The notes below the pieces were generated by a model that made no database searches, was not told the origin of the DNA, and saw only the letters and a list, made by a program, of their open reading frames with translations. A DNA stretch of 64,000 nucleotides from Lachnospiraceae bacterium (GTDB lineage: Bacteria; Bacillota; Clostridia; Lachnospirales; Lachnospiraceae): contig JAMPFQ010000012.1 in assembly GCA_023664345.1 (NCBI GenBank), positions 52,990 through 116,989 of the forward strand, written 5' to 3'. Position numbers and translations under genes: made by a program. How positions within the stretch are numbered: position 1 is the first letter of the stretch; every line of letters starts with the position of its first letter. This document shows positions 1 through 64,000 of the stretch, piece by piece.

Positions 1-1
1 G

Positions 2-583
2 CCCCTGATGCGGGAGGAGGCTTTCTGGGAGAGCAGGAGCGTTTTTTCGGGGAAGCCATGCCGGACAGAAGCACCGGACGCGGAGTTTGCGTACGTGGTC
101 ATGTCCCTGGGAAAGGGGATAGACCGGCTGCAGGAAAGCTACAGCGAAAAGGGGCTGCTGACGCAGAGTTACATGATAGAGGTGCTGGCGGGCGAACTTC
201 TGCTTGAAGGGTATGGCGCCTATAACCGCTATGTCAGAAAGAACACGGATTTGCATGTGGCAAGATACCATTTTCCGGGAAGCGAGGAAGCGTTCCCCTT
301 GGAAATGCTGCCAAAACTGCTGGGGAAACTGACGCGGGAGGTTACCTGCAATCCCGCTTTCTGCATGGTGCCCAAAAAGAGCGTGGCGTTTGTCTGTGAA
401 CTGACCAGGGACGAGAACGTGCGCTGTCAGGGGATCTGCGTGGGGTGCGGTAACCTGTACTGTCCTAACAGAGTCACGGACGACGATTCCGTGCGGAAGC
501 GGCTGGCCGGGGCGGCGGATATGCCGCTGACCTATGGGTACAGTCGGATCTTCGGGATCGATAATTCTGTCCGCCCATATTGA
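2..583 (+). CDS. MetH reactivation-domain-like protein (5' end outside window)
   Basis: The frame is open to the window edge, so the N-terminus is probably missing; the first ATG inside is at 8. The visible 191 residues resemble the S-adenosylmethionine-binding reactivation domain of B12-dependent methionine synthase, found as a stand-alone protein in many Clostridia. Features seen are the segment VVMSLGKGIDRL, a helical core, an ARYHFPGSEE stretch, and a C-terminal cysteine cluster CxGICVGCGNLYC that could hold a metal. The inferred role is keeping a corrinoid methyltransferase active. Its position just before a B12 riboswitch fits corrinoid metabolism. The family call is by sequence resemblance only and is moderate; another corrinoid-associated protein is possible. 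Confidence 0.5.
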   Translation, partial: PLMREEAFWESRSVFSGKPCRTEAPDAEFAYVVMSLGKGIDRLQESYSEKGLLTQSYMIEVLAGELLLEGYGAYNRYVRKNTDLHVARYHFPGSEEAFPLEMLPKLLGKLTREVTCNPAFCMVPKKSVAFVCELTRDENVRCQGICVGCGNLYCPNRVTDDDSVRKRLAGAADMPLTYGYSRIFGIDNSVRPY

Positions 584-607
584 CATTAAGGAAATTTATG
601 ATATACT
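580..607 (+). promoter_or_regulatory. Sigma-A promoter of the cobalamin riboswitch transcript
   Basis: There is a perfect -35 TTGACA at 580-585, a 16-base spacer, and a -10 TATACT at 602-607 preceded by TG one base upstream (extended -10). It overlaps the last bases of the upstream gene and lies about 25 bases before the riboswitch aptamer, so transcription should start near 614. Confidence 0.85.
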
Positions 608-629
608 TTTGAAAAATTGAACAGATAAC

Positions 630-832
630 ATACAGGTGTCAAAAGACGCATTGCGTGAGCGTTGGTTTTGGTGAAAAGGGAAACAGGTGAAAGTCCTGTA
701 CGAACTCGTCACCGTGATTAGGGAGTGGAAGCCGATATGTCACTGGGAAAGGAATTTCTTTCCTGGGAAGATGGCGGACGCGCTGATCTGCGGATCTGAA
801 CCTATAAGCCGGGAGACCTGCCTGGATGTTGT
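630..832 (+). promoter_or_regulatory. Cobalamin (adenosylcobalamin-type) riboswitch
   Basis: The conserved aptamer blocks appear in order: GGGAAACAGGTGAAAGTCCTG near 678, the GTCACCGTGA and GAAGCCGATATGTCACTGG segments, the CCTGGGAAGATGGCGGA segment, and the B12 box AGCCGGGAGACCTGCC at 807-822. It sits between a strong promoter and cbiK, so it should repress the cobalamin/cobalt uptake transcript when cobalamin is abundant. The expression platform lies somewhere in the long leader downstream (833-1017). I see imperfect pairings there but no clean terminator hairpin with a T-run, so transcriptional versus translational control cannot be settled by eye. Confidence 0.95.
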
Positions 833-1017
833 ACGGAAACATTTGTTTCGGGCCACGAGTAACTGGCTGTACGTTTGCACTTGCAGGATTTCATCGGTCG
901 ATGCGCTTTTTGTGATACGATTCCTGGCGTTTTGGCGATATCCTGCGGGCTTGTTTTGTGTGCAGATCTCTTACCGTAGCAGCATTTTGTTATGGCAGGG
1001 GATTTTTTTATGCATCT
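833..1017 (+). other. Leader between riboswitch and hairpin repeats; no gene
   Basis: These 185 bases carry no convincing reading frame. They presumably contain the riboswitch expression platform. CAGGAT near 884 can pair with ATCCTG near 941 across a long loop, and the segment ends in a T-rich stretch (GATTTTTTTATG near 1001-1012). No standard intrinsic terminator is obvious. Confidence 0.4.
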
Positions 1018-1253
1018 AACAGCCTCGGAACGGGAGCGCCCGGAAGTGATTTCAGACGCGGGAGCGTCTGAAGATCACTTCCCTGATAAGGGCGCGGGAG
1101 TGAAGAGGCGGAACAAATTGCCATATATGGCAATTGAATCAAAAAACAGCCTCGAAACGGGAGCGCCCGGAAGTGATTTCAGACGCGGGAGCGTCTGAAG
1201 ATCACTTCCCTGATATGGGGCGCGGGAGTGAAGAGGCGGAACTGGAATAGGAG
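1018..1253 (+). repeat. Modular hairpin element, two units, upstream of cbiK
   Basis: Two nearly identical units of about 96 bases (1019-1114 and 1146-1242) are separated by a small hairpin ATTGCCATATATGGCAAT. Each unit folds back on itself: outer CCTC/GAGG, then GCGCCC/GGGCGC, then GGAAGTGATTTCAGACGC with GCGTCTGAAGATCACTTCC. The array ends in GGAACTGGAATAGGAG, which supplies the purine-rich ribosome binding region of cbiK. Related arrays lie near 6.9, 21.7, 33.6 and 59.7 kb. Confidence 0.85.
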
Positions 1254-1262
1254 ATTGAGAAA

Positions 1263-2522
1263 ATGAAAAAGAAATTGACAGCAGCTTTGTTGACAGGCGC
1301 CATGGTCTGTTCCCTGGCGCTGACGGGATGTTCCAATGCGGATGCGGAGACCGCCGGAAATTCTGTGCAGGCGGATGATGGGAATGCGGAATCCGCAGGA
1401 AGCAGCAGTTCTTCGGAGCAGTCCGGCGAGGCTTCCCCTGAGGCGGTTTCCGACCAGGATGCCGCCAATCAGGCAGCAGCGCTGATCGACGCCATCTATG
1501 TCCAGCAGAGGACGGAGGATACGGATGCGCAGTGCGCCCAGGCGAAGGCGGCGTGGGATGCGCTGACGGATGCCCAGAAAGAACTGGTGGAGGGGGAGAA
1601 TGCCGACCCGGATTACTTTGGCAGGGATACGGGCGATGCCTCGAAGGACGATCCCCGCAATCAGGATGAGATTGGCGAGAATGAGATACTGGTGGTCAGC
1701 TTCGGGACATCCTTTAACGGCAGCCGCGTGGACGATATCAAGGGGATCGAGGACGCGATCCAGGAGGCGAATCCGGATTGGTCCGTGAGAAGGGCTTTCA
1801 CGGCGCAGATCATCATCAATCATGTGCAGGCCAGGGACGGTGAATTTATCGACAATATGGATCAGGCGCTGGAGCGGGCGGCGGAAAACGGTGTGAAGAA
1901 TCTGGTGGTGCAGCCCACCCATCTGATGCACGGTGCGGAGTATGATGAACTGATGGAGGCGGTGGAAGCATACCGTGACAGATTTGACACCGTGAAAGTG
2001 GCGGAGCCGCTTCTTGGCGAGGTGGGGACGGACGCCGCTGTGATCAACGCGGATAAGGAGGCGGTTGCCAGGGCGCTTACGGACGCGGCAGTGAAAGAGG
2101 CCGGTTATGCCAGCCTGGATGCGGCGAAAGAGGCAGGAGAGGCCTTTGTGTTCCTGGGGCATGGCACCTCCCATACGGCCAAAGTTTCCTACAGCCAGAT
2201 GCAGTCCCAGATGGCGGAGCTGGGGTATGACAATGTGTTTATCGGTACTGTGGAGGGAGAGCCGGAGGAGACCTCCTGCGAGGCCGTCATGGAGGCAGTG
2301 GAGCAGGCGGGTTACAGACAGGTGATTCTCCGTCCGCTGATGGTGGTGGCGGGCGACCATGCCAACAACGATATGGCGGGCGACGATGAGGATTCCTGGC
2401 GCAGCATGTTCAGGGCGTCTGGTAAGTTTGACAGCGTGGATGTGCAGATCATCGGGCTTGGCTCCATCGCGGAGATTCAGAAGCTTTATGTGGAGCATAC
2501 GGCGGATGCCATGAATGAATAG
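1263..2522 (+). CDS. cbiK: Lipoprotein-anchored anaerobic cobalt chelatase CbiK
   Basis: The 419-residue protein inserts cobalt into sirohydrochlorin in the anaerobic cobalamin route. Residues 1-23 form a lipoprotein signal with lipobox LALTGC, followed by an acidic Ser/Ala-rich linker, so the mature protein should sit on the outer face of the membrane. The CbiK fold begins near residue 140 (LVVSFGTSFNGSR). The two expected metal/catalytic histidine regions are visible as FLGHGTSHTAKVSY and VVAGDHANNDMAGDDEDSW. Exported CbiK variants are known in sulfate reducers (CbiKP), where a haem or transport role has been suggested. Next to an importer, it may load cobalt or bind tetrapyrrole outside the cell. 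A chelatase role in cytoplasmic synthesis would need another explanation for the signal peptide. Confidence 0.9.
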   Translation: MKKKLTAALLTGAMVCSLALTGCSNADAETAGNSVQADDGNAESAGSSSSSEQSGEASPEAVSDQDAANQAAALIDAIYVQQRTEDTDAQCAQAKAAWDALTDAQKELVEGENADPDYFGRDTGDASKDDPRNQDEIGENEILVVSFGTSFNGSRVDDIKGIEDAIQEANPDWSVRRAFTAQIIINHVQARDGEFIDNMDQALERAAENGVKNLVVQPTHLMHGAEYDELMEAVEAYRDRFDTVKVAEPLLGEVGTDAAVINADKEAVARALTDAAVKEAGYASLDAAKEAGEAFVFLGHGTSHTAKVSYSQMQSQMAELGYDNVFIGTVEGEPEETSCEAVMEAVEQAGYRQVILRPLMVVAGDHANNDMAGDDEDSWRSMFRASGKFDSVDVQIIGLGSIAEIQKLYVEHTADAMNE

Positions 2523-2534
2523 GATGAAGAGGTT

Positions 2535-3689
2535 ATGTGGAAAGGTATGGGAATCATAAAGAGTAAGATATGTGTGTTCTTTCCTGTGATGCTTTCTGTC
2601 ATGCTGCTGGCTGGCTGCGGAGGAACGTCTGCTTCCGGGAACGATGGGAACGTGTCGCCGACATCTGCGCCGGGGACGGACGCAACCCTGGCGGAGAATG
2701 CCGAAAGCGGCAGTGCAACCCTGGCGGAGGACGCCAAAAGCGGCGGGACATCCTCGTCGGAGGACGCCAAAAGCGGCGGGATTTTCGGGGCGGAGGCGCC
2801 CCGAACGGCGGAACTGCCCGATGGGACATATTCAGCGGAATTTTCAACGGACAGCAGTATGTTCCGTGTCAACGAAACCTGCGGCGGCAGGGGAACTTTG
2901 ACGGTGGAGAACGGCGAAATGACGATCCATATTTCACTGGGATCAAAGAAGATAGTGAACCTTTATCCTGGGCTTGCAGCGGACGCGGCAAAGGAAAGCG
3001 AGGAACTGCTCCAGCCCACGGAGGATACGGTCACATACAGCGACGGCATGACGGAAGTGGTCTACGGATTTGACGTGCCTGTCCCTGTGCTGGGGGAGGA
3101 GTTTGATCTGGCGCTGATCGGGACGAAAGGGGTGTGGTATGACCATAAGGTCAGCGTGTCCGACCCGGTGGCTCTGGAGGATGATCTGCGGTCAGGAGAA
3201 GCGGATGGTCAGTTGGAACCGCAGGCGGCGGGCGCAGGCAGCCGGACGGAACCGCAGGGAGAAAGCGCGGGCGATCAGGCGGCGGGCGCGGGCAGCCGGA
3301 CGGAATCGCAGGGAGAAAGCGCGGGCAGTCAGGTGGCAGGCACAGGCGGTCAGTCAGAATCGCAGGAAAGCGCAGGCAGCCCTGCGGATGGCACATACAG
3401 CCTGGATATCACATTCGAGGGCGGAAGCGGGAAGGCGTACATCCTATCCCCTGTAACAGTCACGGTGACGGATGGAAAGGCAACGGCTACCGTACAGTGG
3501 AGCAGCCCGAATTATGATTATATGATCGTTGACGGAGAAAAGTACCTGCCCGTGAACGCGGAGGGAGATTCCGTTTTTGAGATTCCTGTTCTGTGCTTCG
3601 ACGAGCCAATGGACATGATCGGCGACACCGTGGCAATGAGTAAGCCTCATGAGGTGGAATATAAGATCACGTTCCATTTGGAGAGGTAA
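2535..3689 (+). CDS. Lipoprotein with two similar beta-type domains, possible metal/tetrapyrrole binder
   Basis: The 384-residue protein has a lipobox signal (LSVMLLAGCGG). Two domains start with the same motif, PDGTYSAEF near residue 95 and ADGTYSLDI near residue 285. The second carries SSPNYDYMIVDGEKYLPVN and ends ...KPHEVEYKITFHLER. Domains like this occur in clostridial lipoproteins placed beside iron-type ABC importers and resemble the surface haem/iron-binding idea of NEAT domains, but I cannot assign the family firmly. Between the domains lie three 18-residue Ala/Gly/Gln/Ser-rich repeats, and a shorter repeat (EDAKSGG) follows the lipobox. It starts 12 bases after cbiK, so it is almost certainly co-transcribed with the chelatase and importer. 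Confidence 0.7.
   Translation: MWKGMGIIKSKICVFFPVMLSVMLLAGCGGTSASGNDGNVSPTSAPGTDATLAENAESGSATLAEDAKSGGTSSSEDAKSGGIFGAEAPRTAELPDGTYSAEFSTDSSMFRVNETCGGRGTLTVENGEMTIHISLGSKKIVNLYPGLAADAAKESEELLQPTEDTVTYSDGMTEVVYGFDVPVPVLGEEFDLALIGTKGVWYDHKVSVSDPVALEDDLRSGEADGQLEPQAAGAGSRTEPQGESAGDQAAGAGSRTESQGESAGSQVAGTGGQSESQESAGSPADGTYSLDITFEGGSGKAYILSPVTVTVTDGKATATVQWSSPNYDYMIVDGEKYLPVNAEGDSVFEIPVLCFDEPMDMIGDTVAMSKPHEVEYKITFHLER
3222..3380 (+). repeat. Three 54-bp in-frame tandem repeats in the lipoprotein linker
   Basis: Copies begin near 3222, 3276 and 3330. The first two are almost identical and the third is diverged. They encode the hydrophilic 18-residue linker unit containing AAGAGSRTEPQGESAG, probably a flexible spacer that varies in copy number. 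Confidence 0.8.
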
Positions 3690-3722
3690 GACACTTCCTG
3701 ACAGGAGAATGGGGGGAACCAA

Positions 3723-5042
3723 ATGGCGGGCAGGAAAAGAATGATCCCGTTACTTTGTGCGGGACTGCTGACGCTGTATGGCTGCGGCGGTCCGTCCTCC
3801 GGTTCAGGAACCATATCTGAGGAACCGGGGGAAACAAATGCGGCGTCCGGCCTGGCGTGGGAGAAAGACGGCGGGAAAGCGGATTCGGATACACAGGTGG
3901 ATACTGCCACAGAAGTTCCTGCGGAAGCAGAGCCCATGCCTGCATATGAGCGCAGCATGGAACTGCAATACGCCGAAAATTTCACGATAGATTATTATGA
4001 GCACGGATATACCCTGCTGACCACCACAATGGACGGCGAGAGGTTTCTGCTAGTGCCGGAGGGAAAGGAAGTACCGCAGGCTCTGATCGCGGAACTGGAA
4101 AAAGGGACGCCGGAGAGCGGAGAGCCGCAGGGGGAGAATCAGATCTGGGCGAACCGGGGCAGGGAAATCACGGTGCTGCGGCGTCCGGTGGAGGGCATCT
4201 ATCTGGTGGCGTCGTCGGTGATGGATCTGTTCAGTGCGCTGGACGGACTGGACGCGGTTTCCTTTTCCGGGCAGAGAGCGGAAGGCTGGTACATTGAGGC
4301 CGCCAGGGAGGCCATGGAGAGGGGCGATATCCTCTACGCGGGAAAATATAACAAGCCGGACTACGAAATGATTGTCTCGGGAAACTGTACCCTGGCCATA
4401 GAAAACACGATGATCTCCCATTCTCCCGAGGTGGTGGAGAAGCTGGAAGATTTCGGCATCCCTGTGATGATCGACTATTCCAGCTATGAATCCCATCCCC
4501 TGGGCAGGGTGGAGTGGGTCAGATTTTACGGGGCGCTGCTTGGAAAGGAAGAGGAAGCGGACAGGATATTTGAGGAACAGTGTGAGATCCTTGAAAAAGT
4601 GAACGCGGAGGAGAAAACGGACAAGACGGCAGCCTTTTTTTTCATTACTTCCAACGGCCTGGTGCAGGTGCGTCAGTCCGACGACTATGTGCCTAAGATG
4701 ATAGAACTGGCGGGCGGAAATTATATTTTTGGGGATCTGGGCGATCCGGAGACCAAGCGTTCCACCGTCAATATGCAGGTGGAGGACTTTTACGCCGGGG
4801 CGAAGGACGCGGACTTTCTGATCTATAACAGTTCCATCGACGGCGGCGTCCCCGATGTGGATGCGCTTCTCGACAAATGCGGCCTGCTGGCGGATTTTAA
4901 GGCGGTAAAAGAAGGAAATGTGTGGTGCACCACAAACGATCTGTACCAGCAGTCCTTATCCATCGGCTACCTGATAGAAGATATCCACGGGATGCTCCGG
5001 GGAGAAAAGGAGGATATGCACTATCTTTTTCATTTGGAATAA
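3723..5042 (+). CDS. ABC importer substrate-binding lipoprotein (BtuF/FepB type)
   Basis: The 439-residue lipoprotein has lipobox LTLYGC and a linker rich in charged and Thr/Ala residues, followed by a periplasmic-binding-protein fold from about residue 140. Matching segments are an ITVLRRPVEGIYLVASS strand, YAGKYNKPDYEMIVSGNCTL, VEKLEDFGIPVMIDYSSYE and the C-terminal half with GGNYIFGDLGDPE. This architecture serves siderophore, haem, cobalamin and cobalt-chelate importers. The riboswitch upstream and CbiK next door favour a corrinoid, cobalt or tetrapyrrole ligand, which is an inference. A good ribosome binding site (AGGAGAATGGGGGGA) precedes the ATG. Confidence 0.85.
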   Translation: MAGRKRMIPLLCAGLLTLYGCGGPSSGSGTISEEPGETNAASGLAWEKDGGKADSDTQVDTATEVPAEAEPMPAYERSMELQYAENFTIDYYEHGYTLLTTTMDGERFLLVPEGKEVPQALIAELEKGTPESGEPQGENQIWANRGREITVLRRPVEGIYLVASSVMDLFSALDGLDAVSFSGQRAEGWYIEAAREAMERGDILYAGKYNKPDYEMIVSGNCTLAIENTMISHSPEVVEKLEDFGIPVMIDYSSYESHPLGRVEWVRFYGALLGKEEEADRIFEEQCEILEKVNAEEKTDKTAAFFFITSNGLVQVRQSDDYVPKMIELAGGNYIFGDLGDPETKRSTVNMQVEDFYAGAKDADFLIYNSSIDGGVPDVDALLDKCGLLADFKAVKEGNVWCTTNDLYQQSLSIGYLIEDIHGMLRGEKEDMHYLFHLE

Positions 5043-5085
5043 GGCGGGCAAGAACAGAAAATATAGAACTATTGCGGCGTTCCTT

Positions 5086-6057
5086 TTGCTTGGGGCGGGA
5101 GCGCTGCTCCTTTTGATCCTGAATGTCTGCATCGGGAGCGTCAGGATCGCGGCACCGGATATTTTGAGGATTCTGGCGGGACGGCAGCAGGATGAGGCGG
5201 CAGAGAGGATCTTATGGGATATCAGGCTTCCCAGGGCGGCGGCCACGCTGATCCTGGGCGGGGCGCTGGCATTGGCGGGATATCTGCTGCAGACATTTTT
5301 CCATAATCCCATTGCAGGCCCTTTCGTGCTGGGGATCTCATCGGGGGCAAAGATGGTGGTGGCGCTGGTGATGGTCTTTCTCATGGGAAAGGCTGTCAGG
5401 GTGACGTCGGCAGTCATGATCCTGGCGGCGTTTTTGGGTGCCATGCTGTCCATGGGGTTTGTGCTGCTTATGTCGCGCAGAGTCCAGGGCATGTCCATGC
5501 TGGTGGTCAGCGGCGTGATGATCGGTTATATCTGTTCGGCGGTGACGGAACTGGTGGTGACGTTTGCGGATGACGCGGATATCGTCAATCTTCATAACTG
5601 GTCCCGGGGAAGTTTTTCCGGGATGACCTGGGAGAATGTAAGGGCCATGGCGGCAGTGGTGCTGCTTACTTTTCTCGCCGTGTTCCTGATGGCGAAGCCC
5701 CTGGGCGCGTATCAGCTGGGAGACGCCTATGCCCGAAACGCGGGAGTGAACCTGGGGCTTCTGCGGGTGTGTCTTGTGGTCTTTTCCAGCATTTTATCGG
5801 CCTGCATCGTGGCATTCGCAGGTCCCATTTCCTTTGTGGGGATCGCTGCGCCCCATCTGGTGAAAAGGCTGTTCAACACGGCGGAGCCTTTGTGGATGAT
5901 CCCCGCCTGTTTTCTGGGGGGAAGCGTTTTCTGCCTGTTCTGCGACCTGCTGGCAAGAACCCTGTTTGCCCCCACGGAACTGAGTATCAGCACGGTGACG
6001 GCTGTTTTCGGCGCACCGGTGGTGCTCTGGATCATGGTAAAGAGGCGAAAGCAGTGA
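5086..6057 (+). CDS. FecCD/BtuC-family ABC importer permease
   Basis: The 323-residue product has many hydrophobic segments and FecCD hallmarks: IRLPRAAATLILGGALALAGYLLQ, NPIAGPFVLGIS, and near the C-terminus GPISFVGIAAPHLVKR, the loop that contacts the ATPase. The start is doubtful. The TTG at 5086 trims the first membrane helix and lacks a ribosome binding site, yet the frame stays open back to 4978 without an ATG, GTG or other TTG. The only good ribosome binding site (AAAGGAGG near 5006-5013) lies inside the upstream gene and points to a non-standard start such as ATA, ATC or ATT between 5014 and 5034. Function follows from its neighbours: import of a cobalt, corrinoid or iron complex. Confidence 0.9.
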   Translation: MLGAGALLLLILNVCIGSVRIAAPDILRILAGRQQDEAAERILWDIRLPRAAATLILGGALALAGYLLQTFFHNPIAGPFVLGISSGAKMVVALVMVFLMGKAVRVTSAVMILAAFLGAMLSMGFVLLMSRRVQGMSMLVVSGVMIGYICSAVTELVVTFADDADIVNLHNWSRGSFSGMTWENVRAMAAVVLLTFLAVFLMAKPLGAYQLGDAYARNAGVNLGLLRVCLVVFSSILSACIVAFAGPISFVGIAAPHLVKRLFNTAEPLWMIPACFLGGSVFCLFCDLLARTLFAPTELSISTVTAVFGAPVVLWIMVKRRKQ

Positions 6058-6101
6058 CGGGGCGGAATGAGAAGCCGGGCAGGATCGGAGAAGAGGAAAT
6101 T

Positions 6102-6887
6102 ATGGGATCATACTGTTTTGCCGCGAAGGGCGTGTGTGTGGGATACGATGGGAAACCGTTGATAAAAGATATGGAATTTTCCCTGCAAAAAGGGGAGATC
6201 TTGAGCCTGATCGGCCCCAACGGCGCGGGGAAATCTACAGTCCTGAAAAGCATCGCGGGACAGCTGCAGCTGCTGGGGGGAGCGGTGTGCCTGAGGGAAA
6301 AGCTGCTGTCGGAGATGAAAGGCAGCGAACTGGCAAGGAAAATGTCGGTGGTGTTTACGGAAAAGGTAAGGGCGGAATTAAAAAGCTGTCGGGATGTGGT
6401 TGCCACAGGCAGGTATCCTTATACGGGCTGGTTTGGGGTGTTGTCCAAGGAGGATGAGCGGATCGTGGATGAGGTGATGGAACTGACCCATGTGACGGAT
6501 ATCCGGGAGCAGGACTTTGACAGGATCAGTGACGGGCAGAAACAGCGGGTGATGCTGGCCAGGGCAATCTGTCAGGAGCCGGAGATCGTGATACTGGACG
6601 AGCCCACTTCTTATCTGGATATCAGGCATAAGCTGGAATTTCTGTCCGTACTGCAGGAAATGAGGGAGCGGAGGGGGCTTACGGTCATTATGTCCCTGCA
6701 CGAACTGGAACTTGCCCGGATCGTCTCCGACAGGATTCTCTGCCTGAAAGGGGAGTATGTGGAGCGATATGGCACGCCGGAGGAGGTCTTTGAACCGGGA
6801 TTTATCCGGCGGCTCTTTGAGATTGACGAGAGCAGTTTTGCGGGAAACGAGCGGTTTCTGGCGTACGTGCGGCGGATGGGGGAATAA
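6102..6887 (+). CDS. ABC importer ATPase (BtuD/FepC type)
   Basis: The 261-residue ATPase has Walker A GPNGAGKST, a Q-loop region shortened to VVFTEKVRAELKSC, signature ISDGQKQR (a variant of LSGGQ), Walker B EIVILDEP and H-loop MSLHELE. It energises the adjacent FecCD permease. I chose the ATG at 6102 after AGAGGAAA. A GTG at 6054 is in frame and overlaps the permease stop, so translational coupling from that codon is possible and would add 16 residues. The downstream gap holds a hairpin repeat rather than a gene. Confidence 0.9.
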   Translation: MGSYCFAAKGVCVGYDGKPLIKDMEFSLQKGEILSLIGPNGAGKSTVLKSIAGQLQLLGGAVCLREKLLSEMKGSELARKMSVVFTEKVRAELKSCRDVVATGRYPYTGWFGVLSKEDERIVDEVMELTHVTDIREQDFDRISDGQKQRVMLARAICQEPEIVILDEPTSYLDIRHKLEFLSVLQEMRERRGLTVIMSLHELELARIVSDRILCLKGEYVERYGTPEEVFEPGFIRRLFEIDESSFAGNERFLAYVRRMGE

Positions 6888-6890
6888 AAG

Positions 6891-7127
6891 ACAGTCTCGG
6901 AATGGAAGCCCAATGTGCCAAAGAGTGGCACATGAAAGAAATTTTCAGCTGCGTTTTTTGCAGATGAAATTTCTTTCAGAGCAGGGGTGCTGAAATGCAG
7001 AGACGGGACTGGAATCGAGACAGTCTCGGAATGGAAGCCCAATGTGCCAAAGGATGGCACATGAAAGAGAGCAGGGTGCTGAAATGCAGAGAGCGGAATA
7101 AATTGCCGCAAGCGGCAACAGGAATAG
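6891..7127 (+). repeat. Modular hairpin element, two units, upstream of cbiP
   Basis: Two units begin with CAGTCTCGGAATGGAAGCCC (6892 and 7021) and close with GCTGAAATGCAGAGA. Interior stems include TGTGCCA/TGGCACA in both units, and an extra GAAAGAAATTTTC...GAAATTTCTTTC stem only in the first. They are followed by an ATTGCCGCAAGCGGCAA hairpin and AGGAATAGGAGGG, the ribosome binding site of cbiP. The arms match the elements at 1.0, 33.6 and 59.7 kb although the stems differ. Confidence 0.85.
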
Positions 7128-7137
7128 GAGGGCAGAT

Positions 7138-8679
7138 ATGGCGAAAGTTATTATGATTCAGGGAACCATGTCCGGCGCGGGAAAGAGCCTTATCGTGGCG
7201 GGACTGTGCCGGATCATGAAGCGGGACGGCTACAGGGTGGCTCCCTTTAAATCCCAGAATATGGCTCTGAATTCCTTTATCACAAAGGAGGGGCTGGAGA
7301 TGGGGCGCGCCCAGGTCATGCAGGCGGAAGCGGCGGGGATCGATCCTCTGGTCTGCATGAATCCGATCCTGTTGAAACCCACCAGCCATACCGGTTCCCA
7401 GGTGATCGTAAACGGGAAAGTCCTGGGCAATATGAGCGCCAGGGCGTATTTTGCCTATAAGCGCAGCCTGATCCCGGAGATCCTGAAAGCGTTCCGGCAG
7501 CTGGAGGAGTTGGCGGATATCATCGTGATCGAGGGGGCGGGAAGCCCTGCGGAGATCAATCTGCGGGAGAATGATATTGTAAACATGGGACTGGCGGAGC
7601 TTGTGGACGCCCCCGTGCTGCTGGTGGGCGATATCGACAGGGGCGGCGTGTTCGCCCAGCTTCTGGGGACGCTGATGCTGCTTTCGGAGGAGGAAAGGCA
7701 GCGGGTAAAGGGACTGATCATCAATAAATTCAGGGGCGATCCCACACTGCTTGACTCCGGAATTGAGATACTGGAGCAAAAAGGGGGGATCCCGGTGGCG
7801 GGCATCGTTCCCTATATGGAAGTGTCGCTGGAGGATGAGGACAGCCTGACGGAGCGTTTCGGGAAAAGGAAAAGGGGAAAGATTGATCTGGCGGTCATCC
7901 GGTATCCCAGAATCTCTAATTTTACGGACTTTAATGTGTTTGAACAGATACCTGACGTTTCCCTGCGTTATGTAACTTCCGTGGCGGATCTGGGGGAGCC
8001 GGATCTGATCTTCCTGCCCGGCAGTAAGAATACCCTGGGGGATCTGGAGTGGATGCGGGAAAACGGGCTGGAGGACGCCGTGAAAAAAAGGGCGGACAGG
8101 ATACCGATCTGCGGTATCTGCGGAGGCTATCAGATGATGGGAGAGGAGATCTCCGACCCGGAGGGACTGGAAATGGGCGGAACCATGAGAGGAATGGAAC
8201 TGCTGCCCATAGCCACACAGCTGCAGAGTGAGAAGATACGGAGGCAGGTAAGGGGAACGATCAATGAAGTGAAAGGTTTTTTTTCAGTGCTGTCAGGACT
8301 GGAATTTGAGGGATATGAGATACATATGGGGCAGAGCGTGGGAAGTCAAAGCGGTTGGACGAATTTTCGGGAAAGCGGGCATCTTCCCGGATCTGAGCCG
8401 ATCGTTTCTGCTGCGGATGGCGGCATGGCAGGGAGCAATTCCAATATATGTGGGACTTATATCCATGGGATCTTTGATAAGGGGACGGTTGCATCCGCCC
8501 TTGTGAGAGCGTTGGCGGAGAGGAAGGGCATTGCCCCGGCTGACGGAACCGGAACGGAAATCTGCATGGACTACAGGGATTTTAAGGAAAAGCAGTACGA
8601 TAAGCTGGCGGATGCTTTATCGCAGTATCTGGACATGGAGGAAATTTACGGAATGCTCAGAGAGGCTAAAACAGTATGA
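7138..8679 (+). CDS. cbiP: Cobyric acid synthase (adenosylcobyrinate amidase)
   Basis: The 513-residue enzyme amidates four side chains of adenosylcobyrinic acid a,c-diamide using glutamine and ATP. The N-terminal synthetase half starts [12 protein letters not shown] (P-loop-like) with [12 protein letters not shown]. The class I glutamine amidotransferase half carries the nucleophile in [11 protein letters not shown] near residue 325 and the conserved histidine in GTYIHGIFD. Length is as usual for the family (CobQ/CbiP). The ATG follows AATAGGAGGG, itself the tail of a hairpin repeat. It lies in the cobalamin run and should be controlled by the upstream riboswitch if transcription reads through. 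Confidence 0.97.
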
Positions 8680-8799
8680 GATAACCCCGCAGCAAAGCAA
8701 AATGTATCTGCGATGCATGGACATTGACTGGCTTTATGTCCGTGCAAGCACGATTGTCTGGCTCATTGCTCACGGGAATAAATTCGCAGGGAGGTTTGG

Positions 8800-9915
8800 A
8801 TGAAATATGGCAGCAGGGAGGCAGCGGCTGAACTCGGCGGAAGATGTACAGACAACAATCTGTTCCGCCTGTCAGTGGATGCACCGGACAGCGGCATATA
8901 TCAAAAAATATTGCGCAATTGGGATATGATAGCCAAGCCCTTGGACGGCATGGGGCGGTTTGAGGCCATGACCGCGCAGATTGGAGCAATCCTGGGGACG
9001 GATGAGATCGACCTGTCCAAGAAGGCGGTCATGATCATGTGCGCAGATAACGGGATTGTGGCGGAGGGCGTCAGCCAGTCGGGACAGGAGGTCACGGCGG
9101 CGGTGGCGGAACAGATGGGAAAGGGCGCGTCCTCGGTGGGAAAGATGGCGGCGCGAATCGGGGCGGACACAATCCCCGTTGACATAGGGATCAACCGGAA
9201 GACGCCCATACCGGGCGTACTGGACAGGAAAGTCCGCTGCGGAACCCGGAATTTCAGGAAAGAACCCGCCATGACCCGGGATGAGGCTGTCAGGGCGATC
9301 GCCATCGGCGTGGAACTGGCGAGGGATCATAAGCGGAAAGGCTATCAGATTCTTGCTACGGGTGAAATGGGGATCGGAAACACCACCACAAGCAGCGCGG
9401 TGGCTGCCGCTCTGTTAAAATGCGGGGCAGAAGAGGTGACCGGCCGAGGCGCGGGTCTTAGCGACGAGAAGCTGCGCCGCAAAAAGGAGATCATTGCGGA
9501 GGCGCTGGAAACCTATCGGCTTTATGAGGCGGAACCGCTCCGGGTGCTGGAGACCGTTGGAGGCCTGGACATTGCGGGGCTTGCGGGAATCTGCATCGGC
9601 GGGGCGCTTTATCATATCCCGGTGGTGCTGGACGGCGTGATCAGCATGGTGGCGGCGCTTTTGGCGGAGAGGCTGAAGCCGGGAACGGTGCGATATCTGC
9701 TCCCCTCCCATAAGGGAAAGGAACCGGCGGTGGAGAGGCTGATAAAAGCGTTGAATCTGGAGCCTGTCATAGACGGAAAGATGGCGCTGGGCGAGGGAAC
9801 GGGGGCGGTCATGCTGTTTGCGCTGCTGGATATGGCGCTGGGCGTCTATCATGGGAGAACCTTATTTTCGGATATTCAGGTGGAGCAGTACGAGAGATAC
9901 TATCACAAGGCCTGA
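8800..9915 (+). CDS. cobT: Nicotinate-nucleotide:DMB phosphoribosyltransferase
   Basis: The 371-residue enzyme makes alpha-ribazole phosphate from a base (such as dimethylbenzimidazole) and nicotinate mononucleotide for the lower ligand of cobalamin. Recognisable parts are PLDGMGRFE, VMICADNGIVAEGVSQ, the GEMGIGNTTTSSA loop, and near the C-terminus MALGEGTGAVM containing the catalytic glutamate. Length matches the family. A 120-base gap after cbiP carries no gene. The ribosome binding site GCAGGGAGG precedes the ATG. Confidence 0.96.
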   Translation: MKYGSREAAAELGGRCTDNNLFRLSVDAPDSGIYQKILRNWDMIAKPLDGMGRFEAMTAQIGAILGTDEIDLSKKAVMIMCADNGIVAEGVSQSGQEVTAAVAEQMGKGASSVGKMAARIGADTIPVDIGINRKTPIPGVLDRKVRCGTRNFRKEPAMTRDEAVRAIAIGVELARDHKRKGYQILATGEMGIGNTTTSSAVAAALLKCGAEEVTGRGAGLSDEKLRRKKEIIAEALETYRLYEAEPLRVLETVGGLDIAGLAGICIGGALYHIPVVLDGVISMVAALLAERLKPGTVRYLLPSHKGKEPAVERLIKALNLEPVIDGKMALGEGTGAVMLFALLDMALGVYHGRTLFSDIQVEQYERYYHKA

Positions 9916-9966
9916 TGTGCGGTGCGGGTATTTTGCAATGCGCGGGTAAAAGGAGTTTGAGGGAAT

Positions 9967-10566
9967 ATGATGATACTGGCAGTTGGCGGGAGCGGAAGCG
10001 GAAAATCGGCCTATGCGGAGGAACTTGCCGTGAGCCTTTCGCACAGGGAAGGAGGGCCGTTCGGATTTCCGGATGGTCTGACGGGGAAGAAAGCAGACGG
10101 CGTGGACGCGGATATGAGAAAATATTACCTGGCCACCATGCAGGTCTATGACCGGGAGGGGCGGGAGAAAGTGGAAAAGCATAGGAAAAGCAGGGACGGA
10201 AAAGGCTTTTTTACCATAGAGCAGCCCGGAACGATCCAAGAGGCGCTGGAGAAGATGGAAGCGGGAGAGCGGGTTGCGTTGCTGGAATGTGTGTCCAATC
10301 TGACGGCGAACGAAATGTTCCGGGGAGCGCACCCTGTGCCGGAGGAAGCGGTTGCGGAGCAGATCGTAAGAGGTATCGGACTGCTGAAAGAAAATACCAC
10401 ACACCTGGTCGTGGTCAGCAATAAGGTGTTTGAAGACGGTATCGTATATGAGGAGACCACCATGGCTTATATCCGCACGATGGGAATGATAAACCGGGAA
10501 CTTGCGGCCATGGCGGACAGGGTAGTGGAAGTGGTCGCCGGGATCCCGGTGACCGTAAAACAGTGA
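9967..10566 (+). CDS. cobU: Adenosylcobinamide kinase / adenosylcobinamide-phosphate guanylyltransferase
   Basis: The 199-residue bifunctional enzyme phosphorylates adenosylcobinamide and transfers GMP to it. The P-loop GGSGSGKSAYAEE is at the N-terminus; LECVSNLTANEMF and LVVVSNKVFEDGIVYE match the central CobU strands, and the end (INRELAAMADRVVEVVAGIPV) is typical. It sits 51 bases after cobT and 16 before cobS, as in classical cobUST loci. A shorter paralogue follows at 11387. Confidence 0.93.
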   Translation: MMILAVGGSGSGKSAYAEELAVSLSHREGGPFGFPDGLTGKKADGVDADMRKYYLATMQVYDREGREKVEKHRKSRDGKGFFTIEQPGTIQEALEKMEAGERVALLECVSNLTANEMFRGAHPVPEEAVAEQIVRGIGLLKENTTHLVVVSNKVFEDGIVYEETTMAYIRTMGMINRELAAMADRVVEVVAGIPVTVKQ

Positions 10567-10582
10567 CGGGGGATAATCTGTT

Positions 10583-11350
10583 ATGCGGGTGATAAGATCT
10601 TTTTTTATCGCAGTGTCAATGTATTCAAAGATCCCGGTCCCACAGTTTGAGTGGAAAGAAGAGGATATGCGGTATACCTTTTGCTTCTTTCCATGGATCG
10701 GGGCGCTGATCGGCGTCTGCATCTGCCTGTGGGATTGTTTGTGCGATCTGTGCGGGATCGGTATCCTGTGCCGCGTGACGGCGGAGGCGGCTATCCCGCT
10801 TCTGATCACGGGAGGGTTCCATGTGGACGGCTTTATGGATACCATGGATGCGCTGCATTCCTACAGCCCCAGGGAGAGGAAGCTGGAAATCTTAAAGGAT
10901 TCCCACATAGGCGCTTTTGCGGTCATTATGCTGGCGGTGTACGGGCTGGTCTATCTGGGAGCGTTTTCGGAGGTTGACAGCGGCGCCGCGCTGAAGATCG
11001 TGTGCGCGGGATTTTTTCTGTCGCGCTGTCTCAGCGGGATCAGCGCGGTCTCTTTTCCGTTGGCGAAAAAGGAGGGAACGCTCCGTCTCTTTGCGGACAG
11101 TTCCCGGAGGAAAGCGGTCAAGGTCGCTTTATATTTACAGGGAGCGGCATGCGTTGGATTTATGGTTTTGCAGTCGTTCCGGATCGGACTGATCGTGACA
11201 GCGGCGTCTCTTCTGGCGCTGGCATATTATGATTACCGCTGCAGGAAAGAATTCGGCGGGGTCACGGGCGATACGGCGGGGTATTTTGTCCTTTTATGCG
11301 AGGCCTGCATGATCGCGGCGGCGGCCGTATGCAGCATGGCTAAACTGTAA
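10583..11350 (+). CDS. cobS: Adenosylcobinamide-GDP ribazoletransferase (cobalamin synthase)
   Basis: This 255-residue membrane enzyme joins adenosylcobinamide-GDP to alpha-ribazole (phosphate), the last joining step. The segment SMYSKIPVP and the active-site motif GGFHVDGFMDTMDA with aspartates are diagnostic, and several hydrophobic helices follow. It is closely spaced with cobU, indicating one transcript. Confidence 0.95.
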   Translation: MRVIRSFFIAVSMYSKIPVPQFEWKEEDMRYTFCFFPWIGALIGVCICLWDCLCDLCGIGILCRVTAEAAIPLLITGGFHVDGFMDTMDALHSYSPRERKLEILKDSHIGAFAVIMLAVYGLVYLGAFSEVDSGAALKIVCAGFFLSRCLSGISAVSFPLAKKEGTLRLFADSSRRKAVKVALYLQGAACVGFMVLQSFRIGLIVTAASLLALAYYDYRCRKEFGGVTGDTAGYFVLLCEACMIAAAAVCSMAKL

Positions 11351-11386
11351 TTTTCCCGGAAAGATTGCGGGAGGGAAAGGCTGAAA

Positions 11387-11770
11387 ATGAAATTGATAAT
11401 AGGCGGGTATGCGCAGGGGAAAAAGGATTATGTTTTATCAAGATATCATATACAGGAAGATGCGGTGTGGGACGGCATTATACCGGAGGGCGCCGCGTCG
11501 GGCGGGGGAACGGTGGTCATTGACCATTTTCACAACTGGGTCAGGAACCGGATGCTGGGCGGCGGATGCCCGGAGGAGGAGATCATGGCGTTTCTGGAGC
11601 GCTGCGGGGATTGTGTGATCATCTGCGACGAGATAGGAAACGGGATCGTGCCCACGGATCCTTTCGAGCGGGAGTACAGGGAACGTGTGGGGAGGATCCT
11701 GGTGCGGCTTGCGGAGAAAGCGGAGGAGGTAGAGCGCGTCATATGCGGAATCGGGCAGAAGATCAAATAA
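11387..11770 (+). CDS. Short CobU-like protein
   Basis: This 127-residue protein begins MKLIIGGYAQGKKDYV, a P-loop of CobU type, and contains IICDEIGNGIVPTDPFEREYRERVGR, the segment that in CobU follows the guanylate-binding strand. It is about two thirds of full CobU length and lacks part of the middle. Clostridial cobalamin loci often carry such a short form. It may be a kinase or guanylyltransferase of narrowed function, or assist the full CobU at 9967. Its 3' end overlaps cobC by 28 bases, implying coupling. Confidence 0.75.
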   Translation: MKLIIGGYAQGKKDYVLSRYHIQEDAVWDGIIPEGAASGGGTVVIDHFHNWVRNRMLGGGCPEEEIMAFLERCGDCVIICDEIGNGIVPTDPFEREYRERVGRILVRLAEKAEEVERVICGIGQKIK

Positions 11771-12366
11771 CGCTGGTGTTGATCCGGCATGGGGAAACAC
11801 AGGCCAACAGAGAGCGCAGATATCTGGGAAAAACAGATGAAAGCCTCTCGGAAAGCGGGATCGAATCGCTGCTTGCGTATAAAAGGGAGCACGGCTGCCC
11901 GAAAGTGGACTGCCTGTTTTCCAGTCCCATGAAAAGATGCCTGGAGACGGCGGAAATCCTGTATCCGGATATCTGTCCCATGGTCATCCCTGAGTGGGAG
12001 GAAATGGATTTCGGGCAGTTTGAATATAAAAATTACCAGGAGTTGAAGGATGATTCGCGGTATCAGGCGTGGATCGACAGCGGAGGCGTTCTGGACTTCC
12101 CGGAAGGTGAGAGCAGGGCTCATTTTATCGCGCGGTGTGAGCGGGGGTTTGAAAGGATGTGCGCCAGACTGCGGCGGATGGCGCAGGATGCGAACGGATC
12201 CATCCGGGCGGGGATGATCGTGCATGGAGGAACGATCATGGCATTGATGAGTTCCCATGGGGAAAAAGCGTACTTTGATTATCAGGTGTCAAATGGAAAA
12301 GGCTTTGTGTGCAGGATGAAAGGTTGGGGGAACAGCGCCCGGATCGAGGATGAGGTGAGGATATGA
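11743..12366 (+). CDS. cobC: Alpha-ribazole phosphatase, histidine phosphatase family
   Basis: The 207-residue protein has the histidine phosphatase motif LVLIRHGETQANRERRYLG (catalytic histidine), a second arginine region SPMKRCLETA, acid WEEMDFGQFE, and the second histidine in MIVHGGTIMAL. In this setting it should remove the 5'-phosphate from alpha-ribazole phosphate or adenosylcobalamin phosphate. I selected the ATG at 11743 because GGAGGAGG lies about 12 bases upstream; the frame is open earlier but only within the preceding gene. It overlaps both neighbours (ATGA with cbiB). Confidence 0.88.
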   Translation: MRNRAEDQITLVLIRHGETQANRERRYLGKTDESLSESGIESLLAYKREHGCPKVDCLFSSPMKRCLETAEILYPDICPMVIPEWEEMDFGQFEYKNYQELKDDSRYQAWIDSGGVLDFPEGESRAHFIARCERGFERMCARLRRMAQDANGSIRAGMIVHGGTIMALMSSHGEKAYFDYQVSNGKGFVCRMKGWGNSARIEDEVRI

Positions 12367-13445
12367 CGTACCATGCGGTGGCCTTTTTCATGGGATTTTT
12401 ATTGGACTTGATGTTGGGGGATCCCTACTGGCTGCCCCATCCCGTCCGGCTGATCGGGAAGCTGATCTCGGCGGCGGAGAAGTGGCTGCGCAGAAAGGAT
12501 TCCGGCGGCGCCGGGGCAGGCATGCGGGAACGGAACAGAGTAGACGCAGGCAGCATGAAATTTAAGATGGCAGCGCCGGATCGGGAAGGAAAAGCAGCGG
12601 TCTGCCAAAAGAGCAGAAACACGGCAGAATTATGGCAGGGAGCAGTTCTGGTCATAATTGTCCTTGCCGTTACTGTGGCAGCAGTAATGCTCCTGCTGCT
12701 TACAGCATATCGGATTCATCCCTATGCGGGTATGGCAGTGGAATGTGTTATGACCTACCAGATTCTTGCGACGAAGTGCTTGAAAGTGGAAAGCATGAAA
12801 GTATACCAGCGCTTAAAAAGCGGCAGTCTGGAACAGGCCAGAGCCGCTGTTTCCATGATCGTAGGCAGGGATACGGAAAATTTGACCGAAGAAGGCGTCG
12901 CCAGGGCAGCCATAGAAACGGTGGCGGAAAATACTTCCGACGGCGTGATCGCGCCCATGCTGTATCTGGCGGTGGGAGGCCCGGCGCTGGGCTTTTTCTA
13001 CAAGGCGGTGAATACCATGGATTCCATGGTGGGATATAAGAACGATAAATACCTCTATTTCGGAAGGGCAGCCGCAAAACTGGACGATGCGATGAATTTT
13101 ATTCCCGCCAGGGTCAGCGCAGGGCTGATGATTATTGCCTCCTTTTTTCTGGGGAGCAGCTTTTCAGGCAGAGGTGCCTGTAAAATCTATTGGCAAGATC
13201 GCAGGAAACATGCCAGCCCCAACTCCGCGCAGACGGAATCCGTGTGTGCCGGCGCACTGGGGATTCGGCTTGCGGGGGATGCCAGTTACTTTGGCAAAAC
13301 AGTGAAAAAGCCCTATATCGGGGAAGAGCGGCGCAGGGTGGAGTATGAGGATATCAGGCGGGCCAACCGTCTGATGTACGCGGCGGCATGGCTGTGTGAA
13401 GGGCTGTGCGTTCTGGGGCTGGCGGCTGGGAGCCTGATTTTTTGA
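12363..13445 (+). CDS. cbiB: Adenosylcobinamide-phosphate synthase CbiB
   Basis: This 360-residue polytopic membrane protein attaches the aminopropanol (phosphate) arm to adenosylcobyric acid. LDLMLGDPYWLPHPVRLIG at the N-terminus and ARAAIETVAENTSDGVIAPM in the middle are family signatures, with NTMDSMVGYKNDKY after them. It is a little longer than usual because of a hydrophilic stretch of about 40 residues (near residues 42-85) before the second helix. It overlaps cobC by 4 bases. Confidence 0.95.
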   Translation: MTYHAVAFFMGFLLDLMLGDPYWLPHPVRLIGKLISAAEKWLRRKDSGGAGAGMRERNRVDAGSMKFKMAAPDREGKAAVCQKSRNTAELWQGAVLVIIVLAVTVAAVMLLLLTAYRIHPYAGMAVECVMTYQILATKCLKVESMKVYQRLKSGSLEQARAAVSMIVGRDTENLTEEGVARAAIETVAENTSDGVIAPMLYLAVGGPALGFFYKAVNTMDSMVGYKNDKYLYFGRAAAKLDDAMNFIPARVSAGLMIIASFFLGSSFSGRGACKIYWQDRRKHASPNSAQTESVCAGALGIRLAGDASYFGKTVKKPYIGEERRRVEYEDIRRANRLMYAAAWLCEGLCVLGLAAGSLIF

Positions 13446-13480
13446 GTTTGGATGCTGTTCAGTTATGAATTGATTTGCTT

Positions 13481-13624
13481 ATGCGTGTATATAAAGCACT
13501 GATTGCGGATCATTTTGTGGACGGAGCACCCTCAAACGCGGACAAACAGATTTTGCGGCATTTGCCAATTGCCCGTGCAGGCAGCGTTGTGATTCGGCGG
13601 AAAGTTGGACAGTCACGATATTGA
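13481..13624 (+). CDS. Possible 47-residue small ORF before cbiC
   Basis: An ATG frame encodes a basic 47-residue peptide (MRVYKALIADHFVDG...RRKVGQSRY). It lies in the 214-base gap between cbiB and cbiC. There is no clear ribosome binding site and no family I recognise, so it may be a remnant or chance frame. Confidence 0.2.
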   Translation: MRVYKALIADHFVDGAPSNADKQILRHLPIARAGSVVIRRKVGQSRY

Positions 13625-13659
13625 GCAGCCCGCAGGACAGAATTGACAGGAGGATGGAG

Positions 13660-14310
13660 ATGGAAAAAATAGAATATATGCTGCCGGAAGAAATTGAAAG
13701 GCGGAGTTTTGAGATCATCGGTCAGGAACTGGCGGAAAGGGGCATCTATCTTCCTGCGGAGGAAGAGGCGGTCACCAGGCGGGTCATACATACCAGCGCG
13801 GATTTTGATTATGCGGAAACACTCTGCTTCTCAAAAGGCGCGGTGGCCGTTATGGAGGGATTGATCAAAGGCGGCGCCGATATCGTGACGGATACCAACA
13901 TGGCGCTGGCAGGGATCAATAAAAAAGCGCTTGCACGGTTCGGCGGGGAAGCCCGCTGCTTTATGGCCAAAGAGGAGATCGCGCTTCTGGCAAAACAGAA
14001 GAAGACCACACGGGCCGCAGTCAGCATGGAAAAGGCAGCAGCGATCGATAAGCCGGTCATCTTCGCCATCGGCAACGCTCCCACCGCACTGATCCGGCTG
14101 TATGAAATGGCCAGGGACAGTGACTGGAAACCTGCTTTCATCATAGGCGTCCCGGTGGGATTCGTCAACGTGGAAGCGGCAAAGGAACTGATCCTGGGCA
14201 CGGACATCCCTCATATCGTCAACCGTGGCAGAAAAGGCGGGAGCAGTATCGCCGCAGCCATCTGTAATGCGGTCTTGTATGGATTATTGAAAAAGACGAA
14301 ACCGGAGTGA
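13660..14310 (+). CDS. cbiC: Cobalt-precorrin-8 methylmutase
   Basis: The 216-residue enzyme moves the C11 methyl to C12, giving cobyrinic acid. PEEIERRSFEIIGQEL is the N-terminal signature, VIHTSADFDYAETL carries the catalytic histidine region, DTNMALAGINK and GNAPTAL follow, and IGVPVGFVNVEAAKE is the conserved C-terminal part. The start at 13660 is favoured because GACAGGAGG ends 6 bases before it; an upstream in-frame TTG at 13621 and an ATG at 13654 are poorly placed. cbiD starts 3 bases after its stop. Confidence 0.95.
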   Translation: MEKIEYMLPEEIERRSFEIIGQELAERGIYLPAEEEAVTRRVIHTSADFDYAETLCFSKGAVAVMEGLIKGGADIVTDTNMALAGINKKALARFGGEARCFMAKEEIALLAKQKKTTRAAVSMEKAAAIDKPVIFAIGNAPTALIRLYEMARDSDWKPAFIIGVPVGFVNVEAAKELILGTDIPHIVNRGRKGGSSIAAAICNAVLYGLLKKTKPE

Positions 14311-14313
14311 ACA

Positions 14314-15432
14314 ATGCGATACGGATTTACCACAGGAAGCTGCGCGGCGGCCGCAGCAAAAGCCGCCGCCTATATGCTGTTGACAGGGCAGCTGAAAACG
14401 GAGATCACGATAGAAACGCCGAAAGGGATCCTTTACAGGGCGAAGATCCTTGACATCCGCCGTGAGGAAAACGCGGTAAGCTGCGCGGTGGAAAAGGACG
14501 GCGGCGACGACCCCGATATCACCACGGGCGCATGGATCTATGCGAAAGTTTCTTTCCCGGAGCGCGGACAGCGCGGGATTCTCATCGACGGCGGCAAGGG
14601 CGTGGGGAGGGTGACAAGGCCCGGTCTGGATCAGCCGGTGGGGAATGCTGCGATCAACCGCGTCCCCAGGGAAATGATCCGAAAAGAAGTGATGGAAGTC
14701 TGTGCGGCGGCGGATCATACGGGCGGCCTGAAAGTCGAGATATCCGTGCCGGAGGGAGAGAAACTCTGCGGGCAGACCTTTAACCCCAGGCTTGGGATCG
14801 TGGGCGGCATTTCCATATTGGGGACAAGCGGCATTGTGGAGCCCATGAGCAGTCAGGCGATCCTGGACACCATCCGCGTGGAACTGCGCCAGAGGCGGGA
14901 GGAGGGCTTCGACTATGTGGCGGTTTCGCCGGGGAATTACGGCCTGGATTTCATGCGCAGGCAGTATGGATACGACCTGGACAGGAGCGTGAAATGCAGT
15001 AATTTTATCGGAAACACCATCGACATGGCGGTGGAGATGGGATTTCGGGAAATGCTCCTGACAGGCCATATCGGCAAGCTGATCAAGGTGGCGGGAGGGA
15101 TCATGAACACCCATTCCCGGGAGGCGGACTGCCGCATGGAACTTCTGGCGGCCTTCTGCGTCAGGGAGCGGATGGACTCTGCCCGGGCCTGTAAGATACT
15201 GGAATGCGCCACCACGGAGGAAGCAATCCCAATCCTGGAAGAGAGCGGAAAGCTGCGTTCTGTGATGGATTATATTGTGGAGCGCATCTGTTATTACATG
15301 GAAAAGCGTTCCGGGGGAAAACTGGAAACGGATTGTATCTTATTTGCCAATGGGTTCGGGGAACTGGCAAAGAGCAGGGAGGCGGAAAAATGGTTTACTT
15401 TGTTGGAGCGGGAACAGGAGCGGCGGATCTGA
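14314..15432 (+). CDS. cbiD: Cobalt-precorrin-5B C1-methyltransferase
   Basis: The 372-residue enzyme methylates C1 in the anaerobic corrin pathway. The start LRYGFTTGSCAAAAAKAA (first residue ATG-encoded) is the hallmark, with GGKGVGRVTRPGLDQPVGNAAIN and SNFIGNTIDMAVEMG further on. Its presence with CbiG shows that the anaerobic route is used. It overlaps cbiF by 43 bases. Confidence 0.96.
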   Translation: MRYGFTTGSCAAAAAKAAAYMLLTGQLKTEITIETPKGILYRAKILDIRREENAVSCAVEKDGGDDPDITTGAWIYAKVSFPERGQRGILIDGGKGVGRVTRPGLDQPVGNAAINRVPREMIRKEVMEVCAAADHTGGLKVEISVPEGEKLCGQTFNPRLGIVGGISILGTSGIVEPMSSQAILDTIRVELRQRREEGFDYVAVSPGNYGLDFMRRQYGYDLDRSVKCSNFIGNTIDMAVEMGFREMLLTGHIGKLIKVAGGIMNTHSREADCRMELLAAFCVRERMDSARACKILECATTEEAIPILEESGKLRSVMDYIVERICYYMEKRSGGKLETDCILFANGFGELAKSREAEKWFTLLEREQERRI

Positions 15433-16157
15433 TCACGGTTCGGGGCATGCGCCTGCTGGAGCGGGCGGACGTTATCATTTATGCAGGCTCCCTGGTAAAT
15501 CCGGAATTGCTCGGATATGCGAAAGAGAGATGCGAGATACATAACAGCGCGAAACTGACCCTGGAGGAAGTGATCGGACTCATGCAGGACGCCGGAGCGG
15601 AGGGGAAAATGACGGTTCGCCTCCATACGGGGGATCCCAGCGTTTACGGGGCGGTCAGGGAGCAGATGGACGAACTGGACAGGCTGGGGATCCCTTATGA
15701 GAGCTGTCCGGGGGTGAGCGCCTGTTTCGGAGCGGCGGCATCGCTGAATCTGGAGTACACCCTGCCCGGGGTGTCCCAGTCCCTGATCATCACCAGGATG
15801 GAGGGACGGACGAAAGTGCCGGAGCGGGAGAGCATCGAAAGCTTCGCAGCCCATCATGCGTCCATGGCGATCTATCTGAGCGCGGGGATGATCCGGGAAT
15901 TGAGCAGGCGCCTGACAGAGGGCGGATATGAGAAAGATACCCCGGCGGCGCTTGTTTATAAGGCTACCTGGCCGGAGGAAGAGGTTTATGTCTGCACGGT
16001 GGGGACGCTGGATGAGACCGCGTCTGAACACGGAATCATCAAAACCGCATTGATCCTGGTGGGGGATGCGATCGCCCATCAGAGTTATGAAAGGTCAAGG
16101 CTGTACGCGGCGGATTTTCCCACGGGATTTCGGGAGAAAATCCGCCAGGAACATTAG
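15390..16157 (+). CDS. cbiF: Cobalt-precorrin-4 C11-methyltransferase
   Basis: The 255-residue SAM-dependent tetrapyrrole methylase has VYFVGAGTGAADLITVRG at the N-terminus, GDPSVYGAVREQMDEL, and PGVSACFGAAASLNLEYTLP, all typical of CbiF/CobM. An upstream in-frame region is open to 15204 but lies within cbiD. The ATG at 15390 follows AGGGAGG and gives the usual family length. Confidence 0.95.
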   Translation: MVYFVGAGTGAADLITVRGMRLLERADVIIYAGSLVNPELLGYAKERCEIHNSAKLTLEEVIGLMQDAGAEGKMTVRLHTGDPSVYGAVREQMDELDRLGIPYESCPGVSACFGAAASLNLEYTLPGVSQSLIITRMEGRTKVPERESIESFAAHHASMAIYLSAGMIRELSRRLTEGGYEKDTPAALVYKATWPEEEVYVCTVGTLDETASEHGIIKTALILVGDAIAHQSYERSRLYAADFPTGFREKIRQEH

Positions 16158-16222
16158 CACAGCCCAGGCAATGCTGTACTGGAGAACACTTCCTAAAAGG
16201 ATGGAACCACAGGGAGGCGTAA

Positions 16223-17314
16223 ATGAGATTAAGCATTATCAGCTTTACAGAGAATGGGATGCAGCTTTCCGGTAAGATTGCGCAATGTCTGAATGCGGGG
16301 AGCGGGGAGGAGGCTGCCGACCTGTATACAAAATGCGGAGCCTGCAGAAATACGGTCACAGCTTTTCCGGTTTCCTTTGTGGAGAGTTCCGTGGGGGAAT
16401 GGGCAAAGGCGCAGATGGAGGCGAAAAACGCCCTGCTGTTCATTGGAGCCTGCGGGATCGCGGTCAGAGCCATAGCGCCATTCCTCGTAGACAAGCTGCA
16501 TGACCCGCCAGTTCTGGTGATGGATGAAATCGGAAAGCATGTGATTCCTATTTTATCCGGGCATATGGGCGGCGCAAATGAACTGGCGGAACTCATTGCG
16601 CGGAGGATGGGCGCGGAGCCGGTGATCACAACGGCAACGGATCTGAACGGAAAGTTTGCGGTGGATCTTTTTGCCAAAAGGAACGGATTGGCCATTGTAA
16701 ACAAGGACGGAATCGCCAGGGTTTCAGCGAAAGCGCTGGCGGGACAGGAGATTACGGTGTCTGTCGCGCCGGGATTTATGGGAACTGTTGCTGGGAAAGA
16801 CATGCAGGCAGATTGCAATGTCAAGGAAGTGCGGATCGTTCCCTATCCGCCCGCGCAGCCCGTTGATATTGTGATCACGTCTGAGGACAGGGCGTTTGAC
16901 GCCGCTATCCTGTTAAAGCCCAGGGAATATGTGATCGGGATGGGATGCAGGAAAGGCAAGTCAGAGGAGGAGATTGCCGCTTTTATTTCACGAACCCTTG
17001 AGGAACTGGGCATTCCCGTAACACAGGTTTATGCCCTGGCCTCCATTTCCCTGAAACGTGAGGAGGCGGGACTGACCGGGTGGTGTAAGAGGGCAGGGGT
17101 TCCGTTTTTGACTTATACCCCGGAAGAACTGCGGAAGGTAAAGGGGACATTCACGGAATCAGCCTTTGTGGAAGCACAAGTGGGCGTTGACAACGTGTGC
17201 GAAAGGGCGGCGCTGAGAGCCTGCGGGGAAAGCGGGAAGCTGATCCTGGGGAAGCGCGGGGAAAATGGGATGACCATAGCGGTAGCAGTGTACAAAGATT
17301 TTCTAAGTCAGTAA
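16223..17314 (+). CDS. cbiG: Cobalt-precorrin-5A hydrolase
   Basis: The 363-residue enzyme opens the ring-A lactone and releases acetaldehyde. The N-terminal domain shows FIGACGIAVRAIAPFL and VLVMDEIGKHVIPILSGHMGGANELA, and the C-terminal domain YVIGMGCRKGKSEEEI and ASISLKREEAGL. The last codons form the left arm of a near-perfect inverted repeat whose loop contains the TAA stop, so translation termination and RNA folding may interact there. Confidence 0.95.
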   Translation: MRLSIISFTENGMQLSGKIAQCLNAGSGEEAADLYTKCGACRNTVTAFPVSFVESSVGEWAKAQMEAKNALLFIGACGIAVRAIAPFLVDKLHDPPVLVMDEIGKHVIPILSGHMGGANELAELIARRMGAEPVITTATDLNGKFAVDLFAKRNGLAIVNKDGIARVSAKALAGQEITVSVAPGFMGTVAGKDMQADCNVKEVRIVPYPPAQPVDIVITSEDRAFDAAILLKPREYVIGMGCRKGKSEEEIAAFISRTLEELGIPVTQVYALASISLKREEAGLTGWCKRAGVPFLTYTPEELRKVKGTFTESAFVEAQVGVDNVCERAALRACGESGKLILGKRGENGMTIAVAVYKDFLSQ

Positions 17315-17432
17315 AGTACACTGACTAAGAAAATCTACGGTTCCGCTTTGCGGAACCTATGTACACGGAAGAATGCCCTAATGCGGGCATTCTTCCAGAC
17401 TTGCACCAATTATTTGTGCCGCCGGAGGCGGC
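17288..17432 (+). repeat. Four-hairpin structured segment between cbiG and cbiH
   Basis: In order it holds AGATTTTCTAAGTCAGT paired to ACTGACTAAGAAAATCT (17296-17336, 16 of 17 pairs), GGTTCCGC/GCGGAACC (17339-17357), a perfect 12-bp stem GGAAGAATGCCC/GGGCATTCTTCC (17367-17396), and GCCGCC/GGCGGC (17418-17432) next to the cbiH ribosome binding site. GTGTAC at 17288 and GTACAC at 17361 can pair around the first two, making a branched fold. No T-run follows, so this does not look like a plain terminator. Confidence 0.8.
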
Positions 17433-17447
17433 GATATGGAGGTCAGT

Positions 17448-18182
17448 ATGAAAAACAGAATTGATATCGTAGGCATGGGGCCGGGCAGGGAGGATATGAT
17501 GACGGGGGAGGCTCTGCGGGCGCTGGAGGAGGCGGATGTGATCGTAGGTTACACGCTGTACCTGGATCTGCTGGACGACCGCTTCCGGGGAAAGGAACTG
17601 CTGTCCACGCCCATGCGCGGGGAGGAGGAGCGGTGCAGGATCTGCTTCCGGGAGGCGGCGAAAGGGAAAAAGGTTGCCCTTGTGTGCAGCGGGGATGCCG
17701 GGATCTACGGACTGGCCTCCCTGATGTATGAGATGGGGAAGGAGGAGCCGGAGACGGAAATTCATGTCGTTGCGGGAGTCACTGCGGCAAGCAGCGGGGC
17801 GGCGGTTCTGGGGGCGCCCCTGAACCATGATTTCTGTGTGATCAGCCTGAGCGACCTGCTGACACCCTGGGAAACAATCGAGAAGCGGCTCCGAGCCGCC
17901 GCGGAAGGTGATTTTGTCATTGCGCTCTATAATCCGTCCAGCCATAAGCGAAAGGATCATCTGTCCCGGGCCTGTGAGATCCTGCTTTGCAGCATGGAAG
18001 GAGAGCGGGTCTGCGGATATGTGGAAAATATCGGAAGAGAGGGAACAAAAGCGGAAACCTGTACCCTGCGGGAATTAAGGGACAGGGAGGTCAATATGTT
18101 TACCACGGTATTTATCGGAAGTACTGGCTCAGAGATTGTAGGCGGAAAGCTGATCACAAGGCGGGGCTATGGGCACAGGTGA
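17448..18182 (+). CDS. cbiH: Cobalt-precorrin-3 C17-methyltransferase
   Basis: The 244-residue SAM-dependent methylase also contracts the ring. DIVGMGPGREDMMTGEALRA, VALVCSGDAGIYGLASLMYE, and VAGVTAASSGAAVLGAPLNHD with LSDLLTPWE are CbiH/CobJ signatures. The start at 17448 is preferred because GGAGG ends 5 bases before it; the in-frame ATG at 17436 overlaps that site. Expression may depend on the hairpins just upstream. Confidence 0.95.
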   Translation: MKNRIDIVGMGPGREDMMTGEALRALEEADVIVGYTLYLDLLDDRFRGKELLSTPMRGEEERCRICFREAAKGKKVALVCSGDAGIYGLASLMYEMGKEEPETEIHVVAGVTAASSGAAVLGAPLNHDFCVISLSDLLTPWETIEKRLRAAAEGDFVIALYNPSSHKRKDHLSRACEILLCSMEGERVCGYVENIGREGTKAETCTLRELRDREVNMFTTVFIGSTGSEIVGGKLITRRGYGHR

Positions 18183-18223
18183 AAGATGAAAATGCCGTTT
18201 GCGCGGCGGGAATGAGAGGAAGT

Positions 18224-20290
18224 ATGAGGGAAATACTGATCTTTGCGGGGACAACGGAAGGGAGAGTTCTGTCGGAGAGGCTGTCGGAGGCGGAGGTACC
18301 GCACACTGTCTGCGTGGCCACGGAATATGGGGAGATCGTTTTAGGGCAGCATCCTCTTGTAAAAATACACCGGGGAAGAATGAACCAGGAGGAAATAGAA
18401 GTGTTCCTGAAAGCAGGCGATTTCTCTGCAGTGGTGGATGCGACCCATCCCTTTGCGGAGGAGATCACCCGCAATATAAAGGCGGCAGTGAACCGGCTGA
18501 ATGAGGGAACGGGAGCAGCCGCGCTGTCCTATTTCAGGCTGCGCAGGGATTCTGCTGCCCAAGGTGCAACGGATACAGCGGAAAATATTGCTTTTTTTGA
18601 GACCAATACGGCCTGCGCGAAAGCATTGGAGCAGACGGAGGGGAATCTCCTGCTGACCACCGGCAGTAAGGAACTGGCCGAGTATTGCGGTTTTGGGGAG
18701 GTAAGACAGCGGCTGTATGTCAGAGTCCTTCCCGGGATGGAAAGCCTTTCGCTGTGCATGGAACAGGGGATCCGCGGAAAGCAGATCATTGCCATGCAGG
18801 GCCCCTTTAGCGTGGAAATGAATGAAGCAATCCTGCGCCAGTATCAGATCTCCTGCCTGGTGACCAAGGAAAGCGGCGTGTCCGGCGGTTACCCGGAGAA
18901 GCTGGAGGCCGCCCGGAGAGCAGGAACGCGTGTGTTTGTCATAGGCCGTCCCAGGGAGGATGAGGGCTGTTCCTTTGCGGAGGTATGCGGCAGGCTGGCA
19001 GCAGTCTGCGGGAGAGAGATCCGGGCGAGGGGCCGGATGGAGATCATCCTTGCGGGTATCGGCATGGGATATGGGGATTCCATGACCAGGGAAGTGGAAA
19101 AGGCGGTCAGGGAAGCGGATCTGGTATTTGGGGCGGAAAGGATGCTGGCAAACCTGCGCACAAAGGCGGAAACGTATCCCTTTTACCAGGCGGGACAGAT
19201 CATTCCCCGCCTGCGGGAGGTTCAGGACGAGAACCCGCTCACGGAAAGCAGTAAGGTCGTCGTCCTCTTTTCCGGCGACAGCGGATTTTACAGCGGGTGC
19301 CAGGCTTTACACGCGGCGCTGGAACAGGAGATCAGACAGGGACGGCTGGAGGCGTCCCTGCGCATCATGCCGGGGATCTCCTCCGTGGCTTATCTGGCGG
19401 CGTGTATCGGGGAGAGTTATCAGGATGCAGCGGTCTACAGCATGCATGGGAAAAAGCTGCCCGATCTTGCGCACAGGATCAGAAATCATCCGAAAACATT
19501 CCTGCTGACCTCCGGCGTCGGGGATGTCAACCGATTGGGGCAGCTCTTGACAGAAGCGGATATGGGGGACTGCGAGGTCATAACAGGGTATCAGTTATCC
19601 TATGAGGAACAGCGGGTGACCGTGCATACGCCCGCCGAATGCTGTGGACTGGACGAGGAGGGACTTTACACCTGCTTTATCAGAAATCCACATGCCGCAG
19701 ACAGGCGGCTGACCCATGGCATCCCGGATTCGGAATTTGTCAGGGACAGGGTTCCCATGACGAAAGAGGAGGTCCGGGAGGTCAGCATCTGCAAGCTGCG
19801 GCTGCGAGATCAGGCGGTGGTCTATGATATCGGCAGCGGCACCGGCTCCATTGCGGTGGAGATAGCGGGGCTTTCCGAAGATATCCGGGTCTATGCGGTG
19901 GAGCGAAAGAGGGAAGCGGCGGCTCTGATCGGGCAGAACAGGGAGAAGTTCGGGCTGCAGAATATCACAGTGGTGGAAGCCGAGGCCCCGGAGGGCTTAT
20001 CCGGTCTCCCCATGGCAACGCACGCGTTCATCGGGGGCAGCGGTGGCAGGTTAGAGGAGATCCTGGCAGCGCTGCGGCGGATCAATCCGCGGATGCGGGT
20101 GGTATTAAACGCCGTCAGCATGGAAACCATCTCCGAGATAAGAAAGATCTTGTCCATGGAGGAGATCGCAGGGGCAGAGGTGGCGCAATTACAGGTAAAC
20201 AGGGCGAAGAAGATTGGAGACTATCATATGATGCAGGCTGAGAATCCGGTCTGGATCTGCGCCTTTGACTTTACAGGAGAGGGTTGTTAA
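18224..20290 (+). CDS. CbiJ-CbiE-CbiT fusion: precorrin-6A reductase and precorrin-6B C5,15-methyltransferase/decarboxylase
   Basis: The 688-residue fusion covers three successive steps. Residues 1 to about 265 are CbiJ (ILIFAGTTEGRVLSERL, DATHPFAEEIT, TGSKELAEY). From about 272 the CbiE methylase starts (IILAGIGMGYGDSMTREVE, LFSGDSGFYSG). From about 505 CbiT follows (FVRDRVPMTKEEVRE, SAM motif VYDIGSGTGSIAVE, GGSGGRLEEIL). CbiE-CbiT fusions are common; all three together are less usual. The ATG at 18224 follows GAGAGGAAG; the frame is open further upstream only inside cbiH. cbiA begins one base after its stop. Confidence 0.93.
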   Translation: MREILIFAGTTEGRVLSERLSEAEVPHTVCVATEYGEIVLGQHPLVKIHRGRMNQEEIEVFLKAGDFSAVVDATHPFAEEITRNIKAAVNRLNEGTGAAALSYFRLRRDSAAQGATDTAENIAFFETNTACAKALEQTEGNLLLTTGSKELAEYCGFGEVRQRLYVRVLPGMESLSLCMEQGIRGKQIIAMQGPFSVEMNEAILRQYQISCLVTKESGVSGGYPEKLEAARRAGTRVFVIGRPREDEGCSFAEVCGRLAAVCGREIRARGRMEIILAGIGMGYGDSMTREVEKAVREADLVFGAERMLANLRTKAETYPFYQAGQIIPRLREVQDENPLTESSKVVVLFSGDSGFYSGCQALHAALEQEIRQGRLEASLRIMPGISSVAYLAACIGESYQDAAVYSMHGKKLPDLAHRIRNHPKTFLLTSGVGDVNRLGQLLTEADMGDCEVITGYQLSYEEQRVTVHTPAECCGLDEEGLYTCFIRNPHAADRRLTHGIPDSEFVRDRVPMTKEEVREVSICKLRLRDQAVVYDIGSGTGSIAVEIAGLSEDIRVYAVERKREAAALIGQNREKFGLQNITVVEAEAPEGLSGLPMATHAFIGGSGGRLEEILAALRRINPRMRVVLNAVSMETISEIRKILSMEEIAGAEVAQLQVNRAKKIGDYHMMQAENPVWICAFDFTGEGC

Positions 20291-20291
20291 A

Positions 20292-21773
20292 GTGAAGATA
20301 AACAGGATCATGATCGCTGCGCCAAAGAGCGGCAGCGGGAAAACAGTGATCACCTGCGCACTGCTCCAGGCGCTGAAAGATTCCGGCTGGCGGACGGTTT
20401 CCTTTAAATGCGGGCCGGATTATATCGACCCCATGTTCCATGAAAAGGTGATAGGAGTTCCGGCAGAGAATCTGGACACATTTTTTACCGGTGAAGAGCA
20501 GACCAGGGAGCTTTTTCTAAAGAGTGCGGAGGGAAAAGACCTGGCGGTGATGGAAGGGGTCATGGGGCTATACGACGGCCTGGGAGGAGTCCGGGAAGAG
20601 GGTTCTTCCTACCATCTGGCCAGGGTGACGAGAACCCCTATTATACTTGCGGTGGACGCGAAAGGGATGGGGCGCTCCCTGATCTCCCTGATCGCGGGAT
20701 TCCTCGCCTATGATAAGGAGCGGCTGATCAGGGGCGTGCTGTTGAACAGGATCTCGAAAGGATATTACGAGATCTTAAAGCCGCTGATCGAGAAAGAACT
20801 GGAGATCCCTGTGGCAGGTTATCTGCCGGAACAGGAGGAACTGTGCATCGAGAGTCGGCATCTGGGGCTTGTCATGCCGGGCGAGTTAAAGGATATCCGG
20901 CACAGGCTGCGGACTGCTTCTATAAAATTTTCCAAAACGGTTTCCCTGGAAAAGATCGTTGGGATTGCGAAGGAGGCACAAGAACTGAATTTTCCTGGGG
21001 AAACGGCATCGGGAAAGCGGAAAATGGGGAAAGCGGATCACGTGGCGGAAGATGCGGGCGCTGCAAGTCGGATCATACGGCGGAGCGGCGGTTCGAAAGT
21101 AAAAGAGGCCGGCCGCCCGGTCATAGCTGTAGCAAGGGACGAGGCGTTTTGTTTTTACTATGCGGATAATATCCGTATGCTGGAGGAATCCGGGGCGGAG
21201 ATCCGTTCTTTTTCTCCTTTACGGGACGAGAACCTGCCTGAGGGATGTTGCGGCCTGCTGATCGGCGGCGGATACCCGGAACTGTACGCGGAGAAGCTGA
21301 GCCGGAATCAAAAGATGCTTGCGGCGGTCAGGGACGCGGCGGCAGGCGGGATGCCGGTGGTGGCGGAGTGCGGAGGTTTTATGTATCTGCATTCCTCCAT
21401 AACGGATAAAGAAGGGATCTGCCATGATATGGCGGGAGTGATCCCGGCGGCTTGCTTTTATGCCGGAAAACTGGTAAGATTCGGGTATGTGGAGATTCAG
21501 GAGAAGCAGAGTTTCTTTTTGCCCCGGGGCGAGAAGATCAGGGGCCATGAGTTCCACTATTACGACAGCACTGATAACGGAAACGGGGCAATCGCAATAA
21601 AACCGGTGACAGGAAAGGATTATTCCTGTATGATAGAAGATGAGACGCACTGGATGGGGTTCCCCCATCTGTATTATCCGTCGAACCCCATGTTCGCGAG
21701 GTCGTTTGTCGCGAAAACACTAAAATATAAAAACAGTCTCGTAACAAATTCCTGCAAGCAGGAACTGGAATAA
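20292..21773 (+). CDS. cbiA: Cobyrinate a,c-diamide synthase
   Basis: The 493-residue glutamine-dependent enzyme amidates carboxylates a and c. The P-loop APKSGSGKTVITCALLQ is followed by FKCGPDYIDPMFH and GVMGLYDGLGG; the amidotransferase half has IGGGYPELYAEKLSRN and VVAECGGFMYLH with the nucleophile cysteine, then FHYYDSTDNG. The start is taken as GTG at 20292, with AGGAGA 11 bases upstream. A poorly conserved linker of about 40 residues (near 235-275) lies between the halves. The last 14 codons are made of a hairpin repeat unit. Confidence 0.95.
   Translation: MKINRIMIAAPKSGSGKTVITCALLQALKDSGWRTVSFKCGPDYIDPMFHEKVIGVPAENLDTFFTGEEQTRELFLKSAEGKDLAVMEGVMGLYDGLGGVREEGSSYHLARVTRTPIILAVDAKGMGRSLISLIAGFLAYDKERLIRGVLLNRISKGYYEILKPLIEKELEIPVAGYLPEQEELCIESRHLGLVMPGELKDIRHRLRTASIKFSKTVSLEKIVGIAKEAQELNFPGETASGKRKMGKADHVAEDAGAASRIIRRSGGSKVKEAGRPVIAVARDEAFCFYYADNIRMLEESGAEIRSFSPLRDENLPEGCCGLLIGGGYPELYAEKLSRNQKMLAAVRDAAAGGMPVVAECGGFMYLHSSITDKEGICHDMAGVIPAACFYAGKLVRFGYVEIQEKQSFFLPRGEKIRGHEFHYYDSTDNGNGAIAIKPVTGKDYSCMIEDETHWMGFPHLYYPSNPMFARSFVAKTLKYKNSLVTNSCKQELE
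21732..21772 (+). repeat. Minimal hairpin element forming the cbiA 3' end
   Basis: The arms ACAGTCTCGTAAC and GGAACTGGAAT flank the stem TTCCTGC/GCAGGAA. Arms and tail match the larger elements elsewhere. It supplies the last codons of cbiA and lies 4 bases before the next ATG. Confidence 0.7.
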
Positions 21774-21775
21774 AA

Positions 21776-22030
21776 ATGGAAAATTCATCCCGCTTTTTTG
21801 AAAATAGAAAATGTGAATATTTCCCCTGCCATAAGGGGCTGGCGGATTTTAACTGTCTGTTCTGCTACTGCCCCATGTATGCAAGGGAGGACTGTCCGGG
21901 GAACCCGCAGTACATAGAGAAGGACGGAAAGAGGATCAAGAACTGCATGGACTGTACTTTTCCCCACCGTCCTGAAAACTATGACGCCGTGATCCGGGTG
22001 TTGCGCAAAGATAATTTAAGAGAAGAATAG
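21776..22030 (+). CDS. Cysteine-rich small domain protein
   Basis: The 84-residue protein has eight cysteines arranged as CEYFPCHKG, NCLFCYCPMY, DCPGN and NCMDCTFPH, a pattern that suggests a bound metal (zinc or Fe-S). This small family is commonly encoded in cobalamin loci of anaerobes, but its task is not known to me. It starts 2 bases after the cbiA stop and is most likely part of the same transcript. Confidence 0.85.
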   Translation: MENSSRFFENRKCEYFPCHKGLADFNCLFCYCPMYAREDCPGNPQYIEKDGKRIKNCMDCTFPHRPENYDAVIRVLRKDNLREE

Positions 22031-22139
22031 GCTTTCATGCGCCCTTGTCGAAAGTCCAGGCATACAAAACGGATCTGAACCATGTGAGCCTGTATGTTTG
22101 AGAAAGAGGATAAAACATATTGTCAAATGAGGTGATGCA

Positions 22140-23684
22140 TTGAACCAAAAACTGAAAGAAAAGATACTGGAGTCAGTCTCTGCGGTCCTCCCGATCACGG
22201 GTATCGTGCTGCTGCTCAGCATCCTGCTTGTTCCCGTGGAACTGGGCACGATGGTGCTGTTCCTTGTGGGCGCGATCATGCTGGTGGTGGGAATGGGCTT
22301 TTTCCAGCTGGGGGCGGAGATGTCCATGACCCCTCTGGGAGAGGGTATCGGCGTCCAGATATCAAAGACGCGTAAGATCGTATTGATCCTGCTGATCGGA
22401 TTTTCCATGGGCACGATCATAACGATCTCCGAGCCGGATCTGCAGGTGCTGGCGCAGCAGGTTCCCTCCATTCCCAACTACACGCTGATCCTTACGGTGG
22501 CGGTGGGAGTCGGGATGTTCCTGGCGCTGGCGATCGTCAGGATCCTGTTCCAGATCAGATTATCGACCATATTGACCATGCTTTATCTTGTCCTGATAGG
22601 GATATCGTTTCTTGTTTCCAGGGATTTCCTGGCGGTGGCCTTTGACTCCGGCGGAGTGACTACGGGTCCCATGACAGTCCCCTTTATCATGGCCATGGGT
22701 GTGGGCCTTGCGTCGGTCAGAGGCGACAGGAACGCTTCCAGCGACAGTTTCGGTCTGGTGGCGCTTGCCAGCGTGGGGCCTGTCCTGGCGGTCATGATCC
22801 TGGGCTGCTTTTATGATCCTACTGAAGCCGCATATACGGCGGCTGCCGTGGCGGACGTGGTGACTACCCGGGATGTGGTATGGGAATTTCTGGCCAGTAT
22901 GCCGCCTTATGTCAGGGAAGTTTTGATCTCACTGCTTCCTGTGGCGGCGGTGTTTGTCATTTTCCAGGTGTTCAGCCATCGTTACCGGAAACGCCAGATC
23001 AAGCGAGTCCTGGTGGGGTTCGCGTATACATATATCGGGCTGGTGCTTTTCCTCTGTGGGGTGAATGTGGGGTTCGCGCCGGTGGGTTCCGCCATGGGGA
23101 GCGAGATCGCTTCCGCAAGCTGGAAATGGCTGCTGGTGCCCATCGGGATGCTGATCGGATATTATATCGTAAAGGCGGAGCCTGCCATACAGGTGCTGAA
23201 CCATCAGGTGGAGGACGTGACCAATGGCGCGGTATCCGCGAAAGCCATGAACCGCTGCCTGTCCGTGGGCGTATCCGCCAGCGTGGGCCTGGCCATGCTG
23301 CGGGTACTGACGGGACTGCCCATCTATTATATCGTTATCCCCGGCTATCTCATTGCGCTGCTGCTTTCCAGGCTTGTGCCCAAAATGTTCGTGGGTATCG
23401 CTTTCGACTCCGGCGGCGTGGCCAGCGGCCCCATGACCACTACATTCCTGCTTCCCTTAAGTATCGGGGCCTGTGATGCCACAAACGGAAATATCATGAC
23501 GGACGCGTTCGGCGTGGTGGCTCTGGTGGCCCTTACGCCGCTGATCGCCGTCCAGATCATGGGAATGGTGTATCAGTACAAGCTGAACAGGGCGGAGATG
23601 GTGACCGTGATGGAGCCGATCTCGCCGGATGCTGTGGATGAAATCTTTGAGTTTGAGGAGGAGTGTGCAGATGACGAACAATGA
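22140..23684 (+). CDS. DUF1538 family polytopic membrane protein
   Basis: The 514-residue protein is made of two homologous halves. Each ends a hydrophobic block with the same signature: VAFDSGGVTTGPMTVPF near residue 165 and IAFDSGGVASGPMTTTF near residue 421, each followed by a SDSFGLVALASVGP- or TDAFGVVALVALTP-like segment. About twelve membrane helices are likely. This looks like an inverted or tandem repeat transporter fold, with the acidic Ser/Gly motifs as substrate or ion site; no substrate is established. The start is a TTG at 22140 after GAGGTGATG. The downstream PII-like gene overlaps by 14 bases, pointing to PII control of transport. Confidence 0.85.
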   Translation: MNQKLKEKILESVSAVLPITGIVLLLSILLVPVELGTMVLFLVGAIMLVVGMGFFQLGAEMSMTPLGEGIGVQISKTRKIVLILLIGFSMGTIITISEPDLQVLAQQVPSIPNYTLILTVAVGVGMFLALAIVRILFQIRLSTILTMLYLVLIGISFLVSRDFLAVAFDSGGVTTGPMTVPFIMAMGVGLASVRGDRNASSDSFGLVALASVGPVLAVMILGCFYDPTEAAYTAAAVADVVTTRDVVWEFLASMPPYVREVLISLLPVAAVFVIFQVFSHRYRKRQIKRVLVGFAYTYIGLVLFLCGVNVGFAPVGSAMGSEIASASWKWLLVPIGMLIGYYIVKAEPAIQVLNHQVEDVTNGAVSAKAMNRCLSVGVSASVGLAMLRVLTGLPIYYIVIPGYLIALLLSRLVPKMFVGIAFDSGGVASGPMTTTFLLPLSIGACDATNGNIMTDAFGVVALVALTPLIAVQIMGMVYQYKLNRAEMVTVMEPISPDAVDEIFEFEEECADDEQ

Positions 23685-24366
23685 TCCAAAACCGGCTTTC
23701 CGGCTGCTGATCCTCATTGCCACGCCAAAGCTGGCGAAAAAGGCGGTGGAGCTCTATAAGCAGGGAAATGTGCCCGTCCAGTATTTCGTCCATGCGCAGG
23801 GCACCGCGTCCAGCGAAGTCATGGATATGCTGGGGCTGGACGGGATTGACAAAAATGTGCTGATGTGCATGGCGCCCAGGTTCTTTGCGGATGAGATGCT
23901 GATCAGGCTGCGCAAAAAGCTGCACCTGGGAGCGCCTAACACCGGTATCGCGTTTACGGTCAATATATCCGGTGGAAGCGGCCGTCTCGTGCAGATCATG
24001 GAGAGCCTGCAGCCGGAGATCAAACAACAGCTTTTAGGAAGGAACAGGATGGAAATGTCAGAGAACAGATATTATATGATCATGGCGATCGTGAATCAGG
24101 GGTTCAGCGGAGCGGTCATGGCAGCGGCAAGGCCGGCGGGGGCTTCCGGCGGAACAGTGTTCCACAGCAGGCAGATCGGGAGCGAGGAGGCCATGAAGTT
24201 CTGGAAGATCAGCGTGCAGGAGGAGCGGGAAGTGGTGCTGATACTTGCCCGGAAAGAAGATAAGCTGGCCATCATGCAGGCCATCGGGCAGAAGTGCGGC
24301 GCTCAGAGCGAGGCTCAGGGAATGGTATTTTCACTGCCCGTTGACGAGAGCGTGGGATTGGACTGA
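23671..24366 (+). CDS. Tandem PII-like (GlnB-fold) regulatory protein
   Basis: The 231-residue protein seems to hold two GlnB-like ferredoxin-fold domains, about 8-110 and 130-225. The second shows EREVVLILARKEDKLAIMQAI and GASGGTVFHSRQIGSEE, resembling the PII beta strands and T-loop region. PII proteins sense ATP/ADP and metabolites and bind transporters. The 14-base overlap with the DUF1538 gene suggests they form a pair. No standard uridylylation tyrosine motif is visible. The ATG at 23671 follows GAGGAGGAG. Confidence 0.75.
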   Translation: MTNNDPKPAFRLLILIATPKLAKKAVELYKQGNVPVQYFVHAQGTASSEVMDMLGLDGIDKNVLMCMAPRFFADEMLIRLRKKLHLGAPNTGIAFTVNISGGSGRLVQIMESLQPEIKQQLLGRNRMEMSENRYYMIMAIVNQGFSGAVMAAARPAGASGGTVFHSRQIGSEEAMKFWKISVQEEREVVLILARKEDKLAIMQAIGQKCGAQSEAQGMVFSLPVDESVGLD

Positions 24367-24413
24367 CCGAAGGATAAAATACAGGAACGCGGCGCTGCAT
24401 GCGCTGTGTTTTC

Positions 24414-24450
24414 AGACCGCCGCATATGGGCAGGACCCTGGCGGCGGTCT
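24414..24450 (+). terminator. Hairpin downstream of the PII-like gene
   Basis: A perfect 10-bp stem AGACCGCCGC/GCGGCGGTCT with an 18-base loop begins 48 bases after the stop. Only a weak T-rich tail (TATCTTATGTTGG) follows, so the terminator role is likely but not certain. A short perfect palindrome AAATTCTTAAGAATTT lies at 24475-24490. Confidence 0.55.
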
Positions 24451-24563
24451 TATCTTATGTTGGAAATTATGGGAAAATTCTTAAGAATTTGGAAACGGCC
24501 TTGTATCTCTTTTTGAGGATGTTACTATATGGGAAAAGAGGAATGATGGGGAGGCAGAGCAGA

Positions 24564-25595
24564 ATGAAAAAGAGAGGAATAAAATGGAAAAGCGCAGGGA
24601 TCCTCCTGCTGGCGGTATTGCTGACGGCCTGCGGCGGTGAACAGGCGGATAAGGGTGGTGCGCTGTCGTCAGGCGCGGTAGGGGTGGAAGACCTTGCGCA
24701 GAGCATGCCGGGACAGACAGGAACGGACGACTCTTCCCAGGCGGCGGATGATCAGGCATCTCAGGCGGGAGATGCGCAGGGCGGAACCGGTCTGGATCCG
24801 TCCGCGTCCGGGCAGGCCGGGATAGGGTCGTCTGCCCAGAGTGGCTCCGTTTCGGAGCCTGCCGTGCCGGTCATACCTATGGAGCCGTTTGAAGAAAAGC
24901 TGACGCCGGAGGGCGTGGGCTGGGGGCTTGGCTTTGGGGAATCCGGCACACAGCCCACAGGGGTCGCATCCCCACAGGAAATGGTGCAGTATGACGCTTA
25001 TTTCCTGAATCCGGGGGAGGAGAAAGTGATCTACCTGACTTTCGACTGCGGCTATGAGAACGGCAATACGGAAAAGATCCTGGATGCCCTGAAAGCACAT
25101 GATGCGCCAGCCACATTTTTTGTGGTGGGGCATTTCCTGGAGACGGAACCGGAACTCGTACAGCGCATGGTGGAGGAAGGCCATGCGGTGGGAAACCATA
25201 CTTATCATCACTATGACGTTGATACGCTGGATGAGGAAAGCTTTCGGAAAGAGTTGGAGGATGTGGAGACGCTGTTCAACGAGATCACCGGCGCGGGATT
25301 GTCTCCGTACTATCGCCCGCCTGAGGGAAAGTGCGGGACCACGAACCTGAAGCGTGCGCAGGAACTGGGATACGCCACCTGTTTCTGGAGCCTGGCGTAT
25401 GTGGACTGGGATACCGATCATCAGCCCACTCATCAGGCCGCCCTGGATAAACTGACCTCCCGCATCCATCCGGGCGCTGTCGTCCTGCTGCATAACACGT
25501 CGAGCACCAATGGCGAGATCCTGGATGAACTGCTGACGAAGTGGGAGGATATGGGCTACCGGTTCGCCCCGCTGTCCGAACTGACGCAGAAATAA
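24564..25595 (+). CDS. Polysaccharide deacetylase lipoprotein (PdaA-like)
   Basis: The 343-residue protein has a lipobox signal (LLLAVLLTACGG), then a Gln/Ser/Ala-rich linker to about residue 110 and a NodB-type deacetylase domain. Motifs seen are YLTFDCGYENGNT (catalytic Asp and metal Asp variant), VGNHTYHHYD (metal histidines), YYRPPEGKCG and VVLLHNTSS. The FDCGYE pattern and length recall delta-lactam PdaA enzymes that act on spore or vegetative peptidoglycan. The start at 24564 is chosen for GGGGAGG upstream and the signal peptide; earlier in-frame ATGs lack a fitting ribosome binding site. Confidence 0.88.
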   Translation: MKKRGIKWKSAGILLLAVLLTACGGEQADKGGALSSGAVGVEDLAQSMPGQTGTDDSSQAADDQASQAGDAQGGTGLDPSASGQAGIGSSAQSGSVSEPAVPVIPMEPFEEKLTPEGVGWGLGFGESGTQPTGVASPQEMVQYDAYFLNPGEEKVIYLTFDCGYENGNTEKILDALKAHDAPATFFVVGHFLETEPELVQRMVEEGHAVGNHTYHHYDVDTLDEESFRKELEDVETLFNEITGAGLSPYYRPPEGKCGTTNLKRAQELGYATCFWSLAYVDWDTDHQPTHQAALDKLTSRIHPGAVVLLHNTSSTNGEILDELLTKWEDMGYRFAPLSELTQK

Positions 25596-25620
25596 TGGGG
25601 CGCTGACTGTGAATAGATGC

Positions 25621-25649
25621 TTTACACTTTCTGATAAAACCGCTATAAT
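25621..25649 (+). promoter_or_regulatory. Sigma-A promoter before the 58-residue gene and hsp70-like gene
   Basis: -35 TTTACA at 25621-25626, 17-base spacer, consensus -10 TATAAT at 25644-25649. It lies 48 bases before the small gene at 25697. Confidence 0.8.
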
Positions 25650-25696
25650 GATTGCAGCAGCGCTAAACATGGTCAGTCCAAAAAGGTGGTGAAAGG

Positions 25697-25873
25697 ATGG
25701 TAACAGATATGAGTTTGGAAGAACAAAAAGAAGTCGCCATTAACAGATATGTAGATTTAATGAGAATTAAGGCACACGAAACAGGTGAAAACAAAGAACT
25801 TGATTATCAGATCAAAGTTGCGAAAGTAAAGTTATCAAGCTTTGGCATTGATTATTCTGAACTGGAATATTGA
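25697..25873 (+). CDS. Small helical hypothetical protein (58 aa)
   Basis: The ATG follows GGTGGTGAAAGG and a good promoter. The product (MVTDMSLEEQKEVAINRYV...IDYSELEY) is charged and predicted helical, with no membrane segment or cysteine. I do not recognise a family. It lies 101 bases before the Hsp70-like gene and probably shares its transcript. Promoter, ribosome binding site and codon pattern support a real gene. Confidence 0.6.
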   Translation: MVTDMSLEEQKEVAINRYVDLMRIKAHETGENKELDYQIKVAKVKLSSFGIDYSELEY

Positions 25874-25974
25874 ACATGAAAAGCAGGTAACAAACCAGGG
25901 TGTAATGATTCTGCTGACGAGGAATCCAGGGGAGTCCGACCAGGACAACGCAGGCGGAAGGGGAAGGGAAGCAT

Positions 25975-28900
25975 ATGAAATATAGTGTGTACGATATCAT
26001 TTACAGGAATGACAGCAACATTAAAAAAATGCTGGAAAGCGATCTGCTCTTTACGGAGACCGGCTTTGTGGCGTTCAGTGACGGGGATGGCAATTACTGG
26101 TATCTGTATAAGAAGGAAGGCATTTTGGTACCGGGACAGCAGGACGATATCAACAGAACTTACGGAATGCGGGACGCGCTGTCCAGAAACAGGAAGATCA
26201 GGATCGGAACGGATCTGTGCGATTGCAGCCTGCCGTCGGAGGAATGCGCAAAAGATTTCTTCTCCGGACTGGGCAGGATCGGCGAATGCGCTGACTTGGG
26301 GATCGTAAGCCAGCTGTGGAAGATCGAGAGCACATCTTCCGTGCTGTATGACGCGCCTATCAGGATGATACGGCCGGAACAGTTCCTGGACAGTGTAAGC
26401 ACTTTAAAGTGTGCGTATGTAAAAGACCGCGCAACGAACAGACGCAATTTTACCAATTTTGACGGTTGGGAATATATTGATTCCTATGAAATGGATGCTG
26501 ATGGAACTCTGTTTCTGCCCCAGGAGATTTCGGAAGAGGAGGAAGCAGCGGAGGAAGCGTCTTCTCAGGAGTCTGCGCCCGATGCGGCGAAAGCGGCATC
26601 TGACGGCGCCACAGGGGCATCCCAGGCAGGCAAAGAGGCAGGCGGATCGGCGGTACAGGAGACGGAATCGGGGGAAGCTTTGGGACAGAAATCTGCGCCG
26701 GAGGCTGCTCCGGAACAGGCAGCAGGTACGGAAGAGGAGCCGCAGAAAGCGGCGGACGAATCCTCTTTACAGGGAACAGGAACGGCACAGGAACCTGCGC
26801 CGGACACTGTCCTGAAACAGGCAGCAGGGACGGAAGAAGAACCGCAGGAAGCAGCGAATGAACCTTCTTCCCAGGGAGCCGTTTCCGGGGCAGGGGAAGT
26901 GCAGGAATCCATATCAGACACCGTTTTAGGACAGGCTCCTGGACAGGACAAAGAAGAACTTCAGGAAGCCCTGCTGAACGAGTTGTTCGGTCAGGGAACT
27001 GTTTCAGAAACAACGTCAGCACAGGCAGCGGAACCGGAAGGAACGCTGACACGGGAACCTGCGTCAGGCGAAATCCCGGCACAGGCAGCGGAACCGGAAG
27101 GAACATCGGCAGGGGAATCCGCTCCGGAAACCTCAGAGACTCCGCCCCGGACAGAAAGACCGTCTGTCAATCTCAGAGACCTGCTGGACTGCGACAGGCG
27201 AAGATGCCGCCTGGAATCCTATGAGGAGAACATGCTGTACGATATCAAGCGGGGCCACTGGGATCTGTGTGGCTATGGGGAAAATGTGGAGATTCCCGGG
27301 AAAGGGAGGCTGGTGGCAAGGGATCCCAGAAAGGATATCAGGACCGGTATTGTGGGTATTGATTTCGGGACAAAGAGCACGGTGGTGGTGCACCAGGATG
27401 ACACCAGCGCGATCATCCCCATCCGCATCGGCGCAGGCGACCTTTCCGCCGAACTGAAAGAAAATGATTATGAGAACCCCACTATCATAGAGTGCACGGA
27501 TCTGGATGAATTCATGCGAAAGTACTTCGAGCAGGAGGGAAGGCCGGAGACCAGTTGTGACGACTTTTTCGTTTCCTATGACGCGTATACGGATTACCGC
27601 TCCTGTGCGCCCAATGAGTTTTATGCGTATTATGCGGATCTGAAACAGTGGGCGAACCATGAAAAAGAAAACATTGTGATCTGGGATAAACAGAAACAGG
27701 AATATCAGTTTGGACCGTTCAGCGTGAAAGACGACAGGATCATAAATCCTATCGAACTTTACGCCTATTATATCGGCATGTATATCAACAATATGCGGAA
27801 TGGGATCTACATGAAATACCTGATGTCATTCCCCGTGGGCTATCCGAAGAGAACAAGGCAGCTGATCGTTGCAAGCTTTGAGCAGGGGATCAGGAAGTCG
27901 CTTCCTCAGTGCATCCTGGATGATGAGAACTGCATGAAGGAGTTCAGCGTCCGGCTGGGGATCAGCGAACCGGCGGCATATGCGGTGACGGCCCTGGAGA
28001 TGAGCGATCTGGAGCCGGAGGATGAGAATGACAGGTACAGGTACGGCATTTTCGATTTTGGCGGCGGCACGGCTGATTTTGGCTTCGGTATATGGAGAGG
28101 CGCCAGCGAGGATGAGTACGAGGTGGAAGGCTACGACTATGTGCTGGAATGTTTCGGCGCGGATTCCGATGTGACGCTGGGCGGCGAGAAGATCCTGGAA
28201 CTGCTGGCATATGCCGTGTTCAAGAAGAACCGCGGAGTGGCCAGGAGGAAGAGGATTACATGCTCCCTGCCTTACGGGGAGCAGGCTTTCCTGGGCAGTG
28301 AGACCCTGATATCCAATTCCCAGATCGCGCAGCGGAATATGTCCATTTTAAAAGAAGAACTCAGGCCCCTCTGGCATCAGGAGGAGAACTGGGAGCAGAA
28401 GTATCGGCACGAATCCGGCGGGAGCGGACTCGGCGCAGACCTGGAATATGAGGAATATATCGAGCCTGCCCTGTACGATATTGATGGGAACAAGCTGTCC
28501 GACTGCAGGTTCGCGGTTGATACAAAAGGCCTGATAACTCTGATAAAGGCCAGGATACAAAAGGGGATCGACGCTTTCTTTAAATGTATGGGCAAGGCTT
28601 TCCAGAAAGAAAACAGGACTGGAAATTACAATGGCCCAATGTATATTTTCCTGGCGGGAAATTCCAGCAAGTCCATCTTCGTAAAGGAATTGTTTGAGGA
28701 AGCGATCCGGGAACATTCTTCCGGTTCGGGCGAATCCGGCTTTAAGCTGGTGGAGCCGCTGAACGGGGAAAACGGGGACGAGTATGTGCCTAACGGTAAG
28801 ACCAGCGTGGCATACGGACTGATCAAGAGCAGGGAGGGAAGCTCCATCAAGGTGGAAAAGAACTTTGAGACAGACGCCGAGGAGCAGACCCGCTTTAAGT

Positions 28901-29217
28901 ATTATCTGGGACGTGAGAGAAGACACCACTTTGACTGCAGGCTGTCTCCTGCGGAAACGGATTACGGCACATGGATCCGCTTCCAGGGCGCTGCCAGACA
29001 GGCGGTGCGCATTTACTATACCACGGATCCCACGGCTGACGTCCGGGAAGAGCCTCCTGTGATCGACAATATTCCCTACAAGGAGATTGCCATCGAGCCG
29101 AGGAAGGACGCGTTTATCTTCATCAAGCCCTGTGAGCCTTCCGCGATCGAGTATACGGTTGCCACTCCGGACGAGATGGTGAGCGGGGAGAATGAGGTCA
29201 ATAGGATATACTTTTAG
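25975..29217 (+). CDS. Large Hsp70/actin-like ATPase with low-complexity insert
   Basis: The 1080-residue protein has three parts. Residues 1-180 form an N-terminal domain that I do not recognise. Residues of about 185-395 are acidic Glu/Ala/Gln/Pro-rich repeats (units like QAAGTEEEPQ and AAEPEGT). From about 450 an Hsp70/actin-type ATPase follows, with phosphate-1 motif GIVGIDFGTKSTVVV (Asp near 463), phosphate-2 FDFGGGTADFGFG (near 694) and an adenosine-type motif YIFLAGNSSKS near 888. A short beta-like tail replaces the usual DnaK substrate domain. It is not DnaK; it probably couples ATP binding to a partner or surface process. Ribosome binding site GGAAGGGGAAGGGAA. Confidence 0.85.
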   Translation: MKYSVYDIIYRNDSNIKKMLESDLLFTETGFVAFSDGDGNYWYLYKKEGILVPGQQDDINRTYGMRDALSRNRKIRIGTDLCDCSLPSEECAKDFFSGLGRIGECADLGIVSQLWKIESTSSVLYDAPIRMIRPEQFLDSVSTLKCAYVKDRATNRRNFTNFDGWEYIDSYEMDADGTLFLPQEISEEEEAAEEASSQESAPDAAKAASDGATGASQAGKEAGGSAVQETESGEALGQKSAPEAAPEQAAGTEEEPQKAADESSLQGTGTAQEPAPDTVLKQAAGTEEEPQEAANEPSSQGAVSGAGEVQESISDTVLGQAPGQDKEELQEALLNELFGQGTVSETTSAQAAEPEGTLTREPASGEIPAQAAEPEGTSAGESAPETSETPPRTERPSVNLRDLLDCDRRRCRLESYEENMLYDIKRGHWDLCGYGENVEIPGKGRLVARDPRKDIRTGIVGIDFGTKSTVVVHQDDTSAIIPIRIGAGDLSAELKENDYENPTIIECTDLDEFMRKYFEQEGRPETSCDDFFVSYDAYTDYRSCAPNEFYAYYADLKQWANHEKENIVIWDKQKQEYQFGPFSVKDDRIINPIELYAYYIGMYINNMRNGIYMKYLMSFPVGYPKRTRQLIVASFEQGIRKSLPQCILDDENCMKEFSVRLGISEPAAYAVTALEMSDLEPEDENDRYRYGIFDFGGGTADFGFGIWRGASEDEYEVEGYDYVLECFGADSDVTLGGEKILELLAYAVFKKNRGVARRKRITCSLPYGEQAFLGSETLISNSQIAQRNMSILKEELRPLWHQEENWEQKYRHESGGSGLGADLEYEEYIEPALYDIDGNKLSDCRFAVDTKGLITLIKARIQKGIDAFFKCMGKAFQKENRTGNYNGPMYIFLAGNSSKSIFVKELFEEAIREHSSGSGESGFKLVEPLNGENGDEYVPNGKTSVAYGLIKSREGSSIKVEKNFETDAEEQTRFKYYLGRERRHHFDCRLSPAETDYGTWIRFQGAARQAVRIYYTTDPTADVREEPPVIDNIPYKEIAIEPRKDAFIFIKPCEPSAIEYTVATPDEMVSGENEVNRIYF

Positions 29218-29239
29218 TGTGGATACGGAGGGAATTTCT

Positions 29240-29272
29240 GGAACAGCGGGACTGAAAAGTCCCGCTGTTTCC
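29240..29272. terminator. Bidirectional terminator between convergent genes
   Basis: A 14-bp stem GGAACAGCGGGACT/AGTCCCGCTGTTTCC with a GAAA loop lies between the Hsp70-like gene (+) and the DHHW gene (-), just reaching the latter's stop codon. Confidence 0.8.
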
Positions 29273-30837
29273 TATTCCCGCAGATAACCTGTCAATACCT
29301 GCGCAACTTCAAAGATCGTCCTGTCAAAGCGCTCCACCGCTGCCACCACCAGCACATCCGCCTGCTTGATATCCTGTTTGATGTCCTGCTTTTCATCCCG
29401 GTGGGCGGCGCAGATTTCCGCGAAATCCTTTTCCAGATACGGCAGCATGGCCGCCCGGAAAGAATCTCCCACAAAGACCAGCTTCCGGTCATTGTCGCAA
29501 TCGGACCATGCGCGATAGATGCCCGAGGCGCAGAGAATGCTTTTCTCCCCCTCTGTGTTTGTAAGCCTTACCTCCGGCCTGTAGTCGATGGCATAGTCGT
29601 GGTCTTCCGGATAATTGGCCGGATCCAGTCCGCCCGTGGCGATCAGCCCGGTGGGAGCGCCTGCAGTCTGGGTGATGTTCCAGTCGGCGAAATCCGTCAC
29701 CGGCATCCCCAGGGCCTCATACAGCGCCTGTGCGCCCACAAAGCCGCCTGCGTTGTTCCAGTGGCTGTCGTATTGATAATACATATCATAGCAGATCTTT
29801 CCCGCTCTCAGTTCCTCCAGCGGATAGACAAAATCGATGTCCGAATGTTCCACGATATAGGCGGCCAGCCGTTCGTCCCGCCTGGGCGTGTTTGCAATCT
29901 GATAGGTGGGCATGTATTCGTCATACACCTCTTCCTTGTTGGGGAACACCATAAAACAGAGCCTGATCCCCTTTTCGTCGCACACATCCTGAAGCTGCTG
30001 CAGGATTGCCAGGTAATCGGCCATTTCCTCCTCCGTCAGGATATTCGTCCCCCGGTAGTAGGAGAGGGTTGCGTTGCCCCGGTAAAAGAGCCAGTTATAC
30101 CGCCCCAGGATCGTGTAATCCCCCGCCTGTTTGGGCGGGAAATAGGAATCGTCCAGGGGCTTTGCCACAAAATCGTCCCGCCACGTCTTTCCGCAGACCG
30201 TACAGGAATAGACGGTGTAACCATAATTTGTATAGGAGGGTTCCACTACCTCCGTCTCCGCGGTATGGCCCGCCGCGGGCAATGCCTCTGTGTAGGTGTT
30301 GCCGCAGTCCCCGCAGCGGTAGGTGACGTTGCCTTCTTCCACACAGGTCGGCGGGGTCTGTTCCACCACAAGATAATCGTGGCCGTCCGCCGGAGGCAGC
30401 GTGGCGGAGGGTTTATTCTCCGGCGTCTGTTCCGGCTGGGCGGTGCCTTCCGGGAGGGCGGGGGGCAGGGACGGGGTCTGTGCATTCCCTGAACCGCCGT
30501 TTCCGTACAGCCACGCGATCAGTGCAGGCTCGATATCCGCCTGATAAGCGGCCTCCAGCTTTCCGGAAAATTTCTGGTTCCACCGGATCAGGACGCTTCG
30601 GAAAGGGGCGCGGTCATTGTAGTATGCTTCCAGCTGTTTCGGGTATTCATTGAGGTCGAAGCTTTCCGGGAAAGACGCCTTGTTCCTGTTCTCACCCAGA
30701 TTATAGTCCAGTTTTTCCATCACGGCGGGGTTTTTCAGGCTGATCAGCCGTAAGATGCCCCAGGCAAGGGGCGGGAGGATCAGCACAGCCATAAATGCCG
30801 TTATCATGACAAGTTTTATTTTGTACCTTATTTTCAT
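29272..30837 (-). CDS. DHHW/AlgX-like SGNH-type surface protein
   Basis: The 521-residue protein has one N-terminal membrane helix (residues about 8-28). A Pro/Thr-rich linker includes two small cysteine repeats (TYRCGDCGNTYTE and VYSCTVCGKTWRD), which look like paired zinc-knuckle or clostridial surface repeats. The DHHW catalytic domain follows with YNWLFYRG, YQYDSHWNNAGGF (Asp-His) and VFVGDSFRAAMLPYL (Ser). Such proteins work with an MBOAT acyltransferase to O-acetylate exported polymers. The start is placed at 30837, giving an MKIRYKIKLVM signal anchor after GGGGGTG; the longer frame to 31023 is translated intergenic hairpins. Confidence 0.85.
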   Translation of the reverse strand: MKIRYKIKLVMITAFMAVLILPPLAWGILRLISLKNPAVMEKLDYNLGENRNKASFPESFDLNEYPKQLEAYYNDRAPFRSVLIRWNQKFSGKLEAAYQADIEPALIAWLYGNGGSGNAQTPSLPPALPEGTAQPEQTPENKPSATLPPADGHDYLVVEQTPPTCVEEGNVTYRCGDCGNTYTEALPAAGHTAETEVVEPSYTNYGYTVYSCTVCGKTWRDDFVAKPLDDSYFPPKQAGDYTILGRYNWLFYRGNATLSYYRGTNILTEEEMADYLAILQQLQDVCDEKGIRLCFMVFPNKEEVYDEYMPTYQIANTPRRDERLAAYIVEHSDIDFVYPLEELRAGKICYDMYYQYDSHWNNAGGFVGAQALYEALGMPVTDFADWNITQTAGAPTGLIATGGLDPANYPEDHDYAIDYRPEVRLTNTEGEKSILCASGIYRAWSDCDNDRKLVFVGDSFRAAMLPYLEKDFAEICAAHRDEKQDIKQDIKQADVLVVAAVERFDRTIFEVAQVLTGYLRE

Positions 30838-30958
30838 ATTACACCCCCATGCCCGCCTCTGGCGGACACTGATTTCAATATTTGGAAGTTTGCTTCCAAA
30901 CTTCCCGTCATGCCGCGCAAGCGGCATTTGGAACAGTGGGAATTTTGGGTCGCTGCTT
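30838..30958 (-). repeat. Hairpin cluster between the MBOAT and DHHW genes
   Basis: Read on the minus strand it contains ATGCCGC/GCGGCAT, GGAAGTTTG/CAAACTTCC and GTCCGCC/GGCGGGC stems, ending at the GGGGGTG ribosome binding site of the downstream gene. The layout resembles the plus-strand hairpin elements, but the outer arms are not shared. Confidence 0.6.
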
Positions 30959-32359
30959 TTAAAACTGAAAATAAATGAACGGGTTGTACGTGCCGCTGAC
31001 AATGAGCACAATGGAATAGGCAAGCAGCGCCAGCTGTAAAACGGAATCCGCCGTTATGATCACGATATTGCCCCGGATCTTGACCCAAAACTTCTTAAGC
31101 GCCCGCTGCAGGAACCCGGAGCAGAGCACTGCCGCTGTCAGCGCCAGGAACGTTTTCATGGACAGAAACGAAAGAACGCTGTATTCGGAAGCGTGAAAGC
31201 GAAACAGCTGCCGGATATATTCACATGCCGTCGTGAGGCTGTCGGAGCGAAAGAATACCCATCCCACCATCACGGCAAATATTGTGTAGACCCAGTTTAG
31301 CGGCTTGAGGGGATTCTTGTCCAGCAGCCTGCCCAGGATAAGTCTTTCCAGCAGCATCAGCACCGCATAGTAAAGACCCCATGCCCAAAAGGTAAAGTTG
31401 GCGCCGTGCCAGATGCCTGTCAGCAGAAAGACGATAAAAAGATTCCGACAGGTCAGGAAAAGCGTCCCCCGGCTGCCGCCTAACGGTATGTAAACATATT
31501 CGCGAAACCAGGAGGACAGGGAGATATGCCATCTGCGCCAGAATTCCCGGACGGACAGGGAGGTATAGGGATAGCGGAAATTTTCCTTAAACTGGAAGCC
31601 CAGCATCCGCCCGATTCCGATGGCCATATCGGAATAGCCTGAAAAATCATAATAGATCTGCAGCGTATAGGCGATCATGCCCAGCCATGCCACGGGAGCG
31701 CCCAGCTCCGTCGTCTCCAGCGCCCAGATCTGGTCGGCCGCTTCCGCCATGGTGTTGGCGATCACAACCTTTTTTGCCATGCCATAGCAGAACCTTTTCT
31801 GCCCGGAGAAAAAGAGGGACAGGGATTCCCGGCGGCTTTTCAGCTGCTCCGCTATGTCCCCGTACTGGACGATGGGCCCTGCGATCAGCTGGGGGAACAG
31901 GGAGACATACAGCGCGAAATCGGAGAGACTGCCCTGAACGGGCGCCTTTTCCCTGTAAACGTCAAAGACATAGGACATAGCCTGGAATGTAAAAAAAGAA
32001 ATGCCGATGGGCAGCGCCACTTCCCACAGCCCCAGCATGTTAAAGTATTTAAAATAGAAGAGCAGTCCCAGGTTCACCGCCACGACTGCCCACAGAAAAG
32101 CCTTTTTCTGGGATGGGGAGCGGGCCAGCCGTCCCACCGCGTATCCGCCGACGAAATTGAGCAGGATGGAAAACAGCATGAGGAACAGATAGCCGATGCC
32201 GCCCCAGGCGTAAAAGACCATGCTGGCAAAAAGGAGAAACAGGTTCTTGGCACGGAACCGGTTTTCTTCCCTTTGAAACCGGATGCAGGACAGTATGAGA
32301 TTGACGGTCAGCACTATGGGCAGAAAAATCCATATAAATAAAACAGAACTGAAAAGCAT
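30959..32359 (-). CDS. MBOAT family O-acyltransferase (DltB/AlgI-like)
   Basis: The 466-residue polytopic enzyme has the MBOAT signatures PYTSLSVREFWRRWHISLSSW and YIPLGGSRG, and the catalytic histidine in LTGIWHGANFTFW. It transfers acyl (usually acetyl) groups across the membrane to extracellular polysaccharide or teichoic acid, with the DHHW protein downstream as partner. I trimmed the start to the ATG at 32359 (MLFSSVLFIWIF), which follows AAAGGGT. Its promoter is divergent from the next plus-strand gene. Confidence 0.9.
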   Translation of the reverse strand: MLFSSVLFIWIFLPIVLTVNLILSCIRFQREENRFRAKNLFLLFASMVFYAWGGIGYLFLMLFSILLNFVGGYAVGRLARSPSQKKAFLWAVVAVNLGLLFYFKYFNMLGLWEVALPIGISFFTFQAMSYVFDVYREKAPVQGSLSDFALYVSLFPQLIAGPIVQYGDIAEQLKSRRESLSLFFSGQKRFCYGMAKKVVIANTMAEAADQIWALETTELGAPVAWLGMIAYTLQIYYDFSGYSDMAIGIGRMLGFQFKENFRYPYTSLSVREFWRRWHISLSSWFREYVYIPLGGSRGTLFLTCRNLFIVFLLTGIWHGANFTFWAWGLYYAVLMLLERLILGRLLDKNPLKPLNWVYTIFAVMVGWVFFRSDSLTTACEYIRQLFRFHASEYSVLSFLSMKTFLALTAAVLCSGFLQRALKKFWVKIRGNIVIITADSVLQLALLAYSIVLIVSGTYNPFIYFQF

Positions 32360-32450
32360 GATAAATACCCTTTCGCAAATTGTTTTCGGAATGGTCTTCC
32401 GAAGCGCGTCACGCCTACGTATCGGGATAACTGTGTCAGTTTCCGAAATC

Positions 32451-32479
32451 AGCATAGCACGTGAAAACGAGTCAGTCAA
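32451..32479 (-). promoter_or_regulatory. Promoter of the MBOAT-DHHW pair
   Basis: On the minus strand: -35 TTGACT (32479-32474), 17-base spacer, -10 TATGCT (32456-32451), about 90 bases before the MBOAT start. Confidence 0.7.
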
Positions 32480-32502
32480 CAACAGAACTGGAAACAAATT
32501 CC

Positions 32503-32531
32503 TTGAATATACTTCTTTCAGGTGCTATGAT
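32503..32531 (+). promoter_or_regulatory. Promoter of the 32.6-kb gene
   Basis: -35 TTGAAT at 32503-32508, 17-base spacer, -10 TATGAT at 32526-32531, divergent from the MBOAT promoter and 68 bases before the start codon. Confidence 0.7.
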
Positions 32532-32598
32532 AGGGATGGCTGATTCGGTTTGTGCTTTGAGAGTGTTTCAATATCAATACATATAGGAGGTAGTAACT

Positions 32599-33525
32599 AT
32601 GGGTTCCAAATTGTTCGACCTGCTGCAGTTGTTCCGGGCTGTCCTTCCCACACGGAATATGGAAGAATTGGAGCAGCGGCTGGCAAGGGCGCAGGAGAGG
32701 AACGACCTGCCCGCGCTGGCAAAGATCTACTATGACATGGGGGTTCACTGCATGAAGAACGATGACCCCAACCGGGCGATGATGTATCTGAGCCGGTCAG
32801 ACACCATCTTCAGTTCCCGGGACGATGTCTACGACCAGGTATCGGAGTCCCTCTGTGACGACTGTTCCGAGCGGATTGGGAAACTGGAGGAGATGCTTCT
32901 TTTGACCAATGAGATTCCCGCACGGCTGGAAGAACAGGCCGAACTTTTCCTGGACGATCTGCAGATCCGGCTGTGGGGACTGATGACCATGGCCCGTCTG
33001 GTCAGGGTGGGAGAGCGTCTGTCCAAACTGCCCGGCTGTGAAGTGCTGGGGAACCTGGGACAGGCCGTGGATCTGATCCTGCGTTCCCTGCAGGAGCGCA
33101 TCACGCAGGAAGAATTCCAATTCCTTGTGGATACCTGCAATCGGCTTTATGAACTGGGGGACGACGAATGTTTCTCCGATATGACGCAGCAGGTGGAGGT
33201 TCCGGGCGGTATGCCGATCCAGGCGTTTGACTTAAACGGCTTGTTGGTGCTGACAGAACTAAACCTGTATCTGGACAGCCATCTGCGGCTTCTGACCCAG
33301 GGGCAGGATAACAGCGAAGCGGAAATGGGGCTGGTGCCCTGTGCCCTCCTGCCGGATTATTATCTGCGCACCTGTGGCACGGATCTGTCCCAGCTGCCCC
33401 AGATCAGCCAGGAGACGGCGCGTATCCAGGACGACTACGGATTCGTCCGTTCCAAGATCACATGGGACGACATCAACCGACGAATCGCGCAGTATAAGGA
33501 ACTGGATATTTTAACCTGTAAATAA
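32599..33525 (+). CDS. Hypothetical helical protein (308 aa)
   Basis: A soluble, largely helical protein without signal peptide. Its N-terminal third (ELEQRLARAQERNDLPALAKIYYDMG, then DPNRAMMYLSRSDTIF) has the look of tetratricopeptide-like helix pairs; the remainder is Leu- and Glu-rich with no motif I recognise. It has its own promoter and a GGAGG ribosome binding site. The downstream genes (zinc-ribbon membrane protein, ankyrin protein) run in the same direction and may act with it, perhaps also with the Hsp70-like protein. Confidence 0.7.
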   Translation: MGSKLFDLLQLFRAVLPTRNMEELEQRLARAQERNDLPALAKIYYDMGVHCMKNDDPNRAMMYLSRSDTIFSSRDDVYDQVSESLCDDCSERIGKLEEMLLLTNEIPARLEEQAELFLDDLQIRLWGLMTMARLVRVGERLSKLPGCEVLGNLGQAVDLILRSLQERITQEEFQFLVDTCNRLYELGDDECFSDMTQQVEVPGGMPIQAFDLNGLLVLTELNLYLDSHLRLLTQGQDNSEAEMGLVPCALLPDYYLRTCGTDLSQLPQISQETARIQDDYGFVRSKITWDDINRRIAQYKELDILTCK

Positions 33526-33813
33526 GAGTGCAGAGACTGGAACAAATTGCCACAAGTGGCAATTGGAAAAAAGAACAGTCTCGGAACGGAAGCCCCCGGA
33601 AGGATTTTCAGACGCTTTGGCGGCTGAAGAATCCTTCCCCGCCAAGGGGGCTGAAGTGTAGAGACGGAACAAATTGCTACAAGTGGCGATTAGAAAAAAG
33701 AACAGTCTCGGAACGGAAGCCCCCGGAAGGATTTTCAGACGCTTTGGCGGCTGAAGAATCCTTCCCCGCCAAGGGGGCTGAAGTGTAGAGACGGAACTGG
33801 AATAGGAGGATTA
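33526..33813 (+). repeat. Modular hairpin element, two units, upstream of the zinc-ribbon gene
   Basis: A partial arm (GTGCAGAGACTGGAAC) and an ATTGCCACAAGTGGCAAT hairpin lead into two identical units of about 96 bases (33575-33670, 33701-33796), split by an ATTGCTACAAGTGGCGAT hairpin. Unit pairings are GTCTC/GAGAC, AGCCCCC/GGGGGCT and GGAAGGATTTTCAG/CTGAAGAATCCTTCC. The array ends GGAACTGGAATAGGAGG, the ribosome binding site of the next gene. An 86-codon frame through it is a repeat artefact. Confidence 0.85.
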
Positions 33814-33816
33814 CAA

Positions 33817-34386
33817 ATGGGTTCATATTACGAGCATAGGAGAAATGAAAAAGTGGAACTGCCGTATTCGTTTCAATGCGAGCAGTGTGGAAAGGACAGC
33901 GGCCCCATGGTAGCGGTCATTACCGGGGCGAACGCTACTCACAACAGTCATTTTAAGACGATCAGCGACGCGCAGGATGAGAAGCTGCGCAAACAGGCTC
34001 ACCAATACCTTGTGAAAGAGATCAAGAACGTACATAAAAACGTGACGGAAAAGAAGGTATATACTTCGGAATTTCACGATAACTGTCCTTTCTGCCACAA
34101 GCCCCAGTCCTGGGCGGTGTCAGGGGTGAAGGATGATATGTATACGAATCCGATCGTCTTTCTGGGGTGCGGCATCGTATTTGCCCTGATAGCATTTTTC
34201 GGCTATTCGGATGAGTCGATTCTCTTACCTTTGGCGGTATTTGCCTTGGGAGCGGTGGCTGCCATAGTCAGCCTGCTTTTGAATATCAATAAGGTCAACC
34301 AGAAAAAGAAGCAGACATCTTCCGGCGTACAGAACCTTCCGGTGATCCAGTGGGAGGCTGTCCAGCACCTGCTGAATGAATCATAA
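33817..34386 (+). CDS. Zinc-ribbon membrane protein
   Basis: The 189-residue protein has two CxxC pairs, CEQCGK near residue 25 and CPFCHK near residue 91, likely forming one zinc ribbon, then two membrane helices (about 113-128 and 132-152) and a cytosolic tail. I know no function. The start codon comes right after a hairpin-repeat array that provides AATAGGAGG. Confidence 0.7.
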   Translation: MGSYYEHRRNEKVELPYSFQCEQCGKDSGPMVAVITGANATHNSHFKTISDAQDEKLRKQAHQYLVKEIKNVHKNVTEKKVYTSEFHDNCPFCHKPQSWAVSGVKDDMYTNPIVFLGCGIVFALIAFFGYSDESILLPLAVFALGAVAAIVSLLLNINKVNQKKKQTSSGVQNLPVIQWEAVQHLLNES

Positions 34387-34448
34387 AACAGAGGCAGTAT
34401 GTGAACCGCTGTCATGGGAACGGTCAGGTTGAAGACAGGAGAAGAAAG

Positions 34449-35735
34449 ATGGAACTGATCATAAACGATGTGGATGTAATGACCCTGCCAAGTGAGAAAG
34501 CGCTGGAAACGCTGCTGAAAGAGATCGAGCGGCTGCAGTTCTATAACATAAGGAACGGTGAGGAAGATGATCGCGCGGAGAACATGAAGAAGATGTTCCG
34601 GGGGATGATAGCCAGGGCCGACCTGGATGATGACGATGAGACAAAATATATTTTTGAAGCCCTGCCCAAACTGCTGAATTTTTCCAGCCATTTTGGCAGT
34701 GACGATCCTGACAGTGATAAAATGCTCGAACTCCTGGATGTTATGGCGGAATCGGACATCGATTTTACCGAGGCAAGGTATTACCGCGGAAACAGGACGA
34801 ATTTCAGGGATCATCTGATCGAGCAGGTCTTTGACAAGTATTCTCTGATCGAAAAGCTGTCCCGGATGGGGATCGATCTGGACGAGGCGCTGGTCAACGG
34901 CAAGACCCCGGTGCATATCCTGATGTCCCGGAACCGAATGAACTCCTTTTTCCAGGGGGGAAAAGAAGAGCAGGAACTGGCGCGGATCATGGACTTTTTC
35001 AGCGTGGGATCCATGGAAGCGCTGGACAGGGACGGAAGTTCCGCTATCCACACAGCGGTCAAAAACAATCATTTTGAAGCGTTGGAGGCCATGATCAAAA
35101 AGGGGATCGATGTGAATATCACGGAGGATCAGCCTGCCGTAGGGGGAACCACTCCCTTGCATACGGCCTGCGCCTATGGTTTCCCGAAGATCGTGCAGAT
35201 GCTCATGGATGCGGGAGCGGACGATACCATGAAGAACGTGGAGGAAGAAACGCCCGCCCATGTGGCCGTTTCCGAGAAGATCAGGTTCAAGAAGATTACC
35301 GTGGAAGAGCGGGCGGAAATGATCAAAGCCCTGAAAAATATCGATATTCCGGGCAAAGGTGGGCAGACACCGCTGATGCTTGCCCAGGACTATCATTTAT
35401 TTATCTCCAATGTGCTCACACCGCTGCTGATCGAGAAGGGAGCCGATGTGAACCGGAAAGATGATAACGGAAACACCGCAATCCTGCTTTACGCGCAGTG
35501 GCAGTGTCATATGAGCGTGGTGAAGCCCATGGTGAAGGCGGGGCTGGATCTCAATGCCAGGAATAAGGACGGCAACACCATCCTCCATCTGGCGCTGAAA
35601 AACAAAAGCTGTGAGGAAGCGCGATACCTGATCAAGAAAGGCGCGGACTATAACATCGCCAACGAGCGGCAAGTGACGCCCATACAGATCGCTGTGGAAG
35701 AAGGGCTGGAGGATGTGCTGGAGTTGATGGTCTGA
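34449..35735 (+). CDS. Ankyrin-repeat protein
   Basis: The 428-residue protein carries a helical N-terminal region of about 130 residues and then ankyrin repeats to the end: GKTPVHILMSRN, DGSSAIHTAVKNNHFEAL, GTTPLHTACAYGFPKIVQMLMDAGA, GQTPLMLAQDY, GNTAILLYAQ, GNTILHLALKN and RQVTPIQIAVEEG. It binds proteins; the partner is unknown. In bacteria such proteins can serve as immunity or scaffold proteins. The start at 34449 follows GACAGGAGAAG; a longer frame to 34401 lacks a ribosome binding site. It ends the plus-strand cluster before a terminator. Confidence 0.88.
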   Translation: MELIINDVDVMTLPSEKALETLLKEIERLQFYNIRNGEEDDRAENMKKMFRGMIARADLDDDDETKYIFEALPKLLNFSSHFGSDDPDSDKMLELLDVMAESDIDFTEARYYRGNRTNFRDHLIEQVFDKYSLIEKLSRMGIDLDEALVNGKTPVHILMSRNRMNSFFQGGKEEQELARIMDFFSVGSMEALDRDGSSAIHTAVKNNHFEALEAMIKKGIDVNITEDQPAVGGTTPLHTACAYGFPKIVQMLMDAGADDTMKNVEEETPAHVAVSEKIRFKKITVEERAEMIKALKNIDIPGKGGQTPLMLAQDYHLFISNVLTPLLIEKGADVNRKDDNGNTAILLYAQWQCHMSVVKPMVKAGLDLNARNKDGNTILHLALKNKSCEEARYLIKKGADYNIANERQVTPIQIAVEEGLEDVLELMV

Positions 35736-35783
35736 ATTTTATGTATACATTTTTATTTCCGCAAGCAGTGAGCCAAACTGATA

Positions 35784-35835
35784 CAGTCAGAAAAATCCCC
35801 GGCAGGTCACAGGAAGCCGGGGATTTTTCTGACTG
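35784..35835. terminator. Strong bidirectional terminator
   Basis: CAGTCAGAAAAATCCCCGGC pairs with GCCGGGGATTTTTCTGACTG around a 12-base loop. The stem contains A-runs on the left and T-runs on the right, so it can stop transcription both from the ankyrin gene and from the convergent minus-strand gene at 35860. Confidence 0.9.
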
Positions 35836-35859
35836 ATCATAAATTCGGATTATGGTTTT

Positions 35860-36465
35860 CTATTCTTTCAGGCAGTCAATATAAATGTTTATGGTTTCTT
35901 CGATTTTCTCCCAATTTTGATTCAGCTCAGGATATAATCCTGTTTCGCCAAACCCGATCATATCAGTGAGAGCCAAAAATAATTCCGTATCCAGAAAGCC
36001 GCGGCTGCAGCCAGCAGTTTCGGCTTCCCGCAAGATCTGCGGATACCTCAGTTCTTTTTTTACCCTTTTTGAGAAACAGTATTCTAATAGATCTGACGGA
36101 AGGTCATTTCTTCGATCTTCACCAGATAGTTCTCTTGCGATACGGATTTCAAGACCGTAAATATTCTGGATACCGTGATTCCAGGTTTTAAATTCAAATG
36201 AAAAATTTGCTTTATGGGCGATCTCACAGATCTCCAACGCAAGTTCTTTATCGCCGTAAATATAGAGCCAATATGCCAAAGAGCATAAACAGTCTGTATC
36301 CGAACTGCTCTTAAAGGAGCATTTTTGTATTAGCTTTTTGCAGGGTCTGACGATTCTAGGATAGATTTTCTGTGTGTTTTCCCGATCATACTGCTTCAGG
36401 ATTTTTTGAAGTATTGGCTGCAGCATATCCTGAAAATATTTGATCTCTTGTTGCAACGTATCCAT
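35860..36465 (-). CDS. Hypothetical protein (201 aa)
   Basis: A cytosolic helical protein containing CLCSLAYWLYIYGDKELALEICE, which resembles a TPR-like helix pair, and GLEIRIARELSGEDRR. I do not recognise a family. The ATG at 36465 follows TTGGAGGCG; a TTG four codons upstream overlaps that site. It lies 15 bases after the gene at 36481-36981 on the same strand, in the AT-rich accessory stretch, which suggests an accessory or immunity-type role (weak inference). Confidence 0.6.
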   Translation of the reverse strand: MDTLQQEIKYFQDMLQPILQKILKQYDRENTQKIYPRIVRPCKKLIQKCSFKSSSDTDCLCSLAYWLYIYGDKELALEICEIAHKANFSFEFKTWNHGIQNIYGLEIRIARELSGEDRRNDLPSDLLEYCFSKRVKKELRYPQILREAETAGCSRGFLDTELFLALTDMIGFGETGLYPELNQNWEKIEETINIYIDCLKE

Positions 36466-36480
36466 TTTCGCCTCCAATGA

Positions 36481-36981
36481 TCATTGTGGAAGCAGCATGG
36501 GTACGCCGGGCCACATCAATTCCGGCATGGAATCCAATTTGTTTAAATAGACAAATATAGTCTGTTGATCTCCCCAGATCCCCGAATCAGGTTTTCTTGT
36601 GCATAATGTTATATGATAATATCCCGGATTCATGGGAACGATCTGTTCCGAAGGACACTCTGTACTCCACTCCATCAGCCAAAACAGGTCGATCACACAT
36701 AGCTTTGTGTCCTGGATATCAATCCCTAAGCGGATCGCAACAGGATATTCTGCCAGCAGGTCTTCCGTCGGATATCCCTCTCTGAACTTTAGTGTGAACT
36801 TTCCGCTGCTTCCCGTACAGAAGCCTACTACGTCGCCCTTTTTGATGTGCCTTGCCACATCCTCCGGTTTTGAGTATTCTTCGTCAAAAAAATTACAGCC
36901 TTCAGGAATATTCTTATTCGTTTCAGGTGAATAGAACACGATCCCCATTCCGTCAGGATCCAAATGAATATCCTTTTCCAT
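36481..36981 (-). CDS. Hypothetical protein (166 aa)
   Basis: A soluble, beta-rich protein without signal peptide. Segments such as GKFTLKFREGYP and NPGYYHITLCTRKP suggest a compact all-beta fold like those seen among immunity proteins, but I cannot name a family. The start at 36981 follows AGGAG in GACAGGAGC. It lies between the VOC protein gene and the 201-residue gene on the same strand and is probably co-transcribed. Confidence 0.6.
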   Translation of the reverse strand: MEKDIHLDPDGMGIVFYSPETNKNIPEGCNFFDEEYSKPEDVARHIKKGDVVGFCTGSSGKFTLKFREGYPTEDLLAEYPVAIRLGIDIQDTKLCVIDLFWLMEWSTECPSEQIVPMNPGYYHITLCTRKPDSGIWGDQQTIFVYLNKLDSMPELMWPGVPMLLPQ

Positions 36982-36997
36982 GGATTTGATGCTCCTG

Positions 36998-37438
36998 TCA
37001 TAGTTTTTCTGTATAGCCGCCTGTGATCTCGATAGGATTTCCGTCAGGATCCATAAAGGTAAAATACCAGTATGGTGAAAAAACATTTATAAACCGGATT
37101 TCAGTCATCTGCGTTGCAATTCCCAAATCTTTTATCCTATTGTATTCTGCTTTCAGGTCTTCCACTCCTAAGTTGATAAATACCTTACGGGTATTTAGGC
37201 TATTCGCAATCTCGCTTTGGTTATCATATATTTCCCAATACTCACCTTTTGTTACTACCTGCTCGGGATTTTCGCTGTCATAATAACCGTTCATGAGGCA
37301 GAGGTTGAGTCCTTCATTATGAAACATGGCGAAACGCGTTCCGTTTACAGCGCTTACTTTCCTGTCAAAAAGTTTCTCATAAAAGGAAACCGATCTATCA
37401 AAGTCCTTGACGATCAAGTAAATGGAACCATACCGCAT
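36998..37438 (-). CDS. VOC/glyoxalase superfamily protein
   Basis: The 146-residue protein begins RYGSIYLIVKDFDRSVSFYEKLF and ends YFTFMDPDGNPIEITGG, the two halves of a vicinal-oxygen-chelate fold. Only some metal ligands are apparent (Glu in the last strand), so it may be a metalloenzyme such as a dioxygenase or resistance protein, or a ligand binder. The start at 37438 follows GGGAGA. It is the first gene of the minus-strand trio and faces the AbiE operon. Confidence 0.8.
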   Translation of the reverse strand: MRYGSIYLIVKDFDRSVSFYEKLFDRKVSAVNGTRFAMFHNEGLNLCLMNGYYDSENPEQVVTKGEYWEIYDNQSEIANSLNTRKVFINLGVEDLKAEYNRIKDLGIATQMTEIRFINVFSPYWYFTFMDPDGNPIEITGGYTEKL

Positions 37439-37484
37439 TGCTGTTTCTCCCATAACCCAGATTGCTGCGTAAAATTTTGATTAA

Positions 37485-37513
37485 AGCATACCACAAAACA
37501 GTTGTCTTGTACA
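37485..37513 (-). promoter_or_regulatory. Candidate promoter of the minus-strand trio
   Basis: On the minus strand: -35 TGTACA (37513-37508), 17-base spacer ending in TGG, -10 TATGCT (37490-37485) with an extended -10 TG. It lies next to, but outside, the AbiE inverted repeat. Confidence 0.5.
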
Positions 37514-37515
37514 CA

Positions 37516-37561
37516 TTTACTTTCTCGCTTAAAAATGATACAATTTAAGCGAGAAAGTAAA
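37516..37561 (+). promoter_or_regulatory. AbiE promoter inside a perfect 18-bp inverted repeat (operator)
   Basis: TTTACTTTCTCGCTTAAA (37516-37533) and its exact reverse complement (37544-37561) are separated by 10 bases. The repeat contains a -35 TTTACT (37516-37521), 17-base spacer and -10 TACAAT (37539-37544). AbiEi antitoxins are known to repress their own promoter by binding inverted repeats, so this is the expected autoregulatory operator. Confidence 0.85.
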
Positions 37562-37573
37562 GGAGACCATTTT

Positions 37574-38167
37574 ATGACCAAAAACGATATTTTGCAGCAG
37601 CTGATAGAGGAAAACAACGGGTATCTGCTCTCATCCATGGCAGTAGAGAAAAATATTTCAAAAACATTTTTGGCAAAATATGTAAATGAAAATGGGTTGG
37701 AGCGGGTCGCAAGAGGCATCTATATTACAGAGGATGTATGGCCGGATGAACTGTATATCATGCAGGTGCGGAATGCAGCGGTTATCTTTTCAGGCGAAAC
37801 AGCGCTCTATCTCCATGGACTGATAGACAGGGAATATTCAGAAATCTGTATTTCTGTACCTACAGGCTATAATGCCACACATTTAAAAGCGGAAAATGTG
37901 CGCATAAAATATGCATCAAAAAGTAGTTATGGACTTGGAGTATGCACAGTACCATCAACGAGTGGAAATATGGTTAAGGTTTATGACAGGGAACGGTGCA
38001 TCTGTGATCTGGTGTCAAACAGAAATATAATAGAAGTACAGAATTTCCAGGCTGCCATGAAAGGATATATGTCAGAAAAAGGCAAAAGATTGTCCAGACT
38101 GATCGAGTATGCGGAAAAACTTGGGATGCGGGATGAAGTGATGAAATATGTGGAGGTTTTCGGATGA
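37574..38167 (+). CDS. abiEi: Type IV antitoxin AbiEi (winged-helix)
   Basis: The 197-residue protein has an N-terminal winged-helix DNA-binding part (LLSSMAVEKNISKTFLAKYVNENGLERVARGIYI) and the AbiEi C-terminal domain (FSGETALYLHGLIDREY, then VYDRERCICDLV). It should neutralise AbiEii and repress the operon. The ATG at 37574 follows AAAGGAGACC. Its stop overlaps the toxin start (ATGA). Confidence 0.92.
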   Translation: MTKNDILQQLIEENNGYLLSSMAVEKNISKTFLAKYVNENGLERVARGIYITEDVWPDELYIMQVRNAAVIFSGETALYLHGLIDREYSEICISVPTGYNATHLKAENVRIKYASKSSYGLGVCTVPSTSGNMVKVYDRERCICDLVSNRNIIEVQNFQAAMKGYMSEKGKRLSRLIEYAEKLGMRDEVMKYVEVFG

Positions 38168-39015
38168 TTCATACAGCGAAACAGCTGAAAGATAAGGTGC
38201 GGAATATTTCAAAAGGAGATAATAATATCGCAAAAATGCTGATCAGAAATTTTATGATGGAGCGTTTTTTGGAGAGGGTATCTGTGTCTGATTACCGCGA
38301 TCAAATTATTCTTAAGGGAGGCATGCTGGTTGCAGCCATCGTAGGCGTTGATATGAGGGCGACCATGGATATTGACGCAACCGTGAAAGCGTTTCCCGTG
38401 AATGCAGATGATGCACAGAGAATGATTTCTGAAATATGCGCTATCCCATTGGGAGATGGGGTCTGTTTTCACATTACCTCTGTGTCAGATATTATGACGG
38501 ATTTTGAATATCCCGGCATCAGAATGATGCTTGAAGCTACATTGGAACGAATGAGGCAGCCTGTCAAGATTGATATTTCAACAGATGATGTGATTACACC
38601 CTCAGCAGTGGAATATGAATATAAACTGATGTTTGAAGATAGAACGATTTCTCTTATTACATATAATATGGAAACATTGCTTGCGGAGAAAATACAGACA
38701 GTTTTAACGAGGGGAATCGCAAATACCAGGTTGAGAGATTTTTATGATGTATATGAAGTTATGAGAATATGTATGGACAAGGTGGATAAAGATATCCTGC
38801 TGCAGGCATTTAGAGCAACCTGTAAAAAGAGGGGAACTATTTTTTCAAAAGAGGAGATGAGCGAAACTCTAATATTGATAGAAAATGATGCAGGAATGGC
38901 GGGGATGTGGGAGCAATTTAAGAAAAAGAATTATTTTGTGGGCAATCTGGAATGGAAAGATGTATTAAATGGCGTCCGGGATGCGATTGATGTGTATATA
39001 GCAGATAAACTCTGA
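38164..39015 (+). CDS. abiEii: Type IV toxin AbiEii, nucleotidyltransferase
   Basis: The 283-residue protein has the AbiEii/DUF1814 nucleotidyltransferase motifs: IILKGGMLVA (motif I), RATMDIDATV (paired acids), LLAEKIQTVLTRG and RLRDFYDVYEV. Members can halt growth by modifying tRNA or nucleotides during phage infection (abortive infection). It overlaps the antitoxin by 4 bases, and 37 bases follow before the helicase gene, so the defence genes may share the AbiE promoter. Confidence 0.92.
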   Translation: MIHTAKQLKDKVRNISKGDNNIAKMLIRNFMMERFLERVSVSDYRDQIILKGGMLVAAIVGVDMRATMDIDATVKAFPVNADDAQRMISEICAIPLGDGVCFHITSVSDIMTDFEYPGIRMMLEATLERMRQPVKIDISTDDVITPSAVEYEYKLMFEDRTISLITYNMETLLAEKIQTVLTRGIANTRLRDFYDVYEVMRICMDKVDKDILLQAFRATCKKRGTIFSKEEMSETLILIENDAGMAGMWEQFKKKNYFVGNLEWKDVLNGVRDAIDVYIADKL

Positions 39016-39052
39016 GAAGAAAAGATACAAAGGAAAAGTGGGGTGTTTCAAG

Positions 39053-42000
39053 ATGGATAGCAATCAAATTATAAGTAATATGAAAACATATCTTCATATT
39101 TCAGCAAATCTATTGACCGAGTGGCTGTGTAAGTTTCTCCCAAAGGCAACACCGGATTGGTGGGAAGACTGTGTGATGGACAAACTAACCTATACCCAGC
39201 GGGAGACAGCTAAGAGAAAAGGTTTTACAAATCTTAAAGAATTTGATCTGGCTTCCCTTTTGAGAATAGCTGATAAGTCTTGGTATGCGATGCGGGAAAT
39301 AGTATATCTTTCCACACAAGAGAGGGAATGCATCAGAAATATGATGCGTGTGCGAAATAACTGGGCACACTGTAGCACAGTGCTTCCGGGCAAGGATGCT
39401 ATTATTGAGGATCTTGATACGCTGCATCGGTTTTTTGAACAGATGGGGTGTGATGGCGGGCTGGTTAATGAAGTTGAACAGATGGCAGAAGCCGTGAAAT
39501 CTTCTTCCATGGTTGATTTTGATGTACTTTTAAAAGAGGGATCGGGAGAAGAAGTACTATATGGAACCGATGCTGAAAATGAGATAGCAGAGAAGAGCCT
39601 GGTTTATTTAGTTGGGGATCCCACTACGCGCGGCATTGTAATGTCTATTACAGACATTGGTGATACCAAAAAGTATGATGTATTTGTTGACGGGCAATTT
39701 AAGACTTATTATTCCGGACAGATCGCACCTGTGGCAGAGACAGATTCCTGCAACTGGGTGGATATCAATACATTCCGAAGCTATTTGACGGCATATCAGA
39801 TTAATAATCCATCCAATCGCGATTTGTATTCCTTGAATTCTGCAAGAATAGATTTTGTACCGTATCAGTTCAGGCCGGCATTAAAGTTGATTCATGCAGA
39901 CGAACCACGTATCCTTATTGCGGATAGTGTGGGGGTTGGTAAGACAATCGAGGCGGGGCTTATTATCAAGGAGTTACAGGCAAGAAGTGAACTTGAAAAT
40001 ATTTTAATCATATGCCCGAAGCCTCTGGTGGCAGAGCGTAAATGGGAACTGGAAATGAAGAGATTTGATGAAGAGTTTATCCCGGTTACCGGATCGGAAC
40101 TTCGTCAGATTATTTCCGATACGGACAGGGACGGAGAGTGGCCTGTCAGATATAGCAAAACAATTGTGCCCTATTCAGTTTTGGATGGTCGCACTTATCA
40201 TGGGGATACCGGAAGAAAAAGTACTTTCTTTGGGCTTAAGGGTTTGGATCCGGCTCCTCATTTTGATCTTGTTATAGTTGATGAGGCGCATCATATCAGA
40301 AACGGCAGCATGGAGAAAGAAAAGGCATTTGAATATAAATGTGTTAAGTATTTCTGTGACCATGCGGATGCAGTTGTCATGCTGACGGCTACACCTTTAC
40401 AGACCAAAGATGATGATTTGTTTACATTGTTGAATGTCCTGAGACCGGATGTGTTTTTTGACAAACCTGCTTTCAATCTTATGGCGAGACCGAATGCTCA
40501 CATTTCAGCAGCATCCAGTCTGATACGAAAGGCTGCGAAGAACTGGCAGGAACAGGCAGTCAGGGAATTGGAGGGGGTCCTTGAAACACAGTGGGGAGAG
40601 AATGTCATAGCGGTGAATCCGGCATATGCCTCTATACTTCAGATCTTGCAGCAGGAAAAGATTACAAGGGAAGAACGCGTAAGGCTTATTTCTGATGTGG
40701 AGAGTCTGCATAGCTTTCATTCCATGCTTAACCGTACCAGAAGAAAGGACATACAGGATTTCTGTATCAGAAGACCCTTTACATTGGCAGTGGAATTTAC
40801 TCCTGCACAGCAGGCACTGCATGATGAACTTCTTCGTTTTGAACAGAATGCCCTTATGCAGTTACATGGAGATGCGAGGTCGATTCCTTTTATGATGTCA
40901 ACAATCAAGAGGCAGGCGGCAAGCTGTATATTTGGATTGGCGCCACATATCAGAGATCTGATCAGGCGAAGATTTGTACAGATGGACGGAGATTCGGATA
41001 GTGAGATGCCAGGGTTTGAATTTTCGGGAACCGGCGCAGGCGCATTAGAAGAACTGGCACAGAATCTGTTACAAATGGCGGATAGCCTTCCTGAAGAAGA
41101 CCCTAAATTTGACCAGATGATGACGGTAATCCGCGAAAAGCAGGCTGCTGAAAATAATAAGATCATTATATTCAGCACATTCCGTTTTACTCTCGGATAT
41201 CTTAAGGAAAAACTTATAAAAGCAGGTTTCAGAGTAGATCAGGTAGATGGTAGTGTAAAGGATGCTGTACGTCAAGATTTACGGGCAAGATTTGAATTGC
41301 CAAAGTCTGATCCGGAGGCGCTTGATATTCTGCTGTTTACGGAAGTTGGCTCTGAAGGGCTTGATTATCAGTTCTGCAACATGATGATAAACTATGATCT
41401 GCCCTGGAATCCTATGAAAATTGAACAGAGGATTGGCCGTATTGATCGTCGCGGGCAGAAAAGTGAGGCGGTTAGCATATATAATGTTATTACGAATGGA
41501 ACGGTTGATGCGGACATCTATTATAGATGTTTGATGCGGATTGGGATATTCGAGAGCAGCATCGGCGAGTGTGAAGAAATTCTGGGTGAAATTGCTGAGC
41601 GGATCGATCAGATAGTAGTTGTCCCCACACTTACGGAGGAAGAACGAAAAATTAAGCTGGAACAGATGGCAGATAATGAGGTGCGGAAGATTCAGGAAAT
41701 GAATCGTCTGGAGGAGGAAGAAAAAGAATTCTTTGGCTTTGATTTATCAGAATACATGACAAGTCAGGAAATACATAAGGCTGAGAATCCATGGCTGAGT
41801 CAGAAAAATTTACAGATTATGATTGAGCAATATATGGAAGAAAGGCTTGGAAAAGGAACATATTTCCTTGGCGAAAGTGACGTGAAGCAGTTGAGATTGT
41901 CTGCAACGGCAAGGGAATTGCTCCGAGAAGATTTCCGAAAACTTCCCGCAGGCAGAAATGCAGTGAGACGGAGTTGGGATATCTATTTAAAAGGGAAAAA

Positions 42001-42631
42001 TCCGATGCACCCTGTCACTTTTGATTCCGAGGCGGCAGAGAAAAACAGGGATGCTTTTTTCATCACGGCAATGCATCCGCTGGCCAGGCAGGCTGCAGAA
42101 TATTATAATTTAAATAAGCAGGCATATATCAGAGTACAGTATGCGAATGATGATTTACCGACAGGAACATATTATTTTTCGGTTTACGCATGGAGTTATG
42201 TCGGCCTCAATCCGCACTTTAGATTAATGATTATCTGTGATAACGATATCATTGCGGATGAACTTCCGGATATCCTTCAAGAGTCTCAAAACGGAGCGCC
42301 TGCAGTAAAAATGCTGCCCTCTGATTGGGATGCGTTGGAGAAGAAACATGTAAAGCTGTGGATGGAAGAAAAGCGTAATGAGGTTAAGGAGGCCGAAAAT
42401 GCAGCTACATTCAAAATTGAAAGTTTGACGAATAATTTCCGTAATCTCCAGAGAACACTGGAACAGAAAATCATTGATACTGCAAGTGAAAGCATTCAAA
42501 GGATGTATACCGGTGAGTTGGAATCTGCGCGGGAAAGGTATGAAGTCAAAGTTCAGTCTATTCGTCAGCAGGTGGCACAGGCGGATATACATACTACATT
42601 GATCGCTAATGGAATATTGGAGATCGTTTGA
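39053..42631 (+). CDS. HEPN-domain SNF2/RapA-type helicase
   Basis: The 1192-residue protein has an N-terminal Swt1-like HEPN domain (about 1-140) with an Rx4H ribonuclease motif in VRNNWAHCST (Arg101, His106). The SNF2 ATPase follows: Walker A SVGVGKTIEAG near 290, DEAH box IVDEAHHIRNG near 410, LTATPLQ, and the C-terminal lobe with GSEGLDYQ and QRIGRIDRRGQ near 800. A long helical tail of about 350 residues ends the protein. The layout resembles DrmD-type helicases of defence systems, with an added HEPN. A GTG at 39038 with AAAGGA is an alternative start. It pairs with the downstream GHKL ATPase. Confidence 0.9.
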   Translation: MDSNQIISNMKTYLHISANLLTEWLCKFLPKATPDWWEDCVMDKLTYTQRETAKRKGFTNLKEFDLASLLRIADKSWYAMREIVYLSTQERECIRNMMRVRNNWAHCSTVLPGKDAIIEDLDTLHRFFEQMGCDGGLVNEVEQMAEAVKSSSMVDFDVLLKEGSGEEVLYGTDAENEIAEKSLVYLVGDPTTRGIVMSITDIGDTKKYDVFVDGQFKTYYSGQIAPVAETDSCNWVDINTFRSYLTAYQINNPSNRDLYSLNSARIDFVPYQFRPALKLIHADEPRILIADSVGVGKTIEAGLIIKELQARSELENILIICPKPLVAERKWELEMKRFDEEFIPVTGSELRQIISDTDRDGEWPVRYSKTIVPYSVLDGRTYHGDTGRKSTFFGLKGLDPAPHFDLVIVDEAHHIRNGSMEKEKAFEYKCVKYFCDHADAVVMLTATPLQTKDDDLFTLLNVLRPDVFFDKPAFNLMARPNAHISAASSLIRKAAKNWQEQAVRELEGVLETQWGENVIAVNPAYASILQILQQEKITREERVRLISDVESLHSFHSMLNRTRRKDIQDFCIRRPFTLAVEFTPAQQALHDELLRFEQNALMQLHGDARSIPFMMSTIKRQAASCIFGLAPHIRDLIRRRFVQMDGDSDSEMPGFEFSGTGAGALEELAQNLLQMADSLPEEDPKFDQMMTVIREKQAAENNKIIIFSTFRFTLGYLKEKLIKAGFRVDQVDGSVKDAVRQDLRARFELPKSDPEALDILLFTEVGSEGLDYQFCNMMINYDLPWNPMKIEQRIGRIDRRGQKSEAVSIYNVITNGTVDADIYYRCLMRIGIFESSIGECEEILGEIAERIDQIVVVPTLTEEERKIKLEQMADNEVRKIQEMNRLEEEEKEFFGFDLSEYMTSQEIHKAENPWLSQKNLQIMIEQYMEERLGKGTYFLGESDVKQLRLSATARELLREDFRKLPAGRNAVRRSWDIYLKGKNPMHPVTFDSEAAEKNRDAFFITAMHPLARQAAEYYNLNKQAYIRVQYANDDLPTGTYYFSVYAWSYVGLNPHFRLMIICDNDIIADELPDILQESQNGAPAVKMLPSDWDALEKKHVKLWMEEKRNEVKEAENAATFKIESLTNNFRNLQRTLEQKIIDTASESIQRMYTGELESARERYEVKVQSIRQQVAQADIHTTLIANGILEIV

Positions 42632-42666
42632 GATACATAAGAATCTACACATTGGAGGGAAATACC

Positions 42667-45600
42667 ATGGGGAATAAAAGCATAGCCAATGAGATATTAC
42701 AACGCCAGGATAAGGATGGTATGCTGCGGCGTGCGCTGGAAAGAATTATCCAGTTGTATACAGATAAGTCACATTTCGTATATGAATTATTACAAAATGC
42801 CGAGGACGCTGGTGCGTCTAAAATCAGGTTTTTACAATATACGGATCGATTAGTTGTGTTACATGATGGGCATCCATTTTCACTGGAGAATCTGCAAGGA
42901 CTTTGTGATATAGGTAAATCAGATAAGATTAATGACCTCAATCAGATTGGTGAATTTGGTGTCGGTTTCAAATCAGTATTTGGCATTTGTGAAAAAGTTC
43001 AGCTTTTCAGCCATCCAACAGAAGATGATCTGACGGAGGGATATTCACGGTTTGCTGTTGAAGTCCGTGATTTTACTCATCCTGTGGATATTGATGATCA
43101 GAAAGTAGAGGATGGATATACTACGAAGTTTATATTTCCTTATAAGGTAGGATTGCCATTCTCTGGTTTTGAGACTGTAGATAAGTTAAATGAGGTTTTG
43201 TCAAAGCGTCTCCAGAACCTTGGTGTCACCACGCTCCTTTTTATGAAAAATCTGCAGTCTGTTGAATATCAGATAGAACTGCCACAGTTTAAAAAATCCG
43301 GTTCTTATGTGTTGAAAAAAGAAATGATCAATGAGCATTGTACATTGGTATCAGCTATTGGGGAAGCTGATTCTTATCTGATATTTTCCAGGAAAGTGCA
43401 GGGAATCCAGGCAGGAAGAACAATTGATATTGCCTTTGCATTAAATGTCAGAAAGGATGGCGGGTATGATTTCAGACCATCAATACATCCATACATATCA
43501 GTATATTTTCCGACGGAAACAGAGAGTAAGTTGAAGTTTATTGTACAGGGACCTTATCGCACCACGCCGAACCGAAGCAGTGTCCCGGCTGATGATGAGG
43601 ATAATATTGGATTAGCAGAACAAACGTCGCAGCTATTGAAGGACAGTATTATAGAACTGCGTGATAACGGGAAGCTGGATTATAGTTTTTTGAACATTCT
43701 GCCCATTGATGAGACTGTTTTTAATAATGCCCCTTTGTTTAGAAATATGTTTGAGGCCATTGTTGATATGATGCATGAGGAAAGGCTGCTGTTGTGCAAG
43801 GACGGAACATATGCATCTGCAGAATGTGTGAAGATAGCCAGAGGTGCTGATTTTGCGAAACTTTTCACGGATGATCTTTTAACTGAATTGATCAATGATG
43901 AGATAGATTATCATTGGCTCCCGACAGACCTTACGGAAACAAGCGTACAGTATAAAACTTTGTATGATTTCCTGACTGATATATTGAAGATTGAAGTAAT
44001 CCGTCCGGAAAATTTGCGCAGCTATTTTAATAAGAACCGAAATTTCTTACTGAATCGGGATGATGAATGGCTGGTGAAATTCTATCATTTGTATGAGTCT
44101 GTCGCTGCGGCTTTTTCAAAACAGAAGGGTGGCTCTAATATGCTGATGGCGGAGTTTGTTAAAACCTCTACCGGAAAGTTTGTAGCCCCATATCGTAGAA
44201 GTGACGGAAACACGTTTTGGTTGCGTGGTTATGAAAATGCGTCATATCTTCCAAATGTATTCTTGCCATCTGAGAATATTGGGGATATGGGTGATATTGC
44301 TTTTGTGGACGGATACATTTATGAGCAATGTAAGCATTTTTTTACGGAGATTTTGAATCTTCAAAAACCAAATGAATACGATTTTTTTATCAGGGATTTC
44401 AAGAAAAGATGTGAAGAAAAATTAAGTACTACAGATGAACAGCAATATATCAAAGATGTGAAAATGCTTTTGAAATATAGGGGTAATGTTGATTATCGTG
44501 ATGAAGTAGAGCGTTGTATTAAGAAATATCTTTTGCTGAGATGTAGGAAAGATGATAAGGTTGTATATGTGAATCCGTATAAGGAACAGGTTTACTTTTC
44601 TGTTAATTCTGAAAACATGAGTATAGAGTTGTATTTTAGTCATATCGTTGTCTATGCGTATGTAGATAGTGGCTTTTATGAGGCTAACGGTATTAATAGA
44701 GATTTATTGAAAGTGCTTGGAGTTACGGAGAATGTTGCTATAAGGGAAGATACTACTAATGGTACATACTCTACTGGAAAGCCAGGAGGTCAACCGGAAT
44801 GGCATACAACTGGGGAGTTTAGATGGAAACTGAATCTGTGCTATTTTCCAAGGATTCTTGAATATATTTCAAAACATCCTAAAGAAATAGATTCTATGGC
44901 TAAGTCCAGTTTTATATTCAGATTTTTGCAAAATAATGAATCGAGGCTTCAAGGGACAGTTCATATTGGTGGAAGTACTCCAGATAAGGATAATGAGTAT
45001 GCTGAGATTGTAGGGGTACTTCGCGGGAAACTTTGTTATGAGAATTATCCATGGGATGGAAAATGGCTTTATGCAAAATCGGGAGAACTTGTTGCTCAAA
45101 AAGATATATCCAAGTACGACCTGAATCCACAGCTTTATGGTGATATTAAACCGAACTCCAAATTATATGAGATACTTGGATTTAAGAAGAATGACGCCGA
45201 ACTTTTGAAAGAGGCAGAAAAAGCTTATGACTGTCTGTCCGAGGAGCGGAAGAATCAGTATTTGGAAATTGAACTTCGGAGGCGTTATGGAATTTCTGTT
45301 ACAGACCTTGACAATAATTTTGGCGGAAATTCTGTTAATGGTTCAGGCAGTCTACCGCCAGTTTATCAGGAGGATACCTATAAGTTTCCATCAGCAAGAG
45401 TTAAAAATTGGGATTCTCTGCGTAAACATGTTGCGGAAGTGCTGTGTTTTGCGAAACCAGTCGAATATGCGGAGTGTATACGCAGTATTCGCGTGAGTAA
45501 ACCTGAGAATGAAGTTAAAGCTTATTTAAAAAGTATGTATAGGACGGATGTAAATAAATATGCTTGCCAAATGTGCTATGATTCGTTTTCGACCGTGGAG

Positions 45601-45912
45601 ATGTGTCAGATTGCAAATTTGCCAGAAAAGGAATTGGATCCGATGCATCTTTGCTTGTGTCCTAACTGTGCGGTAAAATATAGGCAAATGCGTACAAATG
45701 AGACGGGTTTAAGGGATTTCCTGACAGAAATCAAAAATCTTACTGATGTGGAGATTGACAATTCTGATCCGGTTGGAATACTATTTGCAGATGAGATGAT
45801 TTATTTCACCCAGACGCATATAGCCGAAATCAGGGAATTGATGATTTTGCAGGAAGAGGCTGATAAATATGAGGATTCGTCGGAAAAAGAGCCTGCGGAA
45901 CAATTAAAGTAA
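42667..45912 (+). CDS. Sacsin-type GHKL (Hsp90-like) ATPase with C-terminal zinc cluster
   Basis: The 1081-residue protein opens with an Hsp90/Sacsin-like ATPase: N-box ELLQNAEDAGA (Glu40, Asn44), G1 VLHDGHPF (Asp67) and G2 GEFGVGFKSVF (from 95), with SRKVQG and FIVQGPYRTTPNR further on. The long middle has no motif I can name. Near 965-1005 a cluster CQMCYDSF...HLCLCPNC may form a zinc ribbon or HNH-like treble clef, and an acidic tail follows. Large proteins with this N-terminus are found in defence islands. The start at 42667 follows TTGGAGGG, 35 bases after the helicase stop, so the two are co-transcribed. Confidence 0.88.
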   Translation: MGNKSIANEILQRQDKDGMLRRALERIIQLYTDKSHFVYELLQNAEDAGASKIRFLQYTDRLVVLHDGHPFSLENLQGLCDIGKSDKINDLNQIGEFGVGFKSVFGICEKVQLFSHPTEDDLTEGYSRFAVEVRDFTHPVDIDDQKVEDGYTTKFIFPYKVGLPFSGFETVDKLNEVLSKRLQNLGVTTLLFMKNLQSVEYQIELPQFKKSGSYVLKKEMINEHCTLVSAIGEADSYLIFSRKVQGIQAGRTIDIAFALNVRKDGGYDFRPSIHPYISVYFPTETESKLKFIVQGPYRTTPNRSSVPADDEDNIGLAEQTSQLLKDSIIELRDNGKLDYSFLNILPIDETVFNNAPLFRNMFEAIVDMMHEERLLLCKDGTYASAECVKIARGADFAKLFTDDLLTELINDEIDYHWLPTDLTETSVQYKTLYDFLTDILKIEVIRPENLRSYFNKNRNFLLNRDDEWLVKFYHLYESVAAAFSKQKGGSNMLMAEFVKTSTGKFVAPYRRSDGNTFWLRGYENASYLPNVFLPSENIGDMGDIAFVDGYIYEQCKHFFTEILNLQKPNEYDFFIRDFKKRCEEKLSTTDEQQYIKDVKMLLKYRGNVDYRDEVERCIKKYLLLRCRKDDKVVYVNPYKEQVYFSVNSENMSIELYFSHIVVYAYVDSGFYEANGINRDLLKVLGVTENVAIREDTTNGTYSTGKPGGQPEWHTTGEFRWKLNLCYFPRILEYISKHPKEIDSMAKSSFIFRFLQNNESRLQGTVHIGGSTPDKDNEYAEIVGVLRGKLCYENYPWDGKWLYAKSGELVAQKDISKYDLNPQLYGDIKPNSKLYEILGFKKNDAELLKEAEKAYDCLSEERKNQYLEIELRRRYGISVTDLDNNFGGNSVNGSGSLPPVYQEDTYKFPSARVKNWDSLRKHVAEVLCFAKPVEYAECIRSIRVSKPENEVKAYLKSMYRTDVNKYACQMCYDSFSTVEMCQIANLPEKELDPMHLCLCPNCAVKYRQMRTNETGLRDFLTEIKNLTDVEIDNSDPVGILFADEMIYFTQTHIAEIRELMILQEEADKYEDSSEKEPAEQLK

Positions 45913-46004
45913 CAAGAAGATTTTGAGGCTGAGACAGCAGTTGCCAGTACGGATGTTTATAAAGAACACATAGGTAAGCGTGTTTATCACACGAAGCAGT
46001 GAAA

Positions 46005-46022
46005 GGGCAGGCCTACCTGCCC
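46005..46022 (-). terminator. Short hairpin at the end of the ABC permease gene
   Basis: A 7-bp stem GGGCAGG/CCTGCCC spans the permease stop codon, followed on the minus strand by TTTC. It is probably a weak terminator of the minus-strand operon and may also limit read-through from the defence genes. Confidence 0.4.
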
Positions 46023-47218
46023 CACACCTGATACCCCGCAAAAATACGCTTCCCCGCCGCTACGGCGGCAATGCCGCACAGAAGATAGACAAGCGGCGTC
46101 GCCTGCCAGAGGGTGCAGCAGCGGCCAAACAGGCTGACCGGCTGTATGGTGAAGATGCGCTCTATGTCCAGAAAGCTGGTGGGCAGAGCGGACCATAACT
46201 GTGACAGGATCCGGTATTGTACAGGAATGCCGAACATACTTCCCATGATCAGGAAGCCCACGGAGACCGCAAGGGTCGCAATGCCGTTGTGCAGCGTCTC
46301 GGACAGGATCATGACCAGCACGCCCATGAAAACCGCCGTAAGGATCAGGATACCGTAGACGAGGATGCAGGCCTGGCCGAAAGTGAGAGGATAGGAGTAG
46401 TCATATCGTATCTGCAGGGCGGCTCCAAAACCGTCGGTTCCATAGATTCCCAGGGTCAGCGCTCCGTTCAGCATCGTGGCCAGCAGGGAGAAGACCGCTG
46501 CCACGGTCATGCCGGCGCATATCTTGGAAAAGTAAACGGTGTCTTTTCCCCTGGCGCTGCTTAGCATCAGCTGATCCGTTTTCCGCACATGTTCTTCCGG
46601 GAAAATGCCGGACAGGGTGATGGAAACGAACAGGAGGACGATCAGCCCTATGGGCGCGAAATTATTTAACAGAGCGCTGTAACCGTCATAATAATAAAAG
46701 GTCATGGGAATCTCCAGCTGCGCCTCCTTTTCCTGCCAATAGGTTTTCTCCGTGTCGGAGAGGAGCATGGACTCCCAAGCCGCTTTCAGCAGATCGCTTC
46801 TTGCGGAATAGAGGGCGTTTTCATCCGGATCCCATTTCATAACCCCTGAGAGACCCTGTTGTGTCCATGAACGGATGATATTGAAAACGGCGCTGTAGGG
46901 GCGGGCGTAGGTCTGGTATTCCTCCGTCAGCGTATAGCGATCCGCATCAGGCGGGATCTGTCCGTAAGCCGCCACCGCTTCTTCCAGAAGCTGTTGATCG
47001 ATCTTTCGACCGGACAGGGTTCTGGCATATTCCCTGTCCACCAGGAACATGTGATAATGGGTATCCGCCACCTGGCCGTCAACATAATACTTGCCGATAA
47101 GTTCTGTGGATGCCATAAACAGGACCAGGAGCAGGCAGATCAGAAAGGTGACCTGCACAAGCCTGCGTTTTACGATCTTTTTCAGTTCATATCGGTAAAG
47201 AATCCCGAATTGGTTCAT
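46013..47218 (-). CDS. ABC exporter permease (ABC-2 type)
   Basis: The 401-residue protein has one N-terminal helix (VTFLICLLLVLFMAS), a large extracellular loop of about 170 residues, then five or more helices including GLIVLLFVSITLSGIFPEEH, typical of ABC-2 permeases. It is partner of the ATPase encoded upstream. The start at 47218 is favoured because GGAGG lies 7 bases before it; the earlier ATG is too close. The substrate (lipid, peptide antibiotic or similar) is unknown. Confidence 0.85.
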   Translation of the reverse strand: MNQFGILYRYELKKIVKRRLVQVTFLICLLLVLFMASTELIGKYYVDGQVADTHYHMFLVDREYARTLSGRKIDQQLLEEAVAAYGQIPPDADRYTLTEEYQTYARPYSAVFNIIRSWTQQGLSGVMKWDPDENALYSARSDLLKAAWESMLLSDTEKTYWQEKEAQLEIPMTFYYYDGYSALLNNFAPIGLIVLLFVSITLSGIFPEEHVRKTDQLMLSSARGKDTVYFSKICAGMTVAAVFSLLATMLNGALTLGIYGTDGFGAALQIRYDYSYPLTFGQACILVYGILILTAVFMGVLVMILSETLHNGIATLAVSVGFLIMGSMFGIPVQYRILSQLWSALPTSFLDIERIFTIQPVSLFGRCCTLWQATPLVYLLCGIAAVAAGKRIFAGYQVWGR

Positions 47219-47245
47219 AGCCATACCTCCGTTCCTAAGGAATTG

Positions 47246-47932
47246 TTAAAACTGTTCCAGATAAAATTCTTCCAGATTTCCTTTTTGCTCATCCCATTTT
47301 CCCTGAAAGATCAGCTGTCCGTCTTTCATCATCAGCACTTCGTCCGCGATGTGTTCGATATCCGAGACGATGTGGGTGGAGAGCAGGACGATATTATCCT
47401 TTCCCAGATCCTCGATCAGGTTCCGGAAGCGCACCCGCTCTTTCGGGTCAAGCCCTGCGGTGGGTTCGTCCAGGACCAGCAGCTTCGGGTCGTTCAATAA
47501 AGCCTGAGCAATGCCCAGCCGCTGCTTCATGCCGCCGGAAAAGGTCCTGATCTTCTTCCGGCTTACCTCCTGCAAGGATACCAGTTCCAGCAGCTGTGCC
47601 GCTTTCCGCCTGGCCTGCGCCCTGGGAATGCCTTTCAGCGCCGCCAGATACAGCAGGAAATCGATCGCGGTGAATTCAGGGTAGTAGCCGAAATCCTGGG
47701 GCAGATAGCCCAGGATGGCGCGGTAGCTTTCCTCGCTCACATCCGTGCCGTCAAAGGTGACGGTGCCGCCGGTGGGTTTTAAGATGCCGCAGATCATCCT
47801 CATCAAAGTGGTCTTGCCCGCGCCGTTTGCGCCAAGCAGGCCGTATACGCCCTTTTGCAGGCTGAAAGAAACGCGGTCCACGGCGATCCGGTTCTGGTAT
47901 TGTTTTGTCAGACGGTCTATGACAAGTTTCAT
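47246..47932 (-). CDS. ABC exporter ATPase
   Basis: The 228-residue ATPase has Walker A GLLGANGAGKTTLMR, Q-loop LGYLPQDFGYYPEFTA, signature TFSGGMKQRLGIAQALL, Walker B LLVLDEPTAGLDP and H-loop LLSTHIVSD. It energises the ABC-2 permease. The start is at 47932 after GGAGAGGAGGAGC and overlaps the upstream membrane-protein gene by 4 bases (ATGA). Confidence 0.93.
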   Translation of the reverse strand: MKLVIDRLTKQYQNRIAVDRVSFSLQKGVYGLLGANGAGKTTLMRMICGILKPTGGTVTFDGTDVSEESYRAILGYLPQDFGYYPEFTAIDFLLYLAALKGIPRAQARRKAAQLLELVSLQEVSRKKIRTFSGGMKQRLGIAQALLNDPKLLVLDEPTAGLDPKERVRFRNLIEDLGKDNIVLLSTHIVSDIEHIADEVLMMKDGQLIFQGKWDEQKGNLEEFYLEQF

Positions 47933-48627
47933 GTGCTCCTCCTCTCCAAAATATCGCAATATTGCCTGACGGTTCCCATGCAGAGCAGCAGCGCCCCCGC
48001 TATCCACCAGGCAAGATGGTTTCTCCCGTAAATCTGCGGAACGGTTCTATGGAAAAAGAATACGGAAACGCTGACGCAGACCGCGATCCCCACGCAAAGA
48101 TACATGCCCTCCCGTCCCTCTGACCTGCGGACGATCCACAATCCCGTAAATGTAGTCAGCAGAAAGGGCGTCAGGATATATGCTCCTGCCTGCAGAGGGC
48201 TGAACGTATTATTCCGCAGTCCTAAGGGAATCAGCAGGCAGAGGAGCGCCAGATTTTCCATGCCCAGTATCCCTGTCCTGGCGAGCAGGACGCTGCGCAG
48301 GGAAAAGCGCGTGGCCATCTCCAGTTCAGCCATTTTGTAGTTTTCCGAGCGTCCGCTCTCCGAGAGGAGCGTCAGCGCCAGCAGCGGGGTAAAAGCGGAG
48401 ATTGCCCATATCATATCCGCAGAGAGCAGCAGGGCTCCGGCCAGCGCGGTCAGGAAGGCCAGCACGGAAACGGCCCAGACCCATCTGCGGATATACCCGG
48501 TCTGCGAAAAGACAAATTCCGCCATGGTCATTTCAGAAAGTCCCAGTTTCCGCAGAAATTCCTTTTTGTGCAAGGGCGGAGGGGCTTCAAAAACATGTGA
48601 CAACTCTTTTTGGAATGACTGTTTCAT
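47929..48627 (-). CDS. Membrane protein coupled to the ECF sigma factor (possible anti-sigma or exporter subunit)
   Basis: The 232-residue protein has a cytosolic N-terminus of about 50 residues (FLRKLGLSEMTMAEFVFSQ) and six hydrophobic segments. It starts within the stop codon of the sigma gene (TGATG), a layout usual for anti-sigma factors, though no zinc anti-sigma motif is present. It could instead be an integral part of the ABC exporter. No family is recognised. Confidence 0.7.
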   Translation of the reverse strand: MKQSFQKELSHVFEAPPPLHKKEFLRKLGLSEMTMAEFVFSQTGYIRRWVWAVSVLAFLTALAGALLLSADMIWAISAFTPLLALTLLSESGRSENYKMAELEMATRFSLRSVLLARTGILGMENLALLCLLIPLGLRNNTFSPLQAGAYILTPFLLTTFTGLWIVRRSEGREGMYLCVGIAVCVSVSVFFFHRTVPQIYGRNHLAWWIAGALLLCMGTVRQYCDILERRST

Positions 48628-49082
48628 CAAAAAGGCTCCTTTCCAAGTTTATCTTTCAATTTTCCGGCGGCTGCCAGAAGCCTGCGGTATGCCGCGAACC
48701 TGGAGATGCCAAACATCCGCCCGATGGCGGAGACGGGAACTTCGTTCACATACCGCAGCAACAGCAGCTCCTGCTCTTCCTGTTCCAGTTCCGATAATGC
48801 CGCCCGCACCGTGAGGCCTGTGAGGATCTGTTCTTCCCTTGGGCTTTCCTGCATGGTTTCGTCCAGCGGTGACAGGGGGCGCCTGCGGTATTCGTCTATG
48901 CAGAGATTCCTGGCGATGGTGTACAGGCATTTCAGGGCCTGTTCCCCGGAGGCGCGGCCATAGCCGCGGAAATATCGCAGGAATGTTTCCTGGGTGATAT
49001 CTTCGGCGGTTTCCCGGTGATGCAGTTTGAAATAGCAGTAGCGATAGATCTTATCGTACTGTTCTTCCAGATCCATGGACAT
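48627..49082 (-). CDS. ECF-type sigma factor
   Basis: The 151-residue protein has region 2 (YDKIYRYCYFKLHHRETAEDITQETFLRYF, with the TIARNLCIDEYRR continuation) and region 4 (LSELEQEEQELLLLRYVNEVPVSAIGRMFGISRFAAYRRL). It directs RNA polymerase to a small regulon, probably including its own operon with the exporter. The ATG at 49082 follows CAGGAGG at 9 bases. Confidence 0.9.
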   Translation of the reverse strand: MSMDLEEQYDKIYRYCYFKLHHRETAEDITQETFLRYFRGYGRASGEQALKCLYTIARNLCIDEYRRRPLSPLDETMQESPREEQILTGLTVRAALSELEQEEQELLLLRYVNEVPVSAIGRMFGISRFAAYRRLLAAAGKLKDKLGKEPF

Positions 49083-49262
49083 GCTGTGCGGCCTCCTGTT
49101 CCCCCTACATTATACATTCATTTCATCATGTATAACGTATCAGATGCCTAAAGTGTGCGGCAAGCCTGTTTTTTAAGAAAAGCTGGCAGGCGCCTTTTTT
49201 GGCGCAAAATTCCAATATATGCTCATAATAGGTAAAAATTTGGATATTTAATAATTTTAAGA
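49083..49262. other. AT-rich intergenic segment without a gene
   Basis: A divergent spacer between the sigma operon and the 79-residue gene. On the minus strand a TATAAT lies at about 49110, close to the sigma start and probably its -10. Two small stems occur near 49165-49205 (GCCTG/CAGGC and GCGCC/GGCGC with T-runs). Nothing else is recognised. Confidence 0.5.
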
Positions 49263-49291
49263 GTGACAATAGCCAAATAATGTTATATAAT
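49263..49291 (+). promoter_or_regulatory. Promoter before the 79-residue gene
   Basis: -35 GTGACA at 49263-49268, 17-base spacer, consensus -10 TATAAT at 49286-49291. The leader of about 130 bases carries a hairpin GCCATATA/TATATGGC (49360-49380) preceded by AATAAATT, similar to the small stems in the hairpin-repeat family. Confidence 0.7.
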
Positions 49292-49428
49292 TAAGCAAAC
49301 GAAGTAAGCGTCAATAACAAATATATTAAGACAAGAGCGGTATATGGGAGCAATAAATTGCCATATAAGCTATATATGGCTAGCTGGATGGCGTGAGAAC
49401 CGGATCGCCGCATCAAAAAGGGGTAAAT

Positions 49429-49668
49429 ATGGTCATGAACATCAAAGAAAAGATCAGGGGCATATGCGAAAAGATAAGGTTCCGGAGAAAACTGAAAGGG
49501 ATGGACGAGATATGGAGCCTGTACGGAGGCAGCTGCTTCGGATTGTTTCCGCCCTCCGTATACCACAGGCATTCGGAGGAAGAGATCGAAGAAATGCAGA
49601 GGGAAGAGATCGCAAAGCTGAACCAGATCCTGAACGATTTTCAGAAGCGGAATGAATGCGGACGATAA
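49429..49668 (+). CDS. Small hypothetical protein (79 aa)
   Basis: A basic, helical protein with a central SLYGGSCFGLFPPSVYHRHSEEE segment and a Glu-rich C-terminal helix. No membrane helix or known family. It has a good promoter and AAAAGGGG ahead of the ATG at 49429 (another ATG at 49435 is possible). Confidence 0.65.
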   Translation: MVMNIKEKIRGICEKIRFRRKLKGMDEIWSLYGGSCFGLFPPSVYHRHSEEEIEEMQREEIAKLNQILNDFQKRNECGR

Positions 49669-49699
49669 AGGCCGCCGTTTTCCGCCTGCCGATCTGCGG

Positions 49700-49728
49700 T
49701 TGTATTTCCTGCCGATCGTGTTTATAAT
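49700..49728 (+). promoter_or_regulatory. Promoter of the glycerol-1-phosphate dehydrogenase gene
   Basis: -35 TTGTAT at 49700-49705, 17-base spacer, -10 TATAAT at 49723-49728, 32 bases before the start codon. Confidence 0.75.
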
Positions 49729-49760
49729 GGATAACAGATCATAAACGGAAGGAGATGCAT

Positions 49761-50828
49761 ATGATGGGCAGAGCGGCGGCAAAGGAGATCAATATCCCCA
49801 ATCTGTTGAAGATAGGTGCGGGGACATTGGAGTATATCGGTGAATATTTAAAAGAGATGGAATTGACCAAGGCGGTCATTCTGTTTGGCAACGGCCTGAT
49901 CGAAATGTTCGGGGACAGGGTCATGGCGTCCCTGAAGCGGGCAGAGGTGGAGGTGCTGGAGTATCAGGAGATGGATACGGTATGCATTGACGACCTGATC
50001 AGCCTGGCTTTTTCCATGCCGAATAAGACTCAGGCAGTAGTCGGACTGGGCGGTGGAAAGGTGATCGACGCGGCAAAATACTGCGGCCATCTGCTGAACC
50101 TTCCCTTTATCAGCGTGCCCACATCGTCTTCCAGTGACGGCTTTTCCTCCTCCAGTGCGTCCCTGATCGTGGAGGGGCGCAGAAAGTCCGTACCTGCCAG
50201 GCTGGCATACGGCATCATAGTGGATACGGAGGTGATCCGGAGCGCACCGGACAGATTCCTGTATTCCGGCATCGGCGATATGGTGGCGAAGATCACGGCG
50301 CTGTATGACTGGAAGTATGAGGGGGATCACGGTTACGCGGAGGTCAATGACTTTGCCATGATGATCGCCAAGAAAGCGGTGAACAGTTTTGTGCGCACTC
50401 CGTTTCACAGTATCAAAGAGGATCTGTTCCTGAAAGAACTACTGGACTCCCTTGCCATGAGCGGCATAGCCAATGAGATAGCGGGCAGCAGCGCTCCCAC
50501 CAGCGGCAGCGAGCATCTGATCTCCCACGCGCTGGACAAGCTGCTGGAACAGCCCCAGCTGCATGGAGTGCAGGTGGGGATCGCCACATACCTGATGAGC
50601 CTGGTGCAGGATCATCGGTATCAAAGGGTGGATACGATCTTCGCGCAGACCGGTTTCTGGGACTATGTGGGCGCGCTGGGGATGAAGCGCAGCGACTTTG
50701 AGGATGCCATCGACATGGCGCCTTCCATAAAGCCTTTCCGGCATACCTACCTGCATGAGGAGGTTTACCGTGAAAAGGCCAAAGAACTGCTCCGGACAGA
50801 TGCGCATTTAAAGCAGATACTGATATAG
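49761..50828 (+). CDS. egsA: sn-Glycerol-1-phosphate dehydrogenase (AraM/EgsA)
   Basis: The 355-residue enzyme of the iron/zinc alcohol dehydrogenase superfamily reduces dihydroxyacetone phosphate to sn-glycerol-1-phosphate with NAD(P)H. The nucleotide site GLGGGKVIDAAKYCG and the SVPTSSSSDGFSSSSAS loop are diagnostic; metal ligands are expected in SGIGDMVAK (Asp), SGSEHLISHALDK (His) and QLHGVQVGI (His). This stereoisomer is the archaeal lipid backbone; in Firmicutes it feeds heptaprenylglyceryl phosphate or related lipids. The start at 49761 follows AAGGAG at 7 bases. Confidence 0.9.
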   Translation: MMGRAAAKEINIPNLLKIGAGTLEYIGEYLKEMELTKAVILFGNGLIEMFGDRVMASLKRAEVEVLEYQEMDTVCIDDLISLAFSMPNKTQAVVGLGGGKVIDAAKYCGHLLNLPFISVPTSSSSDGFSSSSASLIVEGRRKSVPARLAYGIIVDTEVIRSAPDRFLYSGIGDMVAKITALYDWKYEGDHGYAEVNDFAMMIAKKAVNSFVRTPFHSIKEDLFLKELLDSLAMSGIANEIAGSSAPTSGSEHLISHALDKLLEQPQLHGVQVGIATYLMSLVQDHRYQRVDTIFAQTGFWDYVGALGMKRSDFEDAIDMAPSIKPFRHTYLHEEVYREKAKELLRTDAHLKQILI

Positions 50829-50859
50829 TGTCATTTTTATGATTTCTTAAGAAGTTCTT

Positions 50860-50889
50860 TTGTAAAAAGAAATTTTTTCATGTTAGACT
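50860..50889 (+). promoter_or_regulatory. Weak promoter candidate before the 489-residue gene
   Basis: -35 TTGTAA at 50860-50865, 18-base spacer, -10 TAGACT at 50884-50889. The distance to the start codon is suitable, but the match is only moderate. Confidence 0.4.
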
Positions 50890-50944
50890 AAAACGTGAAC
50901 GAGGCTTTGACGGGTCTCTGAAACGTGGAAAGGTATGGTCTGAC

Positions 50945-52414
50945 ATGAAAAAAAGCACAAAAAACATAGCTGGTATCAGCGGCGCCCTGCTGGGACTGGC
51001 CGTTCTGTATCTGGCTGGCGGCTTTGTATCTTCTTCCATGGGACTGGAATATCGGTTCTGGGTAAGCATCCTTGGAAAGTGTTTGTGCCTCCTGGTGTTC
51101 CCGCTGTGGATCGCGGGAGCAGGCATCTGGATGCTCTGGCGGCGTTTCCGGGAACATGTGGTGGGAAAGTGGCTGGTCAGGCTGGCTGGCGCTGCGGTGA
51201 CATTGCTCTGCCTGGTCTGGTCCTGCCTGGTTTTTTTGTTTGTGGTCTTTTCAAGCCATGAGGATCATTATCTGGGGGGCGGTCTGGTATCTGTGGTGGT
51301 GGAAAGCTTTCCCAAACCTGCAAGCTATGCCGTCTACGAGAGCGTGGGGCCCTTTTTCAGGAGGGAGATTTCCCTGACGGAGGAGAGGATAGCGGAGTAT
51401 CTGTCGGACAGGTATCACAGGGATTTTTATCCTGTGTACAAAGACGGGGAAACGCTTTATGTGGATGCCGGACGGGAGGGTGTCAGCACATCGGTGGAAT
51501 ACCTGAGTGGGAGATTGCATGACGGCTATCCGCAGGCGCTGGCGGACTATTGCCTGGAGGAGGGGTATCAGGCGCTGGGGCTGAAATGGGACTTTTGCAT
51601 TCTGGAAACGGGCCGGGGGGAGGCGCATTTCTGCCTGGTGCTGGACGATGAGGAGAACATCACCGCTTTCGGGGCGGATGTATACAGGCTGATGCAGTAT
51701 GCCCTGGAGCGGGAGCCCTTATTGAAAAAGCAGGAAGTGTACCTTTACCTGTCATCCAGGGAATACAGGGGACAGTGGGGCATGGAGGGCTTTGGCAGTT
51801 CCAGGTCCTGGGAGAGCCTTTCCACAAGGCAGTATCCGTCTGACGAGGCAAAAGTGACCCAGTCGGTCAAGTGGGCGGTTGACAGCATGCGGATACAGGC
51901 GCAGCAGGATAGGCAGGCAATAGGGTCTGATATCCAAAAGATAGGGATCATCGGCGCGAGAGCAGCCGCCATGTCAGCCTCCCTGGCCCCGGAAGCCGCG
52001 CAGGCATCCGCACCGGAACTCACCGAGCGGGAGATGGTGGAGGCGGAATATCCCGAGCAGTGTCAGGCGGCGGAGGCGATCTGGGAAGCAGGATTGAAGG
52101 ATGCCGGTTACGGGTATGAGCCGGGCGCCAACGCCAAGGGCAATCTGGTGATCTGGCTGGGAAAGCTGCCTGCGGACGATCTGCAGAGCGACACAGAAGA
52201 GAGCGATTATTACCTCACCTATGACAGGGAATCCAAAAACGGGAACTGCTATCTGTTCGTACTTTCGGAGGTGCCGGAGGGATATGGTCCGGGCGATGCG
52301 TACCTGAGGGAATTCTATGCCTGTGAAAAGGGCACGCTGACAGTAGTTGCGGGAAACAAGACCTCCTGGGCCCAGGTCGGCTGTGCGGAATACAGGGAGA
52401 TCACGGGCGAATGA
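50945..52414 (+). CDS. Hypothetical membrane-anchored protein (489 aa)
   Basis: Three N-terminal membrane helices (about 8-28, 40-62 and 78-101) are followed by a large, presumably extracellular, soluble part. That part has two sections (about 110-270 and 360-489) joined by an Ala-rich helical linker. FCLVLDDEENITAFGADVYRLM and YDRESKNGNCYLFVLSEVPEG are beta-rich. No catalytic motif or known family is visible. It lies alone, ended by the terminator at 52432. Confidence 0.7.
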   Translation: MKKSTKNIAGISGALLGLAVLYLAGGFVSSSMGLEYRFWVSILGKCLCLLVFPLWIAGAGIWMLWRRFREHVVGKWLVRLAGAAVTLLCLVWSCLVFLFVVFSSHEDHYLGGGLVSVVVESFPKPASYAVYESVGPFFRREISLTEERIAEYLSDRYHRDFYPVYKDGETLYVDAGREGVSTSVEYLSGRLHDGYPQALADYCLEEGYQALGLKWDFCILETGRGEAHFCLVLDDEENITAFGADVYRLMQYALEREPLLKKQEVYLYLSSREYRGQWGMEGFGSSRSWESLSTRQYPSDEAKVTQSVKWAVDSMRIQAQQDRQAIGSDIQKIGIIGARAAAMSASLAPEAAQASAPELTEREMVEAEYPEQCQAAEAIWEAGLKDAGYGYEPGANAKGNLVIWLGKLPADDLQSDTEESDYYLTYDRESKNGNCYLFVLSEVPEGYGPGDAYLREFYACEKGTLTVVAGNKTSWAQVGCAEYREITGE

Positions 52415-52431
52415 GCCTTGTCAGAACGGCA

Positions 52432-52470
52432 GGGGCGCACATCTTATCTGAAGATAAAGATGTGCGCCCC
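52432..52470. terminator. Bidirectional terminator
   Basis: A long perfect stem, GGGGCGCACATCTT paired with AAGATGTGCGCCCC, extended by TATC/GATA, lies between the convergent 489-residue gene and the 82-residue minus-strand gene. A TTTGG tail follows. Confidence 0.85.
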
Positions 52471-52491
52471 TTTGGCTGTCAGAAGATAGGG

Positions 52492-52740
52492 TCAGTCCCT
52501 GATATATTCTCTGGCCGGCTGGTAAAAGAAAGTCCGGAGCTTTCTGCCTGCGTCATAGGTGACGGTGCGGCAGTCCATGGGCTGACTCTCATCCAATGCC
52601 CTTTCCAGGGTCAGCGCAAAAGACGCGGATCTGGAAGAATCAGGGTCACGTTGTGGAGAGTTGCCGTTTTCGCGTTTTGTCTTAGGAGTCTGAGAAACGA
52701 TCTGAACCCGGTACACTTTGAGATCTGAAAATCCTTTCAT
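52492..52740 (-). CDS. Small hypothetical protein (82 aa)
   Basis: Codes a charged soluble protein starting MKGFSDLKVYRVQIVSQTP and ending FFYQPAREYIRD. A strong ribosome binding site (AGGGAGGG) precedes the ATG by 10 bases on the minus strand, and a terminator follows the stop, which supports a real gene. No family recognised. Confidence 0.65.
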   Translation of the reverse strand: MKGFSDLKVYRVQIVSQTPKTKRENGNSPQRDPDSSRSASFALTLERALDESQPMDCRTVTYDAGRKLRTFFYQPAREYIRD

Positions 52741-52933
52741 TGCGTTGATCCCTCCCTGGCTGTATATTTCGACAGTGCCTTTTTGATCCTTGTATTTATG
52801 ATATCGGCAAATATTGGATAAAAGTTTACAGCAAATTCGGGAATATACGTTGAATTTTCAGAAAATTTAAGCGCAGAACAGGACTTTTTTTCATGGGAGT
52901 TTTGTGATATGATGGAGCCAGGGGGAGTGACAG
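52741..52933. other. Divergent intergenic region
   Basis: About 190 AT-rich bases between the 82-residue minus-strand gene and the PilZ gene. An extended -10 (TGATATGAT, 52905-52913) with only a T-run at the -35 position probably starts the PilZ transcript. The minus-strand promoter is not clear. Confidence 0.4.
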
Positions 52934-54355
52934 ATGGCCGATCATAGTAAAGATCTCATCAATTGCAGAGTGCTGATCCGGGACAGCATATCAGGGGAGC
53001 TGGTCGCGGATACCGCAGTCGAGGAATATGACGCCAGGCGGAACGTGCTGTCCGTTTTCTCGGGAGCCCTGAACGGTCCCACGAAAAACAGGCTGTCCCT
53101 GCTGGCGCTGTCCAAAAGCGGCGTTTTGGAGTATTCCGGGAACCTGCGGAAGATATCGGGCGGAATGGCGGAGATCGCGCTGTATGGGGAGAGGAAAAAG
53201 GAAAGCAGGAATTTTACGCGGTATGAACTGAAAACGGAAGGACGTGTGGAGGCCCTGCTGATCGGGGATACCCGTATCGATCTGCGCAAGCCTGTGCCTG
53301 TCTCCGTCCTGAACATCAGCGCCAACGGGATCCTTTTCCGAAGCGATATCGATGCGTTCCGGAGAGGTTCCAAGGTGCGTGTCCGGGTGGGCTTAAAGCA
53401 GAACTCTTTTGTGGGCGAGTATGAGATCGTGAGATCCCAGAACCGGAACAAGGAGACTGCGGAATATGGATGCCGCAATATCCTGCCCCAGGTCGAGCAG
53501 GGAGATGAGGACGAGGAGATCCAGGATCCCAAGCTGCGCAGGGAGGAAGCGGCCCGGCGGAAGATAAGGAACGGCGAGAAGTTCGATAAGGTGGAACCCG
53601 TGTTCTCCCCGGACGATGGGGAAGCCTCTTATGATGTACTGCAGCAGCAGATGGAGCAGGCGTACGGCTACACGGACTGGATGAACAGAGTGGCAGGACT
53701 ACAGGACAGTATCGGTCAGGCGACTTACGAAGGGAGCCTGCATGCCTTATCGGAGGATATCTTTCGGCATGTTATGGAGATGGACGAGGCCGTGATCCTG
53801 AACTGTATCCACAGGAAACGCCCGGAAGAGGAAAAGCAGTTCAGGCATTTGCTGAACCTGGCGCTGCTGGGCGCACTGATGGGAAAATGGCTTCATTTTG
53901 ACGAACCGATGATCAGAAAACTGATCGAGATGGGGATCCAGGAACAGATAGATGAGGAGACACAGGGGCAGAGCCGCCTTGATATCCTCTATGCCAGGAT
54001 ATTGACGGTGGCGGATCTCTATGACGCCAGGGCGGCCCATCCGAATCATGAAAAGGCCGGAATCCCGCTGGTATTCCTGGAACAGATGCGTTATCGCGGC
54101 ATCGATCAGCCCGCCGGTTCCGTTAAGATGCTGGAGTGGGCGTTGGCCGAAAATGTACTGCACTGCATTTTACATAGAAAGATCCTTCTGGCGGATCATA
54201 CCATTGGACAGTTGTTGTATGTGCTGCCTAATGACGTGGAGCATCCCATACTTGCCGTGAAGGAGGAGGTATATCAGGAGATCGCTCCATGGAGGCTGCT
54301 TTGGATCATACTGGAGCCTGATGCGGCGAATGGGAACAGAGGTGGAAAACATTGA
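52934..54355 (+). CDS. PilZ protein with degenerate HD-GYP domain
   Basis: The 473-residue protein has an N-terminal beta domain (1-90) and a PilZ domain (about 92-185; FTRYELKTEGRVEALL and VSVLNISANGILF), a cyclic-di-GMP receptor. An acidic linker and a C-terminal HD-GYP-like domain (about 270-465) follow. In the latter, RHLLNLALLGALMGKWL and RILTVADLYDARAAHP correspond to HD-GYP helices and LADHTIGQLLYVLPND to its end, but the HD pair and GYP motif are lost. It therefore probably binds rather than degrades cyclic-di-GMP. A start codon with GGGGGAG ahead is good. Its stop overlaps the next start (TTGA). Confidence 0.75.
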   Translation: MADHSKDLINCRVLIRDSISGELVADTAVEEYDARRNVLSVFSGALNGPTKNRLSLLALSKSGVLEYSGNLRKISGGMAEIALYGERKKESRNFTRYELKTEGRVEALLIGDTRIDLRKPVPVSVLNISANGILFRSDIDAFRRGSKVRVRVGLKQNSFVGEYEIVRSQNRNKETAEYGCRNILPQVEQGDEDEEIQDPKLRREEAARRKIRNGEKFDKVEPVFSPDDGEASYDVLQQQMEQAYGYTDWMNRVAGLQDSIGQATYEGSLHALSEDIFRHVMEMDEAVILNCIHRKRPEEEKQFRHLLNLALLGALMGKWLHFDEPMIRKLIEMGIQEQIDEETQGQSRLDILYARILTVADLYDARAAHPNHEKAGIPLVFLEQMRYRGIDQPAGSVKMLEWALAENVLHCILHRKILLADHTIGQLLYVLPNDVEHPILAVKEEVYQEIAPWRLLWIILEPDAANGNRGGKH

Positions 54356-55908
54356 AGATCATAAAAAAACTTTTTTTCAGGATAGCATTTTTGATCACGG
54401 CTCTCTGTGTGATGATCCTGGTCTGTGCGCTCAATCCGGAACTTACGTCCCGGCTGGCGGAGGTGGTCAATGCTCTGGAGACGGGGCAGCAGCCTGTGGC
54501 ATCGGATAACGGGCTGTCCATCGGTCAGGCCGATCAGAGTTTCCCGAACACGCAGGGCGGGACCGGGATCGATACCGGCTGGATCCGCGGTCAGGGGGAT
54601 CATGGCTATATAACGCCGGATGATAAGCCGTCAGCGCCTGATACGGTGAACGGCAGGGGAGGCTATGAGCCTGTCAGCGGGGAACTGGAACAGATACTGG
54701 AGGAGGAAGCGGATAATCTCTCCGGTGTGATCGCTGCGGGAGAACTGGGGGAGGGGCTTTCTTTTGATGCCGCCATGTATCCTTATTATGCCATGCTGGA
54801 GCCGGAACTGCAGCAGCTGTACCGCCAGATCTATGCCAATGCCCAGACGCTGAACACGTCCTTTGTCCCGGCGGCGGAGGCCAGTGTCAGTCAGGTGAGA
54901 ACGGTCTTTGAGGCGGTCTACAACGATCATCCGGAAATGTTCTGGATGGAAGCCGGTTACTCCTGCAAATATCTGGGGAGCGGGAAATGTGTGGAGATCC
55001 TTTTGAAATATAACGATACGGCGGATTATCTGGAGCAGGCAAAAGCGCAGTTTGGCGCACAGGCGGAAGTGATCCTGTCAGGCGCAAGGTTACAGGGAAG
55101 TGTCTTCAACCAGGAGAAATATGTTCATGACGCGCTGATGGAAATGGTGGAATATGATGAGGGCGCTGCCATGAACCAGAGCGCGTACAGTGCGCTGGTG
55201 CTGGGCAGAAGCGTCTGCGCGGGCTATGCCAGGGCATTCCAGTATCTGATGCAGCAGCTGGGCGTCCCTTGCTATTATTGCACGGGCACATCCGGTGAAG
55301 ACCACGCGTGGAATATCATCCAATTGGATCAGGCTTATTATAATGTGGATGTCACCTGGGATGATACCGATCCTGCCACCTATGATTATTTCAACAGATC
55401 GGATGATGAATTTGCGGGCACTCATGTGCGGAACGGCCTGTCGGTCTATCTGCCCGCCTGTGGGATTAGTGTGGCGGGAAATACGGGAGAGGCCAGTTCG
55501 GGGATCAGGGATCTGATCAATGAGAACCCCCAGCAGCCTTTGGGATGGATCAGCAGGGGCAGGCCAAACCTCTCTGAGACTGACGCGGCAGCCGAGGCCC
55601 TGAAGGAGGAAAATCTCAGGATAGCCGGGATCACGGAGGATCAGGTCCTGGACAGCCTGGAGGAATATTATGCGGACTGTGTGGAGCAGATGAAAACGGC
55701 GGGCACGGGTGAAAAGCAGTTTACCAGCGTGGTCCCGGAATCTTTCTGGTCCGCAGTGGAAAACGCGTACAGCACGAACGCTTACTGGAAAGGCTATGTG
55801 GAGACCGTGCTGAAAGAATTGAATGTGGATAACTTCGCGATCCAGATACAGGCTCAGCGTCTGGGAGGAGGATATTACCGCATCTATCACACGGTATATA
55901 CCTACTGA
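54352..55908 (+). CDS. Membrane-anchored transglutaminase-like protein
   Basis: The 518-residue protein has an N-terminal signal anchor (about 5-27), a linker rich in Gly/Gln/Asp, and a transglutaminase-like cysteine protease fold. The triad is visible: Cys in LGRSVCAGYARAFQYLM, His in SGEDHAWNIIQL and Asp in YYNVDVTWDD. It may cut or crosslink envelope proteins or peptidoglycan-linked peptides. The start is a TTG at 54352 overlapping the PilZ gene's stop, with AGAGGTGG upstream, so the two are coupled. A terminator follows. Confidence 0.85.
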   Translation: MKIIKKLFFRIAFLITALCVMILVCALNPELTSRLAEVVNALETGQQPVASDNGLSIGQADQSFPNTQGGTGIDTGWIRGQGDHGYITPDDKPSAPDTVNGRGGYEPVSGELEQILEEEADNLSGVIAAGELGEGLSFDAAMYPYYAMLEPELQQLYRQIYANAQTLNTSFVPAAEASVSQVRTVFEAVYNDHPEMFWMEAGYSCKYLGSGKCVEILLKYNDTADYLEQAKAQFGAQAEVILSGARLQGSVFNQEKYVHDALMEMVEYDEGAAMNQSAYSALVLGRSVCAGYARAFQYLMQQLGVPCYYCTGTSGEDHAWNIIQLDQAYYNVDVTWDDTDPATYDYFNRSDDEFAGTHVRNGLSVYLPACGISVAGNTGEASSGIRDLINENPQQPLGWISRGRPNLSETDAAAEALKEENLRIAGITEDQVLDSLEEYYADCVEQMKTAGTGEKQFTSVVPESFWSAVENAYSTNAYWKGYVETVLKELNVDNFAIQIQAQRLGGGYYRIYHTVYTY

Positions 55909-55927
55909 CGGGTTTATGATAAGAAGA

Positions 55928-55963
55928 GGCGATACGGATATCAAGACCGTATCGTCTTTTTTT
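55928..55963 (+). terminator. Intrinsic terminator upstream of spoIIIAA
   Basis: GGCGATACGG pairs with CCGTATCGTC across a 9-base loop and is followed by seven T residues. It ends the PilZ/transglutaminase transcript. Confidence 0.9.
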
Positions 55964-56021
55964 GCGCACAGGAGGAATATCCGGGAAAGGTTTTCATATA
56001 TTTGAGAAAGGGGGACACGCC

Positions 56022-57170
56022 ATGGAAGAAAATATTTTGCAGATGTTCCCGGCGGAGCAGAGACCTTTTTGGAAGAGAGCCGTACAGGGACTGGCAGGTT
56101 TGCAGGAGATCAGGCTGAGAGCCGGACGCCCGGTGATCCTTTACGCGGCGGGAGAAGAGTATTTCCTGGATCCGGACGGCGATCCGGTGAAATGCCGGGA
56201 AGAGGCGGCCTGCATGGACAGGCAGGGACTGGAGGCCTTTTTAAAAAACATCTGTCAGGATTCCTTTTACGCTTTCGAGGATGAACTGAAACAGGGGTTC
56301 TTGACCGTGGAGGGAGGACACAGGATCGGTATTTCGGGACAAGCGGTACTGGATGGGCAGGGCAGGATCAGGACCATAAAGAACATTGCCTTTGTCAATA
56401 TCCGGATAGCCCGCCAGGTGAAAGACGCGGCGGACAGGCTGCTCCCCTTTGTATATGACAGGGGGAGGATCCTCAATACGTTGGTGATCGCGCCTCCGGG
56501 ATGCGGAAAGACGACACTGCTGCGGGAACTGATCCGACAGGTATCGGACGGAAATGCCTTTGGGGCGGGACAGACAGTGGGAGTTGTGGACGAGCGGTCG
56601 GAACTGGCAGGCTCCTTTCTGGGAGTGCCCCAGAACGATCTTGGTATCCGCACGGATGTGCTGGAGGGCTGTCCGAAGGCGGAAGGGATGCTGCTTTTGC
56701 TGCGCACCATGGCTCCCGAGGTGATCGCCATAGATGAACTGGGCAGCCGGGCGGAGATGGAAGCGCTGTATAGGGCCGCTGCCTGCGGATGCCGGATCCT
56801 TGCCACCGCCCACGGGGAGTCGCTCACCGATATGGAAAGGCGTTTCGGGATTCCGGGATCGGAGTTGAAAGATATCTTTCAGGTGGTTTTCCGCATACAG
56901 AGGCGGTCGGGAAGATTTGTGGCGGAACCGGTCTGGAGAAAGGGGCAGTCTCGTGTTGAAGATAATGGGTGCGATGATGATATTGCTTGGATGCCAGGGG
57001 CTGGGGGCATGGTACCGGGGCCAGTTCCTGGGCAGGATAAGGGATCTGCGGACACTGCGGCAGATCCTGGATCTCTGGGAGAGCGAGGTGCGGTATGGCA
57101 AGGCCACACTGGGGGAATGCTGCCTGCGTATGCAAAGACAGCTCCGGGAGCCTTTCAGAAGCTGTTTTGA
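56022..57170 (+). CDS. spoIIIAA: Stage III sporulation protein AA (ATPase)
   Basis: The 382-residue secretion-type ATPase of the mother cell energises the SpoIIIA-SpoIIQ channel into the forespore. Walker A VIAPPGCGKTTLLREL, VVDERSELAGS, Walker B PEVIAIDELG and ATAHGESL are present. The start at 56022 follows AAAGGGGGACA. The family is usually about 310 residues; here the frame continues some 72 residues past the start of spoIIIAB in another frame, with an unusual Gly/Ala/Pro-rich tail. Either the overlap is real or a stop was lost. Confidence 0.93.
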   Translation: MEENILQMFPAEQRPFWKRAVQGLAGLQEIRLRAGRPVILYAAGEEYFLDPDGDPVKCREEAACMDRQGLEAFLKNICQDSFYAFEDELKQGFLTVEGGHRIGISGQAVLDGQGRIRTIKNIAFVNIRIARQVKDAADRLLPFVYDRGRILNTLVIAPPGCGKTTLLRELIRQVSDGNAFGAGQTVGVVDERSELAGSFLGVPQNDLGIRTDVLEGCPKAEGMLLLLRTMAPEVIAIDELGSRAEMEALYRAAACGCRILATAHGESLTDMERRFGIPGSELKDIFQVVFRIQRRSGRFVAEPVWRKGQSRVEDNGCDDDIAWMPGAGGMVPGPVPGQDKGSADTAADPGSLGERGAVWQGHTGGMLPAYAKTAPGAFQKLF

Positions 57171-57471
57171 GCGGCTCAACGAGCAACTGCGGGAGGCCAA
57201 CGGAGAATCCTGTGGAAAGATATTCCGGGAAGTCCTGACAGAGGGAATGCGGGGCCTGCCCCTGCGACAGGAAGACAGGGACGCTTTCTTTCAGTTCATA
57301 CCGGAGAACGGATATATGGACAGGCAGATGCAGCTTCTGTCCATACAGAGGAGCAGGGCGTTGCTGGAGAGCACTCTGGAGGAACTGGAAAAGGAAAACG
57401 CGGAGAAGTGCAGGCTGGCGTTAGGTCTGGGGGCAATGAGCGGAATGCTGCTGGTCCTGATATTGTGGTGA
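56953..57471 (+). CDS. spoIIIAB: Stage III sporulation protein AB
   Basis: The 172-residue membrane protein starts at GTG 56953 (reads MLKIMGAMMILLG, matching the family) with AAAGGGG 8 bases upstream. It has an N-terminal helix, a helical core with ERLNEQLREAN and LPLRQEDRDAF, and a C-terminal helix (LGLGAMSGMLLVLILW). It resembles the GspF/T2SS membrane component of the channel. It overlaps the spoIIIAA frame by 218 bases. Confidence 0.92.
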   Translation: MLKIMGAMMILLGCQGLGAWYRGQFLGRIRDLRTLRQILDLWESEVRYGKATLGECCLRMQRQLREPFRSCFERLNEQLREANGESCGKIFREVLTEGMRGLPLRQEDRDAFFQFIPENGYMDRQMQLLSIQRSRALLESTLEELEKENAEKCRLALGLGAMSGMLLVLILW

Positions 57472-57490
57472 AGGCAGAGGTGGAGAGGCG

Positions 57491-57685
57491 ATGGGAGTAA
57501 GTCTGATATTTAAAATAGCGGCGGTGGGGATCCTGGTGACGATACTCAGCCAGATCCTGAAGCACAGCGGCAGGGAAGAGCACGCTTTTCTCATCAGCCT
57601 TGCGGGCCTGATCCTGGTGCTGACCTGGATCGTGCCCTACATATATGAATTGTTCCAGACCATAGAGACACTGTTTTCAATGTGA
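57491..57685 (+). CDS. spoIIIAC: Stage III sporulation protein AC
   Basis: A 64-residue protein with two membrane helices (IFKIAAVGILVTILSQIL and HAFLISLAGLILVLTWIV), length and sequence as usual for SpoIIIAC. It is part of the SpoIIIA channel base. Ribosome binding site GGTGGAGAGG. Confidence 0.93.
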   Translation: MGVSLIFKIAAVGILVTILSQILKHSGREEHAFLISLAGLILVLTWIVPYIYELFQTIETLFSM

Positions 57686-57705
57686 TCGTATGCAGGGGGA
57701 TCATG

Positions 57706-58092
57706 ATGGCGGAATTGATCAAAGTATCGTTTCTGGGGATTGCGGGCGTGCTTCTGGCAGTGCAGTTTAAGAGCCAGAAGCCGGAATATGGGATCTATAT
57801 AGGCATTGGCACGGGAATCATGATCTTCGCTTTCTGCCTGAGGCAGGTGGAGGCGGTCCTGCTCCAGTTCCAGCGGATCCGGGATTATCTGGGGAGCGCC
57901 GAAAGCTATCTGTCCGTTCTCCTCAGGGTCATCGGGATCACATACATATGTGAGTTCAGTTCCAGCATCTGCAAGGATGCCGGGTATCAGTCCGTTGCCG
58001 GGCAGATAGAGATTCTGGGGAAGCTGGCGGTCATGTTTGCGGGGCTTCCGATCCTGTTCACTGTGATCGGACAGATACAGGGATTTTTATAA
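57706..58092 (+). CDS. spoIIIAD: Stage III sporulation protein AD
   Basis: A 128-residue protein with about four membrane helices; VSFLGIAGVLLAVQFKSQKPEYG and YICEFSSSICKDAGYQSVAGQIEILGKL are the family segments. The start at 57706 (AELIKVSF) gives the usual length and follows CAGGGGG at 6 bases. It is related to SpoIIIAC and lies in the same operon. Confidence 0.92.
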   Translation: MAELIKVSFLGIAGVLLAVQFKSQKPEYGIYIGIGTGIMIFAFCLRQVEAVLLQFQRIRDYLGSAESYLSVLLRVIGITYICEFSSSICKDAGYQSVAGQIEILGKLAVMFAGLPILFTVIGQIQGFL

Positions 58093-58110
58093 AAGGGGAG
58101 GTGTTGGATC

Positions 58111-59166
58111 ATGGATCTGAGCGTTGTGTGGCAGGATTATGGGCTGGACAGGCTTCAGGAGGGTATGAGCACGCTGTTCCCACAGAAGAGCCTGTCCCTG
58201 GAACAGCTTCTCGGGAAAGTGATATCCGGCGATATCCTGGGAGCGCTGGCGGAATTGTTCACAGGGAGCATAGCAGGGATCCAGGCGCAGTTTTCCGGCA
58301 TGAAAAACATCCTGGTGTGGCTTCTGATCCTGGGGATCGTTTCATCGCTGATGAATCACTTTGTGGAAATATTCGACCGGCATCAGGTGGCGGATATCAG
58401 CTTTTATTTCATGTATCTTCTGTTCTCGGCGGTCCTGCTGGGAAGCTTTTCCCAGGCGGCGCAGGTGGCGGAGGAGACCATGGAGAACGTGATCCTGTTC
58501 GTGAAGCTGCTGGTGCCCGCCTACCTGATCTCCGTGGGAGTGGCGGCGGGGGCGGTCACGGCGGGAGCGTCCTATCAGATGATGCTCCTGGTCATCTATG
58601 GGGTGGAGTGCATCCTGATGAGCGCGATCCTGCCCCTGATCTACAGCTATGTCATGCTGTCCATGATAAATGGGATCTGGGCGGAGGAAAAGCTGACCCT
58701 GCTGATCGAACTGCTGGGGAAAGTGGTGGGCTGGATCTTAAAGGCCGCCATAGGCGTCGTCACGGGGATCAGCCTCTTTCAGGCGCTGATCACGCCCCTT
58801 GTGGATTCAGCCCAGTCCTCCGCACTGCAAAAGCTGCTGTCCTCCCTGCCGGGAGTGGGCAATCTGGCCGACGGGGCGGTGGAATTGGTCCTGGGGTCGG
58901 CAATGATCCTGAAGAACAGTATCGGGGTGGTGCTGCTGCTCCTGCTTGTGGCGCTGTGTGCAGCTCCCCTGTGCAAGATCGCTCTGATCGCGTTCATCTT
59001 AAAATGCGCCGCCGCTTTTATGGAGATCGTCAGCGATAAGCGGATCACCGCCTGCGCTGACCGTACCGGGAACGGGAGCCTGCTGCTGCTGCGGACCGCC
59101 GGAACGGCGATGTTCCTCTTCCTGATCGCCATAGCCGCGTGCACCGCCTCACTTAGAAGATTTTAG
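58111..59166 (+). CDS. spoIIIAE: Stage III sporulation protein AE
   Basis: The 351-residue polytopic protein begins with a soluble stretch (VWQDYGLDRLQEGMSTLFPQ), then about eight helices, including LYFMYLLFSAVLLGSF-like and KLLVPAYLISVGVAAGAVTAG segments. It is the largest membrane part of the SpoIIIA channel. It is preceded by AAAAGGGGAGG and spaced 18 bases after spoIIIAD. Confidence 0.92.
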   Translation: MDLSVVWQDYGLDRLQEGMSTLFPQKSLSLEQLLGKVISGDILGALAELFTGSIAGIQAQFSGMKNILVWLLILGIVSSLMNHFVEIFDRHQVADISFYFMYLLFSAVLLGSFSQAAQVAEETMENVILFVKLLVPAYLISVGVAAGAVTAGASYQMMLLVIYGVECILMSAILPLIYSYVMLSMINGIWAEEKLTLLIELLGKVVGWILKAAIGVVTGISLFQALITPLVDSAQSSALQKLLSSLPGVGNLADGAVELVLGSAMILKNSIGVVLLLLLVALCAAPLCKIALIAFILKCAAAFMEIVSDKRITACADRTGNGSLLLLRTAGTAMFLFLIAIAACTASLRRF

Positions 59167-59180
59167 GGGCTATCTAAACT

Positions 59181-59615
59181 ATGGACAATTTATTTCGATC
59201 GATCTGCCGGATAGGCGTTTTTATGATCTGCGCACAGGCGGTCATCCACTTTCGCCCGCAGGAAACCTATGAAAAATATCTGAAGCTTCTGGTCAGCGCG
59301 ATGGTGCTGATCCAGCTGTTCCTCCCTGTCAGCAGGCTCCTTTTCCATGGGGACGGCGAGGAGATCGCGGCAAAGTCCCAGGCTTTTCTGGAGGGACTGG
59401 AGGCGGAAATCTCGGCGGCGGAGGGCAGGGCGCATGAAGCGGATGCCCTGTTGGAGCAGATGACGCTGGAGGAGATCCGCAGGCGCGTGGAAGAGGCCCG
59501 TGCCGCGCAGGAGGAAGCAGGGCGGGAAGACGGCATGGCGGATGATGTCATAGGTGATGCGGTGCAGATCGACCAGATCCAGGTGGAAGAAATCAAAGTG
59601 CAGATTCCCGAATAA
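59181..59615 (+). CDS. spoIIIAF: Stage III sporulation protein AF
   Basis: The 144-residue protein has two N-terminal membrane segments (LFRSICRIGVFMICAQAVIHF and LKLLVSAMVLIQLFLPV) and a helical Glu/Ala-rich soluble tail, as in SpoIIIAF. It ends at 59615, after which a hairpin-repeat array separates it from spoIIIAG. Confidence 0.85.
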   Translation: MDNLFRSICRIGVFMICAQAVIHFRPQETYEKYLKLLVSAMVLIQLFLPVSRLLFHGDGEEIAAKSQAFLEGLEAEISAAEGRAHEADALLEQMTLEEIRRRVEEARAAQEEAGREDGMADDVIGDAVQIDQIQVEEIKVQIPE

Positions 59616-59830
59616 GTTCCTGTGGACAGGAAAAGTTCCTGCAAGCAGGAAAAGTTCCCGCAAGCAGGAAAAGTTCCTGCAAGCAGGAACTGGAAAAACA
59701 GTCTCGGAACGGGAGCGCTCGGAAGTGCAGGGACTGAAGTGCAGAGACAGAACTGGACAAAACAGTCTCGGAACGGGAGCCCAGAGCAAAGGGGCTGAAG
59801 TGCAGAGGCGGAACTGGAATAGGAATAGGA
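59614..59830 (+). repeat. Hairpin repeats in the spoIIIAF-AG gap
   Basis: Four tandem short hairpins of about 22 bases (variants of GTTCCTGCAAGCAGGAAAA) occupy 59614-59691. Two units of the interspersed family follow: CAGTCTCGGAACGGGAGC...GAAGTGCAGAGACAGAAC (about 59698-59753) and CAGTCTCGGAACGGGAGCCC...GGGGCTGAAGTGCAGAGGCGG (59764-59811). They end GGAACTGGAATAGGAATAGG, the spoIIIAG ribosome binding region. Confidence 0.85.
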
Positions 59831-59836
59831 GTTATC

Positions 59837-60466
59837 ATGAACAGTATCTTGGAAAAATGGGGCAAGGATATCGATCTCAAAAAATGGTTCAAAAAGGACA
59901 ATCTGATCGTCCTGATCCTGGTGGGGGTGCTGCTGGTCATTATCGCGCTGCCCACAAGGGACGGCGGAGAAACGGAGACCGAAGACTCTCAGGCGCAAGA
60001 TCTTTCCGCGCAGGAACTTCCGGCGGATAAAGGGGAGACAACAGGCTCCGTGATATCGGATGCGGAGTATGCCGGACAGCTGGAGCAGCGGCTGCGGGAA
60101 ATACTGACCCGGATGGAGGGCGTGGGGAAAGTGCGCGTCATGATCACCCTGAAATCTTCCCAGGAACTGGTGGTGGAGAAAGAGCAGCCTTATCTTAGAT
60201 CCTCCACCAACGAGGGCGACGCCCAGGGGGGGACCCGCTCCGTCAACCAGCTGGAGACGGAGGAAAATACGGTTTACAGGACGGACGGGAGCGTCAGTGA
60301 GCCTTACGTGATCAAGACGCTTCCGCCCCAGATCGAAGGAGTGGTGGTAGTCGCTGAGGGAGCAGGAAGCGGGACTGTGGATCGCACGATCGTGGAAATG
60401 ATACAGGCACTGTTCGGAGTGGAAGCGCATAAAGTAAAAGTGGTAAAAATGGAGTCAGCAGAGTAG
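59837..60466 (+). CDS. spoIIIAG: Stage III sporulation protein AG
   Basis: The 209-residue ring-forming protein has one N-terminal membrane helix (NLIVLILVGVLLVIIALP), an acidic linker, and a forespore-facing ring-building domain (LEQRLREILTRMEGVGKVRVMITL, and after a loop of about 55 residues VVVVAEGAGSGTVDRTIVEMIQALFGV). Length and layout match SpoIIIAG. Its ribosome binding site comes from the repeat array, so its level relative to spoIIIAF may be set there. Confidence 0.93.
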   Translation: MNSILEKWGKDIDLKKWFKKDNLIVLILVGVLLVIIALPTRDGGETETEDSQAQDLSAQELPADKGETTGSVISDAEYAGQLEQRLREILTRMEGVGKVRVMITLKSSQELVVEKEQPYLRSSTNEGDAQGGTRSVNQLETEENTVYRTDGSVSEPYVIKTLPPQIEGVVVVAEGAGSGTVDRTIVEMIQALFGVEAHKVKVVKMESAE

Positions 60467-60525
60467 CATACATCTGTGGAAAGGCTCATACAATGAAGTA
60501 GTAAATCGCAAAGAAGGAGAAAGAC

Positions 60526-61317
60526 GTGAAAAACCTAATCAAAAAAAATCAGCTTATGATCACCGCACTTGCCATTATGATCGCCATTGCAGGCTATCTG
60601 CAGTTTGCGGGTACAGGACTGGAAGAGGAATATCTTGCCACGGAGGGGGATGTTGGCATCGGAGGCGCCAGCGCTGTGGATTCGGGAGGTATCATCACGG
60701 AGAATTACACGGCGGACGGACTTCTGGATCTGTCAGAGGAGGATCTGATGATGGAGGGGCTGACGGAGATTGAAAGCCTGGATTCCGATGTGGATATCAT
60801 CGTGGAAGATTACCTGGACGACGGAATGGAGATTATAGGTATGGAGACCGCGGCGGAGGGAACGGATCTGGCTGAAGCGCAGACCGCTGGGACGGATCAG
60901 GTGACGGGCGCGACGCCCGATGAGGATGAGATTCCCGGTGAGGCCGTGTTTACATCCACCAACGGCGTGACGATCCTTTCCGATGCGAAGCTTTTAAAGG
61001 AGCAGACCAGGGCCAGGAATAAGGAGACTCTTCTGGAGATCATCAGCAGCGAGGGCCTGACCGATGCTCAGAAGCAGGAGGCGGTGGATACCATGGTGCA
61101 GATGACTGCCATTGCGGAAAAGGAAGCGGCAGCAGAGATCCTGCTGGAGGCAAAGGGGTTCAAGGATGTGGTGGTGAGCATTAACGGCAACGCTGTGGAC
61201 GTGGTGGTAAACGCGGCGGAACTGGATGATGTGATGAGAGCACAGATCGAGGACATCGTAAAGAGAAAGACGGAAGTCCCGGCGGAAAATATCATCATAA
61301 GTACTGTGGTGCAGTAA
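60526..61317 (+). CDS. spoIIIAH: Stage III sporulation protein AH
   Basis: The 263-residue protein has an N-terminal helix (LMITALAIMIAIAGYLQF), an acidic linker to about residue 145 and a YscJ/FliF-like ring domain (KETLLEIISSEGLTDAQKQEAV, EILLEAKGFKDVVVSINGNAVDVVV) that binds SpoIIQ across the septum. The linker is longer than in Bacillus, as common in Lachnospiraceae. It is the last gene of the operon, preceded by AAGAAGGAGAAAG. Confidence 0.93.
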   Translation: MKNLIKKNQLMITALAIMIAIAGYLQFAGTGLEEEYLATEGDVGIGGASAVDSGGIITENYTADGLLDLSEEDLMMEGLTEIESLDSDVDIIVEDYLDDGMEIIGMETAAEGTDLAEAQTAGTDQVTGATPDEDEIPGEAVFTSTNGVTILSDAKLLKEQTRARNKETLLEIISSEGLTDAQKQEAVDTMVQMTAIAEKEAAAEILLEAKGFKDVVVSINGNAVDVVVNAAELDDVMRAQIEDIVKRKTEVPAENIIISTVVQ

Positions 61318-61394
61318 ATTTTGAGTATAAATTACATAAATAATATGTTATACTGTCTGTAAAAGCCAAAGACCGTGAAAGGATCATGATCTAC

Positions 61395-62558
61395 ATGAAG
61401 AGAATATTTTTGATCGTACTGGACAGTTTTGGGATCGGGGCTATGGAGGACGCGGCTTCTTATGGGGATGTGGATGTAAATACCTTAAGGAGCGTGTCCG
61501 CCAGTCCTTTTTTCCATGTTCCCAATCTGAGAGAACTGGGATTGTTTGATATCGAAGGCGTCACTGTGGGAGAACCCATGGGGGAGGGGAAGCATAAAGC
61601 TGCCATCGCCCGCCTCAGGGAAGCCTCCAGGGGCAAGGACACCACCATCGGCCATTGGGAGATCGCGGGAGTGTATTCCCCCGAACCGCTGCCCACTTAT
61701 CCGGATGGATTACCGGAGGAAGTGCTTTGGCCTTTCCGGCAGCGGACAGGCAGGGGAGTGCTGTGCAATCTGCCCTACTCCGGCACAAAAGTGATCGCCG
61801 ACTATGGGGAAGAGCATATGCGGACGGGCGACCTGATCGTCTATACCTCCGCGGACAGCGTGTTCCAGATCGCGGCCCATGAGGATGTGGTCCCTGTGGA
61901 ACAGCTGTATGGGTACTGTGAGACCGCCCGGAAGATCCTACAGGGCAGGCATGGCGTGGGAAGAGTGATCGCCCGCCCTTTTACAGGAGAGGCGGGGCAT
62001 TTCGTGAGGACGCCGCGCCGCCATGACTATTCCATGGAGCCGCCCGCCGTTACCATGCTGGATCAGCTGAAGGAAGCGGGGAAGGACGTGATCGCCGTAG
62101 GGAAGATCAGGGATATCTTCGCGGGAAAGGGAATCACGGAAGCGGTGCCCACCAGCGGCAATGAGGAGGGGATTCGGAGGACGCTGGAATGTCTTGATAA
62201 GGATTTCGAGGGGCTCTGCTTTGTGAACCTGGTGGACTTTGATATGCTGTACGGACACAGGCGGGATGTGGACGGCTACGCGAAAGCACTGAGCTATTTT
62301 GATGGGAATCTGTCTGAGATTATGGGAAAGCTGCGTGAGGATGACCTTTTGATGATCACTGCAGATCATGGCTGTGATCCGGCCTATACGGCTACTACGG
62401 ATCATACCAGGGAATATGTGCCTCTTTTGATGTATGCGCCCTCACAGAGGGATTTTTTGCCCAAAAACCTTGGAACACTGGATACATTTGCCAAAATTGG
62501 GGAGACTGTGTTACAATGTTTCGGTATTGCGCCAAAGTTCGGAAGCAGTCCGACCTGA
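61395..62558 (+). CDS. deoB: Phosphopentomutase
   Basis: The 387-residue enzyme interconverts ribose-1-phosphate (and deoxyribose-1-phosphate) with the 5-phosphate for nucleoside salvage. The alkaline phosphatase superfamily motifs are seen: IFLIVLDSFGIG (metal Asp), GKDTTIGHWEIAG (phosphorylated Thr), NLVDFDMLYGHRRD (Asp, His) and ITADHGCDP (Asp, His). I took the start at 61395 (MKRIFLIVLDS); an ATG at 61386 is only 3 bases from AAAGGA. An extended -10 (TGTTATACT) at 61346-61354 upstream is the likely promoter. Confidence 0.95.
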   Translation: MKRIFLIVLDSFGIGAMEDAASYGDVDVNTLRSVSASPFFHVPNLRELGLFDIEGVTVGEPMGEGKHKAAIARLREASRGKDTTIGHWEIAGVYSPEPLPTYPDGLPEEVLWPFRQRTGRGVLCNLPYSGTKVIADYGEEHMRTGDLIVYTSADSVFQIAAHEDVVPVEQLYGYCETARKILQGRHGVGRVIARPFTGEAGHFVRTPRRHDYSMEPPAVTMLDQLKEAGKDVIAVGKIRDIFAGKGITEAVPTSGNEEGIRRTLECLDKDFEGLCFVNLVDFDMLYGHRRDVDGYAKALSYFDGNLSEIMGKLREDDLLMITADHGCDPAYTATTDHTREYVPLLMYAPSQRDFLPKNLGTLDTFAKIGETVLQCFGIAPKFGSSPT

Positions 62559-62657
62559 CGGGACAGGAAGTTCTGCCTGAGGATAAACGCACAGCGGGCT
62601 GACTGTGCGGATCCGTGCGTAATATGAGATCAGATATTTGATGGAGGATCATAACAC

Positions 62658-64000
62658 ATGAGTAACTATACAGAAGAGATCAACCGCCGCCGGACCTTTG
62701 CCATCATTTCCCACCCTGACGCGGGCAAGACTACCCTGACCGAGAAGTTCCTGCTCTACGGAGGAGCCATCAACCTGGCGGGGAGCGTCAAGGGCAAGGC
62801 TACGGCAAGGCATGCAGTGTCCGACTGGATGGAAATCGAGAAGGAGAGAGGTATATCCGTCACCTCCTCCGTGCTACAGTTTGAATATGACGGTTATTGC
62901 ATCAATATCCTGGACACGCCGGGACACCAGGATTTCTCCGAGGACACCTACCGAACCCTGATGGCGGCGGATTCCGCGGTCATGGTCATCGACGCCTCCA
63001 AGGGAGTGGAGGCCCAGACCAGAAAGCTGTTCAAGGTCTGCGGCATGAGGGGCATCCCCATTTTTACGTTCATCAACAAGCTGGACCGGGACGCCAACGA
63101 CACCTTTGACCTGCTGGACGAGATCGAGAAAGAACTTGGCATCGCCACCTGCCCCGTGAACTGGCCCATCGGTTCCGGCAAGGGCTTCAAGGGAGTCTAC
63201 GACAGGGAGAAGAAGTGTGTGATCTCCTATTCCGACACGGAAAAGGGGACGAAAGAGGGCACTGCCACGGAGATCCCCATCCAGGACGAGGCGCGGCTGA
63301 GGGAACTGATCGGCGGCGAGGCAGCGGACAAGCTGCTGGAGGAAGTGGAACTGCTGGACGGCGCCAGCGCGGAGTTTGACTTAAGTGAGGTGCGGGCGGG
63401 AAAGCTGACCCCTGTCTGCTTCGGTTCTGCTCTGACCAACTTCGGCGTGGAGATCTTTTTAAAGCATTTTTTAAATATGGCTACCGCGCCCCTGCCCAGA
63501 AAGGCGGATACCGGACTGATCGATCCTGCGGAAAATGAGTTCAGCGCCTTTGTGTTCAAGATACAGGCCAATATGAACAAGGCCCACAGGGACAGAGTCG
63601 CTTTTATGAGAATCTGTTCCGGGAAGTTCGATGCCCAGATGGAGGTGCGCCATGTGCAGGGGAACAAGGTGATGCGCCTTTCCCAGCCCCAGCAGATCAT
63701 GGCGGACGAGAGAAAGATCTTAAGCGAAGCATACGCGGGAGATATCATCGGCGTGTTCGACCCGGGCATCTTTTCCATCGGGGACACGCTCTGCATGCCG
63801 AAGGATAAGTTCCAGTACGAGGGGATCCCCACCTTTGCCCCGGAGCATTTTGCCAGAGTGCGCCAGATGGATACCATGAAGAGGAAGCAGTTTGTGAAAG
63901 GAATCCAGCAGATCGCCCAGGAGGGCGCCATCCAGATCTTCCAGGAGTTCAATACGGGCATGGAGGAGATCATCGTGGGCGTGGTGGGCGTATTGCAGTT
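62658..64000 (+). CDS. prfC: Peptide chain release factor 3 (3' end outside window)
   Basis: The ATG at 62658 follows GGAGG at 12 bases, and the frame runs without stop to the window end, giving 447 of the usual 525-535 residues. The GTPase motifs are SHPDAGKTTLTEKF (P-loop), GISVTSSVLQFEYDGY (switch I), DTPGHQDFSED (G3), NKLDRD (G4) and GSGKGFKG. RF3 removes class I release factors from the ribosome. LLYGGAINLAGSVKGK and GVFDPGIFSIGDTL mark RF3 rather than EF-G. Confidence 0.95.
   Translation, partial: MSNYTEEINRRRTFAIISHPDAGKTTLTEKFLLYGGAINLAGSVKGKATARHAVSDWMEIEKERGISVTSSVLQFEYDGYCINILDTPGHQDFSEDTYRTLMAADSAVMVIDASKGVEAQTRKLFKVCGMRGIPIFTFINKLDRDANDTFDLLDEIEKELGIATCPVNWPIGSGKGFKGVYDREKKCVISYSDTEKGTKEGTATEIPIQDEARLRELIGGEAADKLLEEVELLDGASAEFDLSEVRAGKLTPVCFGSALTNFGVEIFLKHFLNMATAPLPRKADTGLIDPAENEFSAFVFKIQANMNKAHRDRVAFMRICSGKFDAQMEVRHVQGNKVMRLSQPQQIMADERKILSEAYAGDIIGVFDPGIFSIGDTLCMPKDKFQYEGIPTFAPEHFARVRQMDTMKRKQFVKGIQQIAQEGAIQIFQEFNTGMEEIIVGVVGVLQ

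Follow-up and report, generated by a model that had tools for sequence, protein, structure and literature searches.

Results

Gene content and composition of the locus

We analysed a 64,000-nucleotide stretch of the genome of a Lachnospiraceae bacterium (the window), in which two large genes on the same strand encode a SNF2 helicase with an N-terminal HEPN domain and a Sacsin-like GHKL ATPase (Table 1). The gene coordinates given in a preliminary description, made from the sequence alone, were borne out exactly, as were the 35-base gap from helicase to ATPase and the 37 bases between the helicase and an upstream AbiE pair. Its domain assignments also stood: the helicase carries SNF2 and Helicase_C domains by Pfam and has RapA as its top-scoring solved chains, Pfam HEPN_Swt1 matches the whole protein (E 2.9e-9) with an intact Rx4H motif (RNNWAH), and the second protein matches Pfam SACS (1.7e-16) and the NCBIfam sacsin N-domain (91.5 bits, cut-off 50) with intact GHKL boxes.

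Table 1. Features of the helicase-ATPase locus (positions within the window)
Feature	Position	Strand	Details and basis
AbiEi antitoxin-like gene	37574..38167	+	Neighbour; PADLOC match; probably outside module
AbiEii nucleotidyltransferase toxin-like gene	38164..39015	+	Neighbour; Pfam/PADLOC; probably outside module
HEPN-SNF2 (RapA/DrmD-like) helicase	39053..42631	+	ATG 39053, stop 42631; 1192 aa
Swt1-type HEPN domain	39107..39448	+	Helicase residues 19-132; Pfam PF18731
HEPN motif R101-N-N-W-A-H106 (Rx4H)	39353..39370	+	Alignment; R and H both in 70/79
SNF2 ATPase lobe, Walker A and DEAH boxes	39908..40582	+	Pfam PF00176; motif columns 78-79/79
Helicase C-terminal lobe	41108..41455	+	Pfam PF00271
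Sacsin-like GHKL ATPase, helicase's partner	42667..45912	+	ATG 42667, stop 45912; 1081 aa
Sacsin-type GHKL ATP-binding domain	42706..43032	+	ATPase residues 14-122; Pfam/NCBIfam
Zinc-knuckle core, McrA-like pseudo-HNH, catalytic residues lost	45565..45669	+	C967-x2-C970 ... C998-x2-C1001

AbiEi and AbiEii are adjacent to each other and, besides a PDC-M72A-like ankyrin gene, are the only recognised defence neighbour in the window; AbiEii matches Pfam (1.5e-38), and AbiEi matches PADLOC (3.1e-63) while falling below the cut-off in Pfam. Membership of AbiE in the unit was not upheld: with both proteins as queries, blastp (E 1e-3) hit no ORF except the window's own copies in a comparison that covered the window and 84 further loci, three of which are repeat entries for genomes already included. 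A distant AbiE could escape this search, and AbiE looks like an incidental neighbour.

The 2-kb bins across 36-46 kb have a GC content of 38-44%, compared with 49-58% in the other bins of the window, a low GC as for acquired DNA. Two genes flanking this island have matches in 14 and 12 of 41 genomes of the genus. Direct repeats between 34500 and 47500 comprise ten two-copy families, none of which was seen flanking the island as a boundary, and a promoter and terminator scan returned fewer sites than in shuffled sequence.

Conservation of the pair

Relatives were compared at 82 loci from several phyla, after removal of three repeats, and 78 of these loci allow the neighbours to be judged. A Sacsin-family gene lies directly downstream on the same strand at 77 of the 78 (median gap 3 bases), and at the remaining locus it lies two genes upstream, within the same row of genes. 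Such pairing greatly exceeds what chance would give, and adjacency across genomes, to which the preliminary description had looked as a check on the pair, is thereby confirmed. Both genes are sparsely distributed: among 299 genomes of the family (window's own included), the helicase occurs in five (E up to 1e-40) and a relative of the ATPase (P0002) in six (E up to 1e-20), including all five with the helicase, while one of 398 genomes of the phylum, again counting the window's own, has the helicase.

Seven loci outside the 82-locus set also have an adjacent partner (L151, L152, L154, L155, L156, L157, and L159), and at L158, where the helicase has a HEPN domain, the partner gene is absent. More distant helicases (L153, 31% identity; L160, 28%) have other neighbours, and the pairing is therefore limited to this helicase subfamily, within which helicase and Sacsin-like ATPase form a near-obligate pair. 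Partner type changes at fewest 10 times on the helicase tree, a count that is approximate because the tree, built with FastTree, has long branches.

Defence neighbourhood and relation to DNA-modification systems

Beyond the window, the pair has as neighbours BREX, type I, III, and IV restriction-modification (R-M), Septu, and PADLOC candidates, and such defence-rich surroundings at many loci agree with the location among defence genes that the preliminary description had proposed to examine. Clustered PglZ occurs at 7 of 82 loci, and L088 has one further PglZ, as PglZ-BrxL; other neighbours are type IV R-M (L031) and PDC-M61 (L065), and Septu adjoins the pair at L012, the nearest relative. Some copies of the pair adjoin BREX or R-M operons, others have neither in the flanks examined, and at many loci PglZ, Mod-Res, or HsdM-HsdR genes precede the pair on the same strand.

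That arrangement would suit an accessory of DNA-modification systems, whose helicase replaces BrxHI/BrxHII or HsdR-type motors and reads host methylation, with lone copies such as that of the window being remnants. The helicase indeed scores with the PADLOC models of DrmD (best, 368 bits), BrxHI, BrxHII, and HmaA, and a RapA-like plan is described for BREX-type helicases in the part of PMC12839542 drawn on here. We nevertheless regard this reading as rather unlikely, given that just 27 of the 82 loci have clustered R-M/BREX families in their flanks and the nearest relatives, L012 and L013, have none, although the flanks are often short and not every neighbour was assigned an identity. In addition, a search of the window's whole genome for PglZ and the MZB/DUF1998 domain, the two families covered, matched neither, while PglZ matched in 2 and MZB/DUF1998 in 8 of 14 control genomes. 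The lack of PglZ sets aside membership in BREX.

The HEPN domain of the helicase

The N-terminal segment of the window helicase scores 44 bits against HEPN_Swt1 (cut-off 27.5), and the same profile matches all 46 N-terminal segments compared (E up to 0.01), i.e., those of the window and 45 chosen relatives, with HEPN-less L011 excluded. A profile search of solved chains for HEPN by sequence gave nothing convincing. The Arg and His of Rx4H are jointly retained in 70 of 79 aligned helicases, while in nine the HEPN domain is missing or degenerate or the motif is not intact, and HEPN-less helicases of two rhizobial plasmids still have the ATPase partner. HEPN is thus usual but dispensable and, by the same exceptions, not the effector everywhere. 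A stand-alone HEPN gene 5' of the plasmid helicases was considered and rejected, as the upstream proteins (184 and 176 aa) have no Pfam family and match the HEPN profile only at chance level (best E 0.0058 among nine proteins).

Where it is intact, HEPN may act as an RNase effector. Alternatively, it could bind RNA or dimerise rather than cut, in a module that moves or remodels DNA-protein complexes, which would fit helicase motif columns that are nearly invariant (mostly 78-79 of 79 proteins) against the less constant Rx4H, as well as the persistence of the pair in the HEPN-less plasmid relatives. However, the joint retention of Arg and His extends to proteins with about 39-40% identity, which is what a catalytic site would show, and we consider this alternative unlikely.

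The Sacsin-like ATPase and its C-terminal pseudo-HNH domain

Residues E40 and N44 of the N-box and G95, G98, and G100 of the G2-box are invariant in 40 of 40 aligned sequences, whose members were picked for possessing one GHKL module, and the middle box is H-[DN]-G in most sequences read. A GHKL domain is detectable in 74 of the 77 adjacent partners, the three in which it was not detected being those of L021, L024, and L038.

The C-terminal cysteine cluster noted in the preliminary description is real, though what it is went unseen there: a decayed McrA-like HNH fold. The first three zinc ligands are each kept in 47/47 sequences and the fourth position is occupied by C (41 sequences) or H (6), while the base His survives in 2/47 and the last His in 0/47, which speaks against an active HNH nuclease. 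The domain was found in 69 of 72 main-set partners longer than 950 aa, i.e., in all 69 complete ones, the other three being truncated by a contig end; this count is partly circular, since 47 of those sequences built the profile. A control in the 299 family genomes separated the two groups, with matches in 5/5 paired Sacsin-like genes and in 0/8 complete unpaired ones, the eight being what was left of 11 unpaired matches once one cut by a contig end, one lying less than 100 bases from an end, and one unconfirmed by the GHKL profile were dropped. Pseudo-HNH occurs in all three partner types; outside the main set, the L157 partner (813 aa) is without it, and that of L159 matches weakly (E 3.6e-4). 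The dead HNH domain, new here, tracks pairing.

Sacsin and HEPN together could also point to a protein- or RNA-quality system rather than defence, as proposed for animal Sacsin, and Anantharaman et al. 2013 (PMC3710099) propose, in the passages used here, that the HEPN of Sacsin has a role in stress at the level of RNA. We find this highly improbable in view of the sparse spread in family and phylum (5/299 and 1/398, window's own in both), the R-M, BREX, and Septu neighbours, and the AT-rich stretch in the window.

Comparison with known systems

Searches of our copies of PADLOC and NCBIfam gave neither gene a name other than those of its component parts, in keeping with the preliminary description, which knew no named system for the combination. 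DrmD of DISARM and BrxHI/BrxHII of BREX are likewise SNF2-type helicases matched through PADLOC, but our helicase falls below the NCBIfam DrmD cut-off (293 bits, 610 needed) and has an N-terminal HEPN; together with the lack of MZB/DUF1998, a mark of DrmB, from the whole genome, this sets aside DISARM membership. TmtA of Tiamat, by its PADLOC match a large Sacsin/Hsp90-like GHKL protein too, scores 186 bits with the ATPase (cut-off not given) over residues 14-693 and model positions 20-679 of 1302, about half of the model, and Tiamat is a single-gene system whereas the ATPase here has a helicase partner. That existing names already cover the pair, as a divergent DISARM or Tiamat, is the least probable reading, even with DrmD and TmtA as best PADLOC matches.

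In the literature searched, the parts are reported (HEPN-SNF2 fusions in 2013, other GHKL-helicase pairs in 2008), and the pair was not found. As far as the sections drawn on describe them, the MORC/paraMORC operons of Iyer 2008 (PMC2292703), which belong to R-M systems, have a GHKL ATPase gene next to a helicase gene of the SFII class (SWI2/SNF2 included), some with HNH nucleases and some with GHKL proteins that end in nuclease domains; here, in contrast, the GHKL is Sacsin-type, the HNH is dead, the helicase bears HEPN, and the pair is found in BREX contexts too, or with neither R-M nor BREX. Anantharaman 2013 lists Abi2/Swt1-group HEPN fused to a SWI2/SNF2 ATPase as active, like our helicase a Swt1-group HEPN and SNF2 ATPase in one protein, and in the portion consulted mentions no Sacsin-like partner gene, its HEPN-GHKL joinings being Ymh-paraMORC fusions and animal Sacsin. 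The BREX-related Hma/DUF499 systems, in the part of PMC12839542 cited above, also combine an SNF2 helicase and a large ATPase with HEPN fused to one subunit, but HEPN is there on the ATPase and here on the helicase, whose partner is GHKL.

Discussion

The best reading of the pair is a mobile defence module, used alone or beside BREX or R-M. Stated in full, as a horizontally spread two-subunit anti-invader module, HEPN RNase mechanism included, it commands evenly balanced confidence from us. In such a mechanism, the RapA-like helicase would travel on DNA, and the ATPase may bind it through the pseudo-HNH domain, as suggested by their co-occurrence. By analogy with other GHKL proteins, ATP-driven opening and closing of the ATPase could switch the complex between idle and active; on meeting invading DNA, the N-terminal HEPN would be released and cut RNA, stalling the infected cell. 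The module may often serve as backup to a neighbouring DNA-modifying system. Somewhat more tentatively, we picture a portable add-on in which an Hsp90/Sacsin-like switch, with its HNH turned into a dock, arms a DNA-tracking, RNase-bearing helicase, alone or with BREX or type I/III R-M, switch and RNase each being replaceable.

In the genomes tested, the dead HNH domain offers a sequence tag that tells paired from unpaired Sacsin-like proteins. If the defence reading is true, the pair would be a widely scattered defence unit so far lacking a name, which annotation may wrongly score as DrmD plus Tiamat. This would also account for finding SNF2 helicases together with Sacsin-like ATPases near BREX and R-M genes, and would provide a small two-gene system for studying the control of an immune effector by an Hsp90-like ATPase.

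Window genes and relation to described systems

A preliminary description had proposed an HEPN-SNF2 helicase and a Sacsin-type GHKL ATPase as a defence pair behind AbiE; its gene coordinates and spacings were borne out (see table), and its domain calls agree with Pfam matches to HEPN_Swt1, SNF2, and Helicase_C (helicase) and to SACS and HATPase_c_3 (ATPase). The top-scoring solved chains were RapA and Sacsin, respectively, and the top PADLOC matches DrmD and TmtA (the Tiamat protein). NCBIfam gave the helicase no match up to the curated cut-off, and the ATPase passed only the general sacsin N-domain model. With matches to parts only, the pair is indeed unnamed in the libraries searched. It lies within a 36-46 kb stretch of 38-44% GC, against 49-58% in the rest of the window.

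In the available portions of the open-licence literature, reports cover HEPN-SWI2/SNF2 and Ymh-HEPN/paraMORC fusions (PMC3710099), GHKL with SFII helicases in R-M operons (PMC2292703), and BREX and DUF499/Hma systems that use SNF2 helicases and whose ATPase bears the HEPN (PMC12839542, where the available text lacks the words Hsp90, GHKL, and HATPase). No such helicase-Sacsin pair appears in the available text of PMC10853773, PMC11090510, or PMC12458937; in its main text this literature describes the parts, and prior description of the pair elsewhere is possible. The pair adds a variant to the known theme of GHKL ATPases beside helicases and does not form a whole new category of system.

Genes and loci discussed (coordinates refer to the window or to the named locus of another genome or contig)
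Locus	Coordinates	Feature	Remark
Window	39053-42631	HEPN-SNF2 helicase gene	intact
Window	42667-45912	Sacsin-like ATPase gene	intact, 35 bases after helicase
Window		AbiEi/AbiEii pair	ends 37 bases upstream of helicase
Window	34401-35735	ankyrin-repeat protein	matches PADLOC candidate PDC-M72A; beside AT-rich stretch
L012 (window's nearest relative)	17762-19679	Septu PtuA and PtuB	~860 bases downstream of pair
L021, L024	13624-16605 in each	partner with pseudo-HNH end, without GHKL ATPase domain	GHKL present in the closely related L022 and L023
L054	13633-20558	tandem of two Sacsin-like genes after one helicase	both with pseudo-HNH end; PglZ and PglX at locus
L151	7262-7816	overlapping small-protein gene (176-184 aa in L151 and L152)	precedes HEPN-less rhizobial plasmid helicase
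L152	7273-7803	as L151	as L151
L158 (viral-catalogue contig)	2-3424	HEPN-bearing helicase beside other genes	no Sacsin-like partner; pairing exception
L189 (G190)	4994-13773	RecD-like gene, N-terminus of same kind as RecD-like family	adjoins 1674-aa Sacsin-like gene
L008, L009, L010, L015-L020, L031, L046, L048, L056, L058, L065, L067, L068, L076, L089		RecD-like family

Conservation of the pairing

The best 80 of 164 helicase relatives from a scan (one genome per species), four loci from family (Lachnospiraceae) genomes, and the window, minus three same-genome repeats, gave 82 helicase loci, which represent the more similar half of relatives and include near-identical ones. Four end too soon after the helicase for the partner to be judged. 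Whether the two genes stay neighbours across genomes had been left to such a survey, and they do: in 77 of the 78 judgeable loci the same-strand downstream gene clusters with the Sacsin-like family, an independent result because the search query held helicases only. The gap in these 77 has a median of 3 bases and does not exceed 40 bases in 71 of them; in 21 the genes touch or overlap. The three widest gaps, of 547, 1032, and 1057 bases, belong to L038, whose partner ORF is short, and to L051 and L084, whose helicase is split. GHKL was detected in 74 of the 77 partners, the exceptions being L021, L024, and L038. At L031 the Sacsin-like gene comes first, and a RecD-like gene separates it from the helicase. 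Across 299 family genomes, the window's own included, five hold the helicase and six an ATPase relative, all five being common to both.

Beyond this set, we sampled 6 of 30 viral-catalogue loci, 3 of 9 plasmid matches, and 1 of 3 phage-collection matches; the partner adjoins the helicase in L151, L152, L154, L155, L156, L157, and L159, and is absent beside it in L158 and in two more distant helicases (L153, L160). Helicase and Sacsin-like ATPase are thus a conserved, near-obligate pair within this helicase subfamily.

A dead HNH domain marks the paired ATPases

The C-terminal cysteine cluster reported earlier is real: the partner's final ~110 residues form a domain that carries C-x2-C and C-x2-C/H motifs. 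Built from 47 such domains, the profile A5 weakly matches the McrA restriction enzyme 6ghc (E 0.016) and finds HNH-type proteins in family genomes: besides the paired ATPases, four weaker matches (E 3.8e-8, the best, to 7.1e-4) lie in frames of 256-524 aa, of which the two inspected are intact HNH genes. Aligned to two intact HNH proteins, all 47 domains retain each of three zinc ligands, and the fourth is a cysteine in 41 and a histidine in 6; only 2 retain the general-base histidine and 7 the asparagine, and the last histidine is lost from all. With its zinc ligands kept and its catalytic residues mostly gone, the domain is a dead HNH.

This pseudo-HNH occurs in 69 of 72 partners >950 aa (the other three run off the contig end), a partly circular count, as 47 of those sequences built A5. 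As a non-circular control, 16 Sacsin-type ATPase matches exceeded the cut-off in the 299 genomes; all five beside the helicase match the pseudo-HNH. Among the other 11, none of the eight complete Sacsin-like genes carries it or has an HEPN-SNF2 helicase within the 10-16 kb around it; two further loci end at or near the contig end, and one (own genome, C27) is not confirmed as GHKL. Counter-cases are L157 (viral catalogue), whose 813-aa partner lacks the domain and terminates 116 bases short of the sequence end, and L159, whose partner matches A5 weakly (E 3.6e-4). The dead HNH is tied to helicase pairing.

Exchange of ATPase type and HEPN

Complete partners are of three types: proteins of 1001-1286 aa (a single one has 1446) or of 1500-1539 aa, each with one GHKL module, and proteins of 1567-1594 aa with two modules in tandem. 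With the GHKL-less L021 and L024 partners as a fourth type, partner type changes at least 10 times on the helicase tree (FastTree, with long branches); helicase pairing and dead HNH outlast exchange of ATPase type.

All 46 N-terminal helicase segments submitted match HEPN_Swt1. Among 79 aligned helicases the helicase motif columns are nearly invariant, and the Rx4H Arg and His are both present in 70, the exceptions being L011 (no HEPN), L035, L037, L038, L040, L043, L067, L068, and L081. Ensifer and Rhizobium plasmid helicases (~40-42% identical) lack HEPN and keep the partner; HEPN is therefore a usual, not universal, N-terminal module. The small protein preceding the L151 and L152 helicases, which matched no Pfam family, may stand in for HEPN. 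On one branch of the tree, five helicases (L035, L037, L038, L040, L043) have decayed HEPN motifs, and their partner is a tandem GHKL wherever readable; perhaps this tandem ATPase brings another effector.

Defence neighbourhood and interpretation

AbiE, the pair's upstream neighbour, was found at the window alone among the loci compared. The expected setting among defence genes was recovered elsewhere: neighbours include BrxC, PglX, PglZ, and BrxL, type III Mod and Res, type I HsdM and HsdR, type IV enzymes, Septu, and PADLOC candidates such as PDC-M61. Clustered R-M or BREX families flank 27 of 82 loci, many flanks being short, and for 10 of 20 further neighbours scanned PADLOC gave no match at E up to 1e-10; a defence system may therefore also be present at loci where none was recognised. 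The commonest further family, a RecD-like SF1 helicase (~1200 aa), occurs at 19 of 82 loci; the one representative scanned, from L016, matches PADLOC candidate PDC-S68. At L189 the Sacsin-like gene lacks the pseudo-HNH and there is no HEPN-SNF2 helicase; RecD-like and Sacsin-like genes may be linked independently of that helicase.

Near-obligate pairing in the subfamily, a dead HNH tied to it, defence neighbours, patchy spread, and exchangeable ATPase type and HEPN are directly supported. By kinship with RapA the helicase would track on DNA, the ATPase may dock via its dead HNH, GHKL kinship suggests ATP-gated switching of the complex, and Rx4H points to RNA cutting by HEPN. Possibly, the pair began as a helicase together with a GHKL-HNH nuclease whose own cutting was lost, a role that would then have passed to the helicase's HEPN. 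The pair is probably a defence module.
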